DNA of 64,000 nt from assembly GCF_947496985.1 (NCBI RefSeq), contig NZ_CANMEZ010000005.1, forward strand, positions 248,001 through 312,000, written 5' to 3'. Positions within the stretch are counted from its first letter, which is position 1; every line of letters begins with the position of its first letter. Shown here piece after piece: positions 1 through 64,000 of this stretch. The notes below the pieces were generated by a model, which made no database searches, was not told where the DNA came from, and saw only the letters and a list, made by a program, of their open reading frames with translations. The position numbers and the translations under genes are program-made. The DNA comes from an uncultured Kordia sp. GTDB taxonomy: Bacteria; Bacteroidota; Bacteroidia; Flavobacteriales; Flavobacteriaceae.

Positions 1-1967
1 TACAGGAAAACAATGATACAAGAGGTGTAATACAAAATGCATTAGTGTTAGATCCATTAACACCAGTTACTTATGCTCCAGGTCAAGTGCCGCAAGAAGT
101 AATTGATAGAGCTTCTGATAACGGTTTCCCAGATGTACCATTGCTAACAGATAGAAATGGAAATGTATATGGGTATCCAACGTATTCAACTGGAGAAACA
201 TTAAATCCAGTTGCATATTCTAATGTAAACAGAACTTTAAACCAAAATAATCAATTCTTATCAACTATCTATGGTAAATTCAAAATCTTAGATGGATTAA
301 GCTTTACAACTAGATTTGGATATGAATACAGAGATTTTGATAACAGAAATACAATCTTACCATACTTTGTAGCTTCAGAAGCACAAAATACAACCTACAC
401 AATGTCTGAATCAAGAATTCGTTCAAAAAAGTGGTTATGGGAAAACTTTGCATCATACACAAGATCATTTGATAAGCATAACTTTACTGCATTAGCTGGA
501 TATTCTGCTGAAGAAACTGAAATACCAACAATTTTATCAAGAAGTGGTTCTATAGGAATTCCTGATTTTACAGCTTTTGATTTAGACTTACCAGGGTTTA
601 CAGTAGAAGATAGAACAGCAAACATCAATACATTTAGAGATAACTTAGTATCTATGTATGGTAGACTCTCATATGACTATGATGGAAAGTACTTATTTGA
701 AGCATCTATAAGACGAGATCGTTCGGATAAATTCCCTACAGCAAATAAAGCAGGTACATTCTCAGCATTTTCTGGAGGTTGGATATTATCAAAAGAAGAT
801 TTCTGGAATCCTGATTCATTTGTAAACTACTTTAAAGTAAGAGGAAGTTGGGGACAAAATGGTAACAAATCTAATTTATCTGGAAACTCTGATGTCATTA
901 GCATCACAAGAAATATTAATGGACTTCCAATAGACTATTTAGGAGTTGGAGGAGCACAAATTACAGGATTTGCAAACTCTAACTTAGTTTGGGAAACATC
1001 TACTCAAACAAACTTTGGTATTGACTTTAGAGCATTGAAAAATAAATTACGTTTCTCAGTTGATTATTATAAGAAAACTACAGAAGACTTAATTGTATCT
1101 GATGGTAGCTTAATTACCCCAGGTTCTGCAGGATTTACATCAAATGAATTTAATGCAGGAACAATTGTAAATAAAGGTTTTGAATTTGAAGTAGGATACG
1201 CTAATAGAGATAACGAGTTCAAATATGAAATTAACGCAAACTTATCTACATTAGATAATGAAGTAACAGAAATATTATTCTTACCAGAAGGAACATCGTT
1301 AAGAGGAGCGGGAGCACCACAGAATGATGATGGAATTACAAGATTTACTGAAGGTTTACCAGCTTGGTATTTCTTTGGATACCAAACAAATGGAGTAGAC
1401 CCAGCAACAGGAGAACTTGTAAGAGTAGATACTGATGGTGATGGAAACGTTACAAATGCAGATAAAACATTCATCGGTTCACCACATCCAGATGTATTAT
1501 TTGGAGGAAACTTTAACTTCCAATACAAAGCATTTGATTTAAATATTCAATACCAAGGAAGTCTTGGGAACGAAATCTTTACTTCGTATCACCAACCTTC
1601 TAGACCTATCACTAACAAGCCAGTACATTTCTTTAATGATAGATGGCAAAACCCTGGTGATAATGCAACTTTCCCATCGTCAGCAACGATTACAGATTCG
1701 TATGATACTGACTTAATGGTAGAAGATGGTTCATATATGAGAATTAAGCAGATTCAATTAGGGTATACATTACCACAAAGGATATCTGAAAAATTACATT
1801 TAAATAATCTAAGATTATACGTATCTTTAGATGACTACTTAACATTTACTAAATACAGAGGATTAGATCCTGAAATTGGAAACTTTGGATTTAACGATAT
1901 CGGAGTAGATAGAGGTTATTATCCAACAGCCGCTAGAATGATCTTTGGGTTAGCTCTAGACTTTTAA
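1..1967 (+). CDS. SusC/RagA-family TonB-dependent outer membrane transporter, 5'-truncated by the window edge
   Basis: This is the C-terminal part (about 655 residues) of a SusC-like TonB-dependent receptor, which imports glycans or other large nutrients through the outer membrane together with a SusD lipoprotein. The frame is open to the left edge (in-frame codons from base 3), so the GTG at 45 is not a real start and the plug domain lies outside the window. The visible part is barrel-like, with alternating aromatic strands such as FTTRFGYEY and YLFEASIRRD. It ends in LALDF, with the terminal aromatic residue expected of an outer-membrane barrel. A DTDGDGNVTNADK calcium-loop-like segment sits late in the barrel, as is common in SusC proteins. 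The SusD gene follows after 22 bp, confirming the pair. The substrate cannot be read from the sequence; the GH3 operon nearby makes a glucan or glucoside possible, but that is inference. Confidence 0.93.
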   Translation, partial: QENNDTRGVIQNALVLDPLTPVTYAPGQVPQEVIDRASDNGFPDVPLLTDRNGNVYGYPTYSTGETLNPVAYSNVNRTLNQNNQFLSTIYGKFKILDGLSFTTRFGYEYRDFDNRNTILPYFVASEAQNTTYTMSESRIRSKKWLWENFASYTRSFDKHNFTALAGYSAEETEIPTILSRSGSIGIPDFTAFDLDLPGFTVEDRTANINTFRDNLVSMYGRLSYDYDGKYLFEASIRRDRSDKFPTANKAGTFSAFSGGWILSKEDFWNPDSFVNYFKVRGSWGQNGNKSNLSGNSDVISITRNINGLPIDYLGVGGAQITGFANSNLVWETSTQTNFGIDFRALKNKLRFSVDYYKKTTEDLIVSDGSLITPGSAGFTSNEFNAGTIVNKGFEFEVGYANRDNEFKYEINANLSTLDNEVTEILFLPEGTSLRGAGAPQNDDGITRFTEGLPAWYFFGYQTNGVDPATGELVRVDTDGDGNVTNADKTFIGSPHPDVLFGGNFNFQYKAFDLNIQYQGSLGNEIFTSYHQPSRPITNKPVHFFNDRWQNPGDNATFPSSATITDSYDTDLMVEDGSYMRIKQIQLGYTLPQRISEKLHLNNLRLYVSLDDYLTFTKYRGLDPEIGNFGFNDIGVDRGYYPTAARMIFGLALDF

Positions 1968-1989
1968 CCAAAAAAACTTTTTTTGAAAA

Positions 1990-3531
1990 ATGAAAAAAAA
2001 CATTCTTTTAACCGCCTTAGTTTTATTTTTAGGAATTATTGCGTGTAGTGATGACTTTACTACAAATGCTCCTGAAAATGTAGAAGACCTAGAAACATTC
2101 TTCCAAGAGGAAGAAAATGTAGAAGCAGCCGTAATAGGTATTTATGATTTATTCCACTTGAATTACAGTAGAGATTGGCACAGCGCCTTTCTGGTAAAAC
2201 TACTTCCAGGAGATGATGCAAATGCAGCAGGAGGTAACTCAAGTGACCAACCACAATTGCAAGATATTGACGATTATGCAAATATTTCAACTGCTAACGG
2301 ATCAATAGAAAGTGTATGGAATAACTTTTATAGCACAATTGCACTTTCTAATTTAGTAATTGAAAGCTTAAAAGAAAGCACACTAAGTAATAAAGACAGA
2401 GCAACAGCTGAAGCTAAATTTATTAGAGCTTGGTGCTACTTTGAATTAACAACCATGTTTGGTGATGTTCCATTACGTTTAACGTTGCCACAAGGAGCAG
2501 CTGATTTCGGACTTGGAAAATCAACAAGAGCAGAAATTTATGTACAAGTTGAAGCAGATTTAACAGATGCAATAGCAAGCTTACCTGAAAAATCAGCAGT
2601 AGCTGACGAATTCAGATTCTCAAAAGGAGCTGCAGAAGCTTTAATGGGGAAAGTATTAGTATTCCAAGAAAGATACTCAGAATCATTACCATTTTTCCAA
2701 TCAGTAATTGGAAATCCATCTCACGATTTAGAAGCTACACCTGCTGATGTTTGGACAGCTGCAAGTGAATTTGGACAAGAATCTTTAGTAGAGTTAGGTT
2801 TTGTTTCTACGTCTGGAAGAGACTGGGGAAATATTGCTTGGGGAGGAAGAAACGAAAGTAACTTACATATCCAATTAATGGGACCTAGAGGTGATGGAAT
2901 TTTTGATGTATCTGCAGCTGGTTTATTAAACGGATGGGGATTCAACTTACCAACAGCAAAACTTGCAAATGCATTTGATGCAGCCGGAGATACAAACAGA
3001 AAAGCAGCAACATTACTAACAGAAGCTGAATTAGTAGCATTAGGAGGTAGTGTTGATCCAACAAGTGCAACTGGAGGAGTTATCTGGGATTACGAAGGAG
3101 CAATTAGAGTAAAATATGCTTCAAGATCAGAAGAAACAAGTTCCGATGGAGTTCGTGAATTAAATTACAGTACAAGCTTTAGATTATTCCGTTATTCAGA
3201 AGTATTATTACTAGCTGCAGAAGCATATAACAAAGCTGGACAAGATGGAAATGCACGTACAGAATTAAACAAAGTAAGAAACAGAGCTGGATTAGCTGAT
3301 GTAAATGGTTCTCTTGGAGGAAACGATTTATTTGATGCTATCGTAAATGAAAAATTCTTAGAGCTTGCTCATGAAGGACAACGTTTCTGGGATTTAGTTC
3401 GTTGGGGAAGAGCAGCAACAGAATTAGCAGGAACAGGATATGCAGCTAAAAATGATTTATTCCCTATTCCTATTACAGAAATTGACAAAAATTCAGAATT
3501 AACAATAGCTGATCAAAATCCTGGGTACTAA
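1990..3531 (+). CDS. SusD/RagB-family nutrient-binding outer membrane lipoprotein
   Basis: This 513-residue protein is the surface lipoprotein that caps the SusC barrel and captures ligand. A signal peptide runs into a lipobox ending at Cys19 (LGIIACSDD), followed by acidic residues typical of surface-exported Bacteroidota lipoproteins. The helical TPR-like SusD core is visible: the KAEAKFIRAWCYFELTTMFGDVP-type segment is represented by RAWCYFELTTMFGDVPL near residue 150. The C-terminal hallmarks are NEKFLELAHEGQRFWDLVRWG and FPIPITEIDKN close to the end. The length is normal for the family. It lies 22 bp downstream of the SusC gene and is followed by a strong hairpin terminator, so the pair probably forms the end of one transcript. 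Confidence 0.95.
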   Translation: MKKNILLTALVLFLGIIACSDDFTTNAPENVEDLETFFQEEENVEAAVIGIYDLFHLNYSRDWHSAFLVKLLPGDDANAAGGNSSDQPQLQDIDDYANISTANGSIESVWNNFYSTIALSNLVIESLKESTLSNKDRATAEAKFIRAWCYFELTTMFGDVPLRLTLPQGAADFGLGKSTRAEIYVQVEADLTDAIASLPEKSAVADEFRFSKGAAEALMGKVLVFQERYSESLPFFQSVIGNPSHDLEATPADVWTAASEFGQESLVELGFVSTSGRDWGNIAWGGRNESNLHIQLMGPRGDGIFDVSAAGLLNGWGFNLPTAKLANAFDAAGDTNRKAATLLTEAELVALGGSVDPTSATGGVIWDYEGAIRVKYASRSEETSSDGVRELNYSTSFRLFRYSEVLLLAAEAYNKAGQDGNARTELNKVRNRAGLADVNGSLGGNDLFDAIVNEKFLELAHEGQRFWDLVRWGRAATELAGTGYAAKNDLFPIPITEIDKNSELTIADQNPGY

Positions 3532-3587
3532 AAAATAGAATACGATAACGTCAATTTTTATTTAAAATAAAATATTTGAATTGCTTT

Positions 3588-3628
3588 AACAAAGCAGTGT
3601 GTTATACCATACTGCTTTGTTATTTTTT
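3588..3628 (+). terminator. Rho-independent terminator after the SusC/SusD pair
   Basis: AACAAAGCAGT (3588-3598) pairs with ACTGCTTTGTT (3611-3621). The stem extends inward by three more pairs including one G-U, leaving a 6-nt loop, and is followed by ATTTTTTAG. It lies 57 bp after the SusD stop and ends that transcript. Confidence 0.85.
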
Positions 3629-3710
3629 AGTATAAATCCATTTTAAAAAGTTACTAAAAAACTATATTAAAACAACACTAACTAGTAAAACAAACAAATC
3701 TACTTCACTA

Positions 3711-6700
3711 ATGAAAAGACTAAGCAGCCTTCTTATTGTTTTTCTTCTCATCTACAGTTGTGCTCCTAAAAACGACGAAGTTGTCGTAAATGAGAAGCTT
3801 TTTACAAAACTAGACACTCAAAAAACAAATATCACGTTCAACAATGCACTAGTTGAAACAGATTCATTAAACTACTTTAAATACACCTCAATTTATATGG
3901 GTGGCGGTGTTTCTGTAGGAGATATTAATAATGATGGTTTGCCAGATATTTTCTTCACAGGAAACCAAGTGCACAACAAATTATACCTTAATAAAGGAAA
4001 TTTAGAATTTAAAGATATTACAGACCAAAGCAACATCTTTGGTGATGATCGCTGGTATACAGGAACTACAATGGTAGATATTAACAATGATGGTTATTTA
4101 GATATCTATTGCTCAGTTGCTGGGAAAAGCGGAAACAAAAAAAATCAACTCTTTATAAATAATAAAGACAATACATTTACGGAAGCTGCCGAAAAATATG
4201 GAATAGCAGACGAAGGAAACTCAATACAAGCTACCTTTTTTGACTTTGATAATGATGGTGACTTAGACATGTATTTGGCGAATTATCCAATTGGACATCC
4301 GTCCACTCCAAATATGATTTACAAGAATCGTATGGACAATGCAAAAATGTCAGAATCAGACAAATTATACAGAAATGATGGAGATACATTTACAAATGTA
4401 ACGGAAGAAGCTGGTGTGAAAAATTACAGTTTCTCTATCGGAATTGCTGCTGCAGATATTAACAACGATGGTTGGTTAGATATATATGTGTCAAATGATT
4501 ACAGCATACCGGATTTCATGTACATCAACAACCAAGACGGAACTTTCAAAGAAGTCATCAAAGAAGCAACAAATCAAACTGCGTTTTATGGAATGGGCGT
4601 TGACATTGCAGATATTAATAATGATGGTTTTTTAGACATTTTTCAAGCAGATATGGATGCTGATAACAATCGACGTCAAAAAGCAAATATGGCAAGCATG
4701 AATCCACGATTGTTCTATGAAACAGTTTTATATGGTTTTCACTATCAATACATGCACAATTGTATGCAATTGAATTCTGGATATATGGAAAACGGTGTGC
4801 CAAAATTCTCTAATATCTCTCGCTTAACAGGAACATCATCTACCGATTGGAGTTGGGCTCCACTATTTGCCGATTTTGACAACGATTCACACAAAGACTT
4901 GTTTGTAAGTAACGGAACGCGCAAAGAAATCAATAATAAAGACTTCTTTAAAAATATAGGGAAAGCAGCATACGAAGACTTATCTCTTTTAGAAAAAAGC
5001 AAGCAAATCCCAAGTGAAAAAATTGACAATTTTATGTATCAAAATCTTGGAGGATTAGAATTTAAAAAAGTAAATCAAGATTGGGGAATTGAACACAAAG
5101 GATTTTCAAATGGAGCAGTTTACGCTGATTTAGATAACGATGGCGATTTAGAGATCATTATAAATAATATAGATGAAGAAGCAGTTGTTTTTCAGAACAA
5201 TGCTTCCAATACAAACAACTATTTGAAAGTTCTATTCAACGGAAATACCACAAATAAAAATGGGTTGGGTTCGCGCGTAATTTTATATGCAGATGGAAAA
5301 CAACAAGTACAAGAACTTACACTTACCAGAGGTTTTCAATCATCTGTAGAGCCAGAATTACATTTCGGATTGAAAAAAGCTTCACAAATTGATAGTCTCA
5401 AAGTCATTTGGAATGATGGAAAAATCTTCAAGCAAAATACTGTTAAAGTAAATCAAACGCTTGTATTCAATTATAATCAAGCTGTAGTTGAAATACAAAA
5501 AAGCACAAAAAAATCAGCAAAAATATTTGAAACAAACAAAGCACTTTCTTCACAAATAAAGCATATAGAAAACGATCATGACGATTTTGCAAAACAAATA
5601 TTATTACCACACAAAATGTCCACACTTGGACCAGCAACTGCAACAGCAGACGTTAACAACGATGGGCTAGATGATATCTTCGTAGGTGGTTCGTTTGGAA
5701 TGCCTGCAACCATTTATATACAAACGAAAGATGGTTTTCAAGTGCAAAAAACAACAGCCTTTGATGCCGATAAAATTTCAGAAGATACGGGTGCGTTATT
5801 CTTTGATCCTGACAATGATGGTGATCAAGATATATATGTTGTGAGTGGTGGATATGAATTCTCTGAAAACTCCAACTTCTTAAAAGATCGATTATATCTA
5901 AATGATGGAACTGGAATGTTTCAAAAAACAGAAATGGCAATTCCTGAAAATAAAATCAGTGGTTCACGTATTTATGAATTAGATTATAACAAAGATGGAA
6001 AACAAGATGTATTGGTTTTAGGAAGGCAAACACCTGGAAAATATCCGTTTCCGACATCAAGTTATCTATTGGAAAACATATCAATGAATGGAGTGGTAAA
6101 ATTTGAAGACAATACCGAAAACTTCGCATCGAGTCTTCACAATTTAGGAATGGCAACAAGCGCTATTATTACAGATTTTAATAATGATTCTTGGGATGAT
6201 ATTATAATTGTAGGAGAATGGATGCCAATTACCATATTGCAAAATAATAAAGGTGTTTATGAAAATGTTTCGGAAAAATTTGGACTTACTGAAACTACAG
6301 GTTGGTGGTGGAGCATCAATCAAGGTGATTTTGACAATGATGGCGATCTAGATTATGTTATCGGAAACAACGGACTTAACTATAAATACAAAGCTACAGA
6401 AGATGAAACGTTTGATATTTATGTGGAAGATTTTGATAAAAACTCAAAGGAAGACATTGTATTAAGTTACTATGAAGATGGTGAACAATATCCGTTGCGC
6501 GGTCGTCAATGTTCATCTCAACAAGTACCTGGAATCAAGCAGAAATTTAAAAACTATGATGAATTTTCTACGGCAACACTCATTGATGTTTATGGAAAGA
6601 AAAACTTAGAAAATGCATTACATTATCAAGTAAAATCGTTTGCAAGTATCTATCTGGAAAATACAAAAGATGGTTTCAAAATTCATCAATTACCCATGGA

Positions 6701-7004
6701 GGCGCAAGTATCAAGTATCAATCAAATCTTAGTGAATGATTATGATAAAGATGGAAATTTAGATCTGCTAATCGCTGGAAACTTATATAATTCGGAAGTA
6801 GAAACGCCACGAAATGATGGAAGTCACGGAGCGCTCTTAAAAGGAAATGGAAAAGGAATGTTTCAAGCAATACCTGTGATGCAAAGTGGATTTTACACGT
6901 CTGGAGATGTAAAAGATTTACAAACAATCACTATTGGAAAAACACCGTACATTCTTTCTGTAAAGAATAATGATTTCATACAATTTATAAAGTACAAAAA
7001 GTAA
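3711..7004 (+). CDS. FG-GAP/VCBS-repeat and ASPIC/UnbV (CRTAC1-like) lipoprotein
   Basis: This 1097-residue exported protein belongs to the CRTAC1-like group. A lipoprotein signal ends at Cys17 (LLIYSCAPKN). The body carries many calcium-loop repeats of the form DINNDGLPDI, DFDNDGDLDMY and DLDNDGDLEI, spread over most of the length and predicted to form beta-propeller blades. A UnbV/ASPIC domain is recognisable around residues 515-590 (GLGSRVILYADGKQQ, then GFQSSVEPELHFGL and SLKVIWNDG). Such proteins are common next to SusC/SusD pairs in Bacteroidota and are thought to bind surface ligands, but no enzymatic role is established. It stands behind its own 5' region after the SusD terminator, so it may be transcribed separately. 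The function is a family-level call only. Confidence 0.85.
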   Translation: MKRLSSLLIVFLLIYSCAPKNDEVVVNEKLFTKLDTQKTNITFNNALVETDSLNYFKYTSIYMGGGVSVGDINNDGLPDIFFTGNQVHNKLYLNKGNLEFKDITDQSNIFGDDRWYTGTTMVDINNDGYLDIYCSVAGKSGNKKNQLFINNKDNTFTEAAEKYGIADEGNSIQATFFDFDNDGDLDMYLANYPIGHPSTPNMIYKNRMDNAKMSESDKLYRNDGDTFTNVTEEAGVKNYSFSIGIAAADINNDGWLDIYVSNDYSIPDFMYINNQDGTFKEVIKEATNQTAFYGMGVDIADINNDGFLDIFQADMDADNNRRQKANMASMNPRLFYETVLYGFHYQYMHNCMQLNSGYMENGVPKFSNISRLTGTSSTDWSWAPLFADFDNDSHKDLFVSNGTRKEINNKDFFKNIGKAAYEDLSLLEKSKQIPSEKIDNFMYQNLGGLEFKKVNQDWGIEHKGFSNGAVYADLDNDGDLEIIINNIDEEAVVFQNNASNTNNYLKVLFNGNTTNKNGLGSRVILYADGKQQVQELTLTRGFQSSVEPELHFGLKKASQIDSLKVIWNDGKIFKQNTVKVNQTLVFNYNQAVVEIQKSTKKSAKIFETNKALSSQIKHIENDHDDFAKQILLPHKMSTLGPATATADVNNDGLDDIFVGGSFGMPATIYIQTKDGFQVQKTTAFDADKISEDTGALFFDPDNDGDQDIYVVSGGYEFSENSNFLKDRLYLNDGTGMFQKTEMAIPENKISGSRIYELDYNKDGKQDVLVLGRQTPGKYPFPTSSYLLENISMNGVVKFEDNTENFASSLHNLGMATSAIITDFNNDSWDDIIIVGEWMPITILQNNKGVYENVSEKFGLTETTGWWWSINQGDFDNDGDLDYVIGNNGLNYKYKATEDETFDIYVEDFDKNSKEDIVLSYYEDGEQYPLRGRQCSSQQVPGIKQKFKNYDEFSTATLIDVYGKKNLENALHYQVKSFASIYLENTKDGFKIHQLPMEAQVSSINQILVNDYDKDGNLDLLIAGNLYNSEVETPRNDGSHGALLKGNGKGMFQAIPVMQSGFYTSGDVKDLQTITIGKTPYILSVKNNDFIQFIKYKK

Positions 7005-7040
7005 AATTGATATATTTTTGACAGTATAAGTATTTATAGT

Positions 7041-7664
7041 CTAAATAGACTTTTGAATCATCAAATATGCCTCTTTACCAGTTTCTGTTAAATACGGAAA
7101 AATTGTTTGATGAATCATTTCTGTATACATGGAAACTTCTTTTTGAGCAACTTTTTCTAATTCAATTAAAGAAGAAGACATCCAGAAATCACTTAAAATT
7201 TGAAACCTAACAAATAAGTGGTCATACTCGTTTGGAAGTAGTTCTTTACGCATTAAATTACGTTTAATTAGTGAACCAATAAAAGCTGAAAATTGTAATT
7301 TCCTATTCTTCATTAATTCTTGATAATGCGTTCGAATCGCTTCATGTTGATTCATCACGGAAGTGAAATCTTGAAAAATAAATCGATATTCATAAAAACA
7401 ATTCACAATTGCAGCTGTTGTTTCAAAAAACTCTTCCAATTTAGACTGTGTGTTACCACTATTTTCAATGGCGATATCTATTGTCGAAACTAACTGAAAG
7501 TATAACTCATGAATAATATCTTCACGTTTCTTAAAATGATATTGAAGATTTCCAACGCTCATGTTAAGTGCATTAGAAATAGATCGTAACGAAACATGAT
7601 CCAATCCTTGATCGTTAAATAATATTAACGACTGTTTCAATATTTTCTCTTTCGTTCGACTCAT
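7041..7664 (-). CDS. TetR/AcrR-family transcriptional regulator
   Basis: This 207-residue repressor-type protein has an N-terminal TetR helix-turn-helix at residues 4-48 (KEKILKQSLILFNDQG, then VSLRSISNALNMSVGNLQYHFKKREDII). A helical C-terminal ligand and dimer domain follows. The GNLQYHFKK recognition-helix variant is typical of a Bacteroidota subgroup. The gene is divergent from the DUF2867-like/SRPBCC pair, with 92 bp between the two ATGs. That gap holds a perfect inverted repeat and a weaker second copy, so the likely role is repression of the divergent unit, perhaps of itself too. The ligand is unknown. The ATG at 7664 fits the family start (SRTKEKIL). Confidence 0.9.
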   Translation of the reverse strand: MSRTKEKILKQSLILFNDQGLDHVSLRSISNALNMSVGNLQYHFKKREDIIHELYFQLVSTIDIAIENSGNTQSKLEEFFETTAAIVNCFYEYRFIFQDFTSVMNQHEAIRTHYQELMKNRKLQFSAFIGSLIKRNLMRKELLPNEYDHLFVRFQILSDFWMSSSLIELEKVAQKEVSMYTEMIHQTIFPYLTETGKEAYLMIQKSI

Positions 7665-7683
7665 ATTGACAAAACTAAAAAAT

Positions 7684-7701
7684 ATAGTACACTTGTCCTA
7701 A
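7684..7701. promoter_or_regulatory. Second, imperfect operator copy upstream of the divergent pair
   Basis: ATAGTACA-ct-TGTCCTAA resembles the perfect palindrome at 7712-7729, with the same 2-bp spacer and three half-site mismatches. Its centre is 28 bp from that of the perfect copy, close to three helical turns. It is a likely second TetR dimer site. It also overlaps the putative -33 TTG at 7693-7695. Confidence 0.55.
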
Positions 7702-7723
7702 TTGAAATTATTTAGTACATTTG
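7693..7723 (+). promoter_or_regulatory. Flavobacterial-type promoter for the DUF2867-like/SRPBCC unit
   Basis: TTG at 7693-7695 and TACATTTG at 7716-7723 match the Bacteroidota -33 and -7 elements (TTG and TAnnTTTG) with 20 bp between them. Transcription would start near 7730, giving a leader of roughly 25 nt before the ATG at 7757. The -7 element lies inside the perfect palindrome, so a bound repressor would block the promoter. Confidence 0.65.
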
Positions 7724-7729
7724 TACTAA
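7712..7729. promoter_or_regulatory. Perfect 18-bp palindromic operator, probable TetR-family site
   Basis: TTAGTACA (7712-7719) and TGTACTAA (7722-7729) form a perfect inverted repeat around a 2-bp TT spacer, between divergent genes one of which encodes a TetR regulator. The size and symmetry fit a TetR dimer site. Assignment to the adjacent regulator is inferred from position. Confidence 0.75.
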
Positions 7730-7756
7730 TTTATATGTGTAGAATAAAAGTTGACC

Positions 7757-8254
7757 ATGAAAAAAGTAAAAGAAGAAGTAACACCAGAAAATTATTTACA
7801 AACAAAACTGTTAAATCAAATTGATTTTTCGGATACATTTTCGACAACAAATCATGAAGATACATTAGAGAAAACAACAAATCTTATCTTTAATAATCCA
7901 CCAAAATGGATTGAAAAATTGTTTATCTTAAGAAATAAAATTGTAAAATTTATTGGATTAAAAACAGGAGTTCCTGCAGACTATAATGAGGAGTTTCGAG
8001 TTGGTGGATATCTCTTTTTTTTTAAAATATTTTCTATTACTAATAATGAAATAATTCTGGGAGCTAATGATTCGCATCTTAATTTTAGAGCGGTTGTGGT
8101 AAATAGTAATGAAGTTAATCACAATATAAAAGTGATTACTTTAGTAGAATACAATAATACAAAAGGAAAAATATATATGAACCTTGTCAAGCCTTTTCAT
8201 AGAATTGTGGTAAAGCGTATGGTGAAAAATGCTTTTAAAAATACTAACAAATGA
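7757..8254 (+). CDS. DUF2867-like protein of unknown function
   Basis: This protein has about 165 residues and no signal peptide or membrane segment. The composition and the segments FRVGGYLFFFKIFSITNNEIILG and HLNFRAVVV, followed by IYMNLVKPFHRIVVKRMVKNAF, resemble DUF2867 proteins, which are often found with SRPBCC or sugar-epimerase-like genes. The family match is by eye only. I chose the ATG at 7757 over the in-frame TTG at 7751 because the ATG is six bases further in and sits behind the putative promoter leader. The stop overlaps the next start (ATGA), so the two genes are translationally coupled. Both are probably controlled by the divergent TetR protein. Confidence 0.6.
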   Translation: MKKVKEEVTPENYLQTKLLNQIDFSDTFSTTNHEDTLEKTTNLIFNNPPKWIEKLFILRNKIVKFIGLKTGVPADYNEEFRVGGYLFFFKIFSITNNEIILGANDSHLNFRAVVVNSNEVNHNIKVITLVEYNNTKGKIYMNLVKPFHRIVVKRMVKNAFKNTNK

Positions 8255-8739
8255 ACGTATTAAATATTCATACACGAATTATACAAGCTTCCAAAGAACG
8301 AATGACAGAAGCCTTACAAACATTAGGAACGAAACACGATGAGGTTTGGCCTAAAGAGAACTGGCCAGCGATGAAATTTAGAGAAGGTATGAAAGTTGGT
8401 TCAAAAGGCGGGCATGGAGCTGTGCGTTATACGATTGAAACATATCAACCAGATGAAATTATACAATTTCTATTTTCCAGCCCAAAAGGATTTGATGGAA
8501 TCCATAAGTTAGAACTCAAAGAAATTTCCGACCAGCAAACACAAATTACACATGTTATTGATATGAAAACTACAGGAAAAGCTACATTATATTGGGTTTT
8601 TGCTATTCGTTCCTTACATGATGCTTTACTAGAAGATGCTTTTGATAAACTTGAAAATAAACTGACAAATACAAAAAAGAAAAGTAATTGGAGTTTTTGG
8701 GTGCGAAGCTTACGAATGTTGTATAAATTAAAGAAATAG
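8251..8739 (+). CDS. SRPBCC (START/Bet v1-like) family protein
   Basis: This soluble 162-residue protein is probably a lipid- or small-ligand-binding SRPBCC fold: a beta-rich N-terminal half (NVLNIHTRIIQASKERM, VGSKGGHGAVRYTIETYQPDEIIQF) is followed by an amphipathic C-terminal helix (LYWVFAIRSLHDALLEDAFDKLENKL). No catalytic motif is visible. It overlaps the preceding DUF2867-like gene by 4 bp and therefore belongs to the same TetR-controlled unit. The pairing suggests a shared small-molecule response, but the ligand and reaction are unknown. Confidence 0.6.
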   Translation: MNVLNIHTRIIQASKERMTEALQTLGTKHDEVWPKENWPAMKFREGMKVGSKGGHGAVRYTIETYQPDEIIQFLFSSPKGFDGIHKLELKEISDQQTQITHVIDMKTTGKATLYWVFAIRSLHDALLEDAFDKLENKLTNTKKKSNWSFWVRSLRMLYKLKK

Positions 8740-8789
8740 TACGATTAACGTATAAATCTGTATATTTAGTCACTACAACTGTTGTCAAA

Positions 8790-9371
8790 ATGAACAAGCT
8801 AAAATCCTTTCAAGAAATTCTATCTGTAGGTTATATTTATTTAATCGCGATTGGAATTTTAAGTGAAACATTTTATTACAAACAAATAGGTGTCAATATC
8901 CTAAGTTATTCAGGTATTTTGGATGTATTAATGAGTCCTATTGCCAAACTAACCTCCAGTATTACAACCCTAATTGTTTTCTTTGTTGTGCTATTTTTAG
9001 TGTTTCAATTACCTAGATTTTTAGTAAAAAAAAGAGCAAAGAATTGGTTTCAAAAAAGCTTTAAACTAGATGAGAATGCAACAAATGCACAAGTTGAATC
9101 TTCGCTATTAAAAACGTTTCTATTTTTACTATCCGTTTCGTTATTTGGTTTCTTTATAGGAACTGGAATTGGGCAAGGTTTTAAATTGGCTGATAAAATT
9201 GAAAATGATGAAATAAAATACACGGATCACGTTACTTTTATTGATGGTGAAAAAATAAATGTAAGAATTGTAGGTGTGAATAGTAGTTATCTTTTCTATC
9301 TAAAAAAAGACAACAAAACAGTGCAAATAGCTCCAATTGGCGGTGTCGTGAAAAGTATTGAAAATCAATAA
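8790..9371 (+). CDS. Small membrane protein of unknown function
   Basis: This 193-residue protein is not assigned to a family. It shows a hydrophobic segment at residues about 13-25 (YIYLIAIGILS), a strong transmembrane helix near residues 55-78 (TSSITTLIVFFVVLFLVFQL) and another near 110-128 (FLFLLSVSLFGFFIGTGIGQG). A basic cytoplasmic loop (FLVKKRAKNWFQKSFK) lies between the last two. The roughly 60-residue C-terminal tail looks like a small beta domain (VTFIDGEKINVRIVGVNSSYLFYLKKDNKTVQIAPIGGV). It is convergent with the gluconate operon and separated from the upstream SRPBCC gene by 50 bp. Nothing in the context assigns a role. Confidence 0.6.
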   Translation: MNKLKSFQEILSVGYIYLIAIGILSETFYYKQIGVNILSYSGILDVLMSPIAKLTSSITTLIVFFVVLFLVFQLPRFLVKKRAKNWFQKSFKLDENATNAQVESSLLKTFLFLLSVSLFGFFIGTGIGQGFKLADKIENDEIKYTDHVTFIDGEKINVRIVGVNSSYLFYLKKDNKTVQIAPIGGVVKSIENQ

Positions 9372-9429
9372 CGTTGTATGTAAATGTGTCTAAAATAACA
9401 AATTTGTCATTTCGAAGGCAATCGAGAAC

Positions 9430-10785
9430 TTAAAAAATCAACGAAAAAATGGCGGCAACAGTAAATCCTGTAAGTGCAAGTAGTGTAGTCATCATTGTCC
9501 AACTTTTAAAAGTTTCTTTTTCGGTCAAGCCTAAATATTTACTCACCAACCAAAAGCCACTATCGTTTACATGAGAAGCAATAGACGCACCTGCGGCAAT
9601 AGAAATAACTAACAATGCTTTATCAATAGCTGAAATATCAATAGCTAACAAAGGAGCCGTAATTCCTGCAGCAGTAATCATTGCTACAGTTGCCGAACCT
9701 TGAAGTAAACGAACTAAAGCAGCAGCTATAAACGAAAATAATAAGATGCTAACACCTTTATCTGCAAAATAGTTGGCTAGCATTTCCCCAGTTCCAGTAT
9801 TGACTAAAACTTGCTTAAAAACGCCTCCAGCACCTGTCAATAAAATAATGATTCCAGCGGGTCCCATAGATTTTGTAGTAATGTCCAATAATTTTTCTTT
9901 GGTGAAACCTCTACGAATACCTAACAAATACCAAGCGACTAAATTTGCTAAAATTAAAGCTGTAAATGGATGCCCAATCATGCCAAGCCAATTCTTGACA
10001 TCTACAGGAATGGTTTCTGGTTCAAATAGTTTACTATTTAAAACCGTATTACTCACAATCAATACAATAGGAATTCCAATAATGGAAAGAATCATTCCTA
10101 CGGATGGATAATTTTTTATAACATCAGAATGATCATCTTCTTCAATTTCGGATTTTGGCGCTTCTACAAAGATTTTATTTGCGATATATTTTCCAAAAAG
10201 TGGTCCACACACAATTGCCGTTGGAAGTCCAACTAAAAAACCAAATAAAATAACCCAGCCTAAATCTGCTTTTAAAATATCTGCAACAGCGACAGGTCCT
10301 GGTGTTGGTGGAATAAACGCATGCGTAATTGCCAAACCAGCTAATAATGGAATTGCATAGAGTAATAATGATTTTTTTGTTTTTCGCTGTAGCGAATAGA
10401 GTAGTGGTACTAAAATGATAAATGCTACATCAAAAAATACGGGAATCGCAATAAAAAATCCTGTAATCACCATAGACCAAGAAGCATTTTTTTCTCCAAA
10501 CTGTTTTAGCAAATAAGAAGCCAATGCTTTTGCGCCGCCCGAATGTTCTAAAATAGCACCAAACATTGCACCCAAACCAACGACGACAGCTACAAAACCT
10601 AAGGTATTTCCCATACCGTCTTTCATGGTTACAATAATATCAGCAGGTTTCATTCCTGAAATAACTCCAACTGCAATACTTGCAATTAATAACGCAACAA
10701 ACGCTTGAATTTTAAGTCTAAGAATTAAAAATAATAAAATGGCAATGCCAATAAATACTGCTGAAATTAAATAATAATCAATCAT
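9430..10785 (-). CDS. gntP: GntP-family gluconate:H+ symporter
   Basis: This 451-residue inner membrane permease has about 12 hydrophobic helices and the GntP-family features GMGNTLGFVAVVVGLGAMFGAILEHSGGA near residue 60 and ITHAFIPPTPGPVAVADILKADLG near residue 155. The C-terminal HVNDSGFWLVSKYLG segment is also diagnostic. The length is typical. It would import gluconate (or a related sugar acid) by proton symport. It is the last gene of the minus-strand operon, 6 bp after gnd, and follows gluconokinase, which supports gluconate as substrate. No terminator hairpin was found in the short convergent gap after it. Confidence 0.93.
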   Translation of the reverse strand: MIDYYLISAVFIGIAILLFLILRLKIQAFVALLIASIAVGVISGMKPADIIVTMKDGMGNTLGFVAVVVGLGAMFGAILEHSGGAKALASYLLKQFGEKNASWSMVITGFFIAIPVFFDVAFIILVPLLYSLQRKTKKSLLLYAIPLLAGLAITHAFIPPTPGPVAVADILKADLGWVILFGFLVGLPTAIVCGPLFGKYIANKIFVEAPKSEIEEDDHSDVIKNYPSVGMILSIIGIPIVLIVSNTVLNSKLFEPETIPVDVKNWLGMIGHPFTALILANLVAWYLLGIRRGFTKEKLLDITTKSMGPAGIIILLTGAGGVFKQVLVNTGTGEMLANYFADKGVSILLFSFIAAALVRLLQGSATVAMITAAGITAPLLAIDISAIDKALLVISIAAGASIASHVNDSGFWLVSKYLGLTEKETFKSWTMMTTLLALTGFTVAAIFSLIF

Positions 10786-10791
10786 AGTTGG

Positions 10792-12183
10792 TTACCAGTT
10801 TGTGTGAAAAAAATTGCTATTATCTATGTCGTTTCGTTGATAAGTATGTGCGCCAAAATAATCACGTTGCGCCTGAATGATATTTGCGGATGAATTAGCC
10901 GTTGTCATTGAAATCCAATAGTTATAAGCCGCGCTAAACGTGTCTAATGAAATTCTGTTATTCAATCTATATTGTAATACTTTTACGATATATTTTTCAG
11001 AATTTCGGAGTGCTTCAAATGTTTTTTTGTCTTCAAAATAATTCGAATGATTTTGTAGAATTTCTATTGAATCGTCCATGAATTGTGAACGAATGATGCA
11101 ACCATTTGTCCAAATACGAGCAATTTCAGAAAGATTCAATGTCCAGTTGTATTGTTTTGATGCTTCTTGAATCAATTCAAATCCTTGTTGATGATTGATG
11201 ATTCTTGCAAAACGATATGCTTTTTCTAAATAACTGTATTCTATACCTTCAGAGACATTCGATTTTTTAAATGATTTCGATAAAGTAACTCTTTGTTCTT
11301 TGAAAGCAGAAACATAGCGTGCAAAAACAGCTGAAGAAATCATAGTTGACGGCATTCCAATATCTAAAGCGGCTTTGCTAGACCACGATCCAGTTCCTTT
11401 GCTAAGCGCTTTATCTAGTATTCGATCTATGATATACTCATGACCTTCTTTTTTACGTAAAATAGCAATTGTAATTTCTAGTAAATAACTTGCTTCACTA
11501 CGTGTATTCCAATCACTTAGAATACTTGCAATTTCTTCGTTTGTATGTGTTTTTTTCAATATTGAATAGATTTCTGCGAGCAATTGCATTTCAGCATATT
11601 CAATACCGTTGTGCACCATTTTTACAAAATGTCCAGCACCATCAGTTCCTACATGAACACAACACGGTTTGTTATTTTTATCTTTTGCGGCAATTTTTTC
11701 TAAAATAGGAGAGATATGTGTGTATGCTTCTAAACTTCCTCCTGGCATTATGGAAGGACCTTTACGAGCGCCTTCTTCACCTCCGGAAATTCCACAACCC
11801 ACAAAGTGTATGTTTTTTGAAGCTAAACTTTCTGTTCTTCTAATCGTATCTTTATATAACGAATTTCCGCCATCAATAATAATATCATCATCTTCTAGAA
11901 AAGGTAATAATTGCGCAACAACGGCATCAATTGCTTTTCCAGCTTTGATCATCAATAAAATTTTACGCGGTCTTTTAATAGATCTTACAAATTCGGTAAT
12001 ATCAGTATATCCAGCAAGATTTTCATATGTTGAATGTTGTTGGATAAATTCAGAAACAATATGTGCTTCGTCTGCTTCAGTTCTGTTGTAAACGGATATG
12101 GAAAAATCATTGTCAGCAACATTTAAGCTGATACTTTTTCCCATCACGCCTAAACCTATTAAGCCGAAATCTGTTTTATGCAT
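10792..12183 (-). CDS. gnd: 6-phosphogluconate dehydrogenase, decarboxylating
   Basis: This 463-residue enzyme oxidises and decarboxylates 6-phosphogluconate to ribulose 5-phosphate, normally with NADP+. The Rossmann motif GLIGLGVMGKS is at the N-terminus. The 6PGDH signature GCGISGGEEGARKGPSIMPGG is near residue 130, and the catalytic HVGTDGAGHFVKMVHNGIEYAEMQ region lies near residues 176-200. The all-helical dimerisation domain makes up the rest, and the length is in the normal range. The start overlaps the end of gntK by 8 bp and the gene is 6 bp ahead of gntP. It channels imported gluconate into the pentose phosphate pathway. Confidence 0.95.
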   Translation of the reverse strand: MHKTDFGLIGLGVMGKSISLNVADNDFSISVYNRTEADEAHIVSEFIQQHSTYENLAGYTDITEFVRSIKRPRKILLMIKAGKAIDAVVAQLLPFLEDDDIIIDGGNSLYKDTIRRTESLASKNIHFVGCGISGGEEGARKGPSIMPGGSLEAYTHISPILEKIAAKDKNNKPCCVHVGTDGAGHFVKMVHNGIEYAEMQLLAEIYSILKKTHTNEEIASILSDWNTRSEASYLLEITIAILRKKEGHEYIIDRILDKALSKGTGSWSSKAALDIGMPSTMISSAVFARYVSAFKEQRVTLSKSFKKSNVSEGIEYSYLEKAYRFARIINHQQGFELIQEASKQYNWTLNLSEIARIWTNGCIIRSQFMDDSIEILQNHSNYFEDKKTFEALRNSEKYIVKVLQYRLNNRISLDTFSAAYNYWISMTTANSSANIIQAQRDYFGAHTYQRNDIDNSNFFHTNW

Positions 12184-12670
12184 TTGTGTGTAATTTTTCT
12201 ATAATTTCAGTAACAATCTCTTCTCGTTCTTTTTCAATACAGATGTGAAATCCATAGGTAGGAATTTCAAGTGTATCAAATTGTGATTGCAATAAGGTCG
12301 ATTTCATAAAGTGTTGCTCCCGTTGTTCTAAACGTTGTTGAATTACTTTGTACTTTCCCGTAAGGAAAACCCAATCAATAGTATTTATGTGCGTAGCAAG
12401 AATTTTACGATAAGATTCTTTTAAAGCCGAACATGCGAGGACTGCGCCATCACTTATTGACCAGTATTTAATGTTTGAAGCTAAGATTTCCAACCAAGGT
12501 TTTCTATCAATATCATTCAGCGGAATGTGTTGCTTCATTTTTTCAATATTGGCTTTCGGGTGAAAATCGTCACCGTCAAAAAAAGGAAGCTTTAGTTGTG
12601 TAGCAATACTTTTTCCAACGGTTGTTTTTCCGCAACCACTGACGCCCATTATAATAATGATACGTGCCAT
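12176..12670 (-). CDS. gntK: Gluconokinase
   Basis: This 164-residue P-loop kinase phosphorylates gluconate to 6-phosphogluconate. The Walker A motif GVSGCGKTT occurs at residues 8-16. The family-specific FFDGDDFHPKANIEKMKQHIPLNDIDRKPWL segment follows near residues 30-60, along with ALKESYRKIL near residue 83. The length is that of GntK/IdnK enzymes. The gene overlaps gnd by 8 bp and starts directly at the stop of the upstream GH3 gene with no gap, so it is co-translated with both neighbours. Confidence 0.95.
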   Translation of the reverse strand: MARIIIIMGVSGCGKTTVGKSIATQLKLPFFDGDDFHPKANIEKMKQHIPLNDIDRKPWLEILASNIKYWSISDGAVLACSALKESYRKILATHINTIDWVFLTGKYKVIQQRLEQREQHFMKSTLLQSQFDTLEIPTYGFHICIEKEREEIVTEIIEKLHTNA

Positions 12671-14950
12671 TTATTTTTTTAAATAAAATGAACTTTGCAA
12701 TCCTGATGCGGCATTTGGACCAATCCAAACATTGAATTTTCCTTCTTCGGCTGCATTGATCATTTTAGAATTCACAAATTTTAAATCTTCTGACGAAATT
12801 TTAAAACTTACTTCTTTCGTTTCACCGCTTTTTAGCGATACATGCTCAAAACCTTTTAGTTCTCGAATTGGTCTTGTTATGCTTCCAACAAGATCTTGTA
12901 CATAGAGTTGTACAAGTTCTTTTCCATCTTTTTTTCCTGTATTTGTTACAGAAGCGGTAATTGTGAGTTCTTCGTTGAAGTTTATTGTTTCTTTAGAAAT
13001 AGTTATGTTGTCGTATTTAAAATCTGTGTATGATAAGCCATATCCAAACGGGAAATGTGGCGTGTATCCAATGTCTAAATAGTGCGAATCGTTTCCTAAT
13101 GAACTTTGCCAAGCTCCGATAGCAATGCTGTCCATATGTACGTATTCGTCAGGAATTGCTGGTCTTCCTGTATTTTTGTGATTGTAGAAGTATGGCAATT
13201 GCCCTGCATTTTTAGGCCAAGAAACAGGCAATCTACCTTCAGGTTGACTAATTCCGTAAATAATTTCGTGTATAGCTTCTCCTCCCATAGTTCCAGGATG
13301 CCAAGCCATTACTACCGCATCTACATCATCAATAATGTTTGTAATCGTAATTGGTCTTCCAGCCATGATTACCAATACAATTGGTTTTCCTGTTTTTGCA
13401 AGTTGTTTTAATAATTGTATTTGTGCGCCTGGCAAATCAATGTTTGATCTACTATGTGCTTCTCCTGATAAAATGGCTTCTTCACCTCCAAAAAATAGGA
13501 TTACATCTGAGTTTTTTGCAGTACTAATAGCTTTGGAAAAACCTTTGGTTGTTTTATCTCTACTATGTGTCAACCCTTCAACAAATTGATAGTTAATATT
13601 GGCTTTTTTGAACGCATCAATTGGTGTTACAGTATGTTCACGTTCGCCATCAAATGACCAAGTTCCTAATTGTTCGTGTGGTTTGTTTGCCAATGGACCT
13701 ATAACAGCTACTTTTGTTGTGTTTGTTAATGGAAGCACATTTTTATTCTTTAATAAAACCGTACTTTTTATAGCCGCTTTTTTAGCTTCCGCTAGATGTG
13801 CTTCTGCATATAGATTTCCTGTGTGATCTTTTGGAATGTATGGGTTTTCAAATAGATTTAGTTGTAATTTGATACGAAGAATATTTCGCACGAAATCATC
13901 TAGCTGTGCTTCTGAAACTTTTCCTTCTGCAATTAAATCTTTTAGATTGTTTTCATATGATTTACTAGTCATTTCCATATCTAAACCAGCTGTTGCTGAT
14001 AATTCTGCGGCATGTTTTTCGTCTCTTGCAAAACCATGTGCTGTCATTTCTATAGTAGAATCCCAGTCGCTTACAACAAAACCATTAAACCCTAATTCAC
14101 CACGTAATACATCTTTTAATAAAAACTCATTTCCAGTTACAGGTATTCCATTTACTTCATTGAAAGAAGTCATTACCGTTGCTGCTCCTGCATTTACGGC
14201 AGCTTGAAAAGGAGGTAAGTATATATTTCTAAGTAAAGGTTCTGACATGTTTACCGTATTGTAATCACGCCCACCAATAGCAGCTCCGTAACCAATAAAG
14301 TGTTTAGCACAAGCGGCAATACTTGTTGGATTACTTAAATCATTTCCTTGAAAACCTTCTACATATGCTTTTCCTAAAATAGAAGCTAGGTATGGATCTT
14401 CTCCAGGAGACTCAGCAATTCGTCCCCAACGACTGTCTCTTGCAATGTCTAACATTGGTGCAAATGTCCAGCGAATTCCTGCAGAACTAGATTCGTAGGC
14501 AGCAATTTCAGATGATTTTTTAGCAGTCTCAGCATCAAAAGAAGCTGCTAAACCGAGTGGAATAGGGAAAATCGTTTTGAAGCCATGAATTACATCACGC
14601 GCAAATATTAACGGAATTCCATTTGGACTTTCTTCAACTGCAATGCGTTGTAATTCTTCTACATATTCCAGATTCATTACATTTAAGAATGCGCCAATTT
14701 CACCATTTCTAACAGCGGTTTTTAATTCTTCAGGTAATTGACCTTTTACTCTGCTTGAAGTTCCTCGTAAATTGGTTTGTCCAATTTTTTCTTCAAGTGT
14801 CATTTTAGCCAGTATTTCATTGACTTTACTTTCTACTTTATCATTTGTAGCACTTGCTGTTGGTACTGTTTTTTCTTCATTTGCACAGTTGATTAGTAAT
14901 AAACTAAAGAGTACAAAAAAGATTGATTTTGTAAGTTGTTGGAGTTTCAT
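12671..14950 (-). CDS. GH3 family beta-glucosidase-type lipoprotein (BglX-like)
   Basis: This 759-residue exported glycosidase probably removes terminal beta-linked glucose (or a similar sugar) from oligosaccharides outside the cytoplasm. The signal peptide ends in a lipobox with Cys22 (LLLINCANEE). The GH3 N-terminal barrel runs from about 45 to 370, with KHFIGYGAAIGGRDYN and the nucleophile Asp in FNGFVVSDWDS. The C-terminal alpha/beta sandwich contains the GGEEAILSGEAHSR acid/base region. A fibronectin type III-like domain completes the protein from about 655. This is the full BglX layout. The gene abuts gntK and lies 42 bp after the SMP-30 gene. The exact linkage specificity is not readable. 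Confidence 0.93.
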   Translation of the reverse strand: MKLQQLTKSIFFVLFSLLLINCANEEKTVPTASATNDKVESKVNEILAKMTLEEKIGQTNLRGTSSRVKGQLPEELKTAVRNGEIGAFLNVMNLEYVEELQRIAVEESPNGIPLIFARDVIHGFKTIFPIPLGLAASFDAETAKKSSEIAAYESSSAGIRWTFAPMLDIARDSRWGRIAESPGEDPYLASILGKAYVEGFQGNDLSNPTSIAACAKHFIGYGAAIGGRDYNTVNMSEPLLRNIYLPPFQAAVNAGAATVMTSFNEVNGIPVTGNEFLLKDVLRGELGFNGFVVSDWDSTIEMTAHGFARDEKHAAELSATAGLDMEMTSKSYENNLKDLIAEGKVSEAQLDDFVRNILRIKLQLNLFENPYIPKDHTGNLYAEAHLAEAKKAAIKSTVLLKNKNVLPLTNTTKVAVIGPLANKPHEQLGTWSFDGEREHTVTPIDAFKKANINYQFVEGLTHSRDKTTKGFSKAISTAKNSDVILFFGGEEAILSGEAHSRSNIDLPGAQIQLLKQLAKTGKPIVLVIMAGRPITITNIIDDVDAVVMAWHPGTMGGEAIHEIIYGISQPEGRLPVSWPKNAGQLPYFYNHKNTGRPAIPDEYVHMDSIAIGAWQSSLGNDSHYLDIGYTPHFPFGYGLSYTDFKYDNITISKETINFNEELTITASVTNTGKKDGKELVQLYVQDLVGSITRPIRELKGFEHVSLKSGETKEVSFKISSEDLKFVNSKMINAAEEGKFNVWIGPNAASGLQSSFYLKK

Positions 14951-14992
14951 ATTAAATACGATTAATACTATGGTTGGTTGTTAGTTTAAATT

Positions 14993-15958
14993 TTATTTAA
15001 AGAAGTTGCTTTTTACACCTTTTACGCCAGGGTTCACTTTGAATACTGAACCTGCAAGTGGATATTTTTTGAGTTCTTCTTCTGTCATATCTAGTTTGGC
15101 AGAAGTGATGAAGAGCGTTTCTAAATTATCACCGCCAAATGCACAAGAAGTAACATTGTGTGCAGGAACTTCTATTTTTCGAAGTAATTTTCCAGTTTTT
15201 GGATTGAATCGGATAACTGCATTTCCATTCCACATTCCAACCCAAACCATATCTTCTGCATCAATGGTCATTCCGTCAGGAAAACCTAAATCTGTTGAAA
15301 TTTCAACTGCGACACGTTCATTCGAAATATTTCCTGTAGCATTGTCATAATCGTATGCTTTTATTTGTGAAGTTGGCGTGTCAATATAATACATTGTTTT
15401 TTTGTCTTTTGTCCAAACAATTCCATTAGAGATCGTTACACTGTCAATTTTTGTAGTAACAGCAGCATCATTTTGAATCGTAAACAGTTTTGCTTTTCCT
15501 TTTTCTTGTTGCCAATTCATTGAACCTACCCATAGTCTTCCAGCAGGATCACATTTTCCATCGTTGAGTCTGCAACCTGTTAATGCTTCTTTCATGTCTG
15601 CAAACACAGTTGTTTGTCCTGTGTTAAGATTCATGGTGTAAATTCCATCAACCAAAGCAATCAATGCTTCGTCTTTGTTTTTAGGAACTACTGTTCCAAT
15701 TTGTGAAGCTGTTGAAAACGAACGATTTTGCTTCGTTTTTGGATTCAACATGTTTAATGATTTCCCTTCAATGTCAATCCAGAATAATTCATTGGTTTCA
15801 TGATTCCAAATAGCACCTTCCCCTAATGCTGCGTCAACTTGATAGGCTACAGTTACTTCGTTTGTTTTAATTGTATCCATAGATTTTTCAGGTTGTTTTT
15901 TATTTGAATTGCAGCTTACAAATACAGTAGCTGCTATGATGAGAATATATTTTTTCAT
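14993..15958 (-). CDS. SMP-30/gluconolactonase-family lipoprotein
   Basis: This 321-residue six-bladed beta-propeller lactonase is predicted to open gluconolactone (or a similar sugar lactone) to the acid. A lipoprotein signal ends at Cys16 (ATVFVSCNSN), so it is anchored in the envelope. SMP-30 hallmarks are the metal-ligand Glu in ALGEGAIWNHETNELFWIDIEG, TGCRLNDGKCDPAGRLWVGSM with the conserved Asn-Asp, SNGIVWTKDKKTMYYIDT, and DLGFPDGMTIDAEDMVWVGMW. Its place between two exported GH3 enzymes and gntK/gnd/gntP supports gluconolactone as substrate. The enzyme that would make the lactone is not in the window. Confidence 0.9.
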   Translation of the reverse strand: MKKYILIIAATVFVSCNSNKKQPEKSMDTIKTNEVTVAYQVDAALGEGAIWNHETNELFWIDIEGKSLNMLNPKTKQNRSFSTASQIGTVVPKNKDEALIALVDGIYTMNLNTGQTTVFADMKEALTGCRLNDGKCDPAGRLWVGSMNWQQEKGKAKLFTIQNDAAVTTKIDSVTISNGIVWTKDKKTMYYIDTPTSQIKAYDYDNATGNISNERVAVEISTDLGFPDGMTIDAEDMVWVGMWNGNAVIRFNPKTGKLLRKIEVPAHNVTSCAFGGDNLETLFITSAKLDMTEEELKKYPLAGSVFKVNPGVKGVKSNFFK

Positions 15959-15984
15959 GTTAGTTGATTCGATTTTTATACGTT

Positions 15985-16851
15985 TTATTTTGATTTAGAA
16001 AATAACCAAGTAATTAATTCTTGCTCTTTAAACGCTTCTTTAAAAGCGTCTCCATGTTGGGTATTTTCATATTCTGTATAGGTTACGTCTGCATTTTTTT
16101 CTGATAATAGTTTATACATGTTTCGCGAACCTTCTACAGGATTCCATTTGTCAATGTTTCCGTGGAAAATCCAGAAAGGAATGTGTTTTATAGTTTCAAT
16201 TTGTGAAGGATCAGAATAACCAGCCATTGGAACAGCTGCAGCAAATAATTGTGGTTTTCTAGCAACAAATTCCCAAGTACCAAATCCGCCCATTGACAAT
16301 CCTAGAATATAGATTCTATTTGCATCAATATTGTTGTTCTGGATTGTTTTTTCAATTAATTCTAGCGCAGCTTCACCAGATTCGGAAGGTGTTGGATTAA
16401 TGTGATACGAACCATCTTTTCCTAATCCTTCAAATGGAGTTTCAGGGGTATTTCCTATCCATTTTGCCCATTCTTCATTTTTTGTTTTATCCGAACATTG
16501 CGGAACCAAGATATAGCAAGGATAGTTGGCTTGCATTTCATTGGTTAAGAGTGAGTTTTTATTCGTGATAAATCCAGCTTCATGATATATTTGCGAACCA
16601 TTGTCCGTTCCACGATCTCCGCGTCCGTGTAAAAATATAATGAGTGATTTTTTTTGATTGGTTGCATCGTCAGGACTGAATAGACGATATGGCATTTCTA
16701 ATCCATTAGAAGCTTTGAATGTATTTTTTACTAATAACGCATCAATCTTTTCAGGAGTTAGCGTTTCCGATTCTTTTTCTTTGGAATTGCTTTTACACCC
16801 TAAAACAAATAGTAATAATAATAGAATTGATACCTTTTTGAATACTTTCAT
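15985..16851 (-). CDS. Exported alpha/beta-hydrolase, carboxylesterase/PHB-depolymerase-like lipoprotein
   Basis: This 288-residue serine hydrolase carries a lipoprotein signal (LLFVLGCKSNS, Cys19). The oxyanion segment LIIFLHGRGDRGTDN lies near residue 70, the nucleophile elbow GLSMGGFG near residue 185, the acid in FHGNIDKWNPVEGSRNMY near 230, and the His in NTQHGDAF near 263. This is the complete triad of the phospholipase/carboxylesterase and PHB-depolymerase-like group that is common in Bacteroidota polysaccharide loci. There it may remove acyl groups from glycans. It lies 16 bp after the GH3 gene and 26 bp before the SMP-30 gene. The substrate is unknown; sugar-ester cleavage is inferred from context. 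Confidence 0.85.
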   Translation of the reverse strand: MKVFKKVSILLLLLFVLGCKSNSKEKESETLTPEKIDALLVKNTFKASNGLEMPYRLFSPDDATNQKKSLIIFLHGRGDRGTDNGSQIYHEAGFITNKNSLLTNEMQANYPCYILVPQCSDKTKNEEWAKWIGNTPETPFEGLGKDGSYHINPTPSESGEAALELIEKTIQNNNIDANRIYILGLSMGGFGTWEFVARKPQLFAAAVPMAGYSDPSQIETIKHIPFWIFHGNIDKWNPVEGSRNMYKLLSEKNADVTYTEYENTQHGDAFKEAFKEQELITWLFSKSK

Positions 16852-16867
16852 ACTTTAATGTAAGTAT

Positions 16868-19069
16868 TTATTTTACAGTTATTTTAAGCTTTTTTGATAT
16901 GTTGTTGGAAGCATTTCCAACATAGATTTCATATCCACCTTCTTCAATATTCCAATCTGAAATTGATTCGTCATAGAAAGCCAATTTATTAACATCAATT
17001 GTGATAGAAACTTTTTGCGTTTCACCGCTTTTAAGATACACTTTTGAAAACCCTTTGAGTTCTTTTATAGCTCTTTTTACTTTAGATTTTGATTTTCCTA
17101 CGTATACTTGAATAACTTCGGCACCATCAATACTTCCTGTATTTGTTACATCACAAGTAACTGTAATTGTACCGTTTTTAGCATATTTCTTATTATTAAC
17201 AGCTACATTTTTAATATTAAAGTCAGTATATGACATTCCATAGCCAAATGCATATAATGGATCTATTTTCTTAGTATCGTGCCAACGGTAGCCAACTAAA
17301 ATATCTTCTTTGTATTCTTGTGTTAAATTTACACCAGGATAAGAAGATGCTCCAAATGAGTGTGCTCCATTATCTGTTAGTTTTTTAGGAAATGAAAATG
17401 GTAATTTTCCTGAAGGATTTACATCACCACTTATTACATCTGCGATAGCATGACCAGCCATAGAGCCTAAGTACCATGTTTGTATAACGCCATCAACTTT
17501 ATCTAGCCAAGGCATATCGACGGCGTTTCCTGTAATTAACACAAATCCTATATTCTTATTTACTTTTTTGATCTCGTTGATGAGTTCTTCTTGTCCGAAT
17601 GGTAACTCGTATTGTCTTCTGTCGTCACCTTCACAATCTTGTAAGTGACTTTTACTTAAACCGCCAACAAAAAGGACGATATCTGCTTTTTTAGCTGTTT
17701 TAATTGCTTCAATTTTTAATGAATCTGCATCATATGGAGAAGGTAATATTTCGTCATATACAGAAGCTCCAGAAGCAAATCCCATACTGTGAATGATTTT
17801 TGCATTTTTATAACGCGCTTTTAACCCTTCTAGTGGAGAGATTTCAAATTTTGGTTTTAATTCTGATGAACCACCACCAGCAGTCATTGATCGTGTTGCG
17901 TTTTCACCAATTACTGCAATTGTAATATTTTTATCGTCTTTTATAGGGAAGAAGTTATTGTCATTTTTCAATAAAACAATTCCTTCGGTAGCTACTTTTC
18001 TAGCTACTTCATGATGTTCTACGTTGTTTGCTCTTCCAAGTGGACGATTGCTACTCATGTTTGTACGATACATTAAACGTAGTATTCTTCTAACTTTATC
18101 ATCAACTACGGATTCTGCAATTTCTCCGTTTTTTAACGCTTTTAGGAAAGGAGATGCTAAGTAGTATTGGTCGTAATGATTTGCAGTTGTTGTTCCTAAA
18201 CCATCGGTTCCTGTACCCATTTCAAGATCTAAACCATTTAGAGCAGCTTTTTTGGTATCGTGTGCAGAACTCCAATCACTAATTACAACTCCGTCAAATT
18301 TCCAATCTCCTTTTAATATTTTTTTAGTTAAGAATGCATGATGCGTTGTGTATTCTCCACGAAATTTATTGTACGCGCCCATAATAGCCCATACATTTCC
18401 TTCCTGAACGGCTGCTTTAAAAGCAGGTAAATAAATTTCATATAAAGCTCTATCACTTACTTCAACATTAATTAAGTCACGTTTGTGTTCCTGATTATTT
18501 AAAGCATAATGCTTTACGCATGCTGCAACGCCATTTTTTTGAACACCTTTGATATATGGAACTACCATGGTAGATGCCAAGAATGGATCTTCTCCCATGT
18601 ATTCAAAATTACGTCCATTCATTGGTGTTCTGTATATGTTTACACCAGGACCTAATAGCACATCTTTTTTTCTGTAACGAGCTTCTTCTCCTAGATTGAA
18701 TCCAAATTCACCAGCGAGTGTTGGATTAAATGTTGATGCTAAACAGGTTAATGCAGGAAATGCAGTGATGGAATCATTTGTCCAACCTGCATATGCCCAA
18801 TCATCCCAACTTATTTCAGCACGAACTCCATGTGGACCATCTGCCATCCATATTTCAGGAATTCCTAAACGTTCTACTCCTTTGGTACTGAATTTTGATT
18901 GTGCATGACACATGGCAACTTTTTCTTCGAGCGTTAATTTTGCCAGAATGGATTCAATTTTTGCTTCCATCTCATGCTGTTTTGATTCTTGTGATTGTAC
19001 TTGTATAGTTGTAAAGATCGTTAAAGAAAAACAAATAATTACAGTATAGTATTTTGAAACGAAATTCAT
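16868..19069 (-). CDS. Secreted GH3 family glycosidase
   Basis: This 733-residue GH3 enzyme is the first gene of the minus-strand sugar operon. A Sec signal peptide runs to about residue 27 (TTIQVQSQ) with no lipobox, so it should be periplasmic or released. The barrel shows IWMADGPHGVR, the KHYALNNQEHKRD ligand loop and the nucleophile in FDGVVISDWSSAHD. The second domain contains GGLSKSHLQDCEGDDR, and a C-terminal fibronectin type III-like domain begins near 630 (ITVTCDVTNTG). The DWSSAH and NNQE motifs place it in a different GH3 subgroup from the BglX-like enzyme downstream, so the two may act on different linkages. The exact substrate is unassigned. Confidence 0.93.
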   Translation of the reverse strand: MNFVSKYYTVIICFSLTIFTTIQVQSQESKQHEMEAKIESILAKLTLEEKVAMCHAQSKFSTKGVERLGIPEIWMADGPHGVRAEISWDDWAYAGWTNDSITAFPALTCLASTFNPTLAGEFGFNLGEEARYRKKDVLLGPGVNIYRTPMNGRNFEYMGEDPFLASTMVVPYIKGVQKNGVAACVKHYALNNQEHKRDLINVEVSDRALYEIYLPAFKAAVQEGNVWAIMGAYNKFRGEYTTHHAFLTKKILKGDWKFDGVVISDWSSAHDTKKAALNGLDLEMGTGTDGLGTTTANHYDQYYLASPFLKALKNGEIAESVVDDKVRRILRLMYRTNMSSNRPLGRANNVEHHEVARKVATEGIVLLKNDNNFFPIKDDKNITIAVIGENATRSMTAGGGSSELKPKFEISPLEGLKARYKNAKIIHSMGFASGASVYDEILPSPYDADSLKIEAIKTAKKADIVLFVGGLSKSHLQDCEGDDRRQYELPFGQEELINEIKKVNKNIGFVLITGNAVDMPWLDKVDGVIQTWYLGSMAGHAIADVISGDVNPSGKLPFSFPKKLTDNGAHSFGASSYPGVNLTQEYKEDILVGYRWHDTKKIDPLYAFGYGMSYTDFNIKNVAVNNKKYAKNGTITVTCDVTNTGSIDGAEVIQVYVGKSKSKVKRAIKELKGFSKVYLKSGETQKVSITIDVNKLAFYDESISDWNIEEGGYEIYVGNASNNISKKLKITVK

Positions 19070-19488
19070 AAAAGAGGGTTGTAGTATTAAAATTTAAAAT
19101 TGAAGAAATACAGATATCTATATTTCTTGTTAGTATTAGTTGTAAAACTACCGTAATTCATAAAAGTATAATACAACTCATGACGCGAACAGTAAAACAT
19201 TTGTTGCATCAATCTTTTCAATGTTCAATGTTTTAGCGGATAAGTTGCATGATGCACGATTTCTATTTTGCGATATTTTTATTTTTTTAATTGAAAACTG
19301 AGTCAGACTTTAACATTCAATTGAACTTGAAGTTTAGAAGATTTAGATAGAAATGAAAAAGAGAATTACCATAATTATATATGGTAATTCTCTTTTTTAA
19401 TATTGGAAAAAAGAACGTTTTTTTTTGAAATAGCTTTTTTTTATCAAAAGCTAAACGTTACTTTTTATAGCTATATTTTGTTAGTTGA
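19070..19488. other. Intergenic region between the sugar operon and the NRPS/PKS cluster
   Basis: This 419-bp AT-rich gap separates the 5' end of the GH3 operon from the 3' end of the GT2 gene. It must hold the GH3 operon promoter on the minus strand, but I found no clean TAnnTTTG element; the best candidate is TAGTTTTA near 19143-19150. A short palindrome, TGCAT-G-ATGCA, lies at 19246-19256 with a TTGCATCA half-copy nearby and could be an operator. A strong hairpin terminator occupies 19356-19398. No ORF is credible here. Confidence 0.6.
19356..19398. terminator. Strong hairpin terminator closing the biosynthetic cluster
   Basis: AAAAAGAGAATTACCAT (19356-19372) pairs perfectly with ATGGTAATTCTCTTTTT (19381-19397). 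One further A-T pair gives an 18-bp stem with a 6-nt loop. The A and T runs on the two sides make it usable in both directions. It lies about 90 bp beyond the stop of the GT2 gene and would end the minus-strand NRPS transcript before the sugar operon. Confidence 0.85.
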
Positions 19489-20598
19489 TTAGCTCATTTC
19501 AGCTTTTTTAATAATCTTATTGTACTTGGTGAAAAACCTATAATAGCTAAGCCATTTGAGAGTAGTAAATAATCGATATTTAAAATAAATAGGATTGTTC
19601 TTTATTAAAACCAACGTGTCATACATATTTTGATACGTAGTTTTTACAATGATTTCATCGGATTGCATTGTATCAATTTTACTTTTTACCAATTCTAAAT
19701 TTTCATCAGTGATAAAATCGTTTTTGACGGTTTTCATAAACTTTTTTACTTCATTATCTAATAAACGACTTGGCATGTGCATATAGTCTAAAAAACTCCA
19801 ATGTACACATTCAATTACGAAGCGTAACATGTAATCTTTTTCATATATTTTATAGATTCCTTCTTTTTTTAATGATTCTGAAAGTAAATGATTTGCCTGG
19901 TACAAATCTTTTATTTTCTTTTTTGAGAATGAGGAAGTTATAGAGCTTGGACGGCGCAAGTAACTATACAACGCTTGTTCTTTGTAAACATCTATTCTTT
20001 TAGCTTTAATTACAGCTTTGCTCACAAATTCAATGTCTTCAAAAAAGATATTTTCTGTAAATTTTACTTCGTTATGGATGATATGATCTCTTGAGAATAT
20101 ATAACTCCATGCGGCCGAAGAAAATCCTTTTCTATTACTTAGATAATATGGAATAAAGTTGGTAGCACCATCTTCAAGTGTAGGTAGCACAGGATAGGTG
20201 TTAATGATGTTTCCTTTTTTATCAGTTTTTACTTCAAAATACCCAAATATTAATACTTCACTTTGTTTTCTGGTCGCTTCATTGTATACTATTTCAACAG
20301 CGTTTGGTTCTAACCAATCATCAGAATCTAAAAACATTATATAAGGCGCAGAAGCTTTTTGTATCGCACTATTTCTTCCAAATCCGTTTCCTCTATTTTT
20401 CTCTAAAGCAATTACGGTAATTCGATCGTCTTTTTTTTGAAATTCTTGTATGATTTGAAGCGAATTATCAGTTGATTTATCATCGACGATTACAATATCT
20501 AATTCCTTCAAGGTTTGATTGATGGCCGAATTTAAACTCTTTTTTAGATATTTTTCAGTATTGTAAACAGGGATGATTATAGAAACTTTAGGAATCAT
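19489..20598 (-). CDS. GT2-family (GT-A fold) glycosyltransferase
   Basis: This cytosolic 369-residue glycosyltransferase has the GT2 N-terminus VSIIIPVYNTEKYLKKSLNSAINQ, the nucleotide-binding DIVIVDDKSTDNSLQII, and a DxD motif in YIMFLDSDDWLEPNA near residue 95. The C-terminal half is basic, rich in Tyr and Lys, and without clear membrane helices. Family members move a nucleotide-sugar residue to glycans, lipids or natural products. It is the last gene of the cluster strand, 106 bp after the ANT-like gene, with the terminator just beyond. It could glycosylate the lipopeptide, for example at Thr, Ser or a polyketide hydroxyl, but a cell-surface glycan role is equally possible. Confidence 0.85.
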   Translation of the reverse strand: MIPKVSIIIPVYNTEKYLKKSLNSAINQTLKELDIVIVDDKSTDNSLQIIQEFQKKDDRITVIALEKNRGNGFGRNSAIQKASAPYIMFLDSDDWLEPNAVEIVYNEATRKQSEVLIFGYFEVKTDKKGNIINTYPVLPTLEDGATNFIPYYLSNRKGFSSAAWSYIFSRDHIIHNEVKFTENIFFEDIEFVSKAVIKAKRIDVYKEQALYSYLRRPSSITSSFSKKKIKDLYQANHLLSESLKKEGIYKIYEKDYMLRFVIECVHWSFLDYMHMPSRLLDNEVKKFMKTVKNDFITDENLELVKSKIDTMQSDEIIVKTTYQNMYDTLVLIKNNPIYFKYRLFTTLKWLSYYRFFTKYNKIIKKAEMS

Positions 20599-20704
20599 AT
20601 TGCTAGTTTTAGGTTGTTTTATGTTTTCTAATATCCATCTGTATTTTAGGTAGGTTTAATTGTATAAATGAGTATGGAAATAGTTGGTTTGATATATGGA
20701 ACTA

Positions 20705-21628
20705 CTATTTCTCTTTTTCTTGGAAAGAGTGTATTTTATCAACTATTTTTGTTTCTAAGTCTACCTGTAAATTATACCCTTGAACTTTGGCAACATTTTT
20801 ACTAGCTTTTTGAAATAAATTGATATGTGTAATTAATGTTTCAATATTTTCCTGTTCATTGAAGGAAAAAATAGTTTTATTCAATTCTTTAAGAGTTGCT
20901 TCATTTGACCATTTATTTATTTTTTTACCTAAATAAAATAAATCGTCTTTACTCTTGTAAAAGTATCTTGTTTCCCATTCTATCATTTGAACAAGTCTTC
21001 TTTTAAATATATTGTCAAGTAATACAATGGCATAATACATATCATGCCTCTTGATTTTACCCAAAATTTTATAGGCCGAATGCCAGAAATCATGATAGCA
21101 TTCATTAAACTTCTTTTCTGTCACCAAACTGTCATCATAACCTGCAAATTCTTCTTCAATTTTGGTTATAATTTTTTTCATGTTTTTCGTATCATAAAGA
21201 ATAGCATACCCTCTTATTAAATATGAATAAAAGGCCTTTAATTCAGTATGAACGATACTATGATTCGGTATTATTTTTTCTAATCCTTTATTCTTTAAAA
21301 ATAAATACTTTTTAACTAAACTAAATTTAGAATACTTAACAGGTATGTAATCAATACTGAAAAGATTATCAAACATAATTCGAGTAATTCTTGTATTTTG
21401 AAAAGGGTTTTCAATTATTAAAACAGACATTGGTTTTCCAAAGCATGATAACCATCCAATATCATTTATGGATAAAATTTTGTTTGGTGCTGTTGTAAAG
21501 ACAAATAAATCTAAGTCTGAAAATTCATCACTATAATTTTTTTTAGGGTCTTTAGAGTGAAAAGAACCAAAAGAGATAATTCCTTTTATACTTTTTGGTA
21601 AACTATTTTTGTCGATTTTTTCTACCAT
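20705..21628 (-). CDS. Nucleotidyltransferase-fold protein resembling aminoglycoside 6-adenylyltransferase (ANT(6)/AadE)
   Basis: This 307-residue protein has an N-terminal polymerase-beta-type nucleotidyltransferase signature: GIISFGSFHSKDPKKNYSDEFSDLDLFVF near residues 17-45, that is GS, then the DLDL pair of metal-binding aspartates. A helical C-terminal half follows, as in ANT(6) enzymes, and the length is close to that family. It would transfer a nucleotide (AMP) to a hydroxyl. It lies between the lipopeptide exporter gene and a glycosyltransferase gene, so modification or inactivation of the product as self-protection is a reasonable idea, but it is inference. The match to ANT(6) is by motif only. 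The gaps on both sides (129 and 106 bp) are the widest in the cluster. Confidence 0.7.
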   Translation of the reverse strand: MVEKIDKNSLPKSIKGIISFGSFHSKDPKKNYSDEFSDLDLFVFTTAPNKILSINDIGWLSCFGKPMSVLIIENPFQNTRITRIMFDNLFSIDYIPVKYSKFSLVKKYLFLKNKGLEKIIPNHSIVHTELKAFYSYLIRGYAILYDTKNMKKIITKIEEEFAGYDDSLVTEKKFNECYHDFWHSAYKILGKIKRHDMYYAIVLLDNIFKRRLVQMIEWETRYFYKSKDDLFYLGKKINKWSNEATLKELNKTIFSFNEQENIETLITHINLFQKASKNVAKVQGYNLQVDLETKIVDKIHSFQEKEK

Positions 21629-21757
21629 ATAGATTGCATTTTTTTTAACTGATTGTTTTTATATTCATAATTTTTTTGGGGTTTCTAAACAGTCACTATA
21701 GTATAAAGTATCTGTTCAATGCAAATCAGTATTGAAAATATTCTTTAATAGTTATTG

Positions 21758-23668
21758 CTAAGTGATCATTGTTCCATAATCTAATTTTATAATTTTGTCA
21801 GCAACGTCGTAATAATTATCATCATGTGTAATTGCGATGATTATTTTTCCTTCAGCTTTCATTTTCTGAAGCAAAGTTCTGTAGAAAAATTTTCTAAATT
21901 CAGGATCTTGCTCGGCAGCCCATTCATCAAATAAATAGATTGGTGAATCTTCTATGAAACATTTTAATAAGGCAAGTCTTTTTTTCTGACCACTTGATAG
22001 TTTTAAGGTGTCAAATTCTGAATTAACTAAGCGTACTTTTTTGTCTAGTTTTAGTAAACTCAGGTATGAATCAATACGTTCTTTTTCTTTATCAGTATCA
22101 ATTCCATATAATTTTTTAAACAAATAGGAATCATTGAATACGATAGAAAATAATTCTCCTAAGCTTCCATTATCTATTTCTTTTCCATTTATCTTAAGTT
22201 TTCCTTTATCAGCTTTGTATAAACCAGTAATTACTTTTGCTAGTGTTGATTTACCACTACCATTCCCTCCAATAATAAATAGAATTTCTCCTTTGTTTAG
22301 AGTAAGATCAATAGGACCAATCTTGAATTTTTTCTCAGAAGTTTTGTTTTTATAATTGAACTCAATGTTTTTCAGTGAAAAAGTATCTACAGAAGCAATT
22401 TCTTGTAATGGTTGTTGTTGTCCTTTTTCGAGCTCGAGTTCTTTTAGAAAATTATTGATTCGATCCCAAGAAATTTTAATTTCATTTAGAGTTGGCGCAA
22501 TTGTAATGACATCTGATATGGGCGCGAATAAGTATAAAATTACCATTAGAAAACTCAACAGTACTTTACTTTCTATTGAAGGAAAGTAAATAGGTGCTAC
22601 AAAACAGATAACACCTAAAACCATAATTATAGAAGTGTCACTAAGAATTCGAGCATTTAAATATTGTACTTGTGCCGTTGAATTGGTGTTACATAAATCC
22701 TTGTTGAGCGCATACATTTCTTCTTCATACATTTTCCTTTTGGTAGTATTGATGCTCAATTCGGGATATCCTTCCATCAAGCCTTCTAAAAAAGTATAAT
22801 ATTTATCATTGATGTTTCTTGCTTTTTCTATGTAAACAGTCGCTTTTTTGGCAACAAAATAGTAGAGAACTACTAACAAAAAGACAATGAAAATCATAGA
22901 AATAGTTGCCCATTGTGCTATAACCCAAAGATATATAAAGGCAACAATAATAGTAATGGAACTTGTAATAAGTTTTAATACAATTGCAACAGACGAAGAT
23001 ATTTTTATAGTATCGCCGCTCAGTGTTGCAAAAATCCTTCCTTTTTCTAATTGTTCAAATCGTTCGTAAGTTGTTTCTAAAATGTTCTCAATAAGATTGG
23101 TTCTAATTTCCTGAATTAGCTTATTAGCAGTTCGGATTAGATACGACTCTGTGACCTTTTTTGTCACTACAAACACAAACAGAGTTACTAAGAAATAAAA
23201 GCCATATACATTATTAGCATCCGTATCTAAGGCTCTAATCAATATAAAAATACATCCAGCATTGGCAATTCCCGTAAGGATTGTAAGCAATGCGATGATG
23301 AATAGATATCTATATTTTCGTTCTTCAGCAGGATATAAAGTAGATAGGAAAAATAAAATACTTGTAATTGCAATGAATGTTAAGAACAGCACTTTTGAAA
23401 TTTGTATGTAAACGGAATCACTAAATACAATTTCTTTTAATACAGTTTCGTTTTCCAATAATTGAGGTAATGAAAAAACGCCATATAAAAGTAACGCTAA
23501 GAACGCAGTGAAAACACCATAATTTGAATAGGTTTTCTTTGTTGGTATTGTAAATGTTCGTTGCTTCTTTAGTATTTGTACAATTGTTTTACCTGTAAAG
23601 TATACAACGACTAATAGTAAAATGGAAACAGATGTTAGTAAAAGTAATTCTATGTTTGAATTGTTCAT
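21758..23668 (-). CDS. Cyclic-peptide-type ABC exporter (SyrD/PvdE-like), fused permease-ATPase
   Basis: This 636-residue half-transporter probably exports the NRPS product. The N-terminal third holds extra hydrophobic helices at about residues 8-27, 50-65, 90-110 and 120-145, and the six-helix exporter core follows up to about residue 395. The ATPase domain starts near 430, with Walker A GGNGSGKST, signature LSSGQKKRLAL and Walker B with its extension IYLFDEWAAEQDPEFR. The DEWAAEQDP form and GQKKR signature are typical of the pyoverdine/syringomycin exporter family (TIGR01194 type), and the extra N-terminal helices also fit. The gene is 38 bp behind the TE-containing NRPS gene, which supports a role as dedicated exporter. 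Confidence 0.9.
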   Translation of the reverse strand: MNNSNIELLLLTSVSILLLVVVYFTGKTIVQILKKQRTFTIPTKKTYSNYGVFTAFLALLLYGVFSLPQLLENETVLKEIVFSDSVYIQISKVLFLTFIAITSILFFLSTLYPAEERKYRYLFIIALLTILTGIANAGCIFILIRALDTDANNVYGFYFLVTLFVFVVTKKVTESYLIRTANKLIQEIRTNLIENILETTYERFEQLEKGRIFATLSGDTIKISSSVAIVLKLITSSITIIVAFIYLWVIAQWATISMIFIVFLLVVLYYFVAKKATVYIEKARNINDKYYTFLEGLMEGYPELSINTTKRKMYEEEMYALNKDLCNTNSTAQVQYLNARILSDTSIIMVLGVICFVAPIYFPSIESKVLLSFLMVILYLFAPISDVITIAPTLNEIKISWDRINNFLKELELEKGQQQPLQEIASVDTFSLKNIEFNYKNKTSEKKFKIGPIDLTLNKGEILFIIGGNGSGKSTLAKVITGLYKADKGKLKINGKEIDNGSLGELFSIVFNDSYLFKKLYGIDTDKEKERIDSYLSLLKLDKKVRLVNSEFDTLKLSSGQKKRLALLKCFIEDSPIYLFDEWAAEQDPEFRKFFYRTLLQKMKAEGKIIIAITHDDNYYDVADKIIKLDYGTMIT

Positions 23669-23706
23669 AAGGAAGCACTTAGGTCTGTAAATGAATTGGT
23701 ATTGGT

Positions 23707-26700
23707 TTAGTTATTGAAAATTGTATGTAAAAGGCTTTTCAATACGTCTTTATTGTTTGTGAGTGCAGTTGTATTTGGTAAAAATAATTCTTGATGTTCT
23801 CCATGTAAATCATGTGTTTGTATGTCTTGTAAGGTAACGTCATTCCATTCTTGAATGGCTTCCTTTTTTGTTTTTTCAGCTTTTAGAAATTGAATATTTC
23901 CTTTTATACTTCCTGAGTTTATAGTGTCTAAATAATATCTAAAATAGGCATTGCTTTTGCCAATTACAGTATCTTGAATAGTTTGTAGTTCAGGATATTT
24001 TTTAATGTACCCATGTACTTCTTTATGGAATTCATCTTTCTGTAAAATATCATCAATTCCATCAATTTTAGTATGTATTCTTAATGAATCTATAATCAAT
24101 ACATCAGCAATGGCAATTCCTTTGGTTTCAATAGCTTTGGCAACTTCAAAAGCTAAATTCCCTCCTAAAGACCAACCCGCTAATACGATAGATTCGCCAG
24201 AAGTAATAGAAAGAATTTTGTCAACGTATTGTTCAATTCGATTGTCAGCTTCTATAAAATCAAATGCATACATTGCTGTATGATCTATTTGTTCTGCAAG
24301 TGGTTTGTATACAAAACCATATCCGATTCGTGGAGGAAAAAGAAACACTTTGTTTTTGTGTTCGGCATTTAATAAATGCAATTGACTTTTTTCTGAATCT
24401 TTTTCAAAGTAGGTGAGTAAGTTTGCAATTGTAGGATCTTCAAAAAACGCCATCAACTCAATGTCAATATCAAAACTTTCTTTTAGCCGGGCAATCATAC
24501 TCAAAGCGGTCATTGAGTTACCTCCAATTTCAAAGAAGTTATCATCTTCATCAATTTCTTTGGTGTTAATCATTAATAATTCTGACCACAATTTTTTAAG
24601 AGCTTCATTAGAATTTAATACTGTTTCTTCATCGTCTGAATCTGTTTTGTCAAAACTTTGTAATAATACTTTACGATCCACTTTTCCGTTCGTGTTTAGT
24701 GGAATCTCGTTCAAACTTATCATATAAGTCGGAACCATGTATTCTGGAAGTTTCTTAGCAATATCTTTACGAAGTTGTTTTTCTGTTTTCTCTTCGTTTT
24801 GAACAACAAACGCTACCAAATGATTGATTCCTTGTTCATCGAGCCGTTCTAAAACAGCAACTTCAGTTACATATGGTAAGGACAGGAATTTACTTTCTAC
24901 TTCGCCAATTTCAACTCTAAACCCTCTAATTTTTACTTGAAAATCTTTTCTCCCAACAATTTCTAACATTCCGTTTGGATGCCATTTTGCAATATCACCT
25001 GTGTTATACATCATTTGTCCTTCGTTGAAAGGATCAGGAGTATATTTACTATCAGTTTTTGCTTTGTCATTTATATAACCGCGTCCTACGCAAGCTCCAG
25101 AAATATACCAATCGCCTTCTACGCCAATTGGTAACAATTCTTTTTTATCATTTAATACATATAAATCTGTGTCTGCAATTGGAAACCCTATGGGAGGAAT
25201 ATCTGGCACATGCCCGGTTGGCGACATATGATTGTAGGCTGCCGAATGTGTTTCAGATGGGCCACAATGATTGTGTAACCAAACATTGTTTTCGCGCATG
25301 TAATTTCTAAAATTATCTGTAACAATTACATGTTCTCCAGCGGTTAAAATATGATGGATACATTTTGGCAATCGTTCTAAGTAAATTTTTGTGTTTAACA
25401 CGAATTTCAAGAAAGATGCTGGGAAAAAGATACTTTCAATTTCTTCTTTTTCTATGATTTCAAAGAGTTCAAAAATGTTTTTGGTATGACGTTCTTCAAT
25501 TAAAATAAGACTTCCACCTTCTAACAATGCAGAGAAAATTTCTTGTGCAGAAACATCAAAACTAATTGCGTGAAATTGCAATACGTTTTTAAACGTTAAA
25601 TCGGTATGATAAGTTTGATGTAAAAGTAAATTCAGTAGATTTCGTTGTTCTAACATAACACCTTTTGGTACACCAGTAGAACCAGAAGTATGAATAATAT
25701 AGAGTAAATCTTCTACAGCATTTATAATTGGTAGGTTCGAAAAATCTTCATCTTGTAAGGCTTCGTTTCGTAAATCCGTAATGTCATAATTGTTCAAACT
25801 TTCCAAACCGCTATCTAAGTTGGTCAAGATCAATTTGGCGTTAGCATTTTCTAGCATTTGTTGTTTTCGCTCGTTTGGTAAACTGATATCAATTGGCATG
25901 TAAACACCACCAGCTTTTAGGATGGCAACAACTGCAATAATGAGTTCAAAAGAACGATCGCACAAAAGTGCTACAGGAACATCAGAGGCAACACCTTTTC
26001 TTCGTAATACGCGTGCTAATTGATTTGCCTTTGCGTTCAATTCAGCATACGACATTTTTTCATTACCAAAAATTAACGCCGGATGATGCGGTATTTTTTC
26101 GGCTTGCTTTTCAAACAGTTCATTAATGGTCATTTTATTTTCAAAAGCTGCTTCTGGACCTCTAGAAATTGCCAATACTTTTTGCTTTTCTTGCGCATCA
26201 AGAATAGAAATGTCATTAATTTTTATTGTTGGAGACTGTATAACCTCTCTGACAATTTGTTGAATAAACGTTGCAAAACGTTTGATGGTATCTTTTGTAA
26301 ATAATGCACTGCAATAATCAAAATGGAAACTAATTTCTTTATGTAATTTGATGACTGCAACGTTCAAATCAAACTTAGCATGTGTTGCTGTCGATAAGTC
26401 AATATTAGACTGTATATCTTCTTTTTCTAAATCTATGGAAATAGCATTAAATAATACATCAAAAATTGGCGACCTGCTCAATTCTCTTTTAATGTTTAAT
26501 GCATTCACCAATTCATCAAAAGGATATTCTTGATGATCAAAAGACGTCAAAATAGTATCTGAAGATTCTTGTAAAAATGCTTCGAAACTTTTTTCTGGAG
26601 TCGGAAAACTTCGGATAGCAAGTGTGTTTACAAATAGTCCAATAATATTTTCAAGATCTGTATCTTTTCGTCCATTAATTGGGACACCAACGATGATGTC

Positions 26701-29700
26701 TTCCGCTTTTGTGATTTTATGTAAAAAAATATTGAAAACAGCCGTCAATGTAGTGTTCAATGAAACTTTATAACGATTGGATAAGGCAACCAACGCATTG
26801 GAATCGTCTTCATGAATATTGAAAATATAACTATCGCCTTCAAAACTTTTAATAGCTGGACGTGTATGATCTATTGGCAAATCTAATATAGGTAGTTCGC
26901 CTTCAAGTTGCTGTAACCAATATGCTTTTTGTGCTTCTTTGCGTTTCTTTTCAGCTTCACTTTCAGACCAAACGACATAATCTTTATACTGAATACGTAA
27001 TGGTGATAATGAAGTTCCTTGATAAAATGCCATGAAATCTTTTCGTAGAATTTCGGTAGAAGAAGCATCAGAAATAATATGGTGAATATCAACAAGTAAT
27101 ATTGATTTTTTTGGTGTTTCAATACATCCAATACGAAATAAAGGACCGTTGTTGAGGTCAAATGGCTTTTTAAAAGCCGTTACCTTTTTGTTGACTTCAA
27201 TGCTATCAAGTGTATCTAATTTGTGATATTCTATAGTGAAATCAATTGTATCTAATACTTTTTGATAGATGTCTCCATTTTTCATAAAGAAAACGGTTCG
27301 CAGACTTTCATGGCGTTGAATTAATTGATGCGCAACTGTTTCTAACTTTCCTTTTTGTAACGATTCCATTTCAACAACTTGTGTCATGTTGTAGGCAATA
27401 TTGTTTCGTTCCAAGGCATATAAAAGATACATTCGTTTTTGTGCTGGCGATAATGGATATGCTGCTTTTTTATCAATTACAGGAATTTGTTGCGCTTTTT
27501 GTATGGAAAGATGTTTTATATGATTGGCAATTTCACGAATACTTTGAAGTTTAAATATTTCAGAAACAGCTACTTTGATATTTAGTTGTTTTTGAATTCT
27601 TGATGCTAACATCATTGCTTTTACAGAATGTCCGCCTAATTCAAAGAATGAAGTCGTTACATTTATATTTTCTACAGAAATTTTTAAAAGTTGACTCCAT
27701 ATGTTGACTAAAGTCTCTTCTGTTTTGTTAGAAGGTTTATGAATGGTTTCAACTGTAATAGTTTCTGTTGGATTTGGAAATTTAGAAGCGTCAATTTTTC
27801 CGTTTACCGTCATTGGAAATTCCTTCATTTTTGTAAAGAAAGATGGAATCATATACGAAGGTAAAAATGTTGTTAATGCAGCTTTGAGTTGTTGCAAGTC
27901 ATAAACTTCTTTTTCAGGAATTATATATGCGCATAGTTGATAATTATCTCCTTGTTTCCACGGAAGTACGTATGCTGATTGAATGCCTGCTACTTTTGCT
28001 ATTTGGGTTGTTACTTCCTGAACTTCTACACGGAAACCGCGTATTTTAATTTGATCGTCATTTCGTCCAATAAATTGAATATTTCCATCAGGTAACCAAC
28101 GTCCTAAATCACCTGAGCAATAGAGTTGTTGATCAACATTAAAAGGGTTTTGGATGAATCGTTTAGGCATTGAAAGTTTGGTATTGAAATATCCTTTAGA
28201 AACACCTTTTCCAGCAATACAAATTTCACCTTGTGTGCCAATTGGAACCTGTTTTTTATTTTCATCCAGAATATATACTTCTGCATGTTTCATTGGTGTT
28301 CCAATAGGAGCAAAGCTTAGTTTTTGAATGTTTTCTGCGTTAATCTCAAACGCAATACTATCAACAGTACATTCTGCCGGACCATACAAGTTTATTGTTC
28401 TTGGAGCATTTTCACCATAACGATCATATATTTTTTTCAATGCTGGGAAATCCATTTGTTCACCACCAATGAGCAAGTGTTTTAAAGGTGGCATTTTTGG
28501 CAATGTATCCAATACTTCTGCCATGATTCTTATGTGTGAAGGTGTTCCGTCTGTAATGTCAATTTCATGGTTTGTAAAATATTCCATGAGTTGATAACCA
28601 TCCTTCCGCGTTTCTTTATCAACAAGATATAATGAATGTCCTAAAACGAAACAGCCAAATAGTTGCTGAACAGAAGGATCAAAAGAAAAAGAAGCCAATA
28701 AGGCAACTTTTAGCGCTTCATTATTTGGATAGTATGAATAGACACTTTCTACTAAATTATCTACTAAATATAATACGTTTTCATGCGAAACTTCAATCCC
28801 TTTTGGAACTCCCGTAGAACCAGAAGTATAGATTACATATGCTGAATTATTCGGTTTAATTTCAGGAAACGCACTTTTCTCAAGCGAATTTGTAAACGCA
28901 TCTTCATAACAAATTAGTTCGTTTTTGCTCAATTCATTTTTTAAAGGATTACCACTTGAAATCAGTGTATATTTTGGTTTACTATCATCTAACATGTATT
29001 GAATTCGACCAATAGGGTACGAACTATCTAAGATGACATATGCACCGCCAGCTTTTAAAATTCCCCAAATAGAAACAATTGATGATTCCGTTCTATCATC
29101 AATAATTCCTACAATATCACCTTGTTGTACTCCTTTGTGAAGTAAATAATTTGCAACAGTATTAGAAACTTCATCCAAATCTTGATAAGTCATTGTATTC
29201 CCTTCAAAATACAATGCAATCCGATTTGGTGTCTGTTGTACATTTTTTGCAAATGCAGCAACCAATGATTCTTTTGGAAGTGTTTCTTGCTGTTTTTCAT
29301 GTGTGTGAAATTGTGCTAATTGTTGTAATTCTACTTCTGAAAGCTGAAAAAGCGTACCAACAGTTTGTGCTGTGTTTTTTATTGAATGTAGAATGAGTCT
29401 TTTAAAATCAGTAGCAATCAATTCAATAAAAGCAGGATCGTGTACATTTCCATTAAAAAGAAAATCAATAATTAGCTTTTTTGTAGGTTGAATTAGTAAA
29501 CTAAGATTGTAATTTGTTTGTTCGAAAACGTCAATATTTTCAATAGTACAATCAAGCTTTTCTTCATTTTTATTTGCGTTTGAAAATGCTTCTAGTTGAT
29601 CTGCAATTGGAAAGTTTTCAAGCACTAAAATATGATCAAACAGATTATTTTTTAAAGGAGTTGCAGCTTGAATATCTGCCAATGGATCATATTGATGTGC

Positions 29701-30684
29701 TTCTTGCTGTAGCGCATTGCTTTGAACTTCTTTTAAAAGCGCCGCAATTGTTTTTTCTTTATCAACTTTTATCCGAACAGGAATCGTGTTGATGAAAAGT
29801 CCAACCATAGCTTCAATGTTTCTAATTTCCGGCGGTCTTCCAGAAGTTACCATTCCAAAAATGGCTTCTTCTTGTTTGGTATATTTTGATAAAACAATTC
29901 CCCAAATTGTCTGAATGAAATTGTTCAGTGTAAGCTGTTGTCCTTTGACAAAATAGTTTAGTTGATTGGTTTCTTCTTCTGAAAATTCTAAGATGTTACG
30001 TTCATTTTTATACGATGAATCTGCAACATATAGCTTTGTTGGAGGAATATGTGACGGTGTTGTAATATCAGCCAAATAGTTTTTCCAAAAATCAGTAGAT
30101 ACTTTGGTATCTTTATTCGTTAACCAAGAAATATAACGTTTGTATGGGGTAGGTTCTTCTAAACGAATTGGACGTTTGTTGTGCAATCCATTATAGATTT
30201 CGAAGAATTCTTCAATTAAAATTCCCATGCTCCAACCATCAATAATGATATGATGATAACTCCAAATGAATTCAAATGTAGTAGCATCAATCTGAAGAAT
30301 TGATAATCGCATTAAACTTCCCTTTTTAAGGTCGAATCCTTTTTTTCTATCCGCTACTTTATATGTTGCAATTTCTGAGTCAATAGTTTCTTTGTCTAGT
30401 GTATTATCTAGCTTTTGATGGAAAAAATCAGGAATTCTATTTTTTAGAACCACTTGTACAGGTTTTTCTAAATGATCTAAAAAAGAGGTTCTTAAAACAT
30501 CGTGTCTTTTAAATAATGTAGTAACAGCTTCCTTAACAGTTGTAATCTGTAAAGCCGCTTTTATTCGATACGAAATTTGCTCAAAATAGGCATTGATTTC
30601 TGTATCGTGTAGCGCATGAAACAACATACCTTCTTGCAAAGGAGATAAGGTGTATACATCTTCTATGTTTCCATTTTTTTTCAT
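23707..30684 (-). CDS. Terminal NRPS: C-A(Gln-like)-PCP-C-A(Pro-like)-PCP-TE
   Basis: This 2325-residue synthetase adds the last two residues and releases the product. The C domain at 1-460 opens with LSPLQEGMLFHAL, the form that accepts a D-configured donor, and has HHIIIDG at 144-150; this fits the upstream epimerase. The first A domain spans 475-970, with specificity residues read as D-P-Q-D-L-G-L-V-D-K, close to the classical Gln code. A PCP at about 985-1050 and a second C at about 1065-1500 follow, the latter with HHIISDA. The second A spans about 1520-2010, with code D-V-Q-I-L-A-H-S-A-K, partly like Pro; the usual YGPTE is CGPSE. A PCP lies at about 2020-2085. The thioesterase at 2095-2325 has GWSLGG (Ser2172), Asp near 2199 and His in HGEHQELF. 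Confidence 0.95.
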   Translation of the reverse strand: MKKNGNIEDVYTLSPLQEGMLFHALHDTEINAYFEQISYRIKAALQITTVKEAVTTLFKRHDVLRTSFLDHLEKPVQVVLKNRIPDFFHQKLDNTLDKETIDSEIATYKVADRKKGFDLKKGSLMRLSILQIDATTFEFIWSYHHIIIDGWSMGILIEEFFEIYNGLHNKRPIRLEEPTPYKRYISWLTNKDTKVSTDFWKNYLADITTPSHIPPTKLYVADSSYKNERNILEFSEEETNQLNYFVKGQQLTLNNFIQTIWGIVLSKYTKQEEAIFGMVTSGRPPEIRNIEAMVGLFINTIPVRIKVDKEKTIAALLKEVQSNALQQEAHQYDPLADIQAATPLKNNLFDHILVLENFPIADQLEAFSNANKNEEKLDCTIENIDVFEQTNYNLSLLIQPTKKLIIDFLFNGNVHDPAFIELIATDFKRLILHSIKNTAQTVGTLFQLSEVELQQLAQFHTHEKQQETLPKESLVAAFAKNVQQTPNRIALYFEGNTMTYQDLDEVSNTVANYLLHKGVQQGDIVGIIDDRTESSIVSIWGILKAGGAYVILDSSYPIGRIQYMLDDSKPKYTLISSGNPLKNELSKNELICYEDAFTNSLEKSAFPEIKPNNSAYVIYTSGSTGVPKGIEVSHENVLYLVDNLVESVYSYYPNNEALKVALLASFSFDPSVQQLFGCFVLGHSLYLVDKETRKDGYQLMEYFTNHEIDITDGTPSHIRIMAEVLDTLPKMPPLKHLLIGGEQMDFPALKKIYDRYGENAPRTINLYGPAECTVDSIAFEINAENIQKLSFAPIGTPMKHAEVYILDENKKQVPIGTQGEICIAGKGVSKGYFNTKLSMPKRFIQNPFNVDQQLYCSGDLGRWLPDGNIQFIGRNDDQIKIRGFRVEVQEVTTQIAKVAGIQSAYVLPWKQGDNYQLCAYIIPEKEVYDLQQLKAALTTFLPSYMIPSFFTKMKEFPMTVNGKIDASKFPNPTETITVETIHKPSNKTEETLVNIWSQLLKISVENINVTTSFFELGGHSVKAMMLASRIQKQLNIKVAVSEIFKLQSIREIANHIKHLSIQKAQQIPVIDKKAAYPLSPAQKRMYLLYALERNNIAYNMTQVVEMESLQKGKLETVAHQLIQRHESLRTVFFMKNGDIYQKVLDTIDFTIEYHKLDTLDSIEVNKKVTAFKKPFDLNNGPLFRIGCIETPKKSILLVDIHHIISDASSTEILRKDFMAFYQGTSLSPLRIQYKDYVVWSESEAEKKRKEAQKAYWLQQLEGELPILDLPIDHTRPAIKSFEGDSYIFNIHEDDSNALVALSNRYKVSLNTTLTAVFNIFLHKITKAEDIIVGVPINGRKDTDLENIIGLFVNTLAIRSFPTPEKSFEAFLQESSDTILTSFDHQEYPFDELVNALNIKRELSRSPIFDVLFNAISIDLEKEDIQSNIDLSTATHAKFDLNVAVIKLHKEISFHFDYCSALFTKDTIKRFATFIQQIVREVIQSPTIKINDISILDAQEKQKVLAISRGPEAAFENKMTINELFEKQAEKIPHHPALIFGNEKMSYAELNAKANQLARVLRRKGVASDVPVALLCDRSFELIIAVVAILKAGGVYMPIDISLPNERKQQMLENANAKLILTNLDSGLESLNNYDITDLRNEALQDEDFSNLPIINAVEDLLYIIHTSGSTGVPKGVMLEQRNLLNLLLHQTYHTDLTFKNVLQFHAISFDVSAQEIFSALLEGGSLILIEERHTKNIFELFEIIEKEEIESIFFPASFLKFVLNTKIYLERLPKCIHHILTAGEHVIVTDNFRNYMRENNVWLHNHCGPSETHSAAYNHMSPTGHVPDIPPIGFPIADTDLYVLNDKKELLPIGVEGDWYISGACVGRGYINDKAKTDSKYTPDPFNEGQMMYNTGDIAKWHPNGMLEIVGRKDFQVKIRGFRVEIGEVESKFLSLPYVTEVAVLERLDEQGINHLVAFVVQNEEKTEKQLRKDIAKKLPEYMVPTYMISLNEIPLNTNGKVDRKVLLQSFDKTDSDDEETVLNSNEALKKLWSELLMINTKEIDEDDNFFEIGGNSMTALSMIARLKESFDIDIELMAFFEDPTIANLLTYFEKDSEKSQLHLLNAEHKNKVFLFPPRIGYGFVYKPLAEQIDHTAMYAFDFIEADNRIEQYVDKILSITSGESIVLAGWSLGGNLAFEVAKAIETKGIAIADVLIIDSLRIHTKIDGIDDILQKDEFHKEVHGYIKKYPELQTIQDTVIGKSNAYFRYYLDTINSGSIKGNIQFLKAEKTKKEAIQEWNDVTLQDIQTHDLHGEHQELFLPNTTALTNNKDVLKSLLHTIFNN

Positions 30685-30702
30685 GATGGTTGTGGCGTAT
30701 TT

Positions 30703-33700
30703 TTATTCGTCAAAGAAAGATTCTAATGCATCTAATTCTTCTAGTGATATGTCTGTAAATGTAAGATCGCTAGGCGTGATTTCGGTTTCTTCACAACCTA
30801 AACAGAACTCAATAATGGTTTCTAAATTTTGTTGTATTTTTTGTAAGAAAGCATTCATCGTTGTTTCTTCAAATTTGTTGGAACTGTATGAAATACGAAC
30901 CGATAATTGTCCTTTGATCACAACACTTGTAATTTCTATGTCGTATACACGTGTTCTTTGTGGATGTTCCATATATTCAAGTGTAATATCTGTAGTTTCA
31001 AGTTCACTGATATTACTAATATCTGCATCAAAATGACCTAAGTAATTGAATAGTATTTGCGGATTGATATATTGTAGTGTTGCACTTTCTTCTTTATGCA
31101 AATAACGCCCAATGGCATAGCCTAATTTATGCTCAGCAGCTTGATGGACTTTTTCTTTTACATATTTTATATGTTGTTTTAAGTCATAATCTATAGGCGC
31201 GCCAACAATTACAGGATATAATGTTGTAAACCAACCAATGGTTCTACTAACATCAACTGTAGCATTAAATGGTTCTCTCCCGTGACTTTCTAATGAGATT
31301 GGAATTTCGTTTGTAACTGAAAATACCTCACGAACACTTCGTGTTAACGCAGCAATTAGAAGATCATCTACTTTAGTATTGAATACTGTATTTGCATCTT
31401 GAATTGCATTTGTAGTTTGTGCTTTATTCAAAGAAAATTCTACGAAAGCAACTTCTTTTACCGATGTGTTTTTATTAGTAAGAACTGGAATTTTTGAAAA
31501 TTCTTGATCTTGATACGACTGCCAAAAGTGTACTTCTTTTTCAAGTTTTGAACTTTCAAGATACTGTGCGTACATTTCCTCCGACCATTCTTTTAAAGAT
31601 GATACTTTGAGTGGTAATTGGAACGCTTGTTGTTCTTTTGCTTGAAGTAGAAGCGTGTTTACATCTTCAATTAAAATACGCCACGACATTCCATCAATAA
31701 GTAAATGATGACTTAGGATGTATAAATAATCACCTTTAGCGCTATTGAATACTACGAACTTAATTAATGGACCAGTTTCGAGTGAGAAACTTGAAGACAT
31801 TTCAAACATGATGGTTTTCATGGTTGTTTCAATATCAGAATCTGCACTCAAATCATGTGTTGTTAGCTCAATTGGATGGTCAACATCTTGTATTTCTTGA
31901 ATGAATTCTTCTGCAGCATTTTTATGAAAAACTGATCGAAGTCCATCATGGTGTTTGATAAGTTCTTTAATCACATTTTCTAAAACTGTTAGGTCAAATC
32001 GTTCTTTTTTGAATAATAGAACCGCTTGGTGAAAATGATCTGCATATTTTACATCGCTTTCAAAGAATGCTTTTTTGATTGGCGTTAATGCAATTTCTCC
32101 AGAAACGACAGATTGATCGCGAACAATTTCATTCTTAGTCAAAACTTTGGCTAGTTTTTCAATGGTAGGATTCTCAAAGACATCTTTCATCTTTATGGTG
32201 TATCCTTTTGTATTCAATCTTGAAACTATTTGAATGGACTTGATAGAATCGCCACCAATGTGAAAGAAATCATCTTTTGTACTTATTTTTTCTCTTCCGA
32301 TTACTTTTTGCCAAACACCTAAGACTAGGTATTCTAAATCGGTTGCGGGTTCAGTATATGCAGCATTGTTTGAAGATGCTAATTGTAATGGATCAGGTAA
32401 TAATTTCCTATTGATTTTACCATTAGGATGCGTTGGAATTTCATCAAGAATTACAATGGCGCTTTGCGCAGGAATCATATAATCGGGTAACACATTCCCT
32501 AGTTTTGAAGTAATGTCTTTGACGATTTCTTGATCTGATTTCCAGTGTAATTGTATTGTTGTTGAATTGTTATCTACATAAGTGTCAGGCTTTGTGCGTG
32601 TTGCATATAAATTATAAATATGTGTGTCAGTAAAGTTGGCATCTTGCTCGGTAATGATAGTAAAACCGTGTGATTCTATTTTTTGTTGAATCTGCTTTAA
32701 GCGATCATTTACATCATGAACTTCAATAACAATTTGTTGAATTAGTGTCCAATCTTTCTCTTGAATACCGCTTAGTACTTCCCATTCACTTTTTTCTACA
32801 TCAATTTTTAATAAATCGATTTTTTGAATATTTTCTTCTTCAATAATTTGAGAGATAGATTTCAATTTACAATCATATTCTTCTACATTTTTGAAACGTT
32901 CATGAAGTATGGAAGCACGTTCTTGTTCATCCATTGCATCACCTGATAATTGATTCTTCATGTACGTATCTACCAAACTAGCATCATCTTTTACATTTCC
33001 ATACTGTCCAGACATGATAGAAGCGTTTGGATAATATTTAAAGGTAGCTTCACTTTCTTTATCAGAAATTCCTACAGCATGTGCTTTTATAGTTGCGTTT
33101 CCGTATAGTTGACCGTTTAGCTGTAGTTTTTCAAATAATGGAGTTATGGGTTCAAAAGCATGTACTGTAACATCATTCAATATCTGTGACAAAAACACAG
33201 AAAACATACCAATGTTTGCTCCGACATCAAGTACGCAAGCGCCTTCTTCTAAATGAATTCCATTTCTTAAATATGAGTTTTCTTCAAAAATTTCACCATA
33301 CATAAAATCTGCTTCACGTGTATTCACATGAAATAGAGGCATTCCATTGGCTAGTTTGTGTATGTATTTATTTTGTAATTGTGCTTTTTTCAATAACGTA
33401 GCTGCCTGATCGTAATATTTTATTCTTTGCGAACTTGTAATATATGCTGCCAAATAGGAACTGTTGCTACTTTCGGAAGTGTCATCGTCTGTAGTAGTTT
33501 GTGTTCTTGCCATTACGATGGCTGTTCCAATATCAGGAATATTTAGTAGTTGATTTTCAATTTCTTGTAATTCAATTCGAAATCCTCTAATTTTTACTTG
33601 ATGATCTATTCTCCCTAAGAATTCTATTTCGCCATTTGGTAACCATTTTGCCGAATCTCCAGTGAGATATACTTTTTTATTGTTTAAAAAAGGAGCTGGT

Positions 33701-36700
33701 ACAAATTTCTCTTCGGTAAGTTCTGTTCGGTTCAGATAACCGCGTGCTATACCAATTCCACCAATACATAATTGACCTTCTAAACCAATTGGAACTAGCT
33801 TTAAGTTTTCATCTACAATAAATAGTTGAATATTGTCTATTGGTGCGCCAATCGGAACGACTGTTTGTGGAGCTTCTTCTTTGCATTCATGGTACGAAAC
33901 ATCAACTGTAGCTTCTGTTGGACCGTATAAATTGATCAACTTGGTATGCGTTTGTTCTTTGAAAAGTTTGTGAAACCTACGAATTTGATCGCGACCTAAT
34001 GCTTCTCCACTACAGAAAATATATTTTAATGTTGTTAGTTTTTCAATACAGTGGTTCCATTCTACATAATCAAGAAAAGCCGTTAACATTGAAGGCACAA
34101 AATGCATTACTGTAACCTCGTTTTCTTGAATGTTATCTACAATCTGACGTGGATCTTTTTCTGCGTCAATTGGTAATAAGGAAACCGACGCACCTGTAAA
34201 CGCGCCCCAAAATAACTCCCAAATAGAAACATCGAATGTGAGTGTTGTTTTTTGTAAGATAACATCTTCTGAGCTTAGTGGATATTTACGTTGCATCCAA
34301 TGAATTCTGTTCAGTAAAGAAGCATGTTCAATCATAACTCCTTTGGGAATTCCTGTAGAGCCAGAGGTATAAATTATATATGCTAGATTGTCTGATTTAG
34401 TAGTGTTTTCAACAGTTTTTGTTATATGTTTTTCTAAAATCGTACGATCGTATTGTTGTTTCTTTTTTGAAATGATCTGTTGTACGGTATTACTTTTGTC
34501 AATTTCAATAAGAAGATCATATCTATATTTGGTAAGCTCATTTTCAATAGTGTTGATTTTGTCTGAAAATTGTAATGTTTTCATAGCAGTTAGTTCCGTA
34601 CTGATATCTTTGAACCAATCTTTTGCTACAAATAATTCTTGCGACCAATCTACTTTTGTTCTGTAGTTAGGATTTTCATTTTTGAATTGATCAAAATCAT
34701 CCGTCATTACATCTTTTAGCTCATGGTCCATAATGTCTCCTACAAAAATGTATCCTTTGTCATGTATTTTATCAATCGCTTTTTGTAATACATTTTGGAA
34801 ATAATTGTGCCCATGAAATAAATGAATCACACTATTAATTATGATTACATCAAAGTTTTCTTCCGTAATAGTATCAATTTGATCTGCAGGAAGCGACTTC
34901 AATTGTATATTTTGAATTCCTTCAGAACGAACTTTTTCTTTGTTTTTTTGAATAATGACATCCGATAAATCTGTTCCATAATACATGGAAACTTTTGGAG
35001 CCAATGAATACATGGTAATTCCAGAAGCACAGCCAATTTCTAAAACGCTACTATTTTTATTTAAAATAGGAAGTACTTTTTTTGTTACATTTTCGGCATA
35101 TTCTTGCATTTCTTCTTTTGAAAAAGCAAGCCCTGTGTAACTACTTTGCCATCCACCACCTTCAATTTCGTTTTCACTTGTTTCTCCAACATGATCCCAA
35201 ATTTGTTTGTCCATCAAGAGATTTTCTTGTGTTTCTTTTTCATTAAAAATATCATCACTATCTAAACAAACATAACTGTGAAATTTTGGACATTCCCATT
35301 GTAATCTGTTTAGTGTTTTTAATTCACTTGTAAGACTGAGAATTGTTGCAATTTCTGAATCTTCAATCGTTTGTCTGAGTCTTTTTTCAGGCAATCCAAT
35401 TCCTAACGGAACATATACGCCGCCAGCTTTTAAGATTCCGTAAATTACAGGAAACAAATCAATACATCTTGGCATCAAAACTCCAACAGCTTGTTCTTGT
35501 GTCGTGTTTTCTTCATGAATTAGAAAGTTCGCAATAGCGTTCGAACGTTGATCTAATTCTTGAAAAGTAAGTGTTTTACCTTCAAAAGTTATGGCAACAA
35601 CATTTGGAGTTTCAACTACTTGTTTTTTAAATATTTCCATCACATTCTCAACGTGTGGATATTCAAAATAAGTGTCATTAAATTCTTCTAATAGTTGTGT
35701 TTTTTCAATATCAGATAGTAAATTTATTTCTTGAATTTGTTGTTGTGGATTGTGAATAAATGTTTTTGTGATTTCTTCCAGATAACCAGCAAACTTTTCA
35801 ATAGTTTCTGCTTTGAATAAACCAGTTTTATACTCAAAGCTAAATACAATGCCTTCTGGTGTTTCTACTATAAATAACGTTAAATCGAACTTAGAAGTAT
35901 CGCCATGAAAATCGCGTTGACGCACTGTTAGATTTGGAAATTCTATTTCAGGAATGTCCATATTTTGCATTACTAGACATACATCAAATAATGGATTTCG
36001 ACTCATATCTCTTTCTACAGAAAGTTTGTCTACTAAAGTTTCAAACGGATAATCTTGCGCGGCTAAAGCTTCTAAAACTTCTGTTTTGACAACTTGCATA
36101 AACTCTTGCAAAGTCATCGATTTTTCAGAAGCAATTTTAATGGCAAGTGTATTTACAAACATTCCAATTAAGTCTTGCAAACCTGCATGTGTTCTTCCAA
36201 ATACTGGTGTTCCGATAATCATATCATGTTGTCCAGTAATTTTGGAGATAAAGACGCTAAATACACTGAAAAGTGTTGTGAAAAGTGTCGTTTTTTCCTC
36301 TTTGCAACGTTGTTTTAAATCATTGGTCGTTTGTATATCAAGCAAAAATTCAAACTTACTTCCATCATATTCTTCTATGTTTTTTCGATGATAATCTAAC
36401 GGAAGTTTTAATACAGGAAGTTCATTTGATAATTTGTTTAACCAAAATTCTTCTTGTGGTTTTAGAAATTCTGCATAAGCATCACTTTGTTGCCAAGCTG
36501 CATAATCTTTGTATTGTATGGCTAAACTTGGTAAAGTTTCTTCATTGTATAATTTTAAAAGGTCTTTAATGATGATTCCAAGCGAGGTACCATCAGAAAT
36601 CATATGATGTGTGTCAAATATTAAGATTCCTTTTTCTGGTGTTAGTTTGATAAAAAATACACGAAGTAATGGCAACGTATGTAATTGAAAAGGTGTGATC

Positions 36701-39543
36701 AATGCTCTAATTTGATTGTTTAGTTCTTGATTATTTCTTTCAACAATATCAATAGCACATTTCAATTCAGGATGTATCGTTTGTACAGGAACTTCATTTT
36801 TTAATTCAAATGAAGTTCGTAAAATTTCATGCCTGGCAATTAACTTGTTAAGCGCCGTTTCCATACGTACAATATCAAGAATACCTTCCGTTTCTACAAT
36901 TAATGGTGTATTGTATGTAATTCCAATTCCACCAAAGTGGTTGACAAAAAAGAGCCTTTTTTGCGTAGATGATAATGGGTAATATTCTTGTTTTTCTACT
37001 AATGGAATGTTCATTTCTATAGCAGTTTCTGTATCTAAATCATCAATATAGATAGCTTGTTGTGCAATAGAGTTGTGTTTAAAAATATCACTTAGCGTGA
37101 ATGACGTGCGAAATTCTTCATTCATCAATGTGATTAGAATAGTCGCTTTTAGTGAATGTCCACCAATATCAAAGAAGTTATCTTCCGCACTAATATTTTC
37201 ATGATTTATATTTAGAATTTCTCCCCAAAGTTTAGCAATTTTGATAGCTGTTTTTCCTTGCGGAGCAACATAGTTTTGGCTTCTTTGAGCTTCAACTTTT
37301 TGCTGTTGTAGTGCTTTTTTATCTACTTTTCCATTAGCCGTTAATGGCAATGTTTCTATATGTATAATCTCTGTAGGAATCATATAATCTGGTAATTCCT
37401 TTGCCAATTCTTGCTTGAGCGAACTCACACTATTTATATCCGAAGCAACACAGAAAGCAGTTAAATACACATGATTATCTTGATCATTTTTTGGAATGAT
37501 GACAACTTCCAAAATATTCGATTTTTTAAGAATTACATGTTCTATTTCTTTGATTTCAACACGTTGACCTCTAATTTTTACCTGGTCGTCAATACGACCT
37601 ATAAATTCTAATTCACCTTCATCATGCCAAATACCAACATCGCCAGTTTTGTATAAATATTCATCTTCTTTAAAAGGGTTTTTGATAAATTTTTCTGCAG
37701 TAAGTTGTTCATTATGTAAATATCCTTTTGCTACACCAATTCCTCCAATGCAAATTTCTCCTTTGGCTCCAATTGGTTGTAGTTGCTGTGTTTTGTTTAA
37801 AACATAGAGCTTATGATTCAGAATTGGTTTTCCAATGGAATAGTATGGACGCTTGCTCTCAGAAGTCATTTTTTTCCAAGTACTCCAAACCGTATCTTCA
37901 GTTGGTCCGTATAGATTGTAGATGTCAAAAGGGACTTCTGGAAGTGTATCTAGGTGTAATTTTTCTCCTGCCGAAATCAATGCGCGCAGCGTTCCTTTGC
38001 TCCAAGAAAGTTCTAATAGTTGTTTTGCTAATACTGTTGGTTGAAAGGAAACTGTAATTTCTTTTTCTTCTAAGAATTTTTTTAATAGTACTTGATCCAA
38101 TCGTGTAAGTTCATCAATGATATGTAATGAACAACCATTTAGCAAACTTGGCCAAATTTCAAATCCCATAGCATCAAAACCGGCACTTGCTACTTGTGTT
38201 AAGTGATCATTTTCAGTAATATCGAATTGTTCTTTGTAAACATGTACTAAATTAACCAACGATTTATGTCGAATTTCAACACCTTTTGGACGACCTGTAG
38301 AACCTGATGTATATACTACATATACAGAGTCTTCAGTTGTTATTTCTGTATGTAAATTTTCTTTAGATTCCGCCAAATCTTCCAATTGTAGGTCTAAAGC
38401 AAAGAATATACCTTCATAGAAATCTAAGTCAAATAAGAAGTTTGATGATGTAAATAAGAGCTTACTTTTAGTATTTTCTAATATGTATTGAATGCGCTCT
38501 GTCGGATAGTTTACATCAATTGGAACATATGCACCACCAGCTTTTAAAATTGCTAATAAGGCAACAATCATTTTTGGAGAACGTTCGTGCAAAACCGCAA
38601 TAATATCGCCTTTTTTGATGTCGTATTCTTTAACTAAATTATGAGCTACTTGATTAGATAGTTCATTTAGTTCTTTATAAGTAAGCGATTCATGTTGGTC
38701 TGAAACGGCTATTTTTTCAGGATATTTTTGTGCTTGAATTTCAAAAAGTTCATGAACTGCAATATTCGTATTATATTCTTTTTGTGTGTTATAATTGAAC
38801 AACACTGCTTTATCTTCTGAAGCTAAAATGTCTAAGTTTCCAATTGCTTTATCAGGATCAGTTAGCAACAAAGCTAGCATGTTTTGATAGTTTTTTATAA
38901 TACGAATAATACTTGCTTTTTTATATTTTGATGTGCTGTATGTAAGTTCGCATTGTAGACCATTAGTATCTTCTGTAAATGTGAAAAATAGCGCATATGT
39001 TGCCTTTGGTGCAATTGCTTGTGAATTGGTTAAACGTATTCCTGTTTGAAGAAAAGCATGTTTATTTCCTTCATTTTTAGCGTCCTTTTCATCAATCCAA
39101 AGGTCTAAAGGATAATTTTGATGCTCAATACTTTCGACAACTTCTTTCCGAACTGCCATTAAAATATTTTTGAAGCTACTTTCATCATTTACTAATGTTC
39201 TTAAAATTAGGCGTTCATTTAAAATATCTTCATCTTCTCCGTTAGAGAATAACGTGGTTTCTAAAATGGCGTCTTCATCTCCTGTGTATCTGTGTAATAA
39301 TGCTAAAAGTCCACTGGTAAGAATCATGTATAGCTTTGCGTGTGAACCTTCGCTTAATGATAGTATTTTTTTGTGTACTGTGTTTTCTACTTTAAAATGG
39401 ATGCTGTCTTGCGTACTAGAAACGTTTGCTACAGAAGGGAAATCTATAGGAAATATAGATGATTGTGGAACATCCGATAGTTTTTGTTCCCAATAGTTTC
39501 GCTCTTTCTTTTGTATGTTTAACGCTAGTTTTCTATCGTTCAT
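30703..39543 (-). CDS. NRPS: half-C-A-PCP-C-A(Ser, with two inserted methyltransferases)-PCP-E
   Basis: This 2946-residue synthetase starts with a condensation-like fragment (1-240) that lacks the HHxxxDG lobe. The first A domain runs 262-745 (code D-A-F-S-I-A-L-V-W-K, unassigned), with a PCP to about 835 (FFDIGGHSL). A full C domain follows, with HHMISDG near 979-985. The second A domain (1305-2385) has the classical serine code D-V-W-H-F-S-L-V-D-K and is interrupted twice. A SAM methyltransferase (VLEIGCASG, 1500-1508) sits between motifs a2 and a3, and an FkbM-type methyltransferase (VLDVGANIG, 2104-2112) between a8 and a9. A PCP of the GGDSIKS type (Ser2433) and an epimerisation domain (HHLLIDG 2612-2618, near GWFTTLYPV) finish it. 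The expected output is a methylated D-serine residue. It is 32 bp after the preceding NRPS gene and 18 bp before the next. Confidence 0.95.
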   Translation of the reverse strand: MNDRKLALNIQKKERNYWEQKLSDVPQSSIFPIDFPSVANVSSTQDSIHFKVENTVHKKILSLSEGSHAKLYMILTSGLLALLHRYTGDEDAILETTLFSNGEDEDILNERLILRTLVNDESSFKNILMAVRKEVVESIEHQNYPLDLWIDEKDAKNEGNKHAFLQTGIRLTNSQAIAPKATYALFFTFTEDTNGLQCELTYSTSKYKKASIIRIIKNYQNMLALLLTDPDKAIGNLDILASEDKAVLFNYNTQKEYNTNIAVHELFEIQAQKYPEKIAVSDQHESLTYKELNELSNQVAHNLVKEYDIKKGDIIAVLHERSPKMIVALLAILKAGGAYVPIDVNYPTERIQYILENTKSKLLFTSSNFLFDLDFYEGIFFALDLQLEDLAESKENLHTEITTEDSVYVVYTSGSTGRPKGVEIRHKSLVNLVHVYKEQFDITENDHLTQVASAGFDAMGFEIWPSLLNGCSLHIIDELTRLDQVLLKKFLEEKEITVSFQPTVLAKQLLELSWSKGTLRALISAGEKLHLDTLPEVPFDIYNLYGPTEDTVWSTWKKMTSESKRPYYSIGKPILNHKLYVLNKTQQLQPIGAKGEICIGGIGVAKGYLHNEQLTAEKFIKNPFKEDEYLYKTGDVGIWHDEGELEFIGRIDDQVKIRGQRVEIKEIEHVILKKSNILEVVIIPKNDQDNHVYLTAFCVASDINSVSSLKQELAKELPDYMIPTEIIHIETLPLTANGKVDKKALQQQKVEAQRSQNYVAPQGKTAIKIAKLWGEILNINHENISAEDNFFDIGGHSLKATILITLMNEEFRTSFTLSDIFKHNSIAQQAIYIDDLDTETAIEMNIPLVEKQEYYPLSSTQKRLFFVNHFGGIGITYNTPLIVETEGILDIVRMETALNKLIARHEILRTSFELKNEVPVQTIHPELKCAIDIVERNNQELNNQIRALITPFQLHTLPLLRVFFIKLTPEKGILIFDTHHMISDGTSLGIIIKDLLKLYNEETLPSLAIQYKDYAAWQQSDAYAEFLKPQEEFWLNKLSNELPVLKLPLDYHRKNIEEYDGSKFEFLLDIQTTNDLKQRCKEEKTTLFTTLFSVFSVFISKITGQHDMIIGTPVFGRTHAGLQDLIGMFVNTLAIKIASEKSMTLQEFMQVVKTEVLEALAAQDYPFETLVDKLSVERDMSRNPLFDVCLVMQNMDIPEIEFPNLTVRQRDFHGDTSKFDLTLFIVETPEGIVFSFEYKTGLFKAETIEKFAGYLEEITKTFIHNPQQQIQEINLLSDIEKTQLLEEFNDTYFEYPHVENVMEIFKKQVVETPNVVAITFEGKTLTFQELDQRSNAIANFLIHEENTTQEQAVGVLMPRCIDLFPVIYGILKAGGVYVPLGIGLPEKRLRQTIEDSEIATILSLTSELKTLNRLQWECPKFHSYVCLDSDDIFNEKETQENLLMDKQIWDHVGETSENEIEGGGWQSSYTGLAFSKEEMQEYAENVTKKVLPILNKNSSVLEIGCASGITMYSLAPKVSMYYGTDLSDVIIQKNKEKVRSEGIQNIQLKSLPADQIDTITEENFDVIIINSVIHLFHGHNYFQNVLQKAIDKIHDKGYIFVGDIMDHELKDVMTDDFDQFKNENPNYRTKVDWSQELFVAKDWFKDISTELTAMKTLQFSDKINTIENELTKYRYDLLIEIDKSNTVQQIISKKKQQYDRTILEKHITKTVENTTKSDNLAYIIYTSGSTGIPKGVMIEHASLLNRIHWMQRKYPLSSEDVILQKTTLTFDVSIWELFWGAFTGASVSLLPIDAEKDPRQIVDNIQENEVTVMHFVPSMLTAFLDYVEWNHCIEKLTTLKYIFCSGEALGRDQIRRFHKLFKEQTHTKLINLYGPTEATVDVSYHECKEEAPQTVVPIGAPIDNIQLFIVDENLKLVPIGLEGQLCIGGIGIARGYLNRTELTEEKFVPAPFLNNKKVYLTGDSAKWLPNGEIEFLGRIDHQVKIRGFRIELQEIENQLLNIPDIGTAIVMARTQTTTDDDTSESSNSSYLAAYITSSQRIKYYDQAATLLKKAQLQNKYIHKLANGMPLFHVNTREADFMYGEIFEENSYLRNGIHLEEGACVLDVGANIGMFSVFLSQILNDVTVHAFEPITPLFEKLQLNGQLYGNATIKAHAVGISDKESEATFKYYPNASIMSGQYGNVKDDASLVDTYMKNQLSGDAMDEQERASILHERFKNVEEYDCKLKSISQIIEEENIQKIDLLKIDVEKSEWEVLSGIQEKDWTLIQQIVIEVHDVNDRLKQIQQKIESHGFTIITEQDANFTDTHIYNLYATRTKPDTYVDNNSTTIQLHWKSDQEIVKDITSKLGNVLPDYMIPAQSAIVILDEIPTHPNGKINRKLLPDPLQLASSNNAAYTEPATDLEYLVLGVWQKVIGREKISTKDDFFHIGGDSIKSIQIVSRLNTKGYTIKMKDVFENPTIEKLAKVLTKNEIVRDQSVVSGEIALTPIKKAFFESDVKYADHFHQAVLLFKKERFDLTVLENVIKELIKHHDGLRSVFHKNAAEEFIQEIQDVDHPIELTTHDLSADSDIETTMKTIMFEMSSSFSLETGPLIKFVVFNSAKGDYLYILSHHLLIDGMSWRILIEDVNTLLLQAKEQQAFQLPLKVSSLKEWSEEMYAQYLESSKLEKEVHFWQSYQDQEFSKIPVLTNKNTSVKEVAFVEFSLNKAQTTNAIQDANTVFNTKVDDLLIAALTRSVREVFSVTNEIPISLESHGREPFNATVDVSRTIGWFTTLYPVIVGAPIDYDLKQHIKYVKEKVHQAAEHKLGYAIGRYLHKEESATLQYINPQILFNYLGHFDADISNISELETTDITLEYMEHPQRTRVYDIEITSVVIKGQLSVRISYSSNKFEETTMNAFLQKIQQNLETIIEFCLGCEETEITPSDLTFTDISLEELDALESFFDE
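32554..33426 (-). other. FkbM-type methyltransferase inserted between A-domain motifs a8 and a9
   Basis: Residues about 2040-2330 of the 2946-residue NRPS lie between a8 (GRIDHQVKIRGFRIELQEIE) and the a9/a10 end (LPDYMIPAQ, then NGKINRKLL). They carry an FkbM-like fold with the SAM loop VLDVGANIGMFSVFLSQ and the conserved IDLLKIDVEKSEWEVLSGI block. FkbM proteins are mostly O-methyltransferases, so O-methylation of the serine side chain is the natural guess. Confidence 0.85.
34446..35226 (-). other. Class I SAM methyltransferase inserted between A-domain motifs a2 and a3
   Basis: Residues about 1440-1700 of the same NRPS lie between a2 (LKAGGVYVPL) and a3 (YTSGSTGIPKG). Motif I is VLEIGCASGITMYSL; later segments are YYGTDLSDVII, FDVIIINSVIHLFHG and GYIFVGDIMD, typical of the Methyltransf_12 group found inside A domains. 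Whether it methylates the backbone nitrogen or the side chain cannot be read. Confidence 0.85.
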
Positions 39544-39575
39544 TTTTAAAATTGTTATGCTGGTTAGTAGGATTT

Positions 39576-42500
39576 TTAGAAATTAAAATCCTCTTTAAAA
39601 CTATCTACTTTAGTCGTTTGAACGGCTTTTATACGCATTGGAAGTTTGATGTCTTCTATACGAATATGTTCATTTTTTATAATGGTATGAAGTATGTGTT
39701 TGTAATATTCAAACAGTTGATGTATGGTGTTTTCTTTAAATAAAGCTGTTTTATAACCGATTGTAAACGCCAATTTGTCACCGTCTAAAATTGCTGTAAA
39801 TACAAGATCAACTTTTGCGGTATTTTCAGTAAATGCAAGTTGTTCCATTTTTTTTATGGACAGGTTATTTTGTTCAATGGTTTGTATTTGTTCGTTTACA
39901 ATATTTTGAAGTACAAACGCAATATCAAATAATGGATTACGAGCTGCTTCTCGGACTATGTCTAATTTTTCAACAATTTCTTCAAATGGAAATGTTTGAT
40001 GTTCAAAAACAGAAATTACATTCGATTTTAATGTCTTAATATAGTCTGTAACGGATTCGTTTTCATTAACTTGACTTCTAATGCAAACCGTGTTTACAAA
40101 ATTGCCAATTGTTTCCAGAAGCTGCGGATGTTCACGACCTGTAACGGCAGTTCCTATAATGATATCTTTTTGCGTAGAAATTTTAGACAATAGAATTTTA
40201 AACACACTTAATAGGAATACAAACAACGTCGTTCCATTTGCGTTTGTTAACTTCTGGATGTCTTCAAATTCAGATGTGTTTAATGAAAAGTGCAATGTGT
40301 TTCCTTCGTATGAAGCTTCTTTTGGACGTTTAAAATCTGTAATAAGATCAACAGTTGGTAATGGTTTTTGTAATGTTGTTAGCCAGAATTTTTCGTGCAC
40401 TTTTTTCTGTAGTTGTTGTGTGGTATGATTTTCCCATTCTGAAAAATCACGATAGTGTATGTTTGGTGTTTCAAGCGTATTTCCACCATAGAGTGCAACC
40501 AATTCATTTAGTAAAATCATGATAGAAACACCATCACAAATCATATGATGAATGTCTATAAATAGATAGGTTTGTTCATCATCACTTTGTATAATTGTTA
40601 CTTTGAATAGTTTTCCTGTGTTTAATTGAAACGCTTGTACACAGTTTTGCAAAGTCGTTTCAAGTAATGATGATTCTGTATGAATTTGATCTATAGAAAA
40701 ATCAATAAAATCATGAATTATTTGTACAGGTTTATTGTGTTCAATTTCAAAAGATGTACGTAAAATTTCATGTCTCGAAATAAGTTCTTTGAATGCTTTT
40801 TCGAGTTTTTCGAGTTCGTAATTTTTCAGTTCAAATACATTTGGAATATTATATATTGTACTTGAAGGATTTAGTGTTTGATGAAAGAATATTCGTTTCT
40901 GAGCAGATGACAATGCATAACTTTTCTTTTTACCTGCTTTTTGAATCTTTGTAATAGTCGTCGTTTTAGCAATAGCAATATAGGTAGCTTGCTTTTGGAT
41001 TGTAGTTTCCATGAACAACCTTTTTACAGGAAAGTGTTTCTGAAATTCATCTTTAATATTCGCGCTTAAAAGCGTAACACTTAATGAGTTTCCTCCTAAT
41101 TCTAAAAAGTTATCGTCAGTACTTATTTTATCAATATGAATCTTTAAAATACGGCTCCAAATTTGTCTTAGTTTTTCTTCAATTTCATTTTCAGGAAGAA
41201 TAATATCATGTGTTTTACGTTTTGGAAGTTGTAATTTTTTAAGTGCAATTTTTCCATTGTTAGTCAGCGGAAGTTTCTCTAATTGAACAATATATGAAGG
41301 AATCATATATTCTGGTAAACTACTTTTTAAATCATTTTTGAGTTGAGTAATGTCAATGGTTTGCGCACTTTCAATAAAAGCACAAATGGCACTTTCAGTT
41401 TCATTAATTTGTTTTTTGACAACTACGCAATGTGTCGCTTTAATTATTTTTAAAATCGCAGTTTCTATCTCTTGCGGTTCTATTCGGAAACCTCTAAGAC
41501 TCATTTGTGAATCTATTCTACCAATAAATTCAAGATTTCCATTTGTGTTCCATCGAACTAAATCGCCAGTTCTGTAAACAACTTCATTGTTGTTGATTAA
41601 ATTTTTACAAAAGCGTTGTTGTGTAAGTGCTGTATTGGATATGTAACCATCTGCTAAACTTGCACCAGAAATACACAATTCACCACACATACCAATTGGT
41701 AATAATTCCAATGTTTTAGGTTGTATAATATATGCTTTCGTATTCGCAATTGGTTTTCCGATAGGAATATTTACATAGTTATCTTTTGTGATTTTAAAAG
41801 TCGTTGCAACGACTGCATTTTCAGAAGGTCCGTATGCATTTGTAATTGTATACGAACGTTTTTTGATACGCGATAGTTTTTCGCCACCTAATAACAAATG
41901 TTGCAAACAATTTGAATCATAGCGTTGTACATATGCTTCTCCCAGTTTTGTAGGTAAGAAAGAATGTGTTATAGTATGTGCTTCAAGAAAACTGTGCAAT
42001 TCATGAATGTCGTACTTTATAGTATCTGACGTTAAGAAAAGCGTAGCTCCTTGAATCATATATGGAAATATTTCCCAAACTGAAGCATCAAAACCAAAAC
42101 CTGCAATTTTTGTAGCACGCGATTCTGATGTTACCGTAAAGTAGTCATTGTGCCATGTACATAAATTTGCCAACGCACTGTGTGAAACCTTTACGCCGTT
42201 TGGAGTTCCCGTAGATCCTGAAGTGTAAATTACATAACAGGTTTCAGAGGAATTCCCAATATGCGAAGTGAAAATTATTTCAGAGTTAAGAAGTGTTTCA
42301 TGATTAATTTCAATAACATCTATATCTGCGCTTAGTTTTTTAGTTTCAATTTCATTTGTGATTACAAAACGAACATTACTATCTTCTAAAATTGTTTGTA
42401 TTCTTTCAGAAGGATTTACAGGATCAATTGGAAGAAAACTTCCACCAACTTTTAAGACTCCAAGTAATGCAATAATCATTTCTAAAGAAGTCGTTGTCAT

Positions 42501-43469
42501 AACAGCAATTATTTCACCTTTTATAACTCCTTTATCTTGTAAAGTATGAGCTAATGCATTGGCTTTTATATTCAGTTCTTTATAGCTTAGTTTGTTATTG
42601 TTAAAAACAATAGCATCTTTATTTGGTGTTTTAAGAACTTGTACTTCAAATAGTTTGTGTATGGTTTGATCTAAAGAAATATTGTTAGTTGTTGCATTCC
42701 AACCGTTCATTAATAATTGTTTTTCTGCTGGTGGGACTAACGATATTTTTGAAACTGAGCTTTTTAATTGATGTACAATTTGTTGTAAGACATATTTAAA
42801 ATGTTCTGTAATAGCCATTGCTACTTCTTTAGAAAGTCTTCCTTCCTGATACGAGAGTTTCCCTTTTAATTTTGTCTGATCGTTATTTAAAATAAATACA
42901 ACTAATGGTTGTAATTCTCCAAGAAAGCGTTCATCATGGATATTTTCTAATATTAAAGCTGTATCAAAAAGTACAGGATTTGTAGCTTCGGCTTCCGATA
43001 ATATTTGTTGTTTTAAAATTTCAAAAGGATAATTTTGATGTTCTATTGCAGCTGTTAATACAGTACGTGTATTTAAAAGTACCTTTTTTATAGAATCTTT
43101 AGGACGAATGGTTTGTTTTAGCGGCAATACTGTATTGATGATTTTGTCTTTCTCAATATCTTGTTTGTATACTGTTGTCCCAATAGTTTGTTCAGTTGTT
43201 CCTGTGTATTTGTATAGTAATACAAGTAATGCTGTATGTAAAAAAAGATGTAATGAGTGATCAGATTTTTTACAAATACGCATCAATTCTGTGTACGTTT
43301 CGTCATCAATTGAAAAAGGAATTTCTTTTGAAGTCGCACCAATTTTTGCCGAATTTGCAACGAATGTTTCTGAGAGCGCGTCTGTTTTTGGCATATTTTC
43401 AAATTGTGAGAGCCAAAAAGCTGCTTCTTTTTTCTTTTGTGCCGCTATGATATGTAATTGATCTTTCAT
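39576..43469 (-). CDS. NRPS: half-C-A-PCP-C
   Basis: This 1297-residue synthetase begins with about 255 residues that match only the C-terminal lobe of a condensation domain (starting at EAAFWLSQF), with no HHxxxDG. The A domain runs 265-745; specificity residues read D-A-W-S-L-G-A-V-V-K, which suggests a hydrophobic residue but matches no code I am sure of. Motif a3 is GTPNG where most A domains have Lys in place of the Asn. The PCP is at about 760-830 (LGGNSL, Ser795). A complete C domain follows (HHMICDG at about 974-980). The protein ends in KEDFNF, like the PNMDFDF end of the upstream protein. It is 23 bp after the previous gene and 32 bp before the next. It adds the fifth unit of the chain in assembly order, after Asn. 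Confidence 0.93.
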   Translation of the reverse strand: MKDQLHIIAAQKKKEAAFWLSQFENMPKTDALSETFVANSAKIGATSKEIPFSIDDETYTELMRICKKSDHSLHLFLHTALLVLLYKYTGTTEQTIGTTVYKQDIEKDKIINTVLPLKQTIRPKDSIKKVLLNTRTVLTAAIEHQNYPFEILKQQILSEAEATNPVLFDTALILENIHDERFLGELQPLVVFILNNDQTKLKGKLSYQEGRLSKEVAMAITEHFKYVLQQIVHQLKSSVSKISLVPPAEKQLLMNGWNATTNNISLDQTIHKLFEVQVLKTPNKDAIVFNNNKLSYKELNIKANALAHTLQDKGVIKGEIIAVMTTTSLEMIIALLGVLKVGGSFLPIDPVNPSERIQTILEDSNVRFVITNEIETKKLSADIDVIEINHETLLNSEIIFTSHIGNSSETCYVIYTSGSTGTPNGVKVSHSALANLCTWHNDYFTVTSESRATKIAGFGFDASVWEIFPYMIQGATLFLTSDTIKYDIHELHSFLEAHTITHSFLPTKLGEAYVQRYDSNCLQHLLLGGEKLSRIKKRSYTITNAYGPSENAVVATTFKITKDNYVNIPIGKPIANTKAYIIQPKTLELLPIGMCGELCISGASLADGYISNTALTQQRFCKNLINNNEVVYRTGDLVRWNTNGNLEFIGRIDSQMSLRGFRIEPQEIETAILKIIKATHCVVVKKQINETESAICAFIESAQTIDITQLKNDLKSSLPEYMIPSYIVQLEKLPLTNNGKIALKKLQLPKRKTHDIILPENEIEEKLRQIWSRILKIHIDKISTDDNFLELGGNSLSVTLLSANIKDEFQKHFPVKRLFMETTIQKQATYIAIAKTTTITKIQKAGKKKSYALSSAQKRIFFHQTLNPSSTIYNIPNVFELKNYELEKLEKAFKELISRHEILRTSFEIEHNKPVQIIHDFIDFSIDQIHTESSLLETTLQNCVQAFQLNTGKLFKVTIIQSDDEQTYLFIDIHHMICDGVSIMILLNELVALYGGNTLETPNIHYRDFSEWENHTTQQLQKKVHEKFWLTTLQKPLPTVDLITDFKRPKEASYEGNTLHFSLNTSEFEDIQKLTNANGTTLFVFLLSVFKILLSKISTQKDIIIGTAVTGREHPQLLETIGNFVNTVCIRSQVNENESVTDYIKTLKSNVISVFEHQTFPFEEIVEKLDIVREAARNPLFDIAFVLQNIVNEQIQTIEQNNLSIKKMEQLAFTENTAKVDLVFTAILDGDKLAFTIGYKTALFKENTIHQLFEYYKHILHTIIKNEHIRIEDIKLPMRIKAVQTTKVDSFKEDFNF

Positions 43470-43492
43470 GTTGATTTGGTTGTGTACAATGA

Positions 43493-46400
43493 TTAAAAAT
43501 CAAAATCCATATTGGGCAATTCCTTACTTACTTCGTTCAATTGATTTTGAAGTGTTATATCTTGTAATTTGCTGACTTTATTATCTATAATTAACTCAAT
43601 GATTTCTTGATAATAGTTTACTAATCGCATGATAGTTTCTTCTAAAAAGAGTTCTTTTCTATATGCTACTTTTAGTTGTATGTTATTTTTTTGATCGTCA
43701 ATCATAAAGATAAGTTTCGACTTTACTTCTTTGAAAATTGGTTCAATGGAAAGCGATTCATTATATAATCCATGTTGTTTTAAAGCGTCTATTAGACCTT
43801 CATTTTCTTGGTAAGAGAATAGAATATCATACAAAAAGTCATCATTAGGAATATTTAGACTACTATCAATTGCTTGTTTTTGATATTCTAAAATATTCCA
43901 AACTTCTGTTTGTATTTCATTGAAGAAATCAAGAATGGTATGATTATTTTTAGGCAACATTCGTATTGGGAATGTTTTGATAAAGATGCCGACAATGTTT
44001 TTTGTTTCTTCTTTAAATCGTTCAGAAAAAGGTGTTGCTACAATGATGTCTTCTTGTCCACTAATTTTTGAAAGTAAGATGCCTAATGTGCCTAAAAACA
44101 GGGTAGCTTCAGTTATTTTTTCTCGATTGCAAAAAGTTCGTATGTGTGTTGTTTTTGAAATATCGAAGACAAAGTTTAATTCACTTCCTTCTAAAGTAGC
44201 TATTGTACGTTCAACTTTGTCGTAGGGTAAATTCACTGCTTTTGCATCTAAGCAACGCTTTGTCCAGAAATCAGTTGTGGATTCAATTTGTAACTGAGTA
44301 GTTTCCCACTCAGCATAATCTTTATATGTAACTTTAGAAGTTTCTATTGCTTGTTCATTATATAAGTCAAGAAGATTGTGAATTAGTAGTTTAGCCGAAA
44401 CTGCATCAGAAATAATATGATGAATGTCAAAGTATACTATGTTTTGATCGCTTGGAAATTGCGCTAAAAAGATGCGAATCAAAGTAGGTTGATCTAATTG
44501 AAAAGGCTTTAAAAAAGCAGCATCAATTTGCGGTATCGCTTCATGCGAATCGTATTTTTTTGACTGAAATATTATTGAGTTTTCTTGATGGATTTTTTGA
44601 ACTACTTCATCATTAATGATATGAAAAGATGTACGTAATGCTTCATGTGTCATAACCAATGTATAGAAAGCAGCTTCTAATTTTGTAGCATTTACATTTC
44701 CTAAAGGAATTTTTAGTGCAGTATTATACATCGTACTATTTTGATGTAATTGCTGCTCTAGATATATTCTTTTTTGAGCGTTTGAAGTGGAATAATATTC
44801 TTTAAGTTTAACTTTTATAATTGGTTGCTTTTCAATTTTGTTTTCTACACGATCAATATATGTTGCCAATGCTCGCACATTTGGTTCTTTAAAGATTTCA
44901 TGTAAACTTATATCAACATTGAACGTTTCATAAATTTGAGCGCTTAGTCCAACAGCTTTTAGTGATTGTCCTCCAAGATCAAAAAAGTCGCTTGTAGCAC
45001 CGATAGTTTCAGGATTTTGATCAAGAAGATTTGCAAAAATGGTTGTTAATTTAATTTCAGTATCAGAAATCGGATGCTCATGATTTTCCATTTTCTGATT
45101 AACAGCATTTGGTAATTCACTCCATTTTACTTTTCCATTAATCGTCATAGGAATTTCAGAAATTCGTATGCAATGATTTGGAATCATATAAGATGGAATT
45201 CGTACCGTTAATTTTTCTCGGATTTCCTTATCCTTAATTTCTTCATTTGAAATATAATAAGCGTACAAAACGTCATCACCTAAAGCATCTTCTTTTACAG
45301 TAACCAAGACATTTTGAAATTGTGGGTATAGTGTCTGTATTTCTTTTTCTATTTCTTTGGTTTCAATTCTAAAACCTCGAATTTTTACTTGTTCATCATT
45401 TCTACCGTAATACACTAATTCACCACTGGATGAAAACTTAGCAATATCACCTGTTTTGTACATCTTCGTATTGGCTTCAAAAGGGTTTGGAAGGAATCGA
45501 TTTTGTGTTTCTTCAGAGTTATTCAAATATCCTAAGCCAACACTATTACCAGAAACATATACTTCTCCATACGCTCCTAAAGAAACATGTGTCAAAGAAT
45601 CGTTTAGAATGTGAATTTTTGTATTTGCCACAGGTGTTCCAATAGGAATTGTATGACCTGTATGTTTTTGAAAATCATATTTTTGAACAGTACAACCTAT
45701 CGTTGTTTCAGTTGGACCATATTCATTAAATAGTGTACAGTTTCCGTTAAATAATTCATGTATTTTTGAAGCAATCGTTACTGAAAATGCTTCTCCACCA
45801 ACAATAAAACGCTTTAAATTCGTATTTGAAATTCCTCGTTTTTGATAGTGATTCGCAATAATTTTTAAATGCGATGGCGTCAATTTCATAATTGTAACAC
45901 GATCGTCTTCAATGATTTCTGTAAGTAATGCTATTGGTGTTTCTTTCTCAGAATAGACTTCAATTGTATGTCCACTGATTAAAGGAACAAAGATGGAAGT
46001 CATGGTTAAATCAAAAGAAATTGAGGTGAATAAAGGAAAGCAAGTAGGCGTATCTTCAGTATATGTTTTCTTTCCCCATAAAGCGTAATTACACAAGTTT
46101 TCATGTGAAATCATTACGCCTTTAGGAATTCCTGTTGTGCCAGAAGTATGAATAATATAGGCTAACTGATTGGATTCAATTTGTATTGTAGGCGCAGTTA
46201 TCGGTCCCGCTATATCATCTAATTGTATGTCTAGCGCAAATAGATTTGTTGCATCTATGGAAATGTCAAACAAATACGTTGTTTCAGTTAATACGGTATT
46301 AATATTTGCATTTTGAAGAATTAGCTGTATTCTTTCTTCAGGATATTTTGGATCTATTGGGACAAAGGCAGCTCCAGATTTTAGAATCCCTAAAATTCCA

Positions 46401-49400
46401 ACAAGTAAATTGATACTTCTATCAGCTAATGTAGCAACTAATTCACCTGGTTTTATGTTTAAATCTTCAATTAGATAATGTGCTAATTGATTGGATTTTT
46501 TATCCAATTCTTGGTACGTTATACTCGTATTTTCATGTACAATAGCAATTTCATTCGGAACATGAATGACTTGCTTTTTAAATTCATCCAACACCGTTTT
46601 TCCTAGGTATTCAGGTTTCTCAGTTGCGTTATAAGTTTGTAGAAATTTAGTTTCTGCTAAATTTGGTTGTAATAACGAAGCAATAGTTGTATTTGGTGTC
46701 GTAAGGAAAGCGGAGAGAATTTCATTAAAATAATCTGCATAGCGTTCCATTGTTTCGTTAAGGAAAAGATCTGTTGCATATTCAAGATTGAATCGGATGC
46801 CTGAATCACTTTCAAAACCTGTCAAAGAAAGATCAAATTTTGAAGTCGTTTGATGGTCTTCAAAATCTGTAATTCGCTCAATAAGAACAGTTCCATCGTT
46901 ACTTTTTATAACATTTGATTGTTTCTTATAATCAAACATGGCATCAAATAAAGGATTCCGATCTGTAGCCCATGAAAGAGAAGCGTCTGCAATGAGTTCT
47001 TCAAAAGGAAGTTCTTGATTTTCAAAACAACTTTCGGTTTCAGACATTACATTCTTGATAAAATCTATACTCTTTGTTGTGGTTTCTATTATAGCTTTTA
47101 ATGGAATTGTGTTCGCAAATAATCCAACTAATTTCTCCATATCAGGATGCGCTCTTCCCACAACAGAAGTTCCGACAATGATTTCTTTTTGATTGGATAC
47201 TTTTAAAAGTAGTATGTAAAAAGCACTTAATAGTACGTTGAAATTATTCAGTTCATACTTTTTTGTAAATTCTTGAAGTTGTATTTCGTTTTCTTTAGAA
47301 AGTTCAAATTGGAAAACTTTTCCATTTGTACTTTTCTTTTTCCTTGTTTTATCAATCGGTAATTCTAATGCAGGAATTTTTGATAATTCTTTTTGTTGCC
47401 AGAAGTTTCGTTGTGTTTCTAAACTCTCTGTATAGGCGTTTTGCAACTGCCAAGCAGCAACATCCTTGTACTGTACGGTTAATGGTTCGAGTGTTTCATT
47501 TTCATAGAAAGCAATTAAGTCTCGAATTAAAATATTTAACGAAACACCATCCGAAATAATATGATGCATGTCTACAAGTAACATTGTTTCTGCATGAGTT
47601 TCGAGTATTCCAATACGAATTAATGGAGAAATATTTAAATTAAACGGACGTACAAATTGTTGTATAGTTTGCGCTAAACTTTCATAAGCTACCGTTAAAT
47701 TTTCAATTGTAAATTCTAATGAATCTTGTATTTTTAGTACAGGTGTTCCTTGATCAAATATAAAATAGGAGCGAAGAATTTCATGTCGATCTAGTAGTTT
47801 TTGAAACGCAACTTGCAAACGATCAATGTTCATATTTTCGCAACGTAACACTTGCAACATGTTATACGAAATGTTTTCTCTGTCTAGTTCTTGAAGCACA
47901 TAAATTCTTTTTTGAGCAGAGGAAACTCTGTAGTGTGTGCTTTTTTCAAGTACAGGAATTGTACTTGATCTAAATGAACTTTGCGACGTCATGATTTTTG
48001 CAGTAACAGCGGCAATAGTTGAGTTTGCCATGAATACTTCCAACGAAAGTTCAGTTTTGTATTGTTTTTGAATTAAAGAAAGTAATCGAAGTGCATTTAA
48101 TGAATCGCCACCTAATTCAAAGAAATTTTCATCAAGTTTAGGACGTTCACCTAATATTTTTTCAAATAGTGTTGTAATTCCTTTTTCTATTTGTGTTTGA
48201 TCTAAAATTTCAGCAGTTTCTTCTTCGTTGGTTTCGTTTAAAAATGATTGTAAACGTTTAGATTCTGCTTTAATTCGTGCTTCTAAATTTGTTACAGAAA
48301 CGGCAATATCTGGAATATTAAGCGAAAGAATTTTTTCAAAAGCCAACACAGCTTCTACAGGCGTTAATCCAATTAAATCATTAGAAATTTCATCTTTATA
48401 AATTGCATTTGTTTGTTTTGCCATTCCAGTTTGCAACCAGCGATCCCATTGAATGGAAATAATTTTTATGTTATTTTTATTGTGTGCTGATCGTGCATAA
48501 TGATTCATGAAAGCATTGGCTGCCACATACGCAGCTTGTCCAATTTCACCAAGTAACGAACTTAGCGAAGAACATAAAATAACAAAATCGATAGCTTCGT
48601 TTTGTATGAGTTTGTCAATCACAAGTGTTCCTTGCACTTTGGCTTCTAGTACATCCTCAATTTGTTTCGTTTCCTTAAATCGAAGTAAACTTCCATCTGC
48701 AATTCCGGCTGCATGAATGATTCCATTGATTGTTGTAAATTTTGTTTTTACAGTATTGAAAAATTCGCGCATGCTAGTTTCATCAGAAACATTTACCGAA
48801 ACAATCATGATTTGTGAACCAGAACGTTCAATTTCTATCAGTTTTGTTAGTTTTTCTTTTAGAGAAGTTGACGTGTTTTCATCTTGTAAAATCGTTTCCC
48901 AATGTGCATTTTCTGGAAAAGAGTTTCGTGTTGTTAAAACTAATGTACACGTATTTTTCTTGGCTAAGAAAGATGCTAAAGTTAATCCGACACCACCTAA
49001 ACCACCAGTAATTATATAAGCACCTTTTTCTTTGATTTGAATTGAAGTTTCCTTCGTGCTTTCTAAATTTAATTTATCAGTTTTTTGAATCCAACGATGA
49101 TTTCCACGATACGCAATTAAAGCATCTGTAGCTGAATTATTGATTTCAGAAAGTATTTTTTTAGCATATAATTGATGATTATTTAATGATTCAATAGTGT
49201 CAAATAATCCAATGTCAATATGTTTTGCTTTTAGGTTGTTAAATTCATTATTGATTACTTTGGCAAGTCCGCTATACGTACTTTTTATAGGATCAATTTC
49301 AGCTTCAATTCCAATAACATCAAATGCATTAATTGAAAGTGTTGTTGCGATTGCTTTTTCATTTAAAACATCATGATTTGTCAAGAGTTTGAGCAACTGA

Positions 49401-51523
49401 ATATAGTTTACAAACGTATCAGTTGTATGTTGTGTATCTTTCCAGAGATATAAAATAGTATCAATTCTGTCTCCGTTTTTTGCTAAATCGGCAACTAAAC
49501 GATCATTTTCAGAATTTGTATTGGAAAGGGTATAGTTTTCTGAATTAAGCTTATTATATGCATTTCCTTTTTGAATAAGAATTACCCTAATGTTTGCAGT
49601 TTTTAATTGATCAATTATTACATCATATAAAGTGTTTTGCTCATAACAAACTAACCAAGTTTTTGAGTTTTTTTCAGTACTGTTTGTTTCTAATGAATGA
49701 TGATCACGTGTCCATTTAGTAGTATAAAACCAATCTTCTACTTTCTGAGATTTTGGATGTTTATCACTTTCTTTTTTAACATCTAAAGTATTTTCAATTT
49801 TTAGCGGAAACTCAGTTTTAGCAAATGGATATGATGGTAAATCACATAATTGATAGGTAAGATTAAGATCGATATTTTTTCTGTCTAGATCATTTCCTTG
49901 ACACCATGATTGTGCGTGTGTAACCAGCTCGTTACTTTTATCATAAGAATGACCGTTATTATTGTTTTCTGAATCGTTTGTAATCCAATTTTTTACTTCT
50001 AATTGCGTGATTGCGTCCGCTATATTATTAGCTATAATAGCAGCTCTGTACTTAAATTTAGATCTTTTAGAAAGTGTATATGCAACATTTCCTAAATGTA
50101 TTGTTTTATCTTTTTTGAAAAATTCGGTATGCACTTGTAATTGCCTTTGAAGTGCTTCTTTCGTTTTTGCAGAGAAGGTGAGGAGTTGTGCTTTTTCGGG
50201 TGAACTTTCTTTTTCTTCTTGCGGATTCTCTTCCAAAATTACATGTACATTCGTTCCGCCAATTCCAAAGCTACTTACGCCAGCTCTTAAAGGAATTTCA
50301 TCATTTTTCCAATCAAGTAAACAATCGTTGATGTAAAAAGGACTGTTTTTGAAATCTATTTCAGGATTTAAATTTTTAAAATTTGGATGCGGAGGAATTG
50401 CTTTGTGTTGAAGACATAGTATTGTTTTAATAATTCCAGCAATACCAGCAGCAGCATCTAAATGTCCAATGTTTGCTTTGACAAAACCGAGCGCACAGGT
50501 TTTTTCTTTTTGACCTTTGAAAACTTCTGTCAATGCTTTTGCTTCAATTGGATCGCCTAAAAAAGTTCCTGTACCATGTGTTTCCACATAACCAATAGTT
50601 TCTGGAGTAACTCTTGACATATGAAGCGCCGATTTTATGACGTCTTTTTGTCCTTGAAAACTTGGCGCAGTATACCCAACTTTTTGATGTCCATCATTAT
50701 TAATTGCAGAACCTTTTATGATGGCATGAATTTTATTATTATCTGTAATGGCGTCCGTTAAACGTTTTAAAACAATGACACCAACACCATCACTAAATAT
50801 GGTTCCACTAGCCGTTTTGTCAAAAGGTTTGCATTTTCCATCTGGCGATAGAATCATTCCTTCTTCATGAATGTATCCTCCTTCATTGAGTAAATTGACA
50901 GAAACACCACCAGCCAGCGCTGATTTGCATTCGCCCATTAATAAGGATCTACACGCTAAATGAATGGCAACTAAAGCAGTAGAACACGCTGTTTGAACAG
51001 CAATTGCAGGACCCTTAAGATTAAGTTTGTGAGCAACTCTAGAAATCATTAAATCTTTATCACTAAGCAATGAATTTGCATATTCATCAAAAGCTGTTGC
51101 ACTTCCTTTTGAAAGTTCTTTTCGCCATTCATAACTAGAAGAACTTCCTCCAAAGAGCCCGATTTTTTCATTTAAATTTTCAGGATCAAAACCTGCATTT
51201 TCCATTGCTGACCAACAGCATTGATGAAATAGTCGCGTTTGCGGATGCATTACTTTTGCTTCTGCAGCTGCATATCCAAAAAAACGAGCATCAAAGCACG
51301 CTACATTGTCTAATTCACCTTTTGCCTTAACATGATTTTCTAAAGAAATACTGTCTTTATGAAAACTTTTTTTCTTGGCTTCTTCCTCCGAAAAAAACGA
51401 AATACTTTCTTTTCCTTCGCATAAGTTTTTCCAAAAGTCAGTTATGTTTTTTGCGCCAGGAAATTCACCATGCATACCAATGATGGCGATTTCCATGCCT
51501 GTTAGTTTTGTTTTCTTATTCAT
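43493..51523 (-). CDS. Hybrid PKS-NRPS: KS-KR-ACP-C-A(Asn)-PCP-C, no AT domain
   Basis: This 2676-residue protein opens with a ketosynthase (10-430; active Cys180 in QTACSTALVAI, His in HGTGT and NIGHLDAAAG). Residues 430-600 keep the KS-AT linker-like pieces and the post-AT LPSYPFAKTEF strand, but no GQGxQ or GHSxGE, so the AT is missing. An intact ketoreductase follows (GGLGGVG near 840; Ser986, Tyr999), then an ACP (FFELGGDSL, Ser1141). The NRPS half has a C domain (HHIISDG, 1320-1326) and an A domain (1640-2140) with code D-L-T-K-I-G-E-I-G-K, very close to the classical Asn code. It continues with a PCP (Ser2187) and a final C domain whose motif is HHIISDA (2368-2374). The tail is PNMDFDF. 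Its start overlaps the upstream stop by 8 bp. A malonyl unit must be loaded in trans, perhaps by the neighbouring AT. Confidence 0.95.
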   Translation of the reverse strand: MNKKTKLTGMEIAIIGMHGEFPGAKNITDFWKNLCEGKESISFFSEEEAKKKSFHKDSISLENHVKAKGELDNVACFDARFFGYAAAEAKVMHPQTRLFHQCCWSAMENAGFDPENLNEKIGLFGGSSSSYEWRKELSKGSATAFDEYANSLLSDKDLMISRVAHKLNLKGPAIAVQTACSTALVAIHLACRSLLMGECKSALAGGVSVNLLNEGGYIHEEGMILSPDGKCKPFDKTASGTIFSDGVGVIVLKRLTDAITDNNKIHAIIKGSAINNDGHQKVGYTAPSFQGQKDVIKSALHMSRVTPETIGYVETHGTGTFLGDPIEAKALTEVFKGQKEKTCALGFVKANIGHLDAAAGIAGIIKTILCLQHKAIPPHPNFKNLNPEIDFKNSPFYINDCLLDWKNDEIPLRAGVSSFGIGGTNVHVILEENPQEEKESSPEKAQLLTFSAKTKEALQRQLQVHTEFFKKDKTIHLGNVAYTLSKRSKFKYRAAIIANNIADAITQLEVKNWITNDSENNNNGHSYDKSNELVTHAQSWCQGNDLDRKNIDLNLTYQLCDLPSYPFAKTEFPLKIENTLDVKKESDKHPKSQKVEDWFYTTKWTRDHHSLETNSTEKNSKTWLVCYEQNTLYDVIIDQLKTANIRVILIQKGNAYNKLNSENYTLSNTNSENDRLVADLAKNGDRIDTILYLWKDTQHTTDTFVNYIQLLKLLTNHDVLNEKAIATTLSINAFDVIGIEAEIDPIKSTYSGLAKVINNEFNNLKAKHIDIGLFDTIESLNNHQLYAKKILSEINNSATDALIAYRGNHRWIQKTDKLNLESTKETSIQIKEKGAYIITGGLGGVGLTLASFLAKKNTCTLVLTTRNSFPENAHWETILQDENTSTSLKEKLTKLIEIERSGSQIMIVSVNVSDETSMREFFNTVKTKFTTINGIIHAAGIADGSLLRFKETKQIEDVLEAKVQGTLVIDKLIQNEAIDFVILCSSLSSLLGEIGQAAYVAANAFMNHYARSAHNKNNIKIISIQWDRWLQTGMAKQTNAIYKDEISNDLIGLTPVEAVLAFEKILSLNIPDIAVSVTNLEARIKAESKRLQSFLNETNEEETAEILDQTQIEKGITTLFEKILGERPKLDENFFELGGDSLNALRLLSLIQKQYKTELSLEVFMANSTIAAVTAKIMTSQSSFRSSTIPVLEKSTHYRVSSAQKRIYVLQELDRENISYNMLQVLRCENMNIDRLQVAFQKLLDRHEILRSYFIFDQGTPVLKIQDSLEFTIENLTVAYESLAQTIQQFVRPFNLNISPLIRIGILETHAETMLLVDMHHIISDGVSLNILIRDLIAFYENETLEPLTVQYKDVAAWQLQNAYTESLETQRNFWQQKELSKIPALELPIDKTRKKKSTNGKVFQFELSKENEIQLQEFTKKYELNNFNVLLSAFYILLLKVSNQKEIIVGTSVVGRAHPDMEKLVGLFANTIPLKAIIETTTKSIDFIKNVMSETESCFENQELPFEELIADASLSWATDRNPLFDAMFDYKKQSNVIKSNDGTVLIERITDFEDHQTTSKFDLSLTGFESDSGIRFNLEYATDLFLNETMERYADYFNEILSAFLTTPNTTIASLLQPNLAETKFLQTYNATEKPEYLGKTVLDEFKKQVIHVPNEIAIVHENTSITYQELDKKSNQLAHYLIEDLNIKPGELVATLADRSINLLVGILGILKSGAAFVPIDPKYPEERIQLILQNANINTVLTETTYLFDISIDATNLFALDIQLDDIAGPITAPTIQIESNQLAYIIHTSGTTGIPKGVMISHENLCNYALWGKKTYTEDTPTCFPLFTSISFDLTMTSIFVPLISGHTIEVYSEKETPIALLTEIIEDDRVTIMKLTPSHLKIIANHYQKRGISNTNLKRFIVGGEAFSVTIASKIHELFNGNCTLFNEYGPTETTIGCTVQKYDFQKHTGHTIPIGTPVANTKIHILNDSLTHVSLGAYGEVYVSGNSVGLGYLNNSEETQNRFLPNPFEANTKMYKTGDIAKFSSSGELVYYGRNDEQVKIRGFRIETKEIEKEIQTLYPQFQNVLVTVKEDALGDDVLYAYYISNEEIKDKEIREKLTVRIPSYMIPNHCIRISEIPMTINGKVKWSELPNAVNQKMENHEHPISDTEIKLTTIFANLLDQNPETIGATSDFFDLGGQSLKAVGLSAQIYETFNVDISLHEIFKEPNVRALATYIDRVENKIEKQPIIKVKLKEYYSTSNAQKRIYLEQQLHQNSTMYNTALKIPLGNVNATKLEAAFYTLVMTHEALRTSFHIINDEVVQKIHQENSIIFQSKKYDSHEAIPQIDAAFLKPFQLDQPTLIRIFLAQFPSDQNIVYFDIHHIISDAVSAKLLIHNLLDLYNEQAIETSKVTYKDYAEWETTQLQIESTTDFWTKRCLDAKAVNLPYDKVERTIATLEGSELNFVFDISKTTHIRTFCNREKITEATLFLGTLGILLSKISGQEDIIVATPFSERFKEETKNIVGIFIKTFPIRMLPKNNHTILDFFNEIQTEVWNILEYQKQAIDSSLNIPNDDFLYDILFSYQENEGLIDALKQHGLYNESLSIEPIFKEVKSKLIFMIDDQKNNIQLKVAYRKELFLEETIMRLVNYYQEIIELIIDNKVSKLQDITLQNQLNEVSKELPNMDFDF

Positions 51524-54500
51524 TTTCTAGCTCATTATTCATGTTAAAAAAAGATAATGATCGATTTAAGATATCTAAGCTGTCTTCTTGTTCAGCGATT
51601 TCTTCTTCGGGTATAATTCCTTGAATATTTGTCACCAATTCACGAATGGTTGGATGATTGAAAAAATCTGTAATTGTGACAGTTGTGTTAGCAGTTTCTT
51701 GCAATTTTCCGTTTAACTCTGTAATGTCTAAAGAGGTTAAACCTAAATCAAAAAAGTTGTCTTGTACACTAACTCCTGAAATTCCGACTTGCTCTTCTAC
51801 AAGTGTTGCTAGTTTCAATTCAAGTTCACCTTCTGGTGCAATATATTCACCATTAAGACCTAATGTTGTTCGGGAAAGTTTGACTGTTTTTACTGGGTTT
51901 TCTTTTTTGTGAGTTCTATTTTTAAAGAAGTTTTCACTCTCGTTTTGTAATTGTTTTAATGTTCTGTCTAATACAATTACTTGTGATTCTTGTAGCGAAA
52001 GTATTGTTTGTAATGCTTTTACACCTTGTTCTTTTGTGATACTAATTTCATCAATTGACTGATTCGTTCTTTTTGAAGGAGCAGCCATACCCATATGTTT
52101 CCAAGTTGTCCAATTGACACTTGTAATCAATTTACATTTTAGAAGGTAATTGTTGTTTTTCGCGAAAGCGTCCAAGAAATTATTCGCAACTACATACGCA
52201 GCTTGTCCATAAGCGCCAAACACAGATGCTAACGAAGAAAATAGTATAAAAAAGTCTAGTTCTTCATTTTGTAATGCGTTTGCTAAGTGTATTGTTCCGT
52301 TTATTTTAGGCGTAAGTACTTTTTGAATTGATGCTTCTGACCTATGAATTAAAACGCCACCATAATCTGCAATTCCTGCTGCATGAAGTACGCCGTTTAT
52401 ATTTGTATGTTTGTCTTTGATTGTTTTGATTGCCTTTTGGACATCTTCATGAACTCCTATGTCTGCAGTTATTAAATTTATATGTGAACCAAGTGTTTCT
52501 ATTGCGATTAACTTTTCTAGTACTTGTTTTGTTTGGTCTGTTGTAGTCGTTTTTAGTTGTGATGCCCAGCTTTTATAAGGATCAATACCTTTTGTGCTTC
52601 TATTGATCAATATGATATTTACAGTTTCCTGATTTGCTATGCTTAATGCAACTTCCAATCCAATCTCACCTAAACCACCAGTAATGATATATGTATTGTT
52701 GTGTTGTATTGCTACAGATTTTATATTGGAAACATCATAGTTTTCATAAGTTTGAACCCAACGATGTCCATTTCTGTATGCGCTTGCGATTTCTTTTTGA
52801 TTTGATTTGAATTCTTTAATAAGTTCAACAACTGTAATTTCATCAATAGTATGATTTGTACATTGGATGTCAATTGTTTTTGTGGTTATGTGTTCAAATT
52901 CTTTTGAAATAGCAATTAACATTCCTTCTAATATTGCTTGCAATGTGTTTTTATACTCATTGTCAATAATTTTATGTAGTGAATTTGTAATGACATTTAT
53001 ATGTGCATTTAAAGGAATGCTTACAGTATGAAATGCTTTTGCTAAGCGATGAATATTATAAAAAGAGGCATAGAGTTGATCATTTTCAGAAGTATTATTA
53101 TTTGTTTCAAGATTCCACAAATAGATAATTTCTACATTTTCAGTATTTAGTTGTTGTAAGATGCGTTCATAATGTGATGCTTCTTTTGGATTGATACTGA
53201 TTGCTGTTTCACTAAGTTGTTCATATGTTTCTGATCGACTGATTGTTATTACGTTTTGATGCGTAAAGAATTTGTTTTGTAATAGTATTTCGCTATGCGA
53301 AGTATTATCAGTAAAAAACAGCCAAGTTTTCGCTGAATCATTCTTTGTATCAGTATTTTTAGGTAATTTTCTTCGGATCCAATTTGGGGTGTAATACCTA
53401 AGTTGTTTACTTTTTATAGGAGTTGTTGTTTTCTTCTTTTCAAATTTCGTTTTGGTAAAAGGATATGCAGGTAATGTGATTACTGATCTTGTTTCGTTTT
53501 CAGTTTGCCAAGGAATTGTTGCGATGAAATCTTTTTCCCAAAGCATGCCAATTCGTTGAGAGAGTAATTCGTTATCATCGATGTTTTCCTTTGCTTTTTT
53601 GCTTGTATTCCAAGCAATGTCTTTATAGTTTCTTCCTAAGTGGGATTTTACAATACTTGCAAGCGTATTGCCTGGTCCAATTTCAAGAAATAGTGTGGTT
53701 CCTTCATCTTTTAATGTATCGATTCCTTTAGCAAAATTTACGGTGTTTCTAAGATGATTTGTCCAATAGGAATCGTCTTGTATCATTTCTTGTGTGATAA
53801 AATCTCCCGTAAGGTTAGAAATGTATGGAATTTGAATAGTTCCTTTGGAAACAGTTTTTAGTTTTTGAATATATGCTTCCAGCATTCCTTCCATCATATG
53901 TGAATGGAATGCATGTGATGTTTTTAATGGAATGGAAATGATTCCTTGTTCTTTAAAATTAGTTTGTAATTTTTGAATTGCTGCATCAGTTCCTGAAAGA
54001 ACACAGCTTTTATGTGTATTGATTACAGCTATAGCAACCTGATCGTTGGTGTATTGTTTGGCTTCAGAAGCAGAAAGCATTACACTAATCATTGTACCAG
54101 CTTTCATGGATTGCATTAATTTTGCTCTGTCTACAATCAGTTTTAGTGTATCTTCAAGTTCAAAAAATCCTGAAATGCAAGCTGCTACATATTCACCTAA
54201 ACTATGACCAATTAGGTAATCTGGTTGTAAACCTATGTGTATTAGATATTTAGTTAAAGCATATTCAAAAGAGAATAAAAGCGGCTGGGTATATATAGTT
54301 TCATTTATTTGAGAAGCTTTATTCTCAGGATTTTTCGGATATATAATATCCTTATAATCAATTCCTGTGTAGTTGTGTAATGTTTGTAAACAAGCGTCTA
54401 ATTCTTTTTTGAAGTATATGTTTTGTTCATAGAGATCTTTCCCCATATTCACAAATTGTGCACCTTGCCCAGAAAACATAAATACCAGTTTCTTTTTTTG

Positions 54501-56033
54501 AGCTTGTACAGTTGTAACCACTTCTTTTTGTAATACTTTTTGTAATTCAGAAATGTCTTTACATCGATAGCTTTCACGAATAGGAAGTGAAGCACGTTTG
54601 CGAAGCGTAAAAGCAATATCTCCAAGAGAAACATCATTGTTTTGAGCGATATAATCAACCAATTGTCGTTTTATAACATGTAATGATTCTGATGATTTTG
54701 CTGAAAGTTGAATTGTATATGATTCTTGTTTTTCTGCTGAAACTACTTTTTTAGGCGCTTCTTCCAGAATTATATGTGCATTTGTTCCACCAATTCCAAA
54801 TGCGCTAATTCCTGCGCGTATTGGAGTTTGTTCTGTTTTCCAATCAATTGGTTTTGTATTGATATGAAATGGTGTTTTTTCAAGTTGAATTTTTTTGTTA
54901 GGCGTTTCTAAATGTAATGTAGGCGGAATGCTTTTGTGATATAGCGCCATAATTGTTTTGATAAATCCTGCCATTCCAGCAGCGACATCTAAATGACCTA
55001 AATTGGTTTTTGATGCGCCTAATATGTATTTGGAAGCTGTTGGAGTTCCGTATACGGTTTTTAAAGCTTCTATCTCTATAGGATCGCCAATATTGGTTCC
55101 TGTTCCATGTGTTTCAATAAATGAAACGCTTTCAGGTTCAATTTCAGAAACTTGAATTGCAGATTGAATTACTTGTATTTGTCCTTCAATACTAGGTGCT
55201 GTGTATCCAACTTTTCTATTCCCATCATTATTAACAGCGCCACCTTTGATAACTGCATAAATACGATCTCCATCTTCTACAGCTTCGTCATAACGTTTTA
55301 ATAATACAGTTCCTGCGCCATCACCAGGAACAGTTCCAGTAGCATTTTCATCAAAAGCTTTGCAATGACCATCAACAGACATAATCATGCCTTCTTGATA
55401 TTCGTATCCAGGAGTTATTGATTTATGGACAGAAACAGCTCCGGCAACAGCCATATCACATTCACCAATTAGTAAACTTTTACAGGCTTCTTGAATGGCA
55501 ACTAAAGAGGTAGAACATGCTGTGTTAATTAAGGAAACGGGACCTTTTAAATTCATTTTATACGCTAATCGCGATGCCATAAATTGTGGTGAATGTATAT
55601 ATGCTTGATATTTTTCAGTGTCACTTGTAGCATTTTGAAAAGCGTCCATATTCCATTCTAAACTTTGCGAACTTCCTGCGTACATACCAATTAATCCTTT
55701 GTAGCTAAAAGGATCGTAGCCAGCATCTTCCAATACATGCCAAACACATTCGTGAAATATTCGTGTGCTTGGATGCATTCTGAGTGCTTCTTTTGGTGTG
55801 TAATCGAAAAAATTAGCATCAAAACAATCGATATCATTTAAGACACCTGATGCATTAATGAATTTTGAATCTTTTATACGTGTTTCATCAACTCCTAAGT
55901 TTTGTAATTCTTCATCAGAAAAAAATGAAATAAGCTCATTTCCATCTATGAGGTTTTTCCAGTATTCTTGAAGATTTTTAGATTTTGGGAATCTACAGCT
56001 TATTCCAATTACGGCTATTTCCAATCCATTCAT
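51516..56033 (-). CDS. Type I PKS module: KS-AT-KR-ACP
   Basis: This 1505-residue module extends the threonyl thioester made upstream. The KS (1-425) has Cys173 in TACSTSLVAI, His309 in ETHGTG and His347 in TNLGHLDVAAG. The AT (515-800) has SGQGAQ, the nucleophile Ser611 in GHSLGEY and the malonyl-type HAFH at 707-710. The KR structural half begins near 890 and the catalytic half near 1110 (GGLGEIG; Ser1267 and Tyr1280 in YGQAAYVVANNF). The ACP carries the pantetheine Ser1434 in DLGLTSLD. No dehydratase or enoylreductase is visible, so a beta-hydroxy product is expected. KR stereotype is not assigned: the LDD motif of B-type enzymes is not seen. It is 40 bp after the FAAL-NRPS gene and overlaps the next gene by 8 bp. 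Confidence 0.95.
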   Translation of the reverse strand: MNGLEIAVIGISCRFPKSKNLQEYWKNLIDGNELISFFSDEELQNLGVDETRIKDSKFINASGVLNDIDCFDANFFDYTPKEALRMHPSTRIFHECVWHVLEDAGYDPFSYKGLIGMYAGSSQSLEWNMDAFQNATSDTEKYQAYIHSPQFMASRLAYKMNLKGPVSLINTACSTSLVAIQEACKSLLIGECDMAVAGAVSVHKSITPGYEYQEGMIMSVDGHCKAFDENATGTVPGDGAGTVLLKRYDEAVEDGDRIYAVIKGGAVNNDGNRKVGYTAPSIEGQIQVIQSAIQVSEIEPESVSFIETHGTGTNIGDPIEIEALKTVYGTPTASKYILGASKTNLGHLDVAAGMAGFIKTIMALYHKSIPPTLHLETPNKKIQLEKTPFHINTKPIDWKTEQTPIRAGISAFGIGGTNAHIILEEAPKKVVSAEKQESYTIQLSAKSSESLHVIKRQLVDYIAQNNDVSLGDIAFTLRKRASLPIRESYRCKDISELQKVLQKEVVTTVQAQKKKLVFMFSGQGAQFVNMGKDLYEQNIYFKKELDACLQTLHNYTGIDYKDIIYPKNPENKASQINETIYTQPLLFSFEYALTKYLIHIGLQPDYLIGHSLGEYVAACISGFFELEDTLKLIVDRAKLMQSMKAGTMISVMLSASEAKQYTNDQVAIAVINTHKSCVLSGTDAAIQKLQTNFKEQGIISIPLKTSHAFHSHMMEGMLEAYIQKLKTVSKGTIQIPYISNLTGDFITQEMIQDDSYWTNHLRNTVNFAKGIDTLKDEGTTLFLEIGPGNTLASIVKSHLGRNYKDIAWNTSKKAKENIDDNELLSQRIGMLWEKDFIATIPWQTENETRSVITLPAYPFTKTKFEKKKTTTPIKSKQLRYYTPNWIRRKLPKNTDTKNDSAKTWLFFTDNTSHSEILLQNKFFTHQNVITISRSETYEQLSETAISINPKEASHYERILQQLNTENVEIIYLWNLETNNNTSENDQLYASFYNIHRLAKAFHTVSIPLNAHINVITNSLHKIIDNEYKNTLQAILEGMLIAISKEFEHITTKTIDIQCTNHTIDEITVVELIKEFKSNQKEIASAYRNGHRWVQTYENYDVSNIKSVAIQHNNTYIITGGLGEIGLEVALSIANQETVNIILINRSTKGIDPYKSWASQLKTTTTDQTKQVLEKLIAIETLGSHINLITADIGVHEDVQKAIKTIKDKHTNINGVLHAAGIADYGGVLIHRSEASIQKVLTPKINGTIHLANALQNEELDFFILFSSLASVFGAYGQAAYVVANNFLDAFAKNNNYLLKCKLITSVNWTTWKHMGMAAPSKRTNQSIDEISITKEQGVKALQTILSLQESQVIVLDRTLKQLQNESENFFKNRTHKKENPVKTVKLSRTTLGLNGEYIAPEGELELKLATLVEEQVGISGVSVQDNFFDLGLTSLDITELNGKLQETANTTVTITDFFNHPTIRELVTNIQGIIPEEEIAEQEDSLDILNRSLSFFNMNNELENE

Positions 56034-56073
56034 AAGTTGTGCTACGGTTTTTTTGATTGTGTTTAATGGACTT

Positions 56074-59000
56074 TTAGTTGACTTTTTTAGCTCTTTTGAA
56101 TCGTTGTTTCAGTCTTTCTTTACCTTTAGCAATTACTTTGTCATCACGTTTTAGATTTTCCGAAGTTTGTCTGCCTTTTGTTAAGTGTGATGCTAGCATT
56201 TTAATCGTTGGATATTTGAAGGCATCTACTACTGAAATTTCTCCAAGTTCTTTTTCTGCAACTTGACTGACAACATTCACGATTTTTATAGAGCTTCCGC
56301 CTAATTCGAAGAAATTTTTATCTGTACTGATGTATTGTTTTTCAATTCCAAGAACGTTAGCCCATATTTCTTCTAAAGCAGCTTCTACTTCATTTGTAGG
56401 CTTTATAGCTTTTGTTTCTGTTAGAAATGTTTCAGGTTTTTTGAAGTGTTTTTTATCTATTTTACCATTGCTTGTCAACGGCATTGTATCCAATTTATTG
56501 AAGAAGGCAGGAATCATGTAATTTGGTAACACAGTAGATGCCCAAGTTCTAAATTCACTTTCATCAATTACAGTTTTTGCTGTATAATAAGCGCTTAATA
56601 CTTGTTCATTGCCAAGTTTGAAAGCTACGACCGTTACATTCGTAATGTTGGAATAGTTTCCTAAACACTCTTCAATTTCTTTTAATTCAACTCGATGACC
56701 TCTAATTTGTATTTGCTCATCTAATCGACCTAAATATTCTAATTCATTGTCTGAATTGATTCGCACCATATCGCCTGTACGATATAATTTTTGATTGCGA
56801 TCAAACGGATCATCAATAAATTTCTCTTGCGTAAGTTTAGCATTGTTGATATAGCCGTTACTAACTCCTTTTCCACCAATGAATAATTCGCCTTTTACAC
56901 CTTTTGGAACCACCTTTAAATTAGCATCTAAAACCATAGCTTTTAAAGTAGGTATTGGTATTCCTATACTTTTAGAATTACTTTCAATAGCTGCTTTGTC
57001 AATTTCTTTATATGTCACATGTACTGTAGTTTCAGTGATTCCATACATGTTTATTAACATTGTTTCTGGATATTTTTTGTGCCAATCTGCTAATTGTTTT
57101 GGTGCAAGTTCTTCTCCTCCAAAAATGACATGCCTTAAAGAAAGATTAGCCTCAGCTTTTGTGTTTGCGATGTTAGCGATGTTATAAAATGAGGACGGTG
57201 TTTGATTTAATACCGTAACTTTTTGTTTCACTAAGAGTTCATGAAATTTGAACGCATCTTTTCGAATCTCTTTAGGTACAATTACCAACGTTCCACCAAA
57301 GAGTAATGCACCAAATATTTCCCAAACGGAGAAATCAAAATTATATGAATGAAACAATGTCCATACATCAGTATCTTTAAAATTAAATAGGTTTGTATCG
57401 TTATAAAATAATCGAACTACATTTTCATGCGAAATGGAAACTCCTTTTGGAACGCCAGTTGTTCCTGAAGTATAAATAATATATGCTTCATCTTTCGGGC
57501 TGATAACCGTTTTTTCAAAACTTATATTGGTTTCGTTTTGAATAGTTTCTATTGCTATTTCTTTGATAGAAACATTAGTACTCACAAACGTTTCACTAGT
57601 AAGGATTATAGATGATTTGCTGTCGTCTAAAATAAATACTTTCCTTTTTTCAGGAAGTGTAGGATCTATAGGTACGTATGAGCAACCATATTTTAACACA
57701 CCAATTATAGAAATAATCATTTCAGTAGAAGGTTCAAATTGTAATGCTATAGGTTGATTTTTAGCAATGTTTTCTTTTGATAAATACGCAGCAACCTGAT
57801 TTGATTTTTGATCTATATCTTTATAGGATAGTTCAGTGTCATTAAATTTTATGGCAATGTTATCGGATTTATTACTTGCAATCGTTTCAAAAATATCGCA
57901 GATTGTTTTCTCTGGATACGCAACATTTGTATTATCTAGAATTGTTGTTAATACTGTTTTTTCCTTTTCAGGAAGACATTCAAGAGTTGCTAAGGTTTCC
58001 GTTGGTTTTGCTACTATATTTTTTAGTAATGTGTTGAAATGTGCTGTAAATTGAGTCATTGTTTCTTCTGAAAACAAGTCAGTAGTATATTCAAAACTTC
58101 CTTGTAATGTGTCTTGTAGATCAACAATTTCTAACCAAAGATCAAATTTACTATATCCAGTATGTAATGGCTGTAGTGAAACATTCCAATTTAGTAAATC
58201 AAATTTAGGAAGTTGCATATCTTGAAATGTAAATACAACATCAAAAATTGGTTGGCGATTTAAGATGCGTTGTTTTACGACTGCATCTACCAAGTCTTCA
58301 AAAAGATATTCTTTATTTTTGTAAGCACTTACAATTTGTTGACTTACTTCATTTAAAAAGTCTGAGAATTTTTTTGCTCCTTCCGGATGTGCTTTGAGCG
58401 CTAAAATATTGATCATCATCCCAAACCCATTGAGTGATGCTTGTGTATTTCGCATGGAAGCTGGAACACCAATAACGATATCTTCTTGTTGGCTATATTT
58501 TGAGAGCAAGATGGAATAGACACTTAGTAATAGTGTGTGTGGAGTGACATTTTGCTCTTTTGCTAAAGCTCGTATTTGCTGTGTGATTTCAGCATCAAGT
58601 TGAAATGGAATTCGATTGCCTTTTTCACTTTTTTCTATTGGACGTTCGTTGTCTAACGGTAAGTCAAGCACAGGAATTGAATCGTTGAATTTTTCCTTCC
58701 AATATGAAGCTTGCGTTTCATAACTCTTTGTATTTCTAAATTGATCTTCTTTTGTAATGTATTCTTGAATATTAAAATCAATAGTTGAAACTTCATCATT
58801 ATTGTACAGTTGTACAAATTCTCTATATAAAACACTCATGGATAATCCATCAGAAATCATATGCGGAATGTCTATGATCCATGTATATTTCTTAGATTCA
58901 TGTTTGAATATACCAGATCTAATTAATGGTGCTTTTTGTAAATCAAATGGTTTTACAAATGCTTTTGTTTTTTGTGCGATTTCTTTTTCTGGTACTTCCT

Positions 59001-61278
59001 CATAAGTAATAGAAAATGGGATGTTCTCATGAATTTTTTGGGTAGGAATCATTCCTTCTTCCACAAATGTAGTACGAAGAGATGCATGTCTTTGTATAAT
59101 CGTTTTTAATACATTTTCAACTTTTTCTTTGTCTAAGTCACCTGAGATTGAAAGAGCAATAGGAATGTTATATGCTAATGAAGTTGGATTGCTTTTGTAT
59201 AGATAATACAATCGTTTTTGCGCAGATGATAACGGAAAAAACTCCTGATAGTTTGTGATTTCTTCTTTAAGACTTACTGTTGGCTTTTCATTAATTAAGC
59301 GATTAATTTCTTTTGCTAATGTTGTAGTAAGTGGATATTCAAAGACAATTTCTACAGGTAACTGAATATCGAATTCATTTGAAAGTTTAATAGCTAGTTC
59401 TGCTGCTTTCAAGGATGATCCGCCAGATTCGAAAAAAGTTTTTGTTTGGTCAATTTCTTTTAAACCAATAATCTGCTTCCAAGCAGTTGTTATTTTTGGT
59501 AAGAGCCGCCGACTTGGGTCTTCAGGATCTTCAGGGTTTTTAGTGTTAGTTTCTACAGCATTTGTCTTTGGTGTAGCGCCATCAAGTTGAATGATTTGTT
59601 CTGTAAATTCGTTGTTTAGAAATTGTTGTTCTAATACAAAACGTTGTAGTTTTCCACTGGTCGTTTTTGGTATTTTCTTTACAGGAATTATTTTAGAAAT
59701 ATTAATTCCAAATATTGAAGAAACTGTTTCATTAGCAAGTGTTGCTAATTCTAATAAGGCATCGGCTTTTTTTCGTGTTTGAATGAATGCACCCAGTTTT
59801 TGTGTTTTTTCTATTTCATCATAAAATCCAAAAGCAATAACTTTACCTAATTCTAGTTCCTCATTTTTAGCTGCAAGCTTAAATTCAATATCATGTCCGT
59901 AAAAGTTCATTCCGTTGATAAATATGACATCTTTTATTCGTCCAGTTAATACAAGTTCTCCGTTGTCAATATATCCTAAATCACCAGTGTCAACCCAACC
60001 ATCTTTTTGAATTAGTTTTGCTGTAATTTCAGGATCATTGTAATATTCTTTGGTAACATTTTTTCCTGCAATTTGAATTTTCCCTACAGTTTTATTTGAA
60101 ACAACTTCACCGTTCGCTCCAACAGCTCTCATTTTACAATCATTTACAACTGTTCCAAGCTTTACTAATTTTATAGCATTGTTACGATCTGCATTTAATG
60201 ATATTTCTTCTCCAATGATTAATGATGTTCTATCTACATATTCACACTCCATAGGTGTAGATAAGTCAGATATTGTAACACATAAACTAGCTTCTGCTAA
60301 TCCATATACAGGTCTTATTACAGTATCTTTAAATCCAAAAGGAGCGAAAACTTCTGTGAATTTTTTACTAAGATCAAATGAAATTGGTTCAGCACCATTA
60401 AATATGTAGCGCAAGCAAGATAGGTCTAAGTTTTCACCGTCTTCAGGTTTGAAATATTTTAATACATAACTGTACCCAAAGTTTGGAGAAACGGTAGAGG
60501 ATATTTTGTGTTCAGAAACTTTATCGAGCCATATGTTTGGTCTTCTGGTAAAGACTTCTGTTTGCATAAGGTATTGATTCCAGCCAGCAATGAAAGGTCC
60601 AAAATGGAATCCAATAATTCCCATATCGTGCGTTAATGGCAACCAACTTAAAAAGCGTTCCCCAGTAGGTCTTGGTTCAATACCATCGCGCATTGCATAT
60701 ACATTAGTGACTAAGTTTTCATGCGTTAATACAACTCCTTTTGCTTTCCCTGTAGAACCTGATGAGAATTGTATGAATGCCATATCTTTTTCATGAGGAT
60801 GATGGATTTCACCTTCTCCTGTGAGTTCAAATACGCTAGTTTCATCAATAAAATGGCTTACTACTTCTCCATATTTTTTATGTTCTTTTTCAGTATGGAA
60901 ATAATCTAGAAGTTTGTTTTTTGCTTTTTCTGAGGAGATTAAAAATGGATTGTTTAGTTTTTCCCAAACATTGATAAATTTTTGTTTTAGATTTTCATTT
61001 GTAGCACTTGCTAACGGAACAGGAATTATTCCTCCTAAAATACAACCCCAAAAAACGGGTACAAATATTTCATTTGAAGCTATTTGAAATAAAAGTTCGT
61101 CTCCCTTTTTTATTCCTTGTGATTGTAAATTGAATAATACAGTTTTTGCTTGTTTGAATAATTCTGGATAGGAAATATATGTTTCTTTTCCGCCAGCACC
61201 AATGTATGTGATACCTATATTTGCTTCAGGATTACTACCTCTATCTATAAGCGCATTTACCAAGTTTGTATATTTCAT
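56074..61278 (-). CDS. Loading NRPS: FAAL-ACP-C-A(Thr)-PCP
   Basis: This 1734-residue protein starts the lipopeptide. Residues 1-565 are a fatty acyl-AMP ligase (IQFSSGSTGKAKGVVLTHEN near 170, WLPLTHDMG near 212, GRIKDVIFINGMNFYGHDIE near 446). It should activate a free fatty acid and pass it to the ACP (ESGGSSL, Ser622). The C domain (680-1110) would acylate the first amino acid; its motif is PHMISDG with Pro at the first His, while the catalytic second His806 is kept. The A domain (1125-1615) has the exact classical threonine code D-F-W-N-I-G-M-V-H-K. The PCP has Ser1663. The end is a Lys/Arg-rich tail (1711-1734, GKERLKQRFKRAKKVN), possibly a docking element to the PKS. It is 32 bp after the LanC-like gene. 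Confidence 0.95.
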   Translation of the reverse strand: MKYTNLVNALIDRGSNPEANIGITYIGAGGKETYISYPELFKQAKTVLFNLQSQGIKKGDELLFQIASNEIFVPVFWGCILGGIIPVPLASATNENLKQKFINVWEKLNNPFLISSEKAKNKLLDYFHTEKEHKKYGEVVSHFIDETSVFELTGEGEIHHPHEKDMAFIQFSSGSTGKAKGVVLTHENLVTNVYAMRDGIEPRPTGERFLSWLPLTHDMGIIGFHFGPFIAGWNQYLMQTEVFTRRPNIWLDKVSEHKISSTVSPNFGYSYVLKYFKPEDGENLDLSCLRYIFNGAEPISFDLSKKFTEVFAPFGFKDTVIRPVYGLAEASLCVTISDLSTPMECEYVDRTSLIIGEEISLNADRNNAIKLVKLGTVVNDCKMRAVGANGEVVSNKTVGKIQIAGKNVTKEYYNDPEITAKLIQKDGWVDTGDLGYIDNGELVLTGRIKDVIFINGMNFYGHDIEFKLAAKNEELELGKVIAFGFYDEIEKTQKLGAFIQTRKKADALLELATLANETVSSIFGINISKIIPVKKIPKTTSGKLQRFVLEQQFLNNEFTEQIIQLDGATPKTNAVETNTKNPEDPEDPSRRLLPKITTAWKQIIGLKEIDQTKTFFESGGSSLKAAELAIKLSNEFDIQLPVEIVFEYPLTTTLAKEINRLINEKPTVSLKEEITNYQEFFPLSSAQKRLYYLYKSNPTSLAYNIPIALSISGDLDKEKVENVLKTIIQRHASLRTTFVEEGMIPTQKIHENIPFSITYEEVPEKEIAQKTKAFVKPFDLQKAPLIRSGIFKHESKKYTWIIDIPHMISDGLSMSVLYREFVQLYNNDEVSTIDFNIQEYITKEDQFRNTKSYETQASYWKEKFNDSIPVLDLPLDNERPIEKSEKGNRIPFQLDAEITQQIRALAKEQNVTPHTLLLSVYSILLSKYSQQEDIVIGVPASMRNTQASLNGFGMMINILALKAHPEGAKKFSDFLNEVSQQIVSAYKNKEYLFEDLVDAVVKQRILNRQPIFDVVFTFQDMQLPKFDLLNWNVSLQPLHTGYSKFDLWLEIVDLQDTLQGSFEYTTDLFSEETMTQFTAHFNTLLKNIVAKPTETLATLECLPEKEKTVLTTILDNTNVAYPEKTICDIFETIASNKSDNIAIKFNDTELSYKDIDQKSNQVAAYLSKENIAKNQPIALQFEPSTEMIISIIGVLKYGCSYVPIDPTLPEKRKVFILDDSKSSIILTSETFVSTNVSIKEIAIETIQNETNISFEKTVISPKDEAYIIYTSGTTGVPKGVSISHENVVRLFYNDTNLFNFKDTDVWTLFHSYNFDFSVWEIFGALLFGGTLVIVPKEIRKDAFKFHELLVKQKVTVLNQTPSSFYNIANIANTKAEANLSLRHVIFGGEELAPKQLADWHKKYPETMLINMYGITETTVHVTYKEIDKAAIESNSKSIGIPIPTLKAMVLDANLKVVPKGVKGELFIGGKGVSNGYINNAKLTQEKFIDDPFDRNQKLYRTGDMVRINSDNELEYLGRLDEQIQIRGHRVELKEIEECLGNYSNITNVTVVAFKLGNEQVLSAYYTAKTVIDESEFRTWASTVLPNYMIPAFFNKLDTMPLTSNGKIDKKHFKKPETFLTETKAIKPTNEVEAALEEIWANVLGIEKQYISTDKNFFELGGSSIKIVNVVSQVAEKELGEISVVDAFKYPTIKMLASHLTKGRQTSENLKRDDKVIAKGKERLKQRFKRAKKVN

Positions 61279-61310
61279 TGTAAGCCTTTTAAATTATTTA
61301 TCGTTGTTTA

Positions 61311-63191
61311 TTACGCCCATAGTTTTCCATCTACGGGTTTCAAAATTCCATTGTATGCCATGTCTATGGTAATTCGCGTTAGCGCTTTTTTGAGTCCTAC
61401 TTCAAAGTCAATATGATCATCAATAAATAGTGTTTTTCGAACGCCATATATTACTTGAACATCTTGCCCAGAAAGGAATTGAACTAATAGCGTGATGATA
61501 TTTTGTATTGTGTTTTCTTGAGTAAAACTTGCGTAGATAAGTTTTATCATTTGTAATGAAGTTCTATGAATTGTTCCTTTGTCTGTCATTTGTAGCATGA
61601 AAGAATCAATTCCGTAACTTATGAAAGCTTCAAGCGAATGTCCATTAGGATTGGTGAAATCAAGCTCTTCCATATTAGATATTTTCACCATATTCATGTC
61701 TTCAGTATTCAGTATTAATTTTTTGTTTAATACAACTTCTTCAGCGTCTGCATAGCGCTTAGAGAAACGTTGCTGCATTACTATTTTTTGAATCCATAGT
61801 AAAGTGTTGTTCCTATTGGGTGTAAACATTTCAAACTGTGCTTTTTCTAATAATACTTCCATTTGTAAGGAAACATCTTCTAAAGATGCTACTGAAGGAT
61901 ATTTACTATATAAAAGTTCTGTGAAGTTTGAAATATTTTTCTTTTCATTAAAAAAAGCAGTTACTTCTGTTGGAAAAGTTTGCGTAAGAAAGAGTAAACT
62001 TTTTGGGAAAGTTCGTTGCAATAACAAATTTTTTACCTGTATTGTATCTAGATTTAAATTGCTTTTTTCTGAACTATGATTTTGTAGTATTGGACAGTGT
62101 AAAGAAGATTGAATAGTATCATTGCTAAGCTCGAAACATAACATTCCCAGTGACACTTCATCGTTACTATTTTTTATATGATCAAGAAATAGTGAACGTG
62201 CTTTTTCTTTGTAACTATCTTTTTTTAATAGAATTCCAGCATAGTACAATGTGCTAATTTGTTCAAGAAATTCATCGTTGCTTCTATGAGTAGTAACTAC
62301 TGTTTGTATTTTTTCAGCAACTGTAGCAATATTTGCTTTTAGTTGTGAATTGGAAGAATTTTGAGCGCTTGTGATGATTCCGTTACTTCCATGTTTCCAT
62401 GAATAGTCGTTGTAGTTTGGCGAAAATACTTGAAGTTCCTTATTGTTATAAGCATTTATATAGTAATGTAGTTCTTCTTTTGAGGTTATTTTCTTTTTAT
62501 AATTTGCCCAATTTAGATGTTGTTCATTCCATTGTGCATTTATATAATCCGTAGCCCAATCTGAAATAATGTTGAGTGCTTCATTATTGAAATATGTAGC
62601 TAGTTCTCTAAAAACAAAAGCAATTCCGGCAGTTCCTTCAGCAAAGTCACATGATCCTTTTATTGTTTGATTGTTGTGATCCCAATATGCGCCTTCCTGC
62701 GTAACGATCGTATCTTTAATAACTCGTTCTATATATGCTATAATGTTTTCTAAAATCCACTCTAACTGTCTAGCGTCATATAGATGTAGCAATGTTAGTA
62801 AAGTTCCTGCTCTTCCTTTGTAAAGTCCATTAGTGATATCTGGAGAATGTAAAAAATCAGCATCACAACCTTTTGTAATTTCTAAAGCTTTGTTTAGATA
62901 TGTATTGTTATTCGTTGCTTTTGAAACTTGTATGAGAATATATACAGTTTCCATTTGACCTTGATATAAACTATAGTCTTTAGGATTAATAGTATCGTTA
63001 TATTCTATTAATTTATCTGCTAAAGTATATAACGTTGGTAAGTATTTTTTTTGATCAGTAAATTCAAGTGCTTTGATAAGCAATTGAATGTTTTTTACTA
63101 TTTCAACGGTCTTAAAATTAGTTGTTGTACTGACCATATCTGCAATAGAAACGGCTTTGTTATATATTTCTGTTTGAGTAGTGCTATTCAT
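61311..63191 (-). CDS. LanC-like alpha-toroid protein with degenerate zinc site, plus C-terminal helical domain
   Basis: This 626-residue soluble protein shows the repeated Gly-rich turns of LanC and related (alpha/alpha)6 barrels: GLYKGRAGT (122-130), DFAEGTAGIAF (182-192) and SWKHGSNGI (264-272). In true LanC cyclases the third turn is SWCYG and a later turn is CHG, with Cys and His binding zinc. Here the first Cys is replaced and no CHG is found, so lanthionine cyclisation is unlikely. The region from about 390 to 626 is helical and of unknown family; FPKSLLFLTQTFPTEVTAFF and YPSVASLEDVSLQ faintly resemble the DUF2063/HvfC type. The gene is 34 bp after the DUF6734-like gene and 32 bp before the FAAL-NRPS gene. 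Its role in lipopeptide synthesis is unknown. Confidence 0.65.
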   Translation of the reverse strand: MNSTTQTEIYNKAVSIADMVSTTTNFKTVEIVKNIQLLIKALEFTDQKKYLPTLYTLADKLIEYNDTINPKDYSLYQGQMETVYILIQVSKATNNNTYLNKALEITKGCDADFLHSPDITNGLYKGRAGTLLTLLHLYDARQLEWILENIIAYIERVIKDTIVTQEGAYWDHNNQTIKGSCDFAEGTAGIAFVFRELATYFNNEALNIISDWATDYINAQWNEQHLNWANYKKKITSKEELHYYINAYNNKELQVFSPNYNDYSWKHGSNGIITSAQNSSNSQLKANIATVAEKIQTVVTTHRSNDEFLEQISTLYYAGILLKKDSYKEKARSLFLDHIKNSNDEVSLGMLCFELSNDTIQSSLHCPILQNHSSEKSNLNLDTIQVKNLLLQRTFPKSLLFLTQTFPTEVTAFFNEKKNISNFTELLYSKYPSVASLEDVSLQMEVLLEKAQFEMFTPNRNNTLLWIQKIVMQQRFSKRYADAEEVVLNKKLILNTEDMNMVKISNMEELDFTNPNGHSLEAFISYGIDSFMLQMTDKGTIHRTSLQMIKLIYASFTQENTIQNIITLLVQFLSGQDVQVIYGVRKTLFIDDHIDFEVGLKKALTRITIDMAYNGILKPVDGKLWA

Positions 63192-63225
63192 TACGAATAA
63201 GAGCTTTTGATTTGAAGTAAAGAGT

Positions 63226-64000
63226 TTAAAGAGCTAAGTTTTTTATCAATCCATCAATATGGAAGTAAGTTTCAGGATGTTCTAATAATAATTTATTAGC
63301 TATATTTTCGTTCACTTCTAATGATTTTTTGAATACACCAATTGGATGAATGTATTTTATCTTTCCGGGAATACCGCTGAATTGGACTAAGTCAAAATTG
63401 TTAGGAGAATCAAAGTATGATGTAATCTCTATTTGCTTATGTTTAGCCATGTAAAAGAACAAGAGTTGTTCATAAATCATATTAAACGGACCTTTGGTAA
63501 TAGTGTCCATGTTTTCAAGGTTATCATCTACAAATTTGAAAGCTTCTTTTGTGTATTCTTGAATGAAATCTAAGTTGTGTCCTCCAAACAATCCAGCATT
63601 GATTGCCGTAAGTATGTCTTTGTTTGGAGTTATGTTTTTTAATACATCAGGAATGTATTCGAAAGCATTTACTATTTCATTAAAATGTGTATGATATACA
63701 GGCATGTTTACTTCTAAACTTTGTACGTACAAAGGCGCATTTTTCACTTTGTTGTGAATATCTTCCCATATAAAAACATCACCGTCCGCATGAATGAATG
63801 GTTCCTTTTGAATGCTATATGCGTATATTTTTCCTAAAGCCCAAAGGTCTTGTGGATATTTGTCTAACTCATCTAGCGCAACTGTAACTTTAGTATATGG
63901 TAATTTTAAAACATCTATGAGGATTTTTTTTCCGTATGCGTCAGTGACCAATTCTACATTGTCAAAATATTTTCTAAATTGTAAACAACTTAATGCCCAA
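63226..64000 (-). CDS. DUF6734-like, glycosyltransferase-like protein, 5' end outside the window
   Basis: The frame is open from the right edge to the stop at 63226, about 257 residues visible. Sixteen further in-frame codons precede the TTG at 63951 (WALSCLQFRKYFDNVE then LVTDAYGKKIL), so that TTG is not the start. The segment YSIQKEPFIHADGDVFIWED has a DxD-like metal motif in the context of GT-A-type transferases, and NAGLFGGHNLDFI is a second conserved-looking block. I recall DUF6734 proteins near Bacteroidota lanthipeptide-type loci, but this assignment is by eye. The adjacent LanC-like gene strengthens that association. It may be the first or an early gene of the operon; its acceptor is unknown. 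Confidence 0.6.
   Translation of the reverse strand, partial: WALSCLQFRKYFDNVELVTDAYGKKILIDVLKLPYTKVTVALDELDKYPQDLWALGKIYAYSIQKEPFIHADGDVFIWEDIHNKVKNAPLYVQSLEVNMPVYHTHFNEIVNAFEYIPDVLKNITPNKDILTAINAGLFGGHNLDFIQEYTKEAFKFVDDNLENMDTITKGPFNMIYEQLLFFYMAKHKQIEITSYFDSPNNFDLVQFSGIPGKIKYIHPIGVFKKSLEVNENIANKLLLEHPETYFHIDGLIKNLAL

Follow-up and report, generated by a model that had tools for sequence, protein, structure and literature searches.

Can a single adenylation (A) domain of a nonribosomal peptide synthetase (NRPS) house two different methyltransferases at two separate sites and, if so, what would such a module make of its amino acid? The question is raised by an NRPS gene in the window (the whole stretch of 64,000 nucleotides of DNA from a marine Kordia sp. 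that was analysed), in which a sequence-only reading had placed, at residues 1305-2385, a serine-specific A domain (A2) with a Methyltransf_12-like insert at a2-a3 and an FkbM-like insert at a8-a9, followed by an epimerase. The features concerned are as follows.

30703..39543, minus strand: NRPS gene, an uninterrupted ORF of 2946 aa (half-C, A1-T, C, A2 with two inserts, T, E)
35689..36993, minus strand: condensation (C) domain upstream of the interrupted module (residues 851-1285; Pfam PF00668)
35314..35649, minus strand: first piece of A2, a1-a2 (residues 1299-1410; E 1.7e-28)
34447..35313, minus strand: insert 1, a2-a3, class I methyltransferase MT1, relative of the TioS backbone N-methyltransferase (Pfam, HMM gaps, PDB match)
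35020..35046, minus strand: MT1 SAM motif I, VLEIGCASG (residues 1500-1508; alignment)
33418..34446, minus strand: A2 core, a3-a8, with the Ser code DVWHFSLVDK (residues 1700-2042; HMM alignment)
32575..33417, minus strand: insert 2, a8-a9, FkbM-family methyltransferase (PF05050; TIGR01444 99.2 bits, cut-off 37.7)
33208..33234, minus strand: FkbM SAM motif I, VLDVGANIG (residues 2104-2112; alignment)
32365..32574, minus strand: last piece of A2, a9-a10 (residues 2324-2393; HMM alignment)
32143..32325, minus strand: carrier (T) domain with GGDSI (PF00550 and motif)
30766..32100, minus strand: epimerisation (E) domain (PF00668; TIGR01720 117.1 bits, cut-off 74.2)
29317..30663, minus strand: C domain of the next protein (domain and PDB matches)

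An HMM built from five uninterrupted A domains in the window matched A2 as three consecutive pieces (model positions 7-117 on residues 1299-1410, 133-460 on 1700-2042 and 444-511 on 2324-2393), which leaves residues 1411-1699 and 2043-2323 as inserts. Since a2 starts at model position 78 and a3 at 156, insert 1 lies between these two motifs, and since a8 starts at residue 1977 and a9 at 2352 (a5 1871, a6 1923, a7 1959, a10 2374), insert 2 lies between a8 and a9. A core motifs flank the inserts on both sides, as in an interrupted adenylation domain (A-M-A). The HMM pieces reveal two sites, which rules out a tandem insertion at a single one, and a second insert at a6-a7 was rejected because the motif order places it after a8 and before a9. 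Pfam, HMM pieces and motif order agree on the two methyltransferase types and sites that had been claimed, and the claimed limits of the domain were correct to within 8 residues. Residues 1299-2393 make up one complete A domain. Its code in the alignment, DVWHFSLVDK, is the standard one for Ser, in agreement with the specificity proposed earlier; the amino-acid names given here to A-domain codes (Ser, Thr, Gly, Asn, Leu, Gln, Pro) follow common code assignments. Among the 50 PDB rows listed, the top identity of the A2 core (40-41%) was to the Txo1/Txo2 serine modules. Structure prediction, which had been proposed as a check, shows one A fold for A2 with MT1 in a low-confidence region (10-residue blocks mostly at 26-69 pLDDT), and a search with the whole model returned A-domain entries, a result that bears on the A fold and not on the insert folds. 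We confirm that A2 is a serine-type A domain with two different methyltransferases at two sites. The predicted epimerase is also present, as a T domain followed by an E domain. The C domain of the next protein has as its best PDB relatives the C domains of bacitracin synthase 3, surfactin synthetase/SrfA-C and tyrocidine synthase 2 (TycB); the last two are of the DCL type, which is the type one would expect downstream of an E domain.

Insert 1 matches Methyltransf_31, 23, 12 and 25 of Pfam within residues 1477-1629, and retains the SAM motifs LEIGxxSG, GTD and NSV in the alignment. Of the 74 columns that hardly vary among five a8-a9 rows, it keeps only 42, which counts against an N-methyltransferase of their kind. 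Among solved structures it is closest to TioS, a backbone N-methyltransferase (PDB 5wmm, E 1.5e-20). A quick, midpoint-rooted methyltransferase tree does not group MT1 with the a8-a9 N-methyltransferases of the TioS type: a fully supported split separates 17 a2-a3 rows including MT1, together with L060 (unplaced), from seven a8-a9 N-methyltransferase-type rows including TioS. We therefore place MT1 in a sister group to the TioS-type Mb domain, possibly working like one. Records for plasmid matches to MT1 (12 of 80 fetched) were picked for spread and score, as were those for FkbM (14 of 50), and the substrate tallies given here describe a sample. Six more plasmid matches to MT1, fetched in search of a TioN-like sequence, were all at a8-a9. 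The Tistrella pTM3 match H104 was rejected as the thalassospiramide a2-a3 case of Table 2 in PMC11355689, since the sole MT1-type domain found in L078/L079 is at a8-a9; it therefore cannot serve to tie the a2-a3 group to a function. A second Tistrella match, L065, has its MT1-type domain at a2-a3.

Insert 2 matches Methyltransf_21 (FkbM, PF05050) at residues 2106-2294 (E 6.7e-16), with both PF05050 and TIGR01444 above cut-off. In an alignment of 18 sequences (the insert itself and its ortholog included), it retains 32 of the 33 columns whose conservation reaches 85% or more, among them GANIG, FEP and DLLK. Loss of SAM-binding residues in either insert had been named as a test of the sequence-only reading; judged from the alignments, the SAM motifs of both are intact. 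Compared by sequence with the PDB, FkbM gave no match at 0.01 and, when the threshold was relaxed, three chance-level septin matches (E 1.3-2.7). Ten of 16 distinct A domains with FkbM at a8-a9 load Ser or Thr, or Gly in combination with a second insert (a putative monooxygenase), a tally that fits O-methylation by FkbM; against it, five of the 16 have codes without an assignable hydroxyl substrate.

The proposed search for the same architecture in other genomes yielded a match in Kordia jejudonensis, whose ortholog (2946 aa) aligns without gaps, carries both inserts and shares 84% identity over the A domain; the arrangement is thus no chance occurrence. Two of 11 Kordia genomes (the source genome and K. 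jejudonensis) have the a2-a3 plus a8-a9 layout, which was found nowhere else in the genome and plasmid samples examined; two to seven candidates were scored per genome in the large, overlapping genome samples, at which depth a weak dual relative could escape, and the genome contig scan detects close relatives only. A scan of viral contigs gave no relative. GC content is 0.30-0.36 along the gene, and a recent foreign insertion was rejected on this basis. Against K. jejudonensis, dN/dS was 0.055 and 0.065 for the trimmed inserts and 0.089 for the A core (rough ratios, at dS 0.6-1.4), and among the 12 segments listed, two of which are the trimmed inserts, both lie below every other gene part measured. 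Purifying selection acts more strongly on both inserts than on the A core, as far as such rough ratios go; like the anatomy and the intact SAM motifs, it is observed. Whether the serine would receive one methyl group or two had been left open; because both inserts are under selection, two would be favoured.

On this basis we consider it probable, at roughly 65%, that A2 would activate L-serine and load it onto the T domain, where MT1 would methylate the bound residue at the alpha-nitrogen and FkbM would methylate its side-chain oxygen, each with SAM, before the E domain inverts the methylated residue and the DCL-type C domain accepts it, so that a lipopeptide with a D-N,O-dimethylserine unit would result. 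The regiochemistry, the order of the steps and the product of the module are what we infer here. The regiochemistry could be reversed, with MT1 as a side-chain methyltransferase of the TioN/MarQ kind and FkbM acting on nitrogen like EreM, or the two being partly redundant: TioN and MarQ carry S-methylating M domains at a2-a3 according to the review PMC11355689, EreM shows that an FkbM enzyme can N-methylate (PMC9259500), and the a2-a3 group of MT1 is separated from that of TioS in the quick tree. We regard this as unlikely, however, as the top solved relative of MT1 is a backbone N-methyltransferase, its relatives at a2-a3 are hosted by A domains whose codes fall into six further classes, including an Asn-like one (L007), the same review lists the a2-a3 M domains of thalassospiramide synthetases as N-methylating, and FkbM inserts prefer hydroxyl-bearing substrates.

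It is less likely still that one insert alone is active and the other a structural relic. Relative to the a8-a9 rows, MT1 has G replaced by A in motif I and Q by H in NSVxQ, but this G is absent from 10 and this Q from 6 of the 11 other a2-a3 rows, and the low dN/dS of both inserts argues against a relic. Least probable is that A2 belongs to a di-interrupted family already described or is a mis-assembly. Family 7 of Lundy et al. 2020 reportedly comprises di-interrupted A domains whose M domains lie at a2-a3 and a6-a7, and would thus share with A2 two M domains at two sites, the first at a2-a3, whereas the motif order puts the second site of A2 at a8-a9; mis-assembly was rejected because the separate K. 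jejudonensis assembly shows the identical layout. The family 7 pattern is seen in L081 from another Kordia, with methyltransferases at a2-a3 and a6-a7.

Beyond the dimethylserine scheme, L082, L083 and Nostoc L036 are Gly-code A domains with a post-a4 insert (the putative monooxygenase) and FkbM at a8-a9. The A core and the inserts disagree in a quick A-core tree, suggesting that the inserts may behave as portable cassettes. Tentatively, and at slightly less than even odds, the A domain of Kordia and some other bacteria may be a multi-port chassis whose ports can be combined, the FkbM O-methylation cassette following a hydroxyl supplied by the A domain or by a partner insert. A2 would offer a system for asking whether two methyltransferases in one A domain follow a set sequence when they modify a single T-bound residue, and it could guide the engineering of building blocks that carry two methyl groups.

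Single-site precedents in thiocoraline and kutzneride biosynthesis had been cited, and PMC11355689 agrees. TioN and MarQ, compared by description only, share the a2-a3 site with A2 but methylate sulfur (TioN on Cys) and are listed there with no second insert. KtzH (A4-Ms-A4) has, like A2, an O-methylating a8-a9 insert in a Ser A domain, a likeness of site and proposed chemistry, with no a2-a3 insert listed. TioS A4-M4, the source of the closest solved relative of MT1, has its M domain at a8-a9 whereas MT1 lies at a2-a3. Tandem N- and O-methyltransferases in one A domain are already known from ColG (columbamide; A-Ms-Mb-A, Table 2 there), where both M domains are at a8-a9; the HMM pieces set A2 apart, with its apparent N- and O-methyltransferases at two sites. 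The a2-a3 plus a8-a9 layout is known from the engineered trifunctional A domain of Lundy 2019 (via PMC11355689), which is man-made, with an S-methylase at a2-a3 and an N-methylase at a8-a9, whereas the Kordia domain is natural, with an apparently N-type MT1 at a2-a3 and an O-type FkbM at a8-a9. A2 is thus a natural, conserved counterpart of a two-site enzyme built in the laboratory, with a layout hitherto seen mainly in engineering, and one in which the two sites have apparently exchanged their N- and side-chain roles.

The nonribosomal peptide synthetase (NRPS) subunit considered here belongs to a 5.48-Mb Kordia genome whose nearest named relative, from a genome contig scan, is K. jejudonensis.

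30703-39543, minus strand: NRPS subunit, 2946 aa, domain order half-C, A1, T, C, A2, T, E

A hidden Markov model (HMM) trained on five A domains from the same cluster that lack interruptions matched A2, the second A domain, as three consecutive pieces, the gaps being inserts of 289 and 281 residues: a class I methyltransferase (MT1) between core motifs a2 and a3, and an FkbM methyltransferase between a8 and a9. The substrate code of A2 is DVWHFSLVDK, the standard serine code. The sequence-only reading had proposed two methyltransferases at these sites in a serine-specific A domain followed by an epimerase, and this was borne out by the HMM pieces with the domain matches, by the code, and by the order A2-T-E. 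The two-insert domain is real and conserved, is probably functional, and represents a new arrangement inside a known kind of enzyme, for which N,O-dimethylation by the two inserts is the best reading (probability about 0.65).

The K. jejudonensis ortholog is likewise 2946 aa, aligns without gaps and has identical codes. Among the segments measured between the two genes, the most constrained were the MT1 (dN/dS 0.056; trimmed 0.055) and FkbM inserts (0.075; trimmed 0.065), followed by the A2 core (0.089), C (0.101), T (0.108), A1 (0.114), E (0.124), a1-a2 of A2 (0.141), half-C (0.154) and a9-a10 of A2 (0.221), these ratios being rough because dS is ~0.6-1.4. The proposed check of SAM-site integrity came out positive at the sequence level, motif I being kept in both inserts. 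In an alignment of 18 FkbM sequences, own and ortholog included, 33 columns are conserved in 85% or more of the rows, and FkbM keeps 32 of them.

FkbM was found at a8-a9 in 16 distinct A domains (L numbers denote comparison loci): four with a serine code (the Kordia/K. jejudonensis lineage, L006, L037 and L038), three with threonine (L031, L039 and L040), three with a glycine code and a second insert after a4 (L036, L082 and L083), five with other codes (L004, L066, L067, L068 and L071) and one unreadable (L069); L037 and L040 come from a single species, as two strains that share their FkbM, and so are not independent in this tally. No A-domain piece was found in four further FkbM loci (L070, L072, L073 and L076). 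A hydroxyl is supplied in 10 of the 16, in three via the partner insert only, which argues for O-methylation by FkbM. FkbM enzymes are described as O-methyltransferases, with EreM the exception, in the excerpted text of PMC9259500. In the L037/L040 pair (Methylocystis bryophila), FkbM is at zero tree distance and the A core is serine in one and threonine in the other; the serine core closely resembles the one in the adjacent module, and the difference reflects either a core exchanged in nature or an artefact of assembly.

The best solved relative of MT1 is the backbone N-methyltransferase TioS (E 1.5e-20; next 3.1e-5). A quick tree with midpoint rooting parted, by a single split with full support, 17 a2-a3 rows and L060, a row without a placed site, from seven a8-a9 rows including TioS. 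The codes beside the a2-a3 kin are DVWHFSLVDK (Kordia/K. jejudonensis lineage), DFTKIGEVGK, DAEITAEVCK, DAGVVVGVYK, DIWQ/ELTADDK, DAIDVGAVGK and DGHDIGAVxK, a spread that a backbone enzyme would fit. Counting against this, MT1 retains 42 of the 74 columns that are near-invariant among five a8-a9 rows, and TioN and MarQ, which sit at a2-a3, are S-methylating (PMC11355689). NRPSs with an a2-a3 methyltransferase also occur in eight genomes (2.2-3.3 Mb; L032-L035, L046-L053) of one genus in another Bacteroidota family (f18), with the code DGHDIGAVxK in 7/7 readable cases and a serine-code A domain beside it in four.

The two-site layout had been called rare, and in the samples searched it is: the complete domain was found in 2 of 11 Kordia genomes (its own and G399, judged by identity and protein length to be probably K. 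jejudonensis). In samples of 397 family and 395 phylum genomes, of which two candidates each were scored, the sole match to the whole query was its own genome. The FkbM insert as query matched 3/395 phylum genomes at E 1e-25 and 2/378 family genomes at E 1e-20 (own included in each), and an MT1-type domain was absent from the FkbM-bearing A domain in the three other genomes so matched; MT1 as query matched 11/395 phylum genomes, own included. Of 2394 plasmid records with a match, none showed a single locus that spanned 80% of the query among the pieces listed, these being at their maximum number in 20 records. Because a distant dual domain could score below that coverage, the best records were inspected singly, and no a2-a3 MT1-type domain was found in an FkbM-bearing A domain in the five best (H1-H5), H6 or H8. 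Two relatives came from the contig scan: K. jejudonensis, which has both inserts, and an Aminicenantes MAG carrying FkbM alone.

MT1 and FkbM seem to have joined a serine A domain separately, as suggested by the core tree, piece identities and FkbM grouping. A quick tree built on 87 A cores puts the A2 core in a group of eight rows (support 99) where it is the only interrupted one, adjoining a serine core without inserts from L004 (support 89), and the wider serine group includes singly interrupted cores. In short comparisons (42-56 columns), the a1-a2 piece is no more identical to a2-a3-interrupted domains than to others, and the a9-a10 piece is most identical to pieces downstream of a8-a9 inserts, three top rows tagged uninterrupted in fact carrying an N-methyltransferase. 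The FkbM of A2 falls together with two inserts from Flavobacteriaceae (support 89; the root is weak).

The surrounding assembly line, in transcription order, looks from its sequence like that of a lipopeptide of PKS-NRPS origin:

Subunit 1: AMP-binding domain (probably an acyl-AMP ligase)-T-C-A(DFWNIGMVHK)-T
PKS subunit, second: KS-AT-KR-ACP
43493-51523, PKS-NRPS subunit: KS-KR, then C-A(DLTKIGEIGK)-C (KS and KR from Pfam over the first 1100 residues; beyond them, domains other than carriers were located by NCBIfam, sequence motifs and the A-domain HMM)
NRPS subunit preceding the two-insert subunit: half-C-A(DAWFLGAVVK)-T-C
Two-insert NRPS: half-C-A1(DAFFIALVWK)-T-C-A2(two inserts)-T-E
Terminal NRPS: C-A(DPQDLGLVDK)-T-C-A(DVQFLAHSAK)-T-TE
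ABC transporter, after the terminal NRPS

DFWNIGMVHK, DLTKIGEIGK and DAWFLGAVVK denote threonine, an Asn-like and a Leu-like residue. Since the second PKS module (48224-51523) has KS and KR and no Pfam match to an AT domain, its AT may act in trans. Two NRPS subunits begin with the C-terminal part of a C domain alone (38779-39543 and 42684-43469; Pfam positions ~190-455), and the subunit before each already appears to finish with a C domain (Pfam for one, C motif for the other). A LanC-like protein (61311-63191) and a DUF6734 protein (63226-63951) are encoded on the strand of the lipopeptide genes, immediately upstream of them.

Other doubly interrupted A domains were also found:

L081, another Kordia, G398:C1:938000-952000, ORF residues 1584-2651: code DAGVVVGVYK; MT1-type insert at a2-a3, Methyltransf_11 insert between a6 and a7
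L082, G398:C1:980000-992000: glycine code; insert after a4, FkbM at a8-a9
L083, G598:C1:4322000-4334000: glycine code; break after a4, FkbM at a8-a9

In L082 (Pfam, NCBIfam) and L036 (Nostoc sp. C052 plasmid; record annotation), what follows a4 is a luciferase-like monooxygenase of the MupA/Atu3671 type, and in L083 the evidence consists of the same break and a similar edge sequence; these three glycine-code domains are predicted to yield alpha-methoxyglycine. Lundy and colleagues reportedly described in 2020 di-interrupted A domains with inserts at a2-a3 and a6-a7 (family 7), a layout that L081 presumably matches. An editorial (PMC8341994) mentions Lundy et al. 2020 by name only.

In the open-licence literature, searched mostly by listing, no account was found of a naturally occurring A domain interrupted at both a2-a3 and a8-a9, and the excerpted text of PMC5577590 gives no insertion site for thalassospiramide. 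Single insertions, for which the thiocoraline and kutzneride systems had been cited as precedent, are confirmed by the excerpted PMC11355689, with KtzH (O-methyl-Ser) and TioS (N-methyl) at a8-a9, and TioN and MarQ (S-methyl) and TtcC and TtmB (N-methyl) at a2-a3; the a2-a3 site of TioN is termed exceptional in PMC8949500. In the same excerpt of PMC11355689, ColG carries two M domains, both at a8-a9, whereas those of A2 lie at two sites; the site pair of A2, a2-a3 with a8-a9, is also that of the M domains in an A domain made by engineering.
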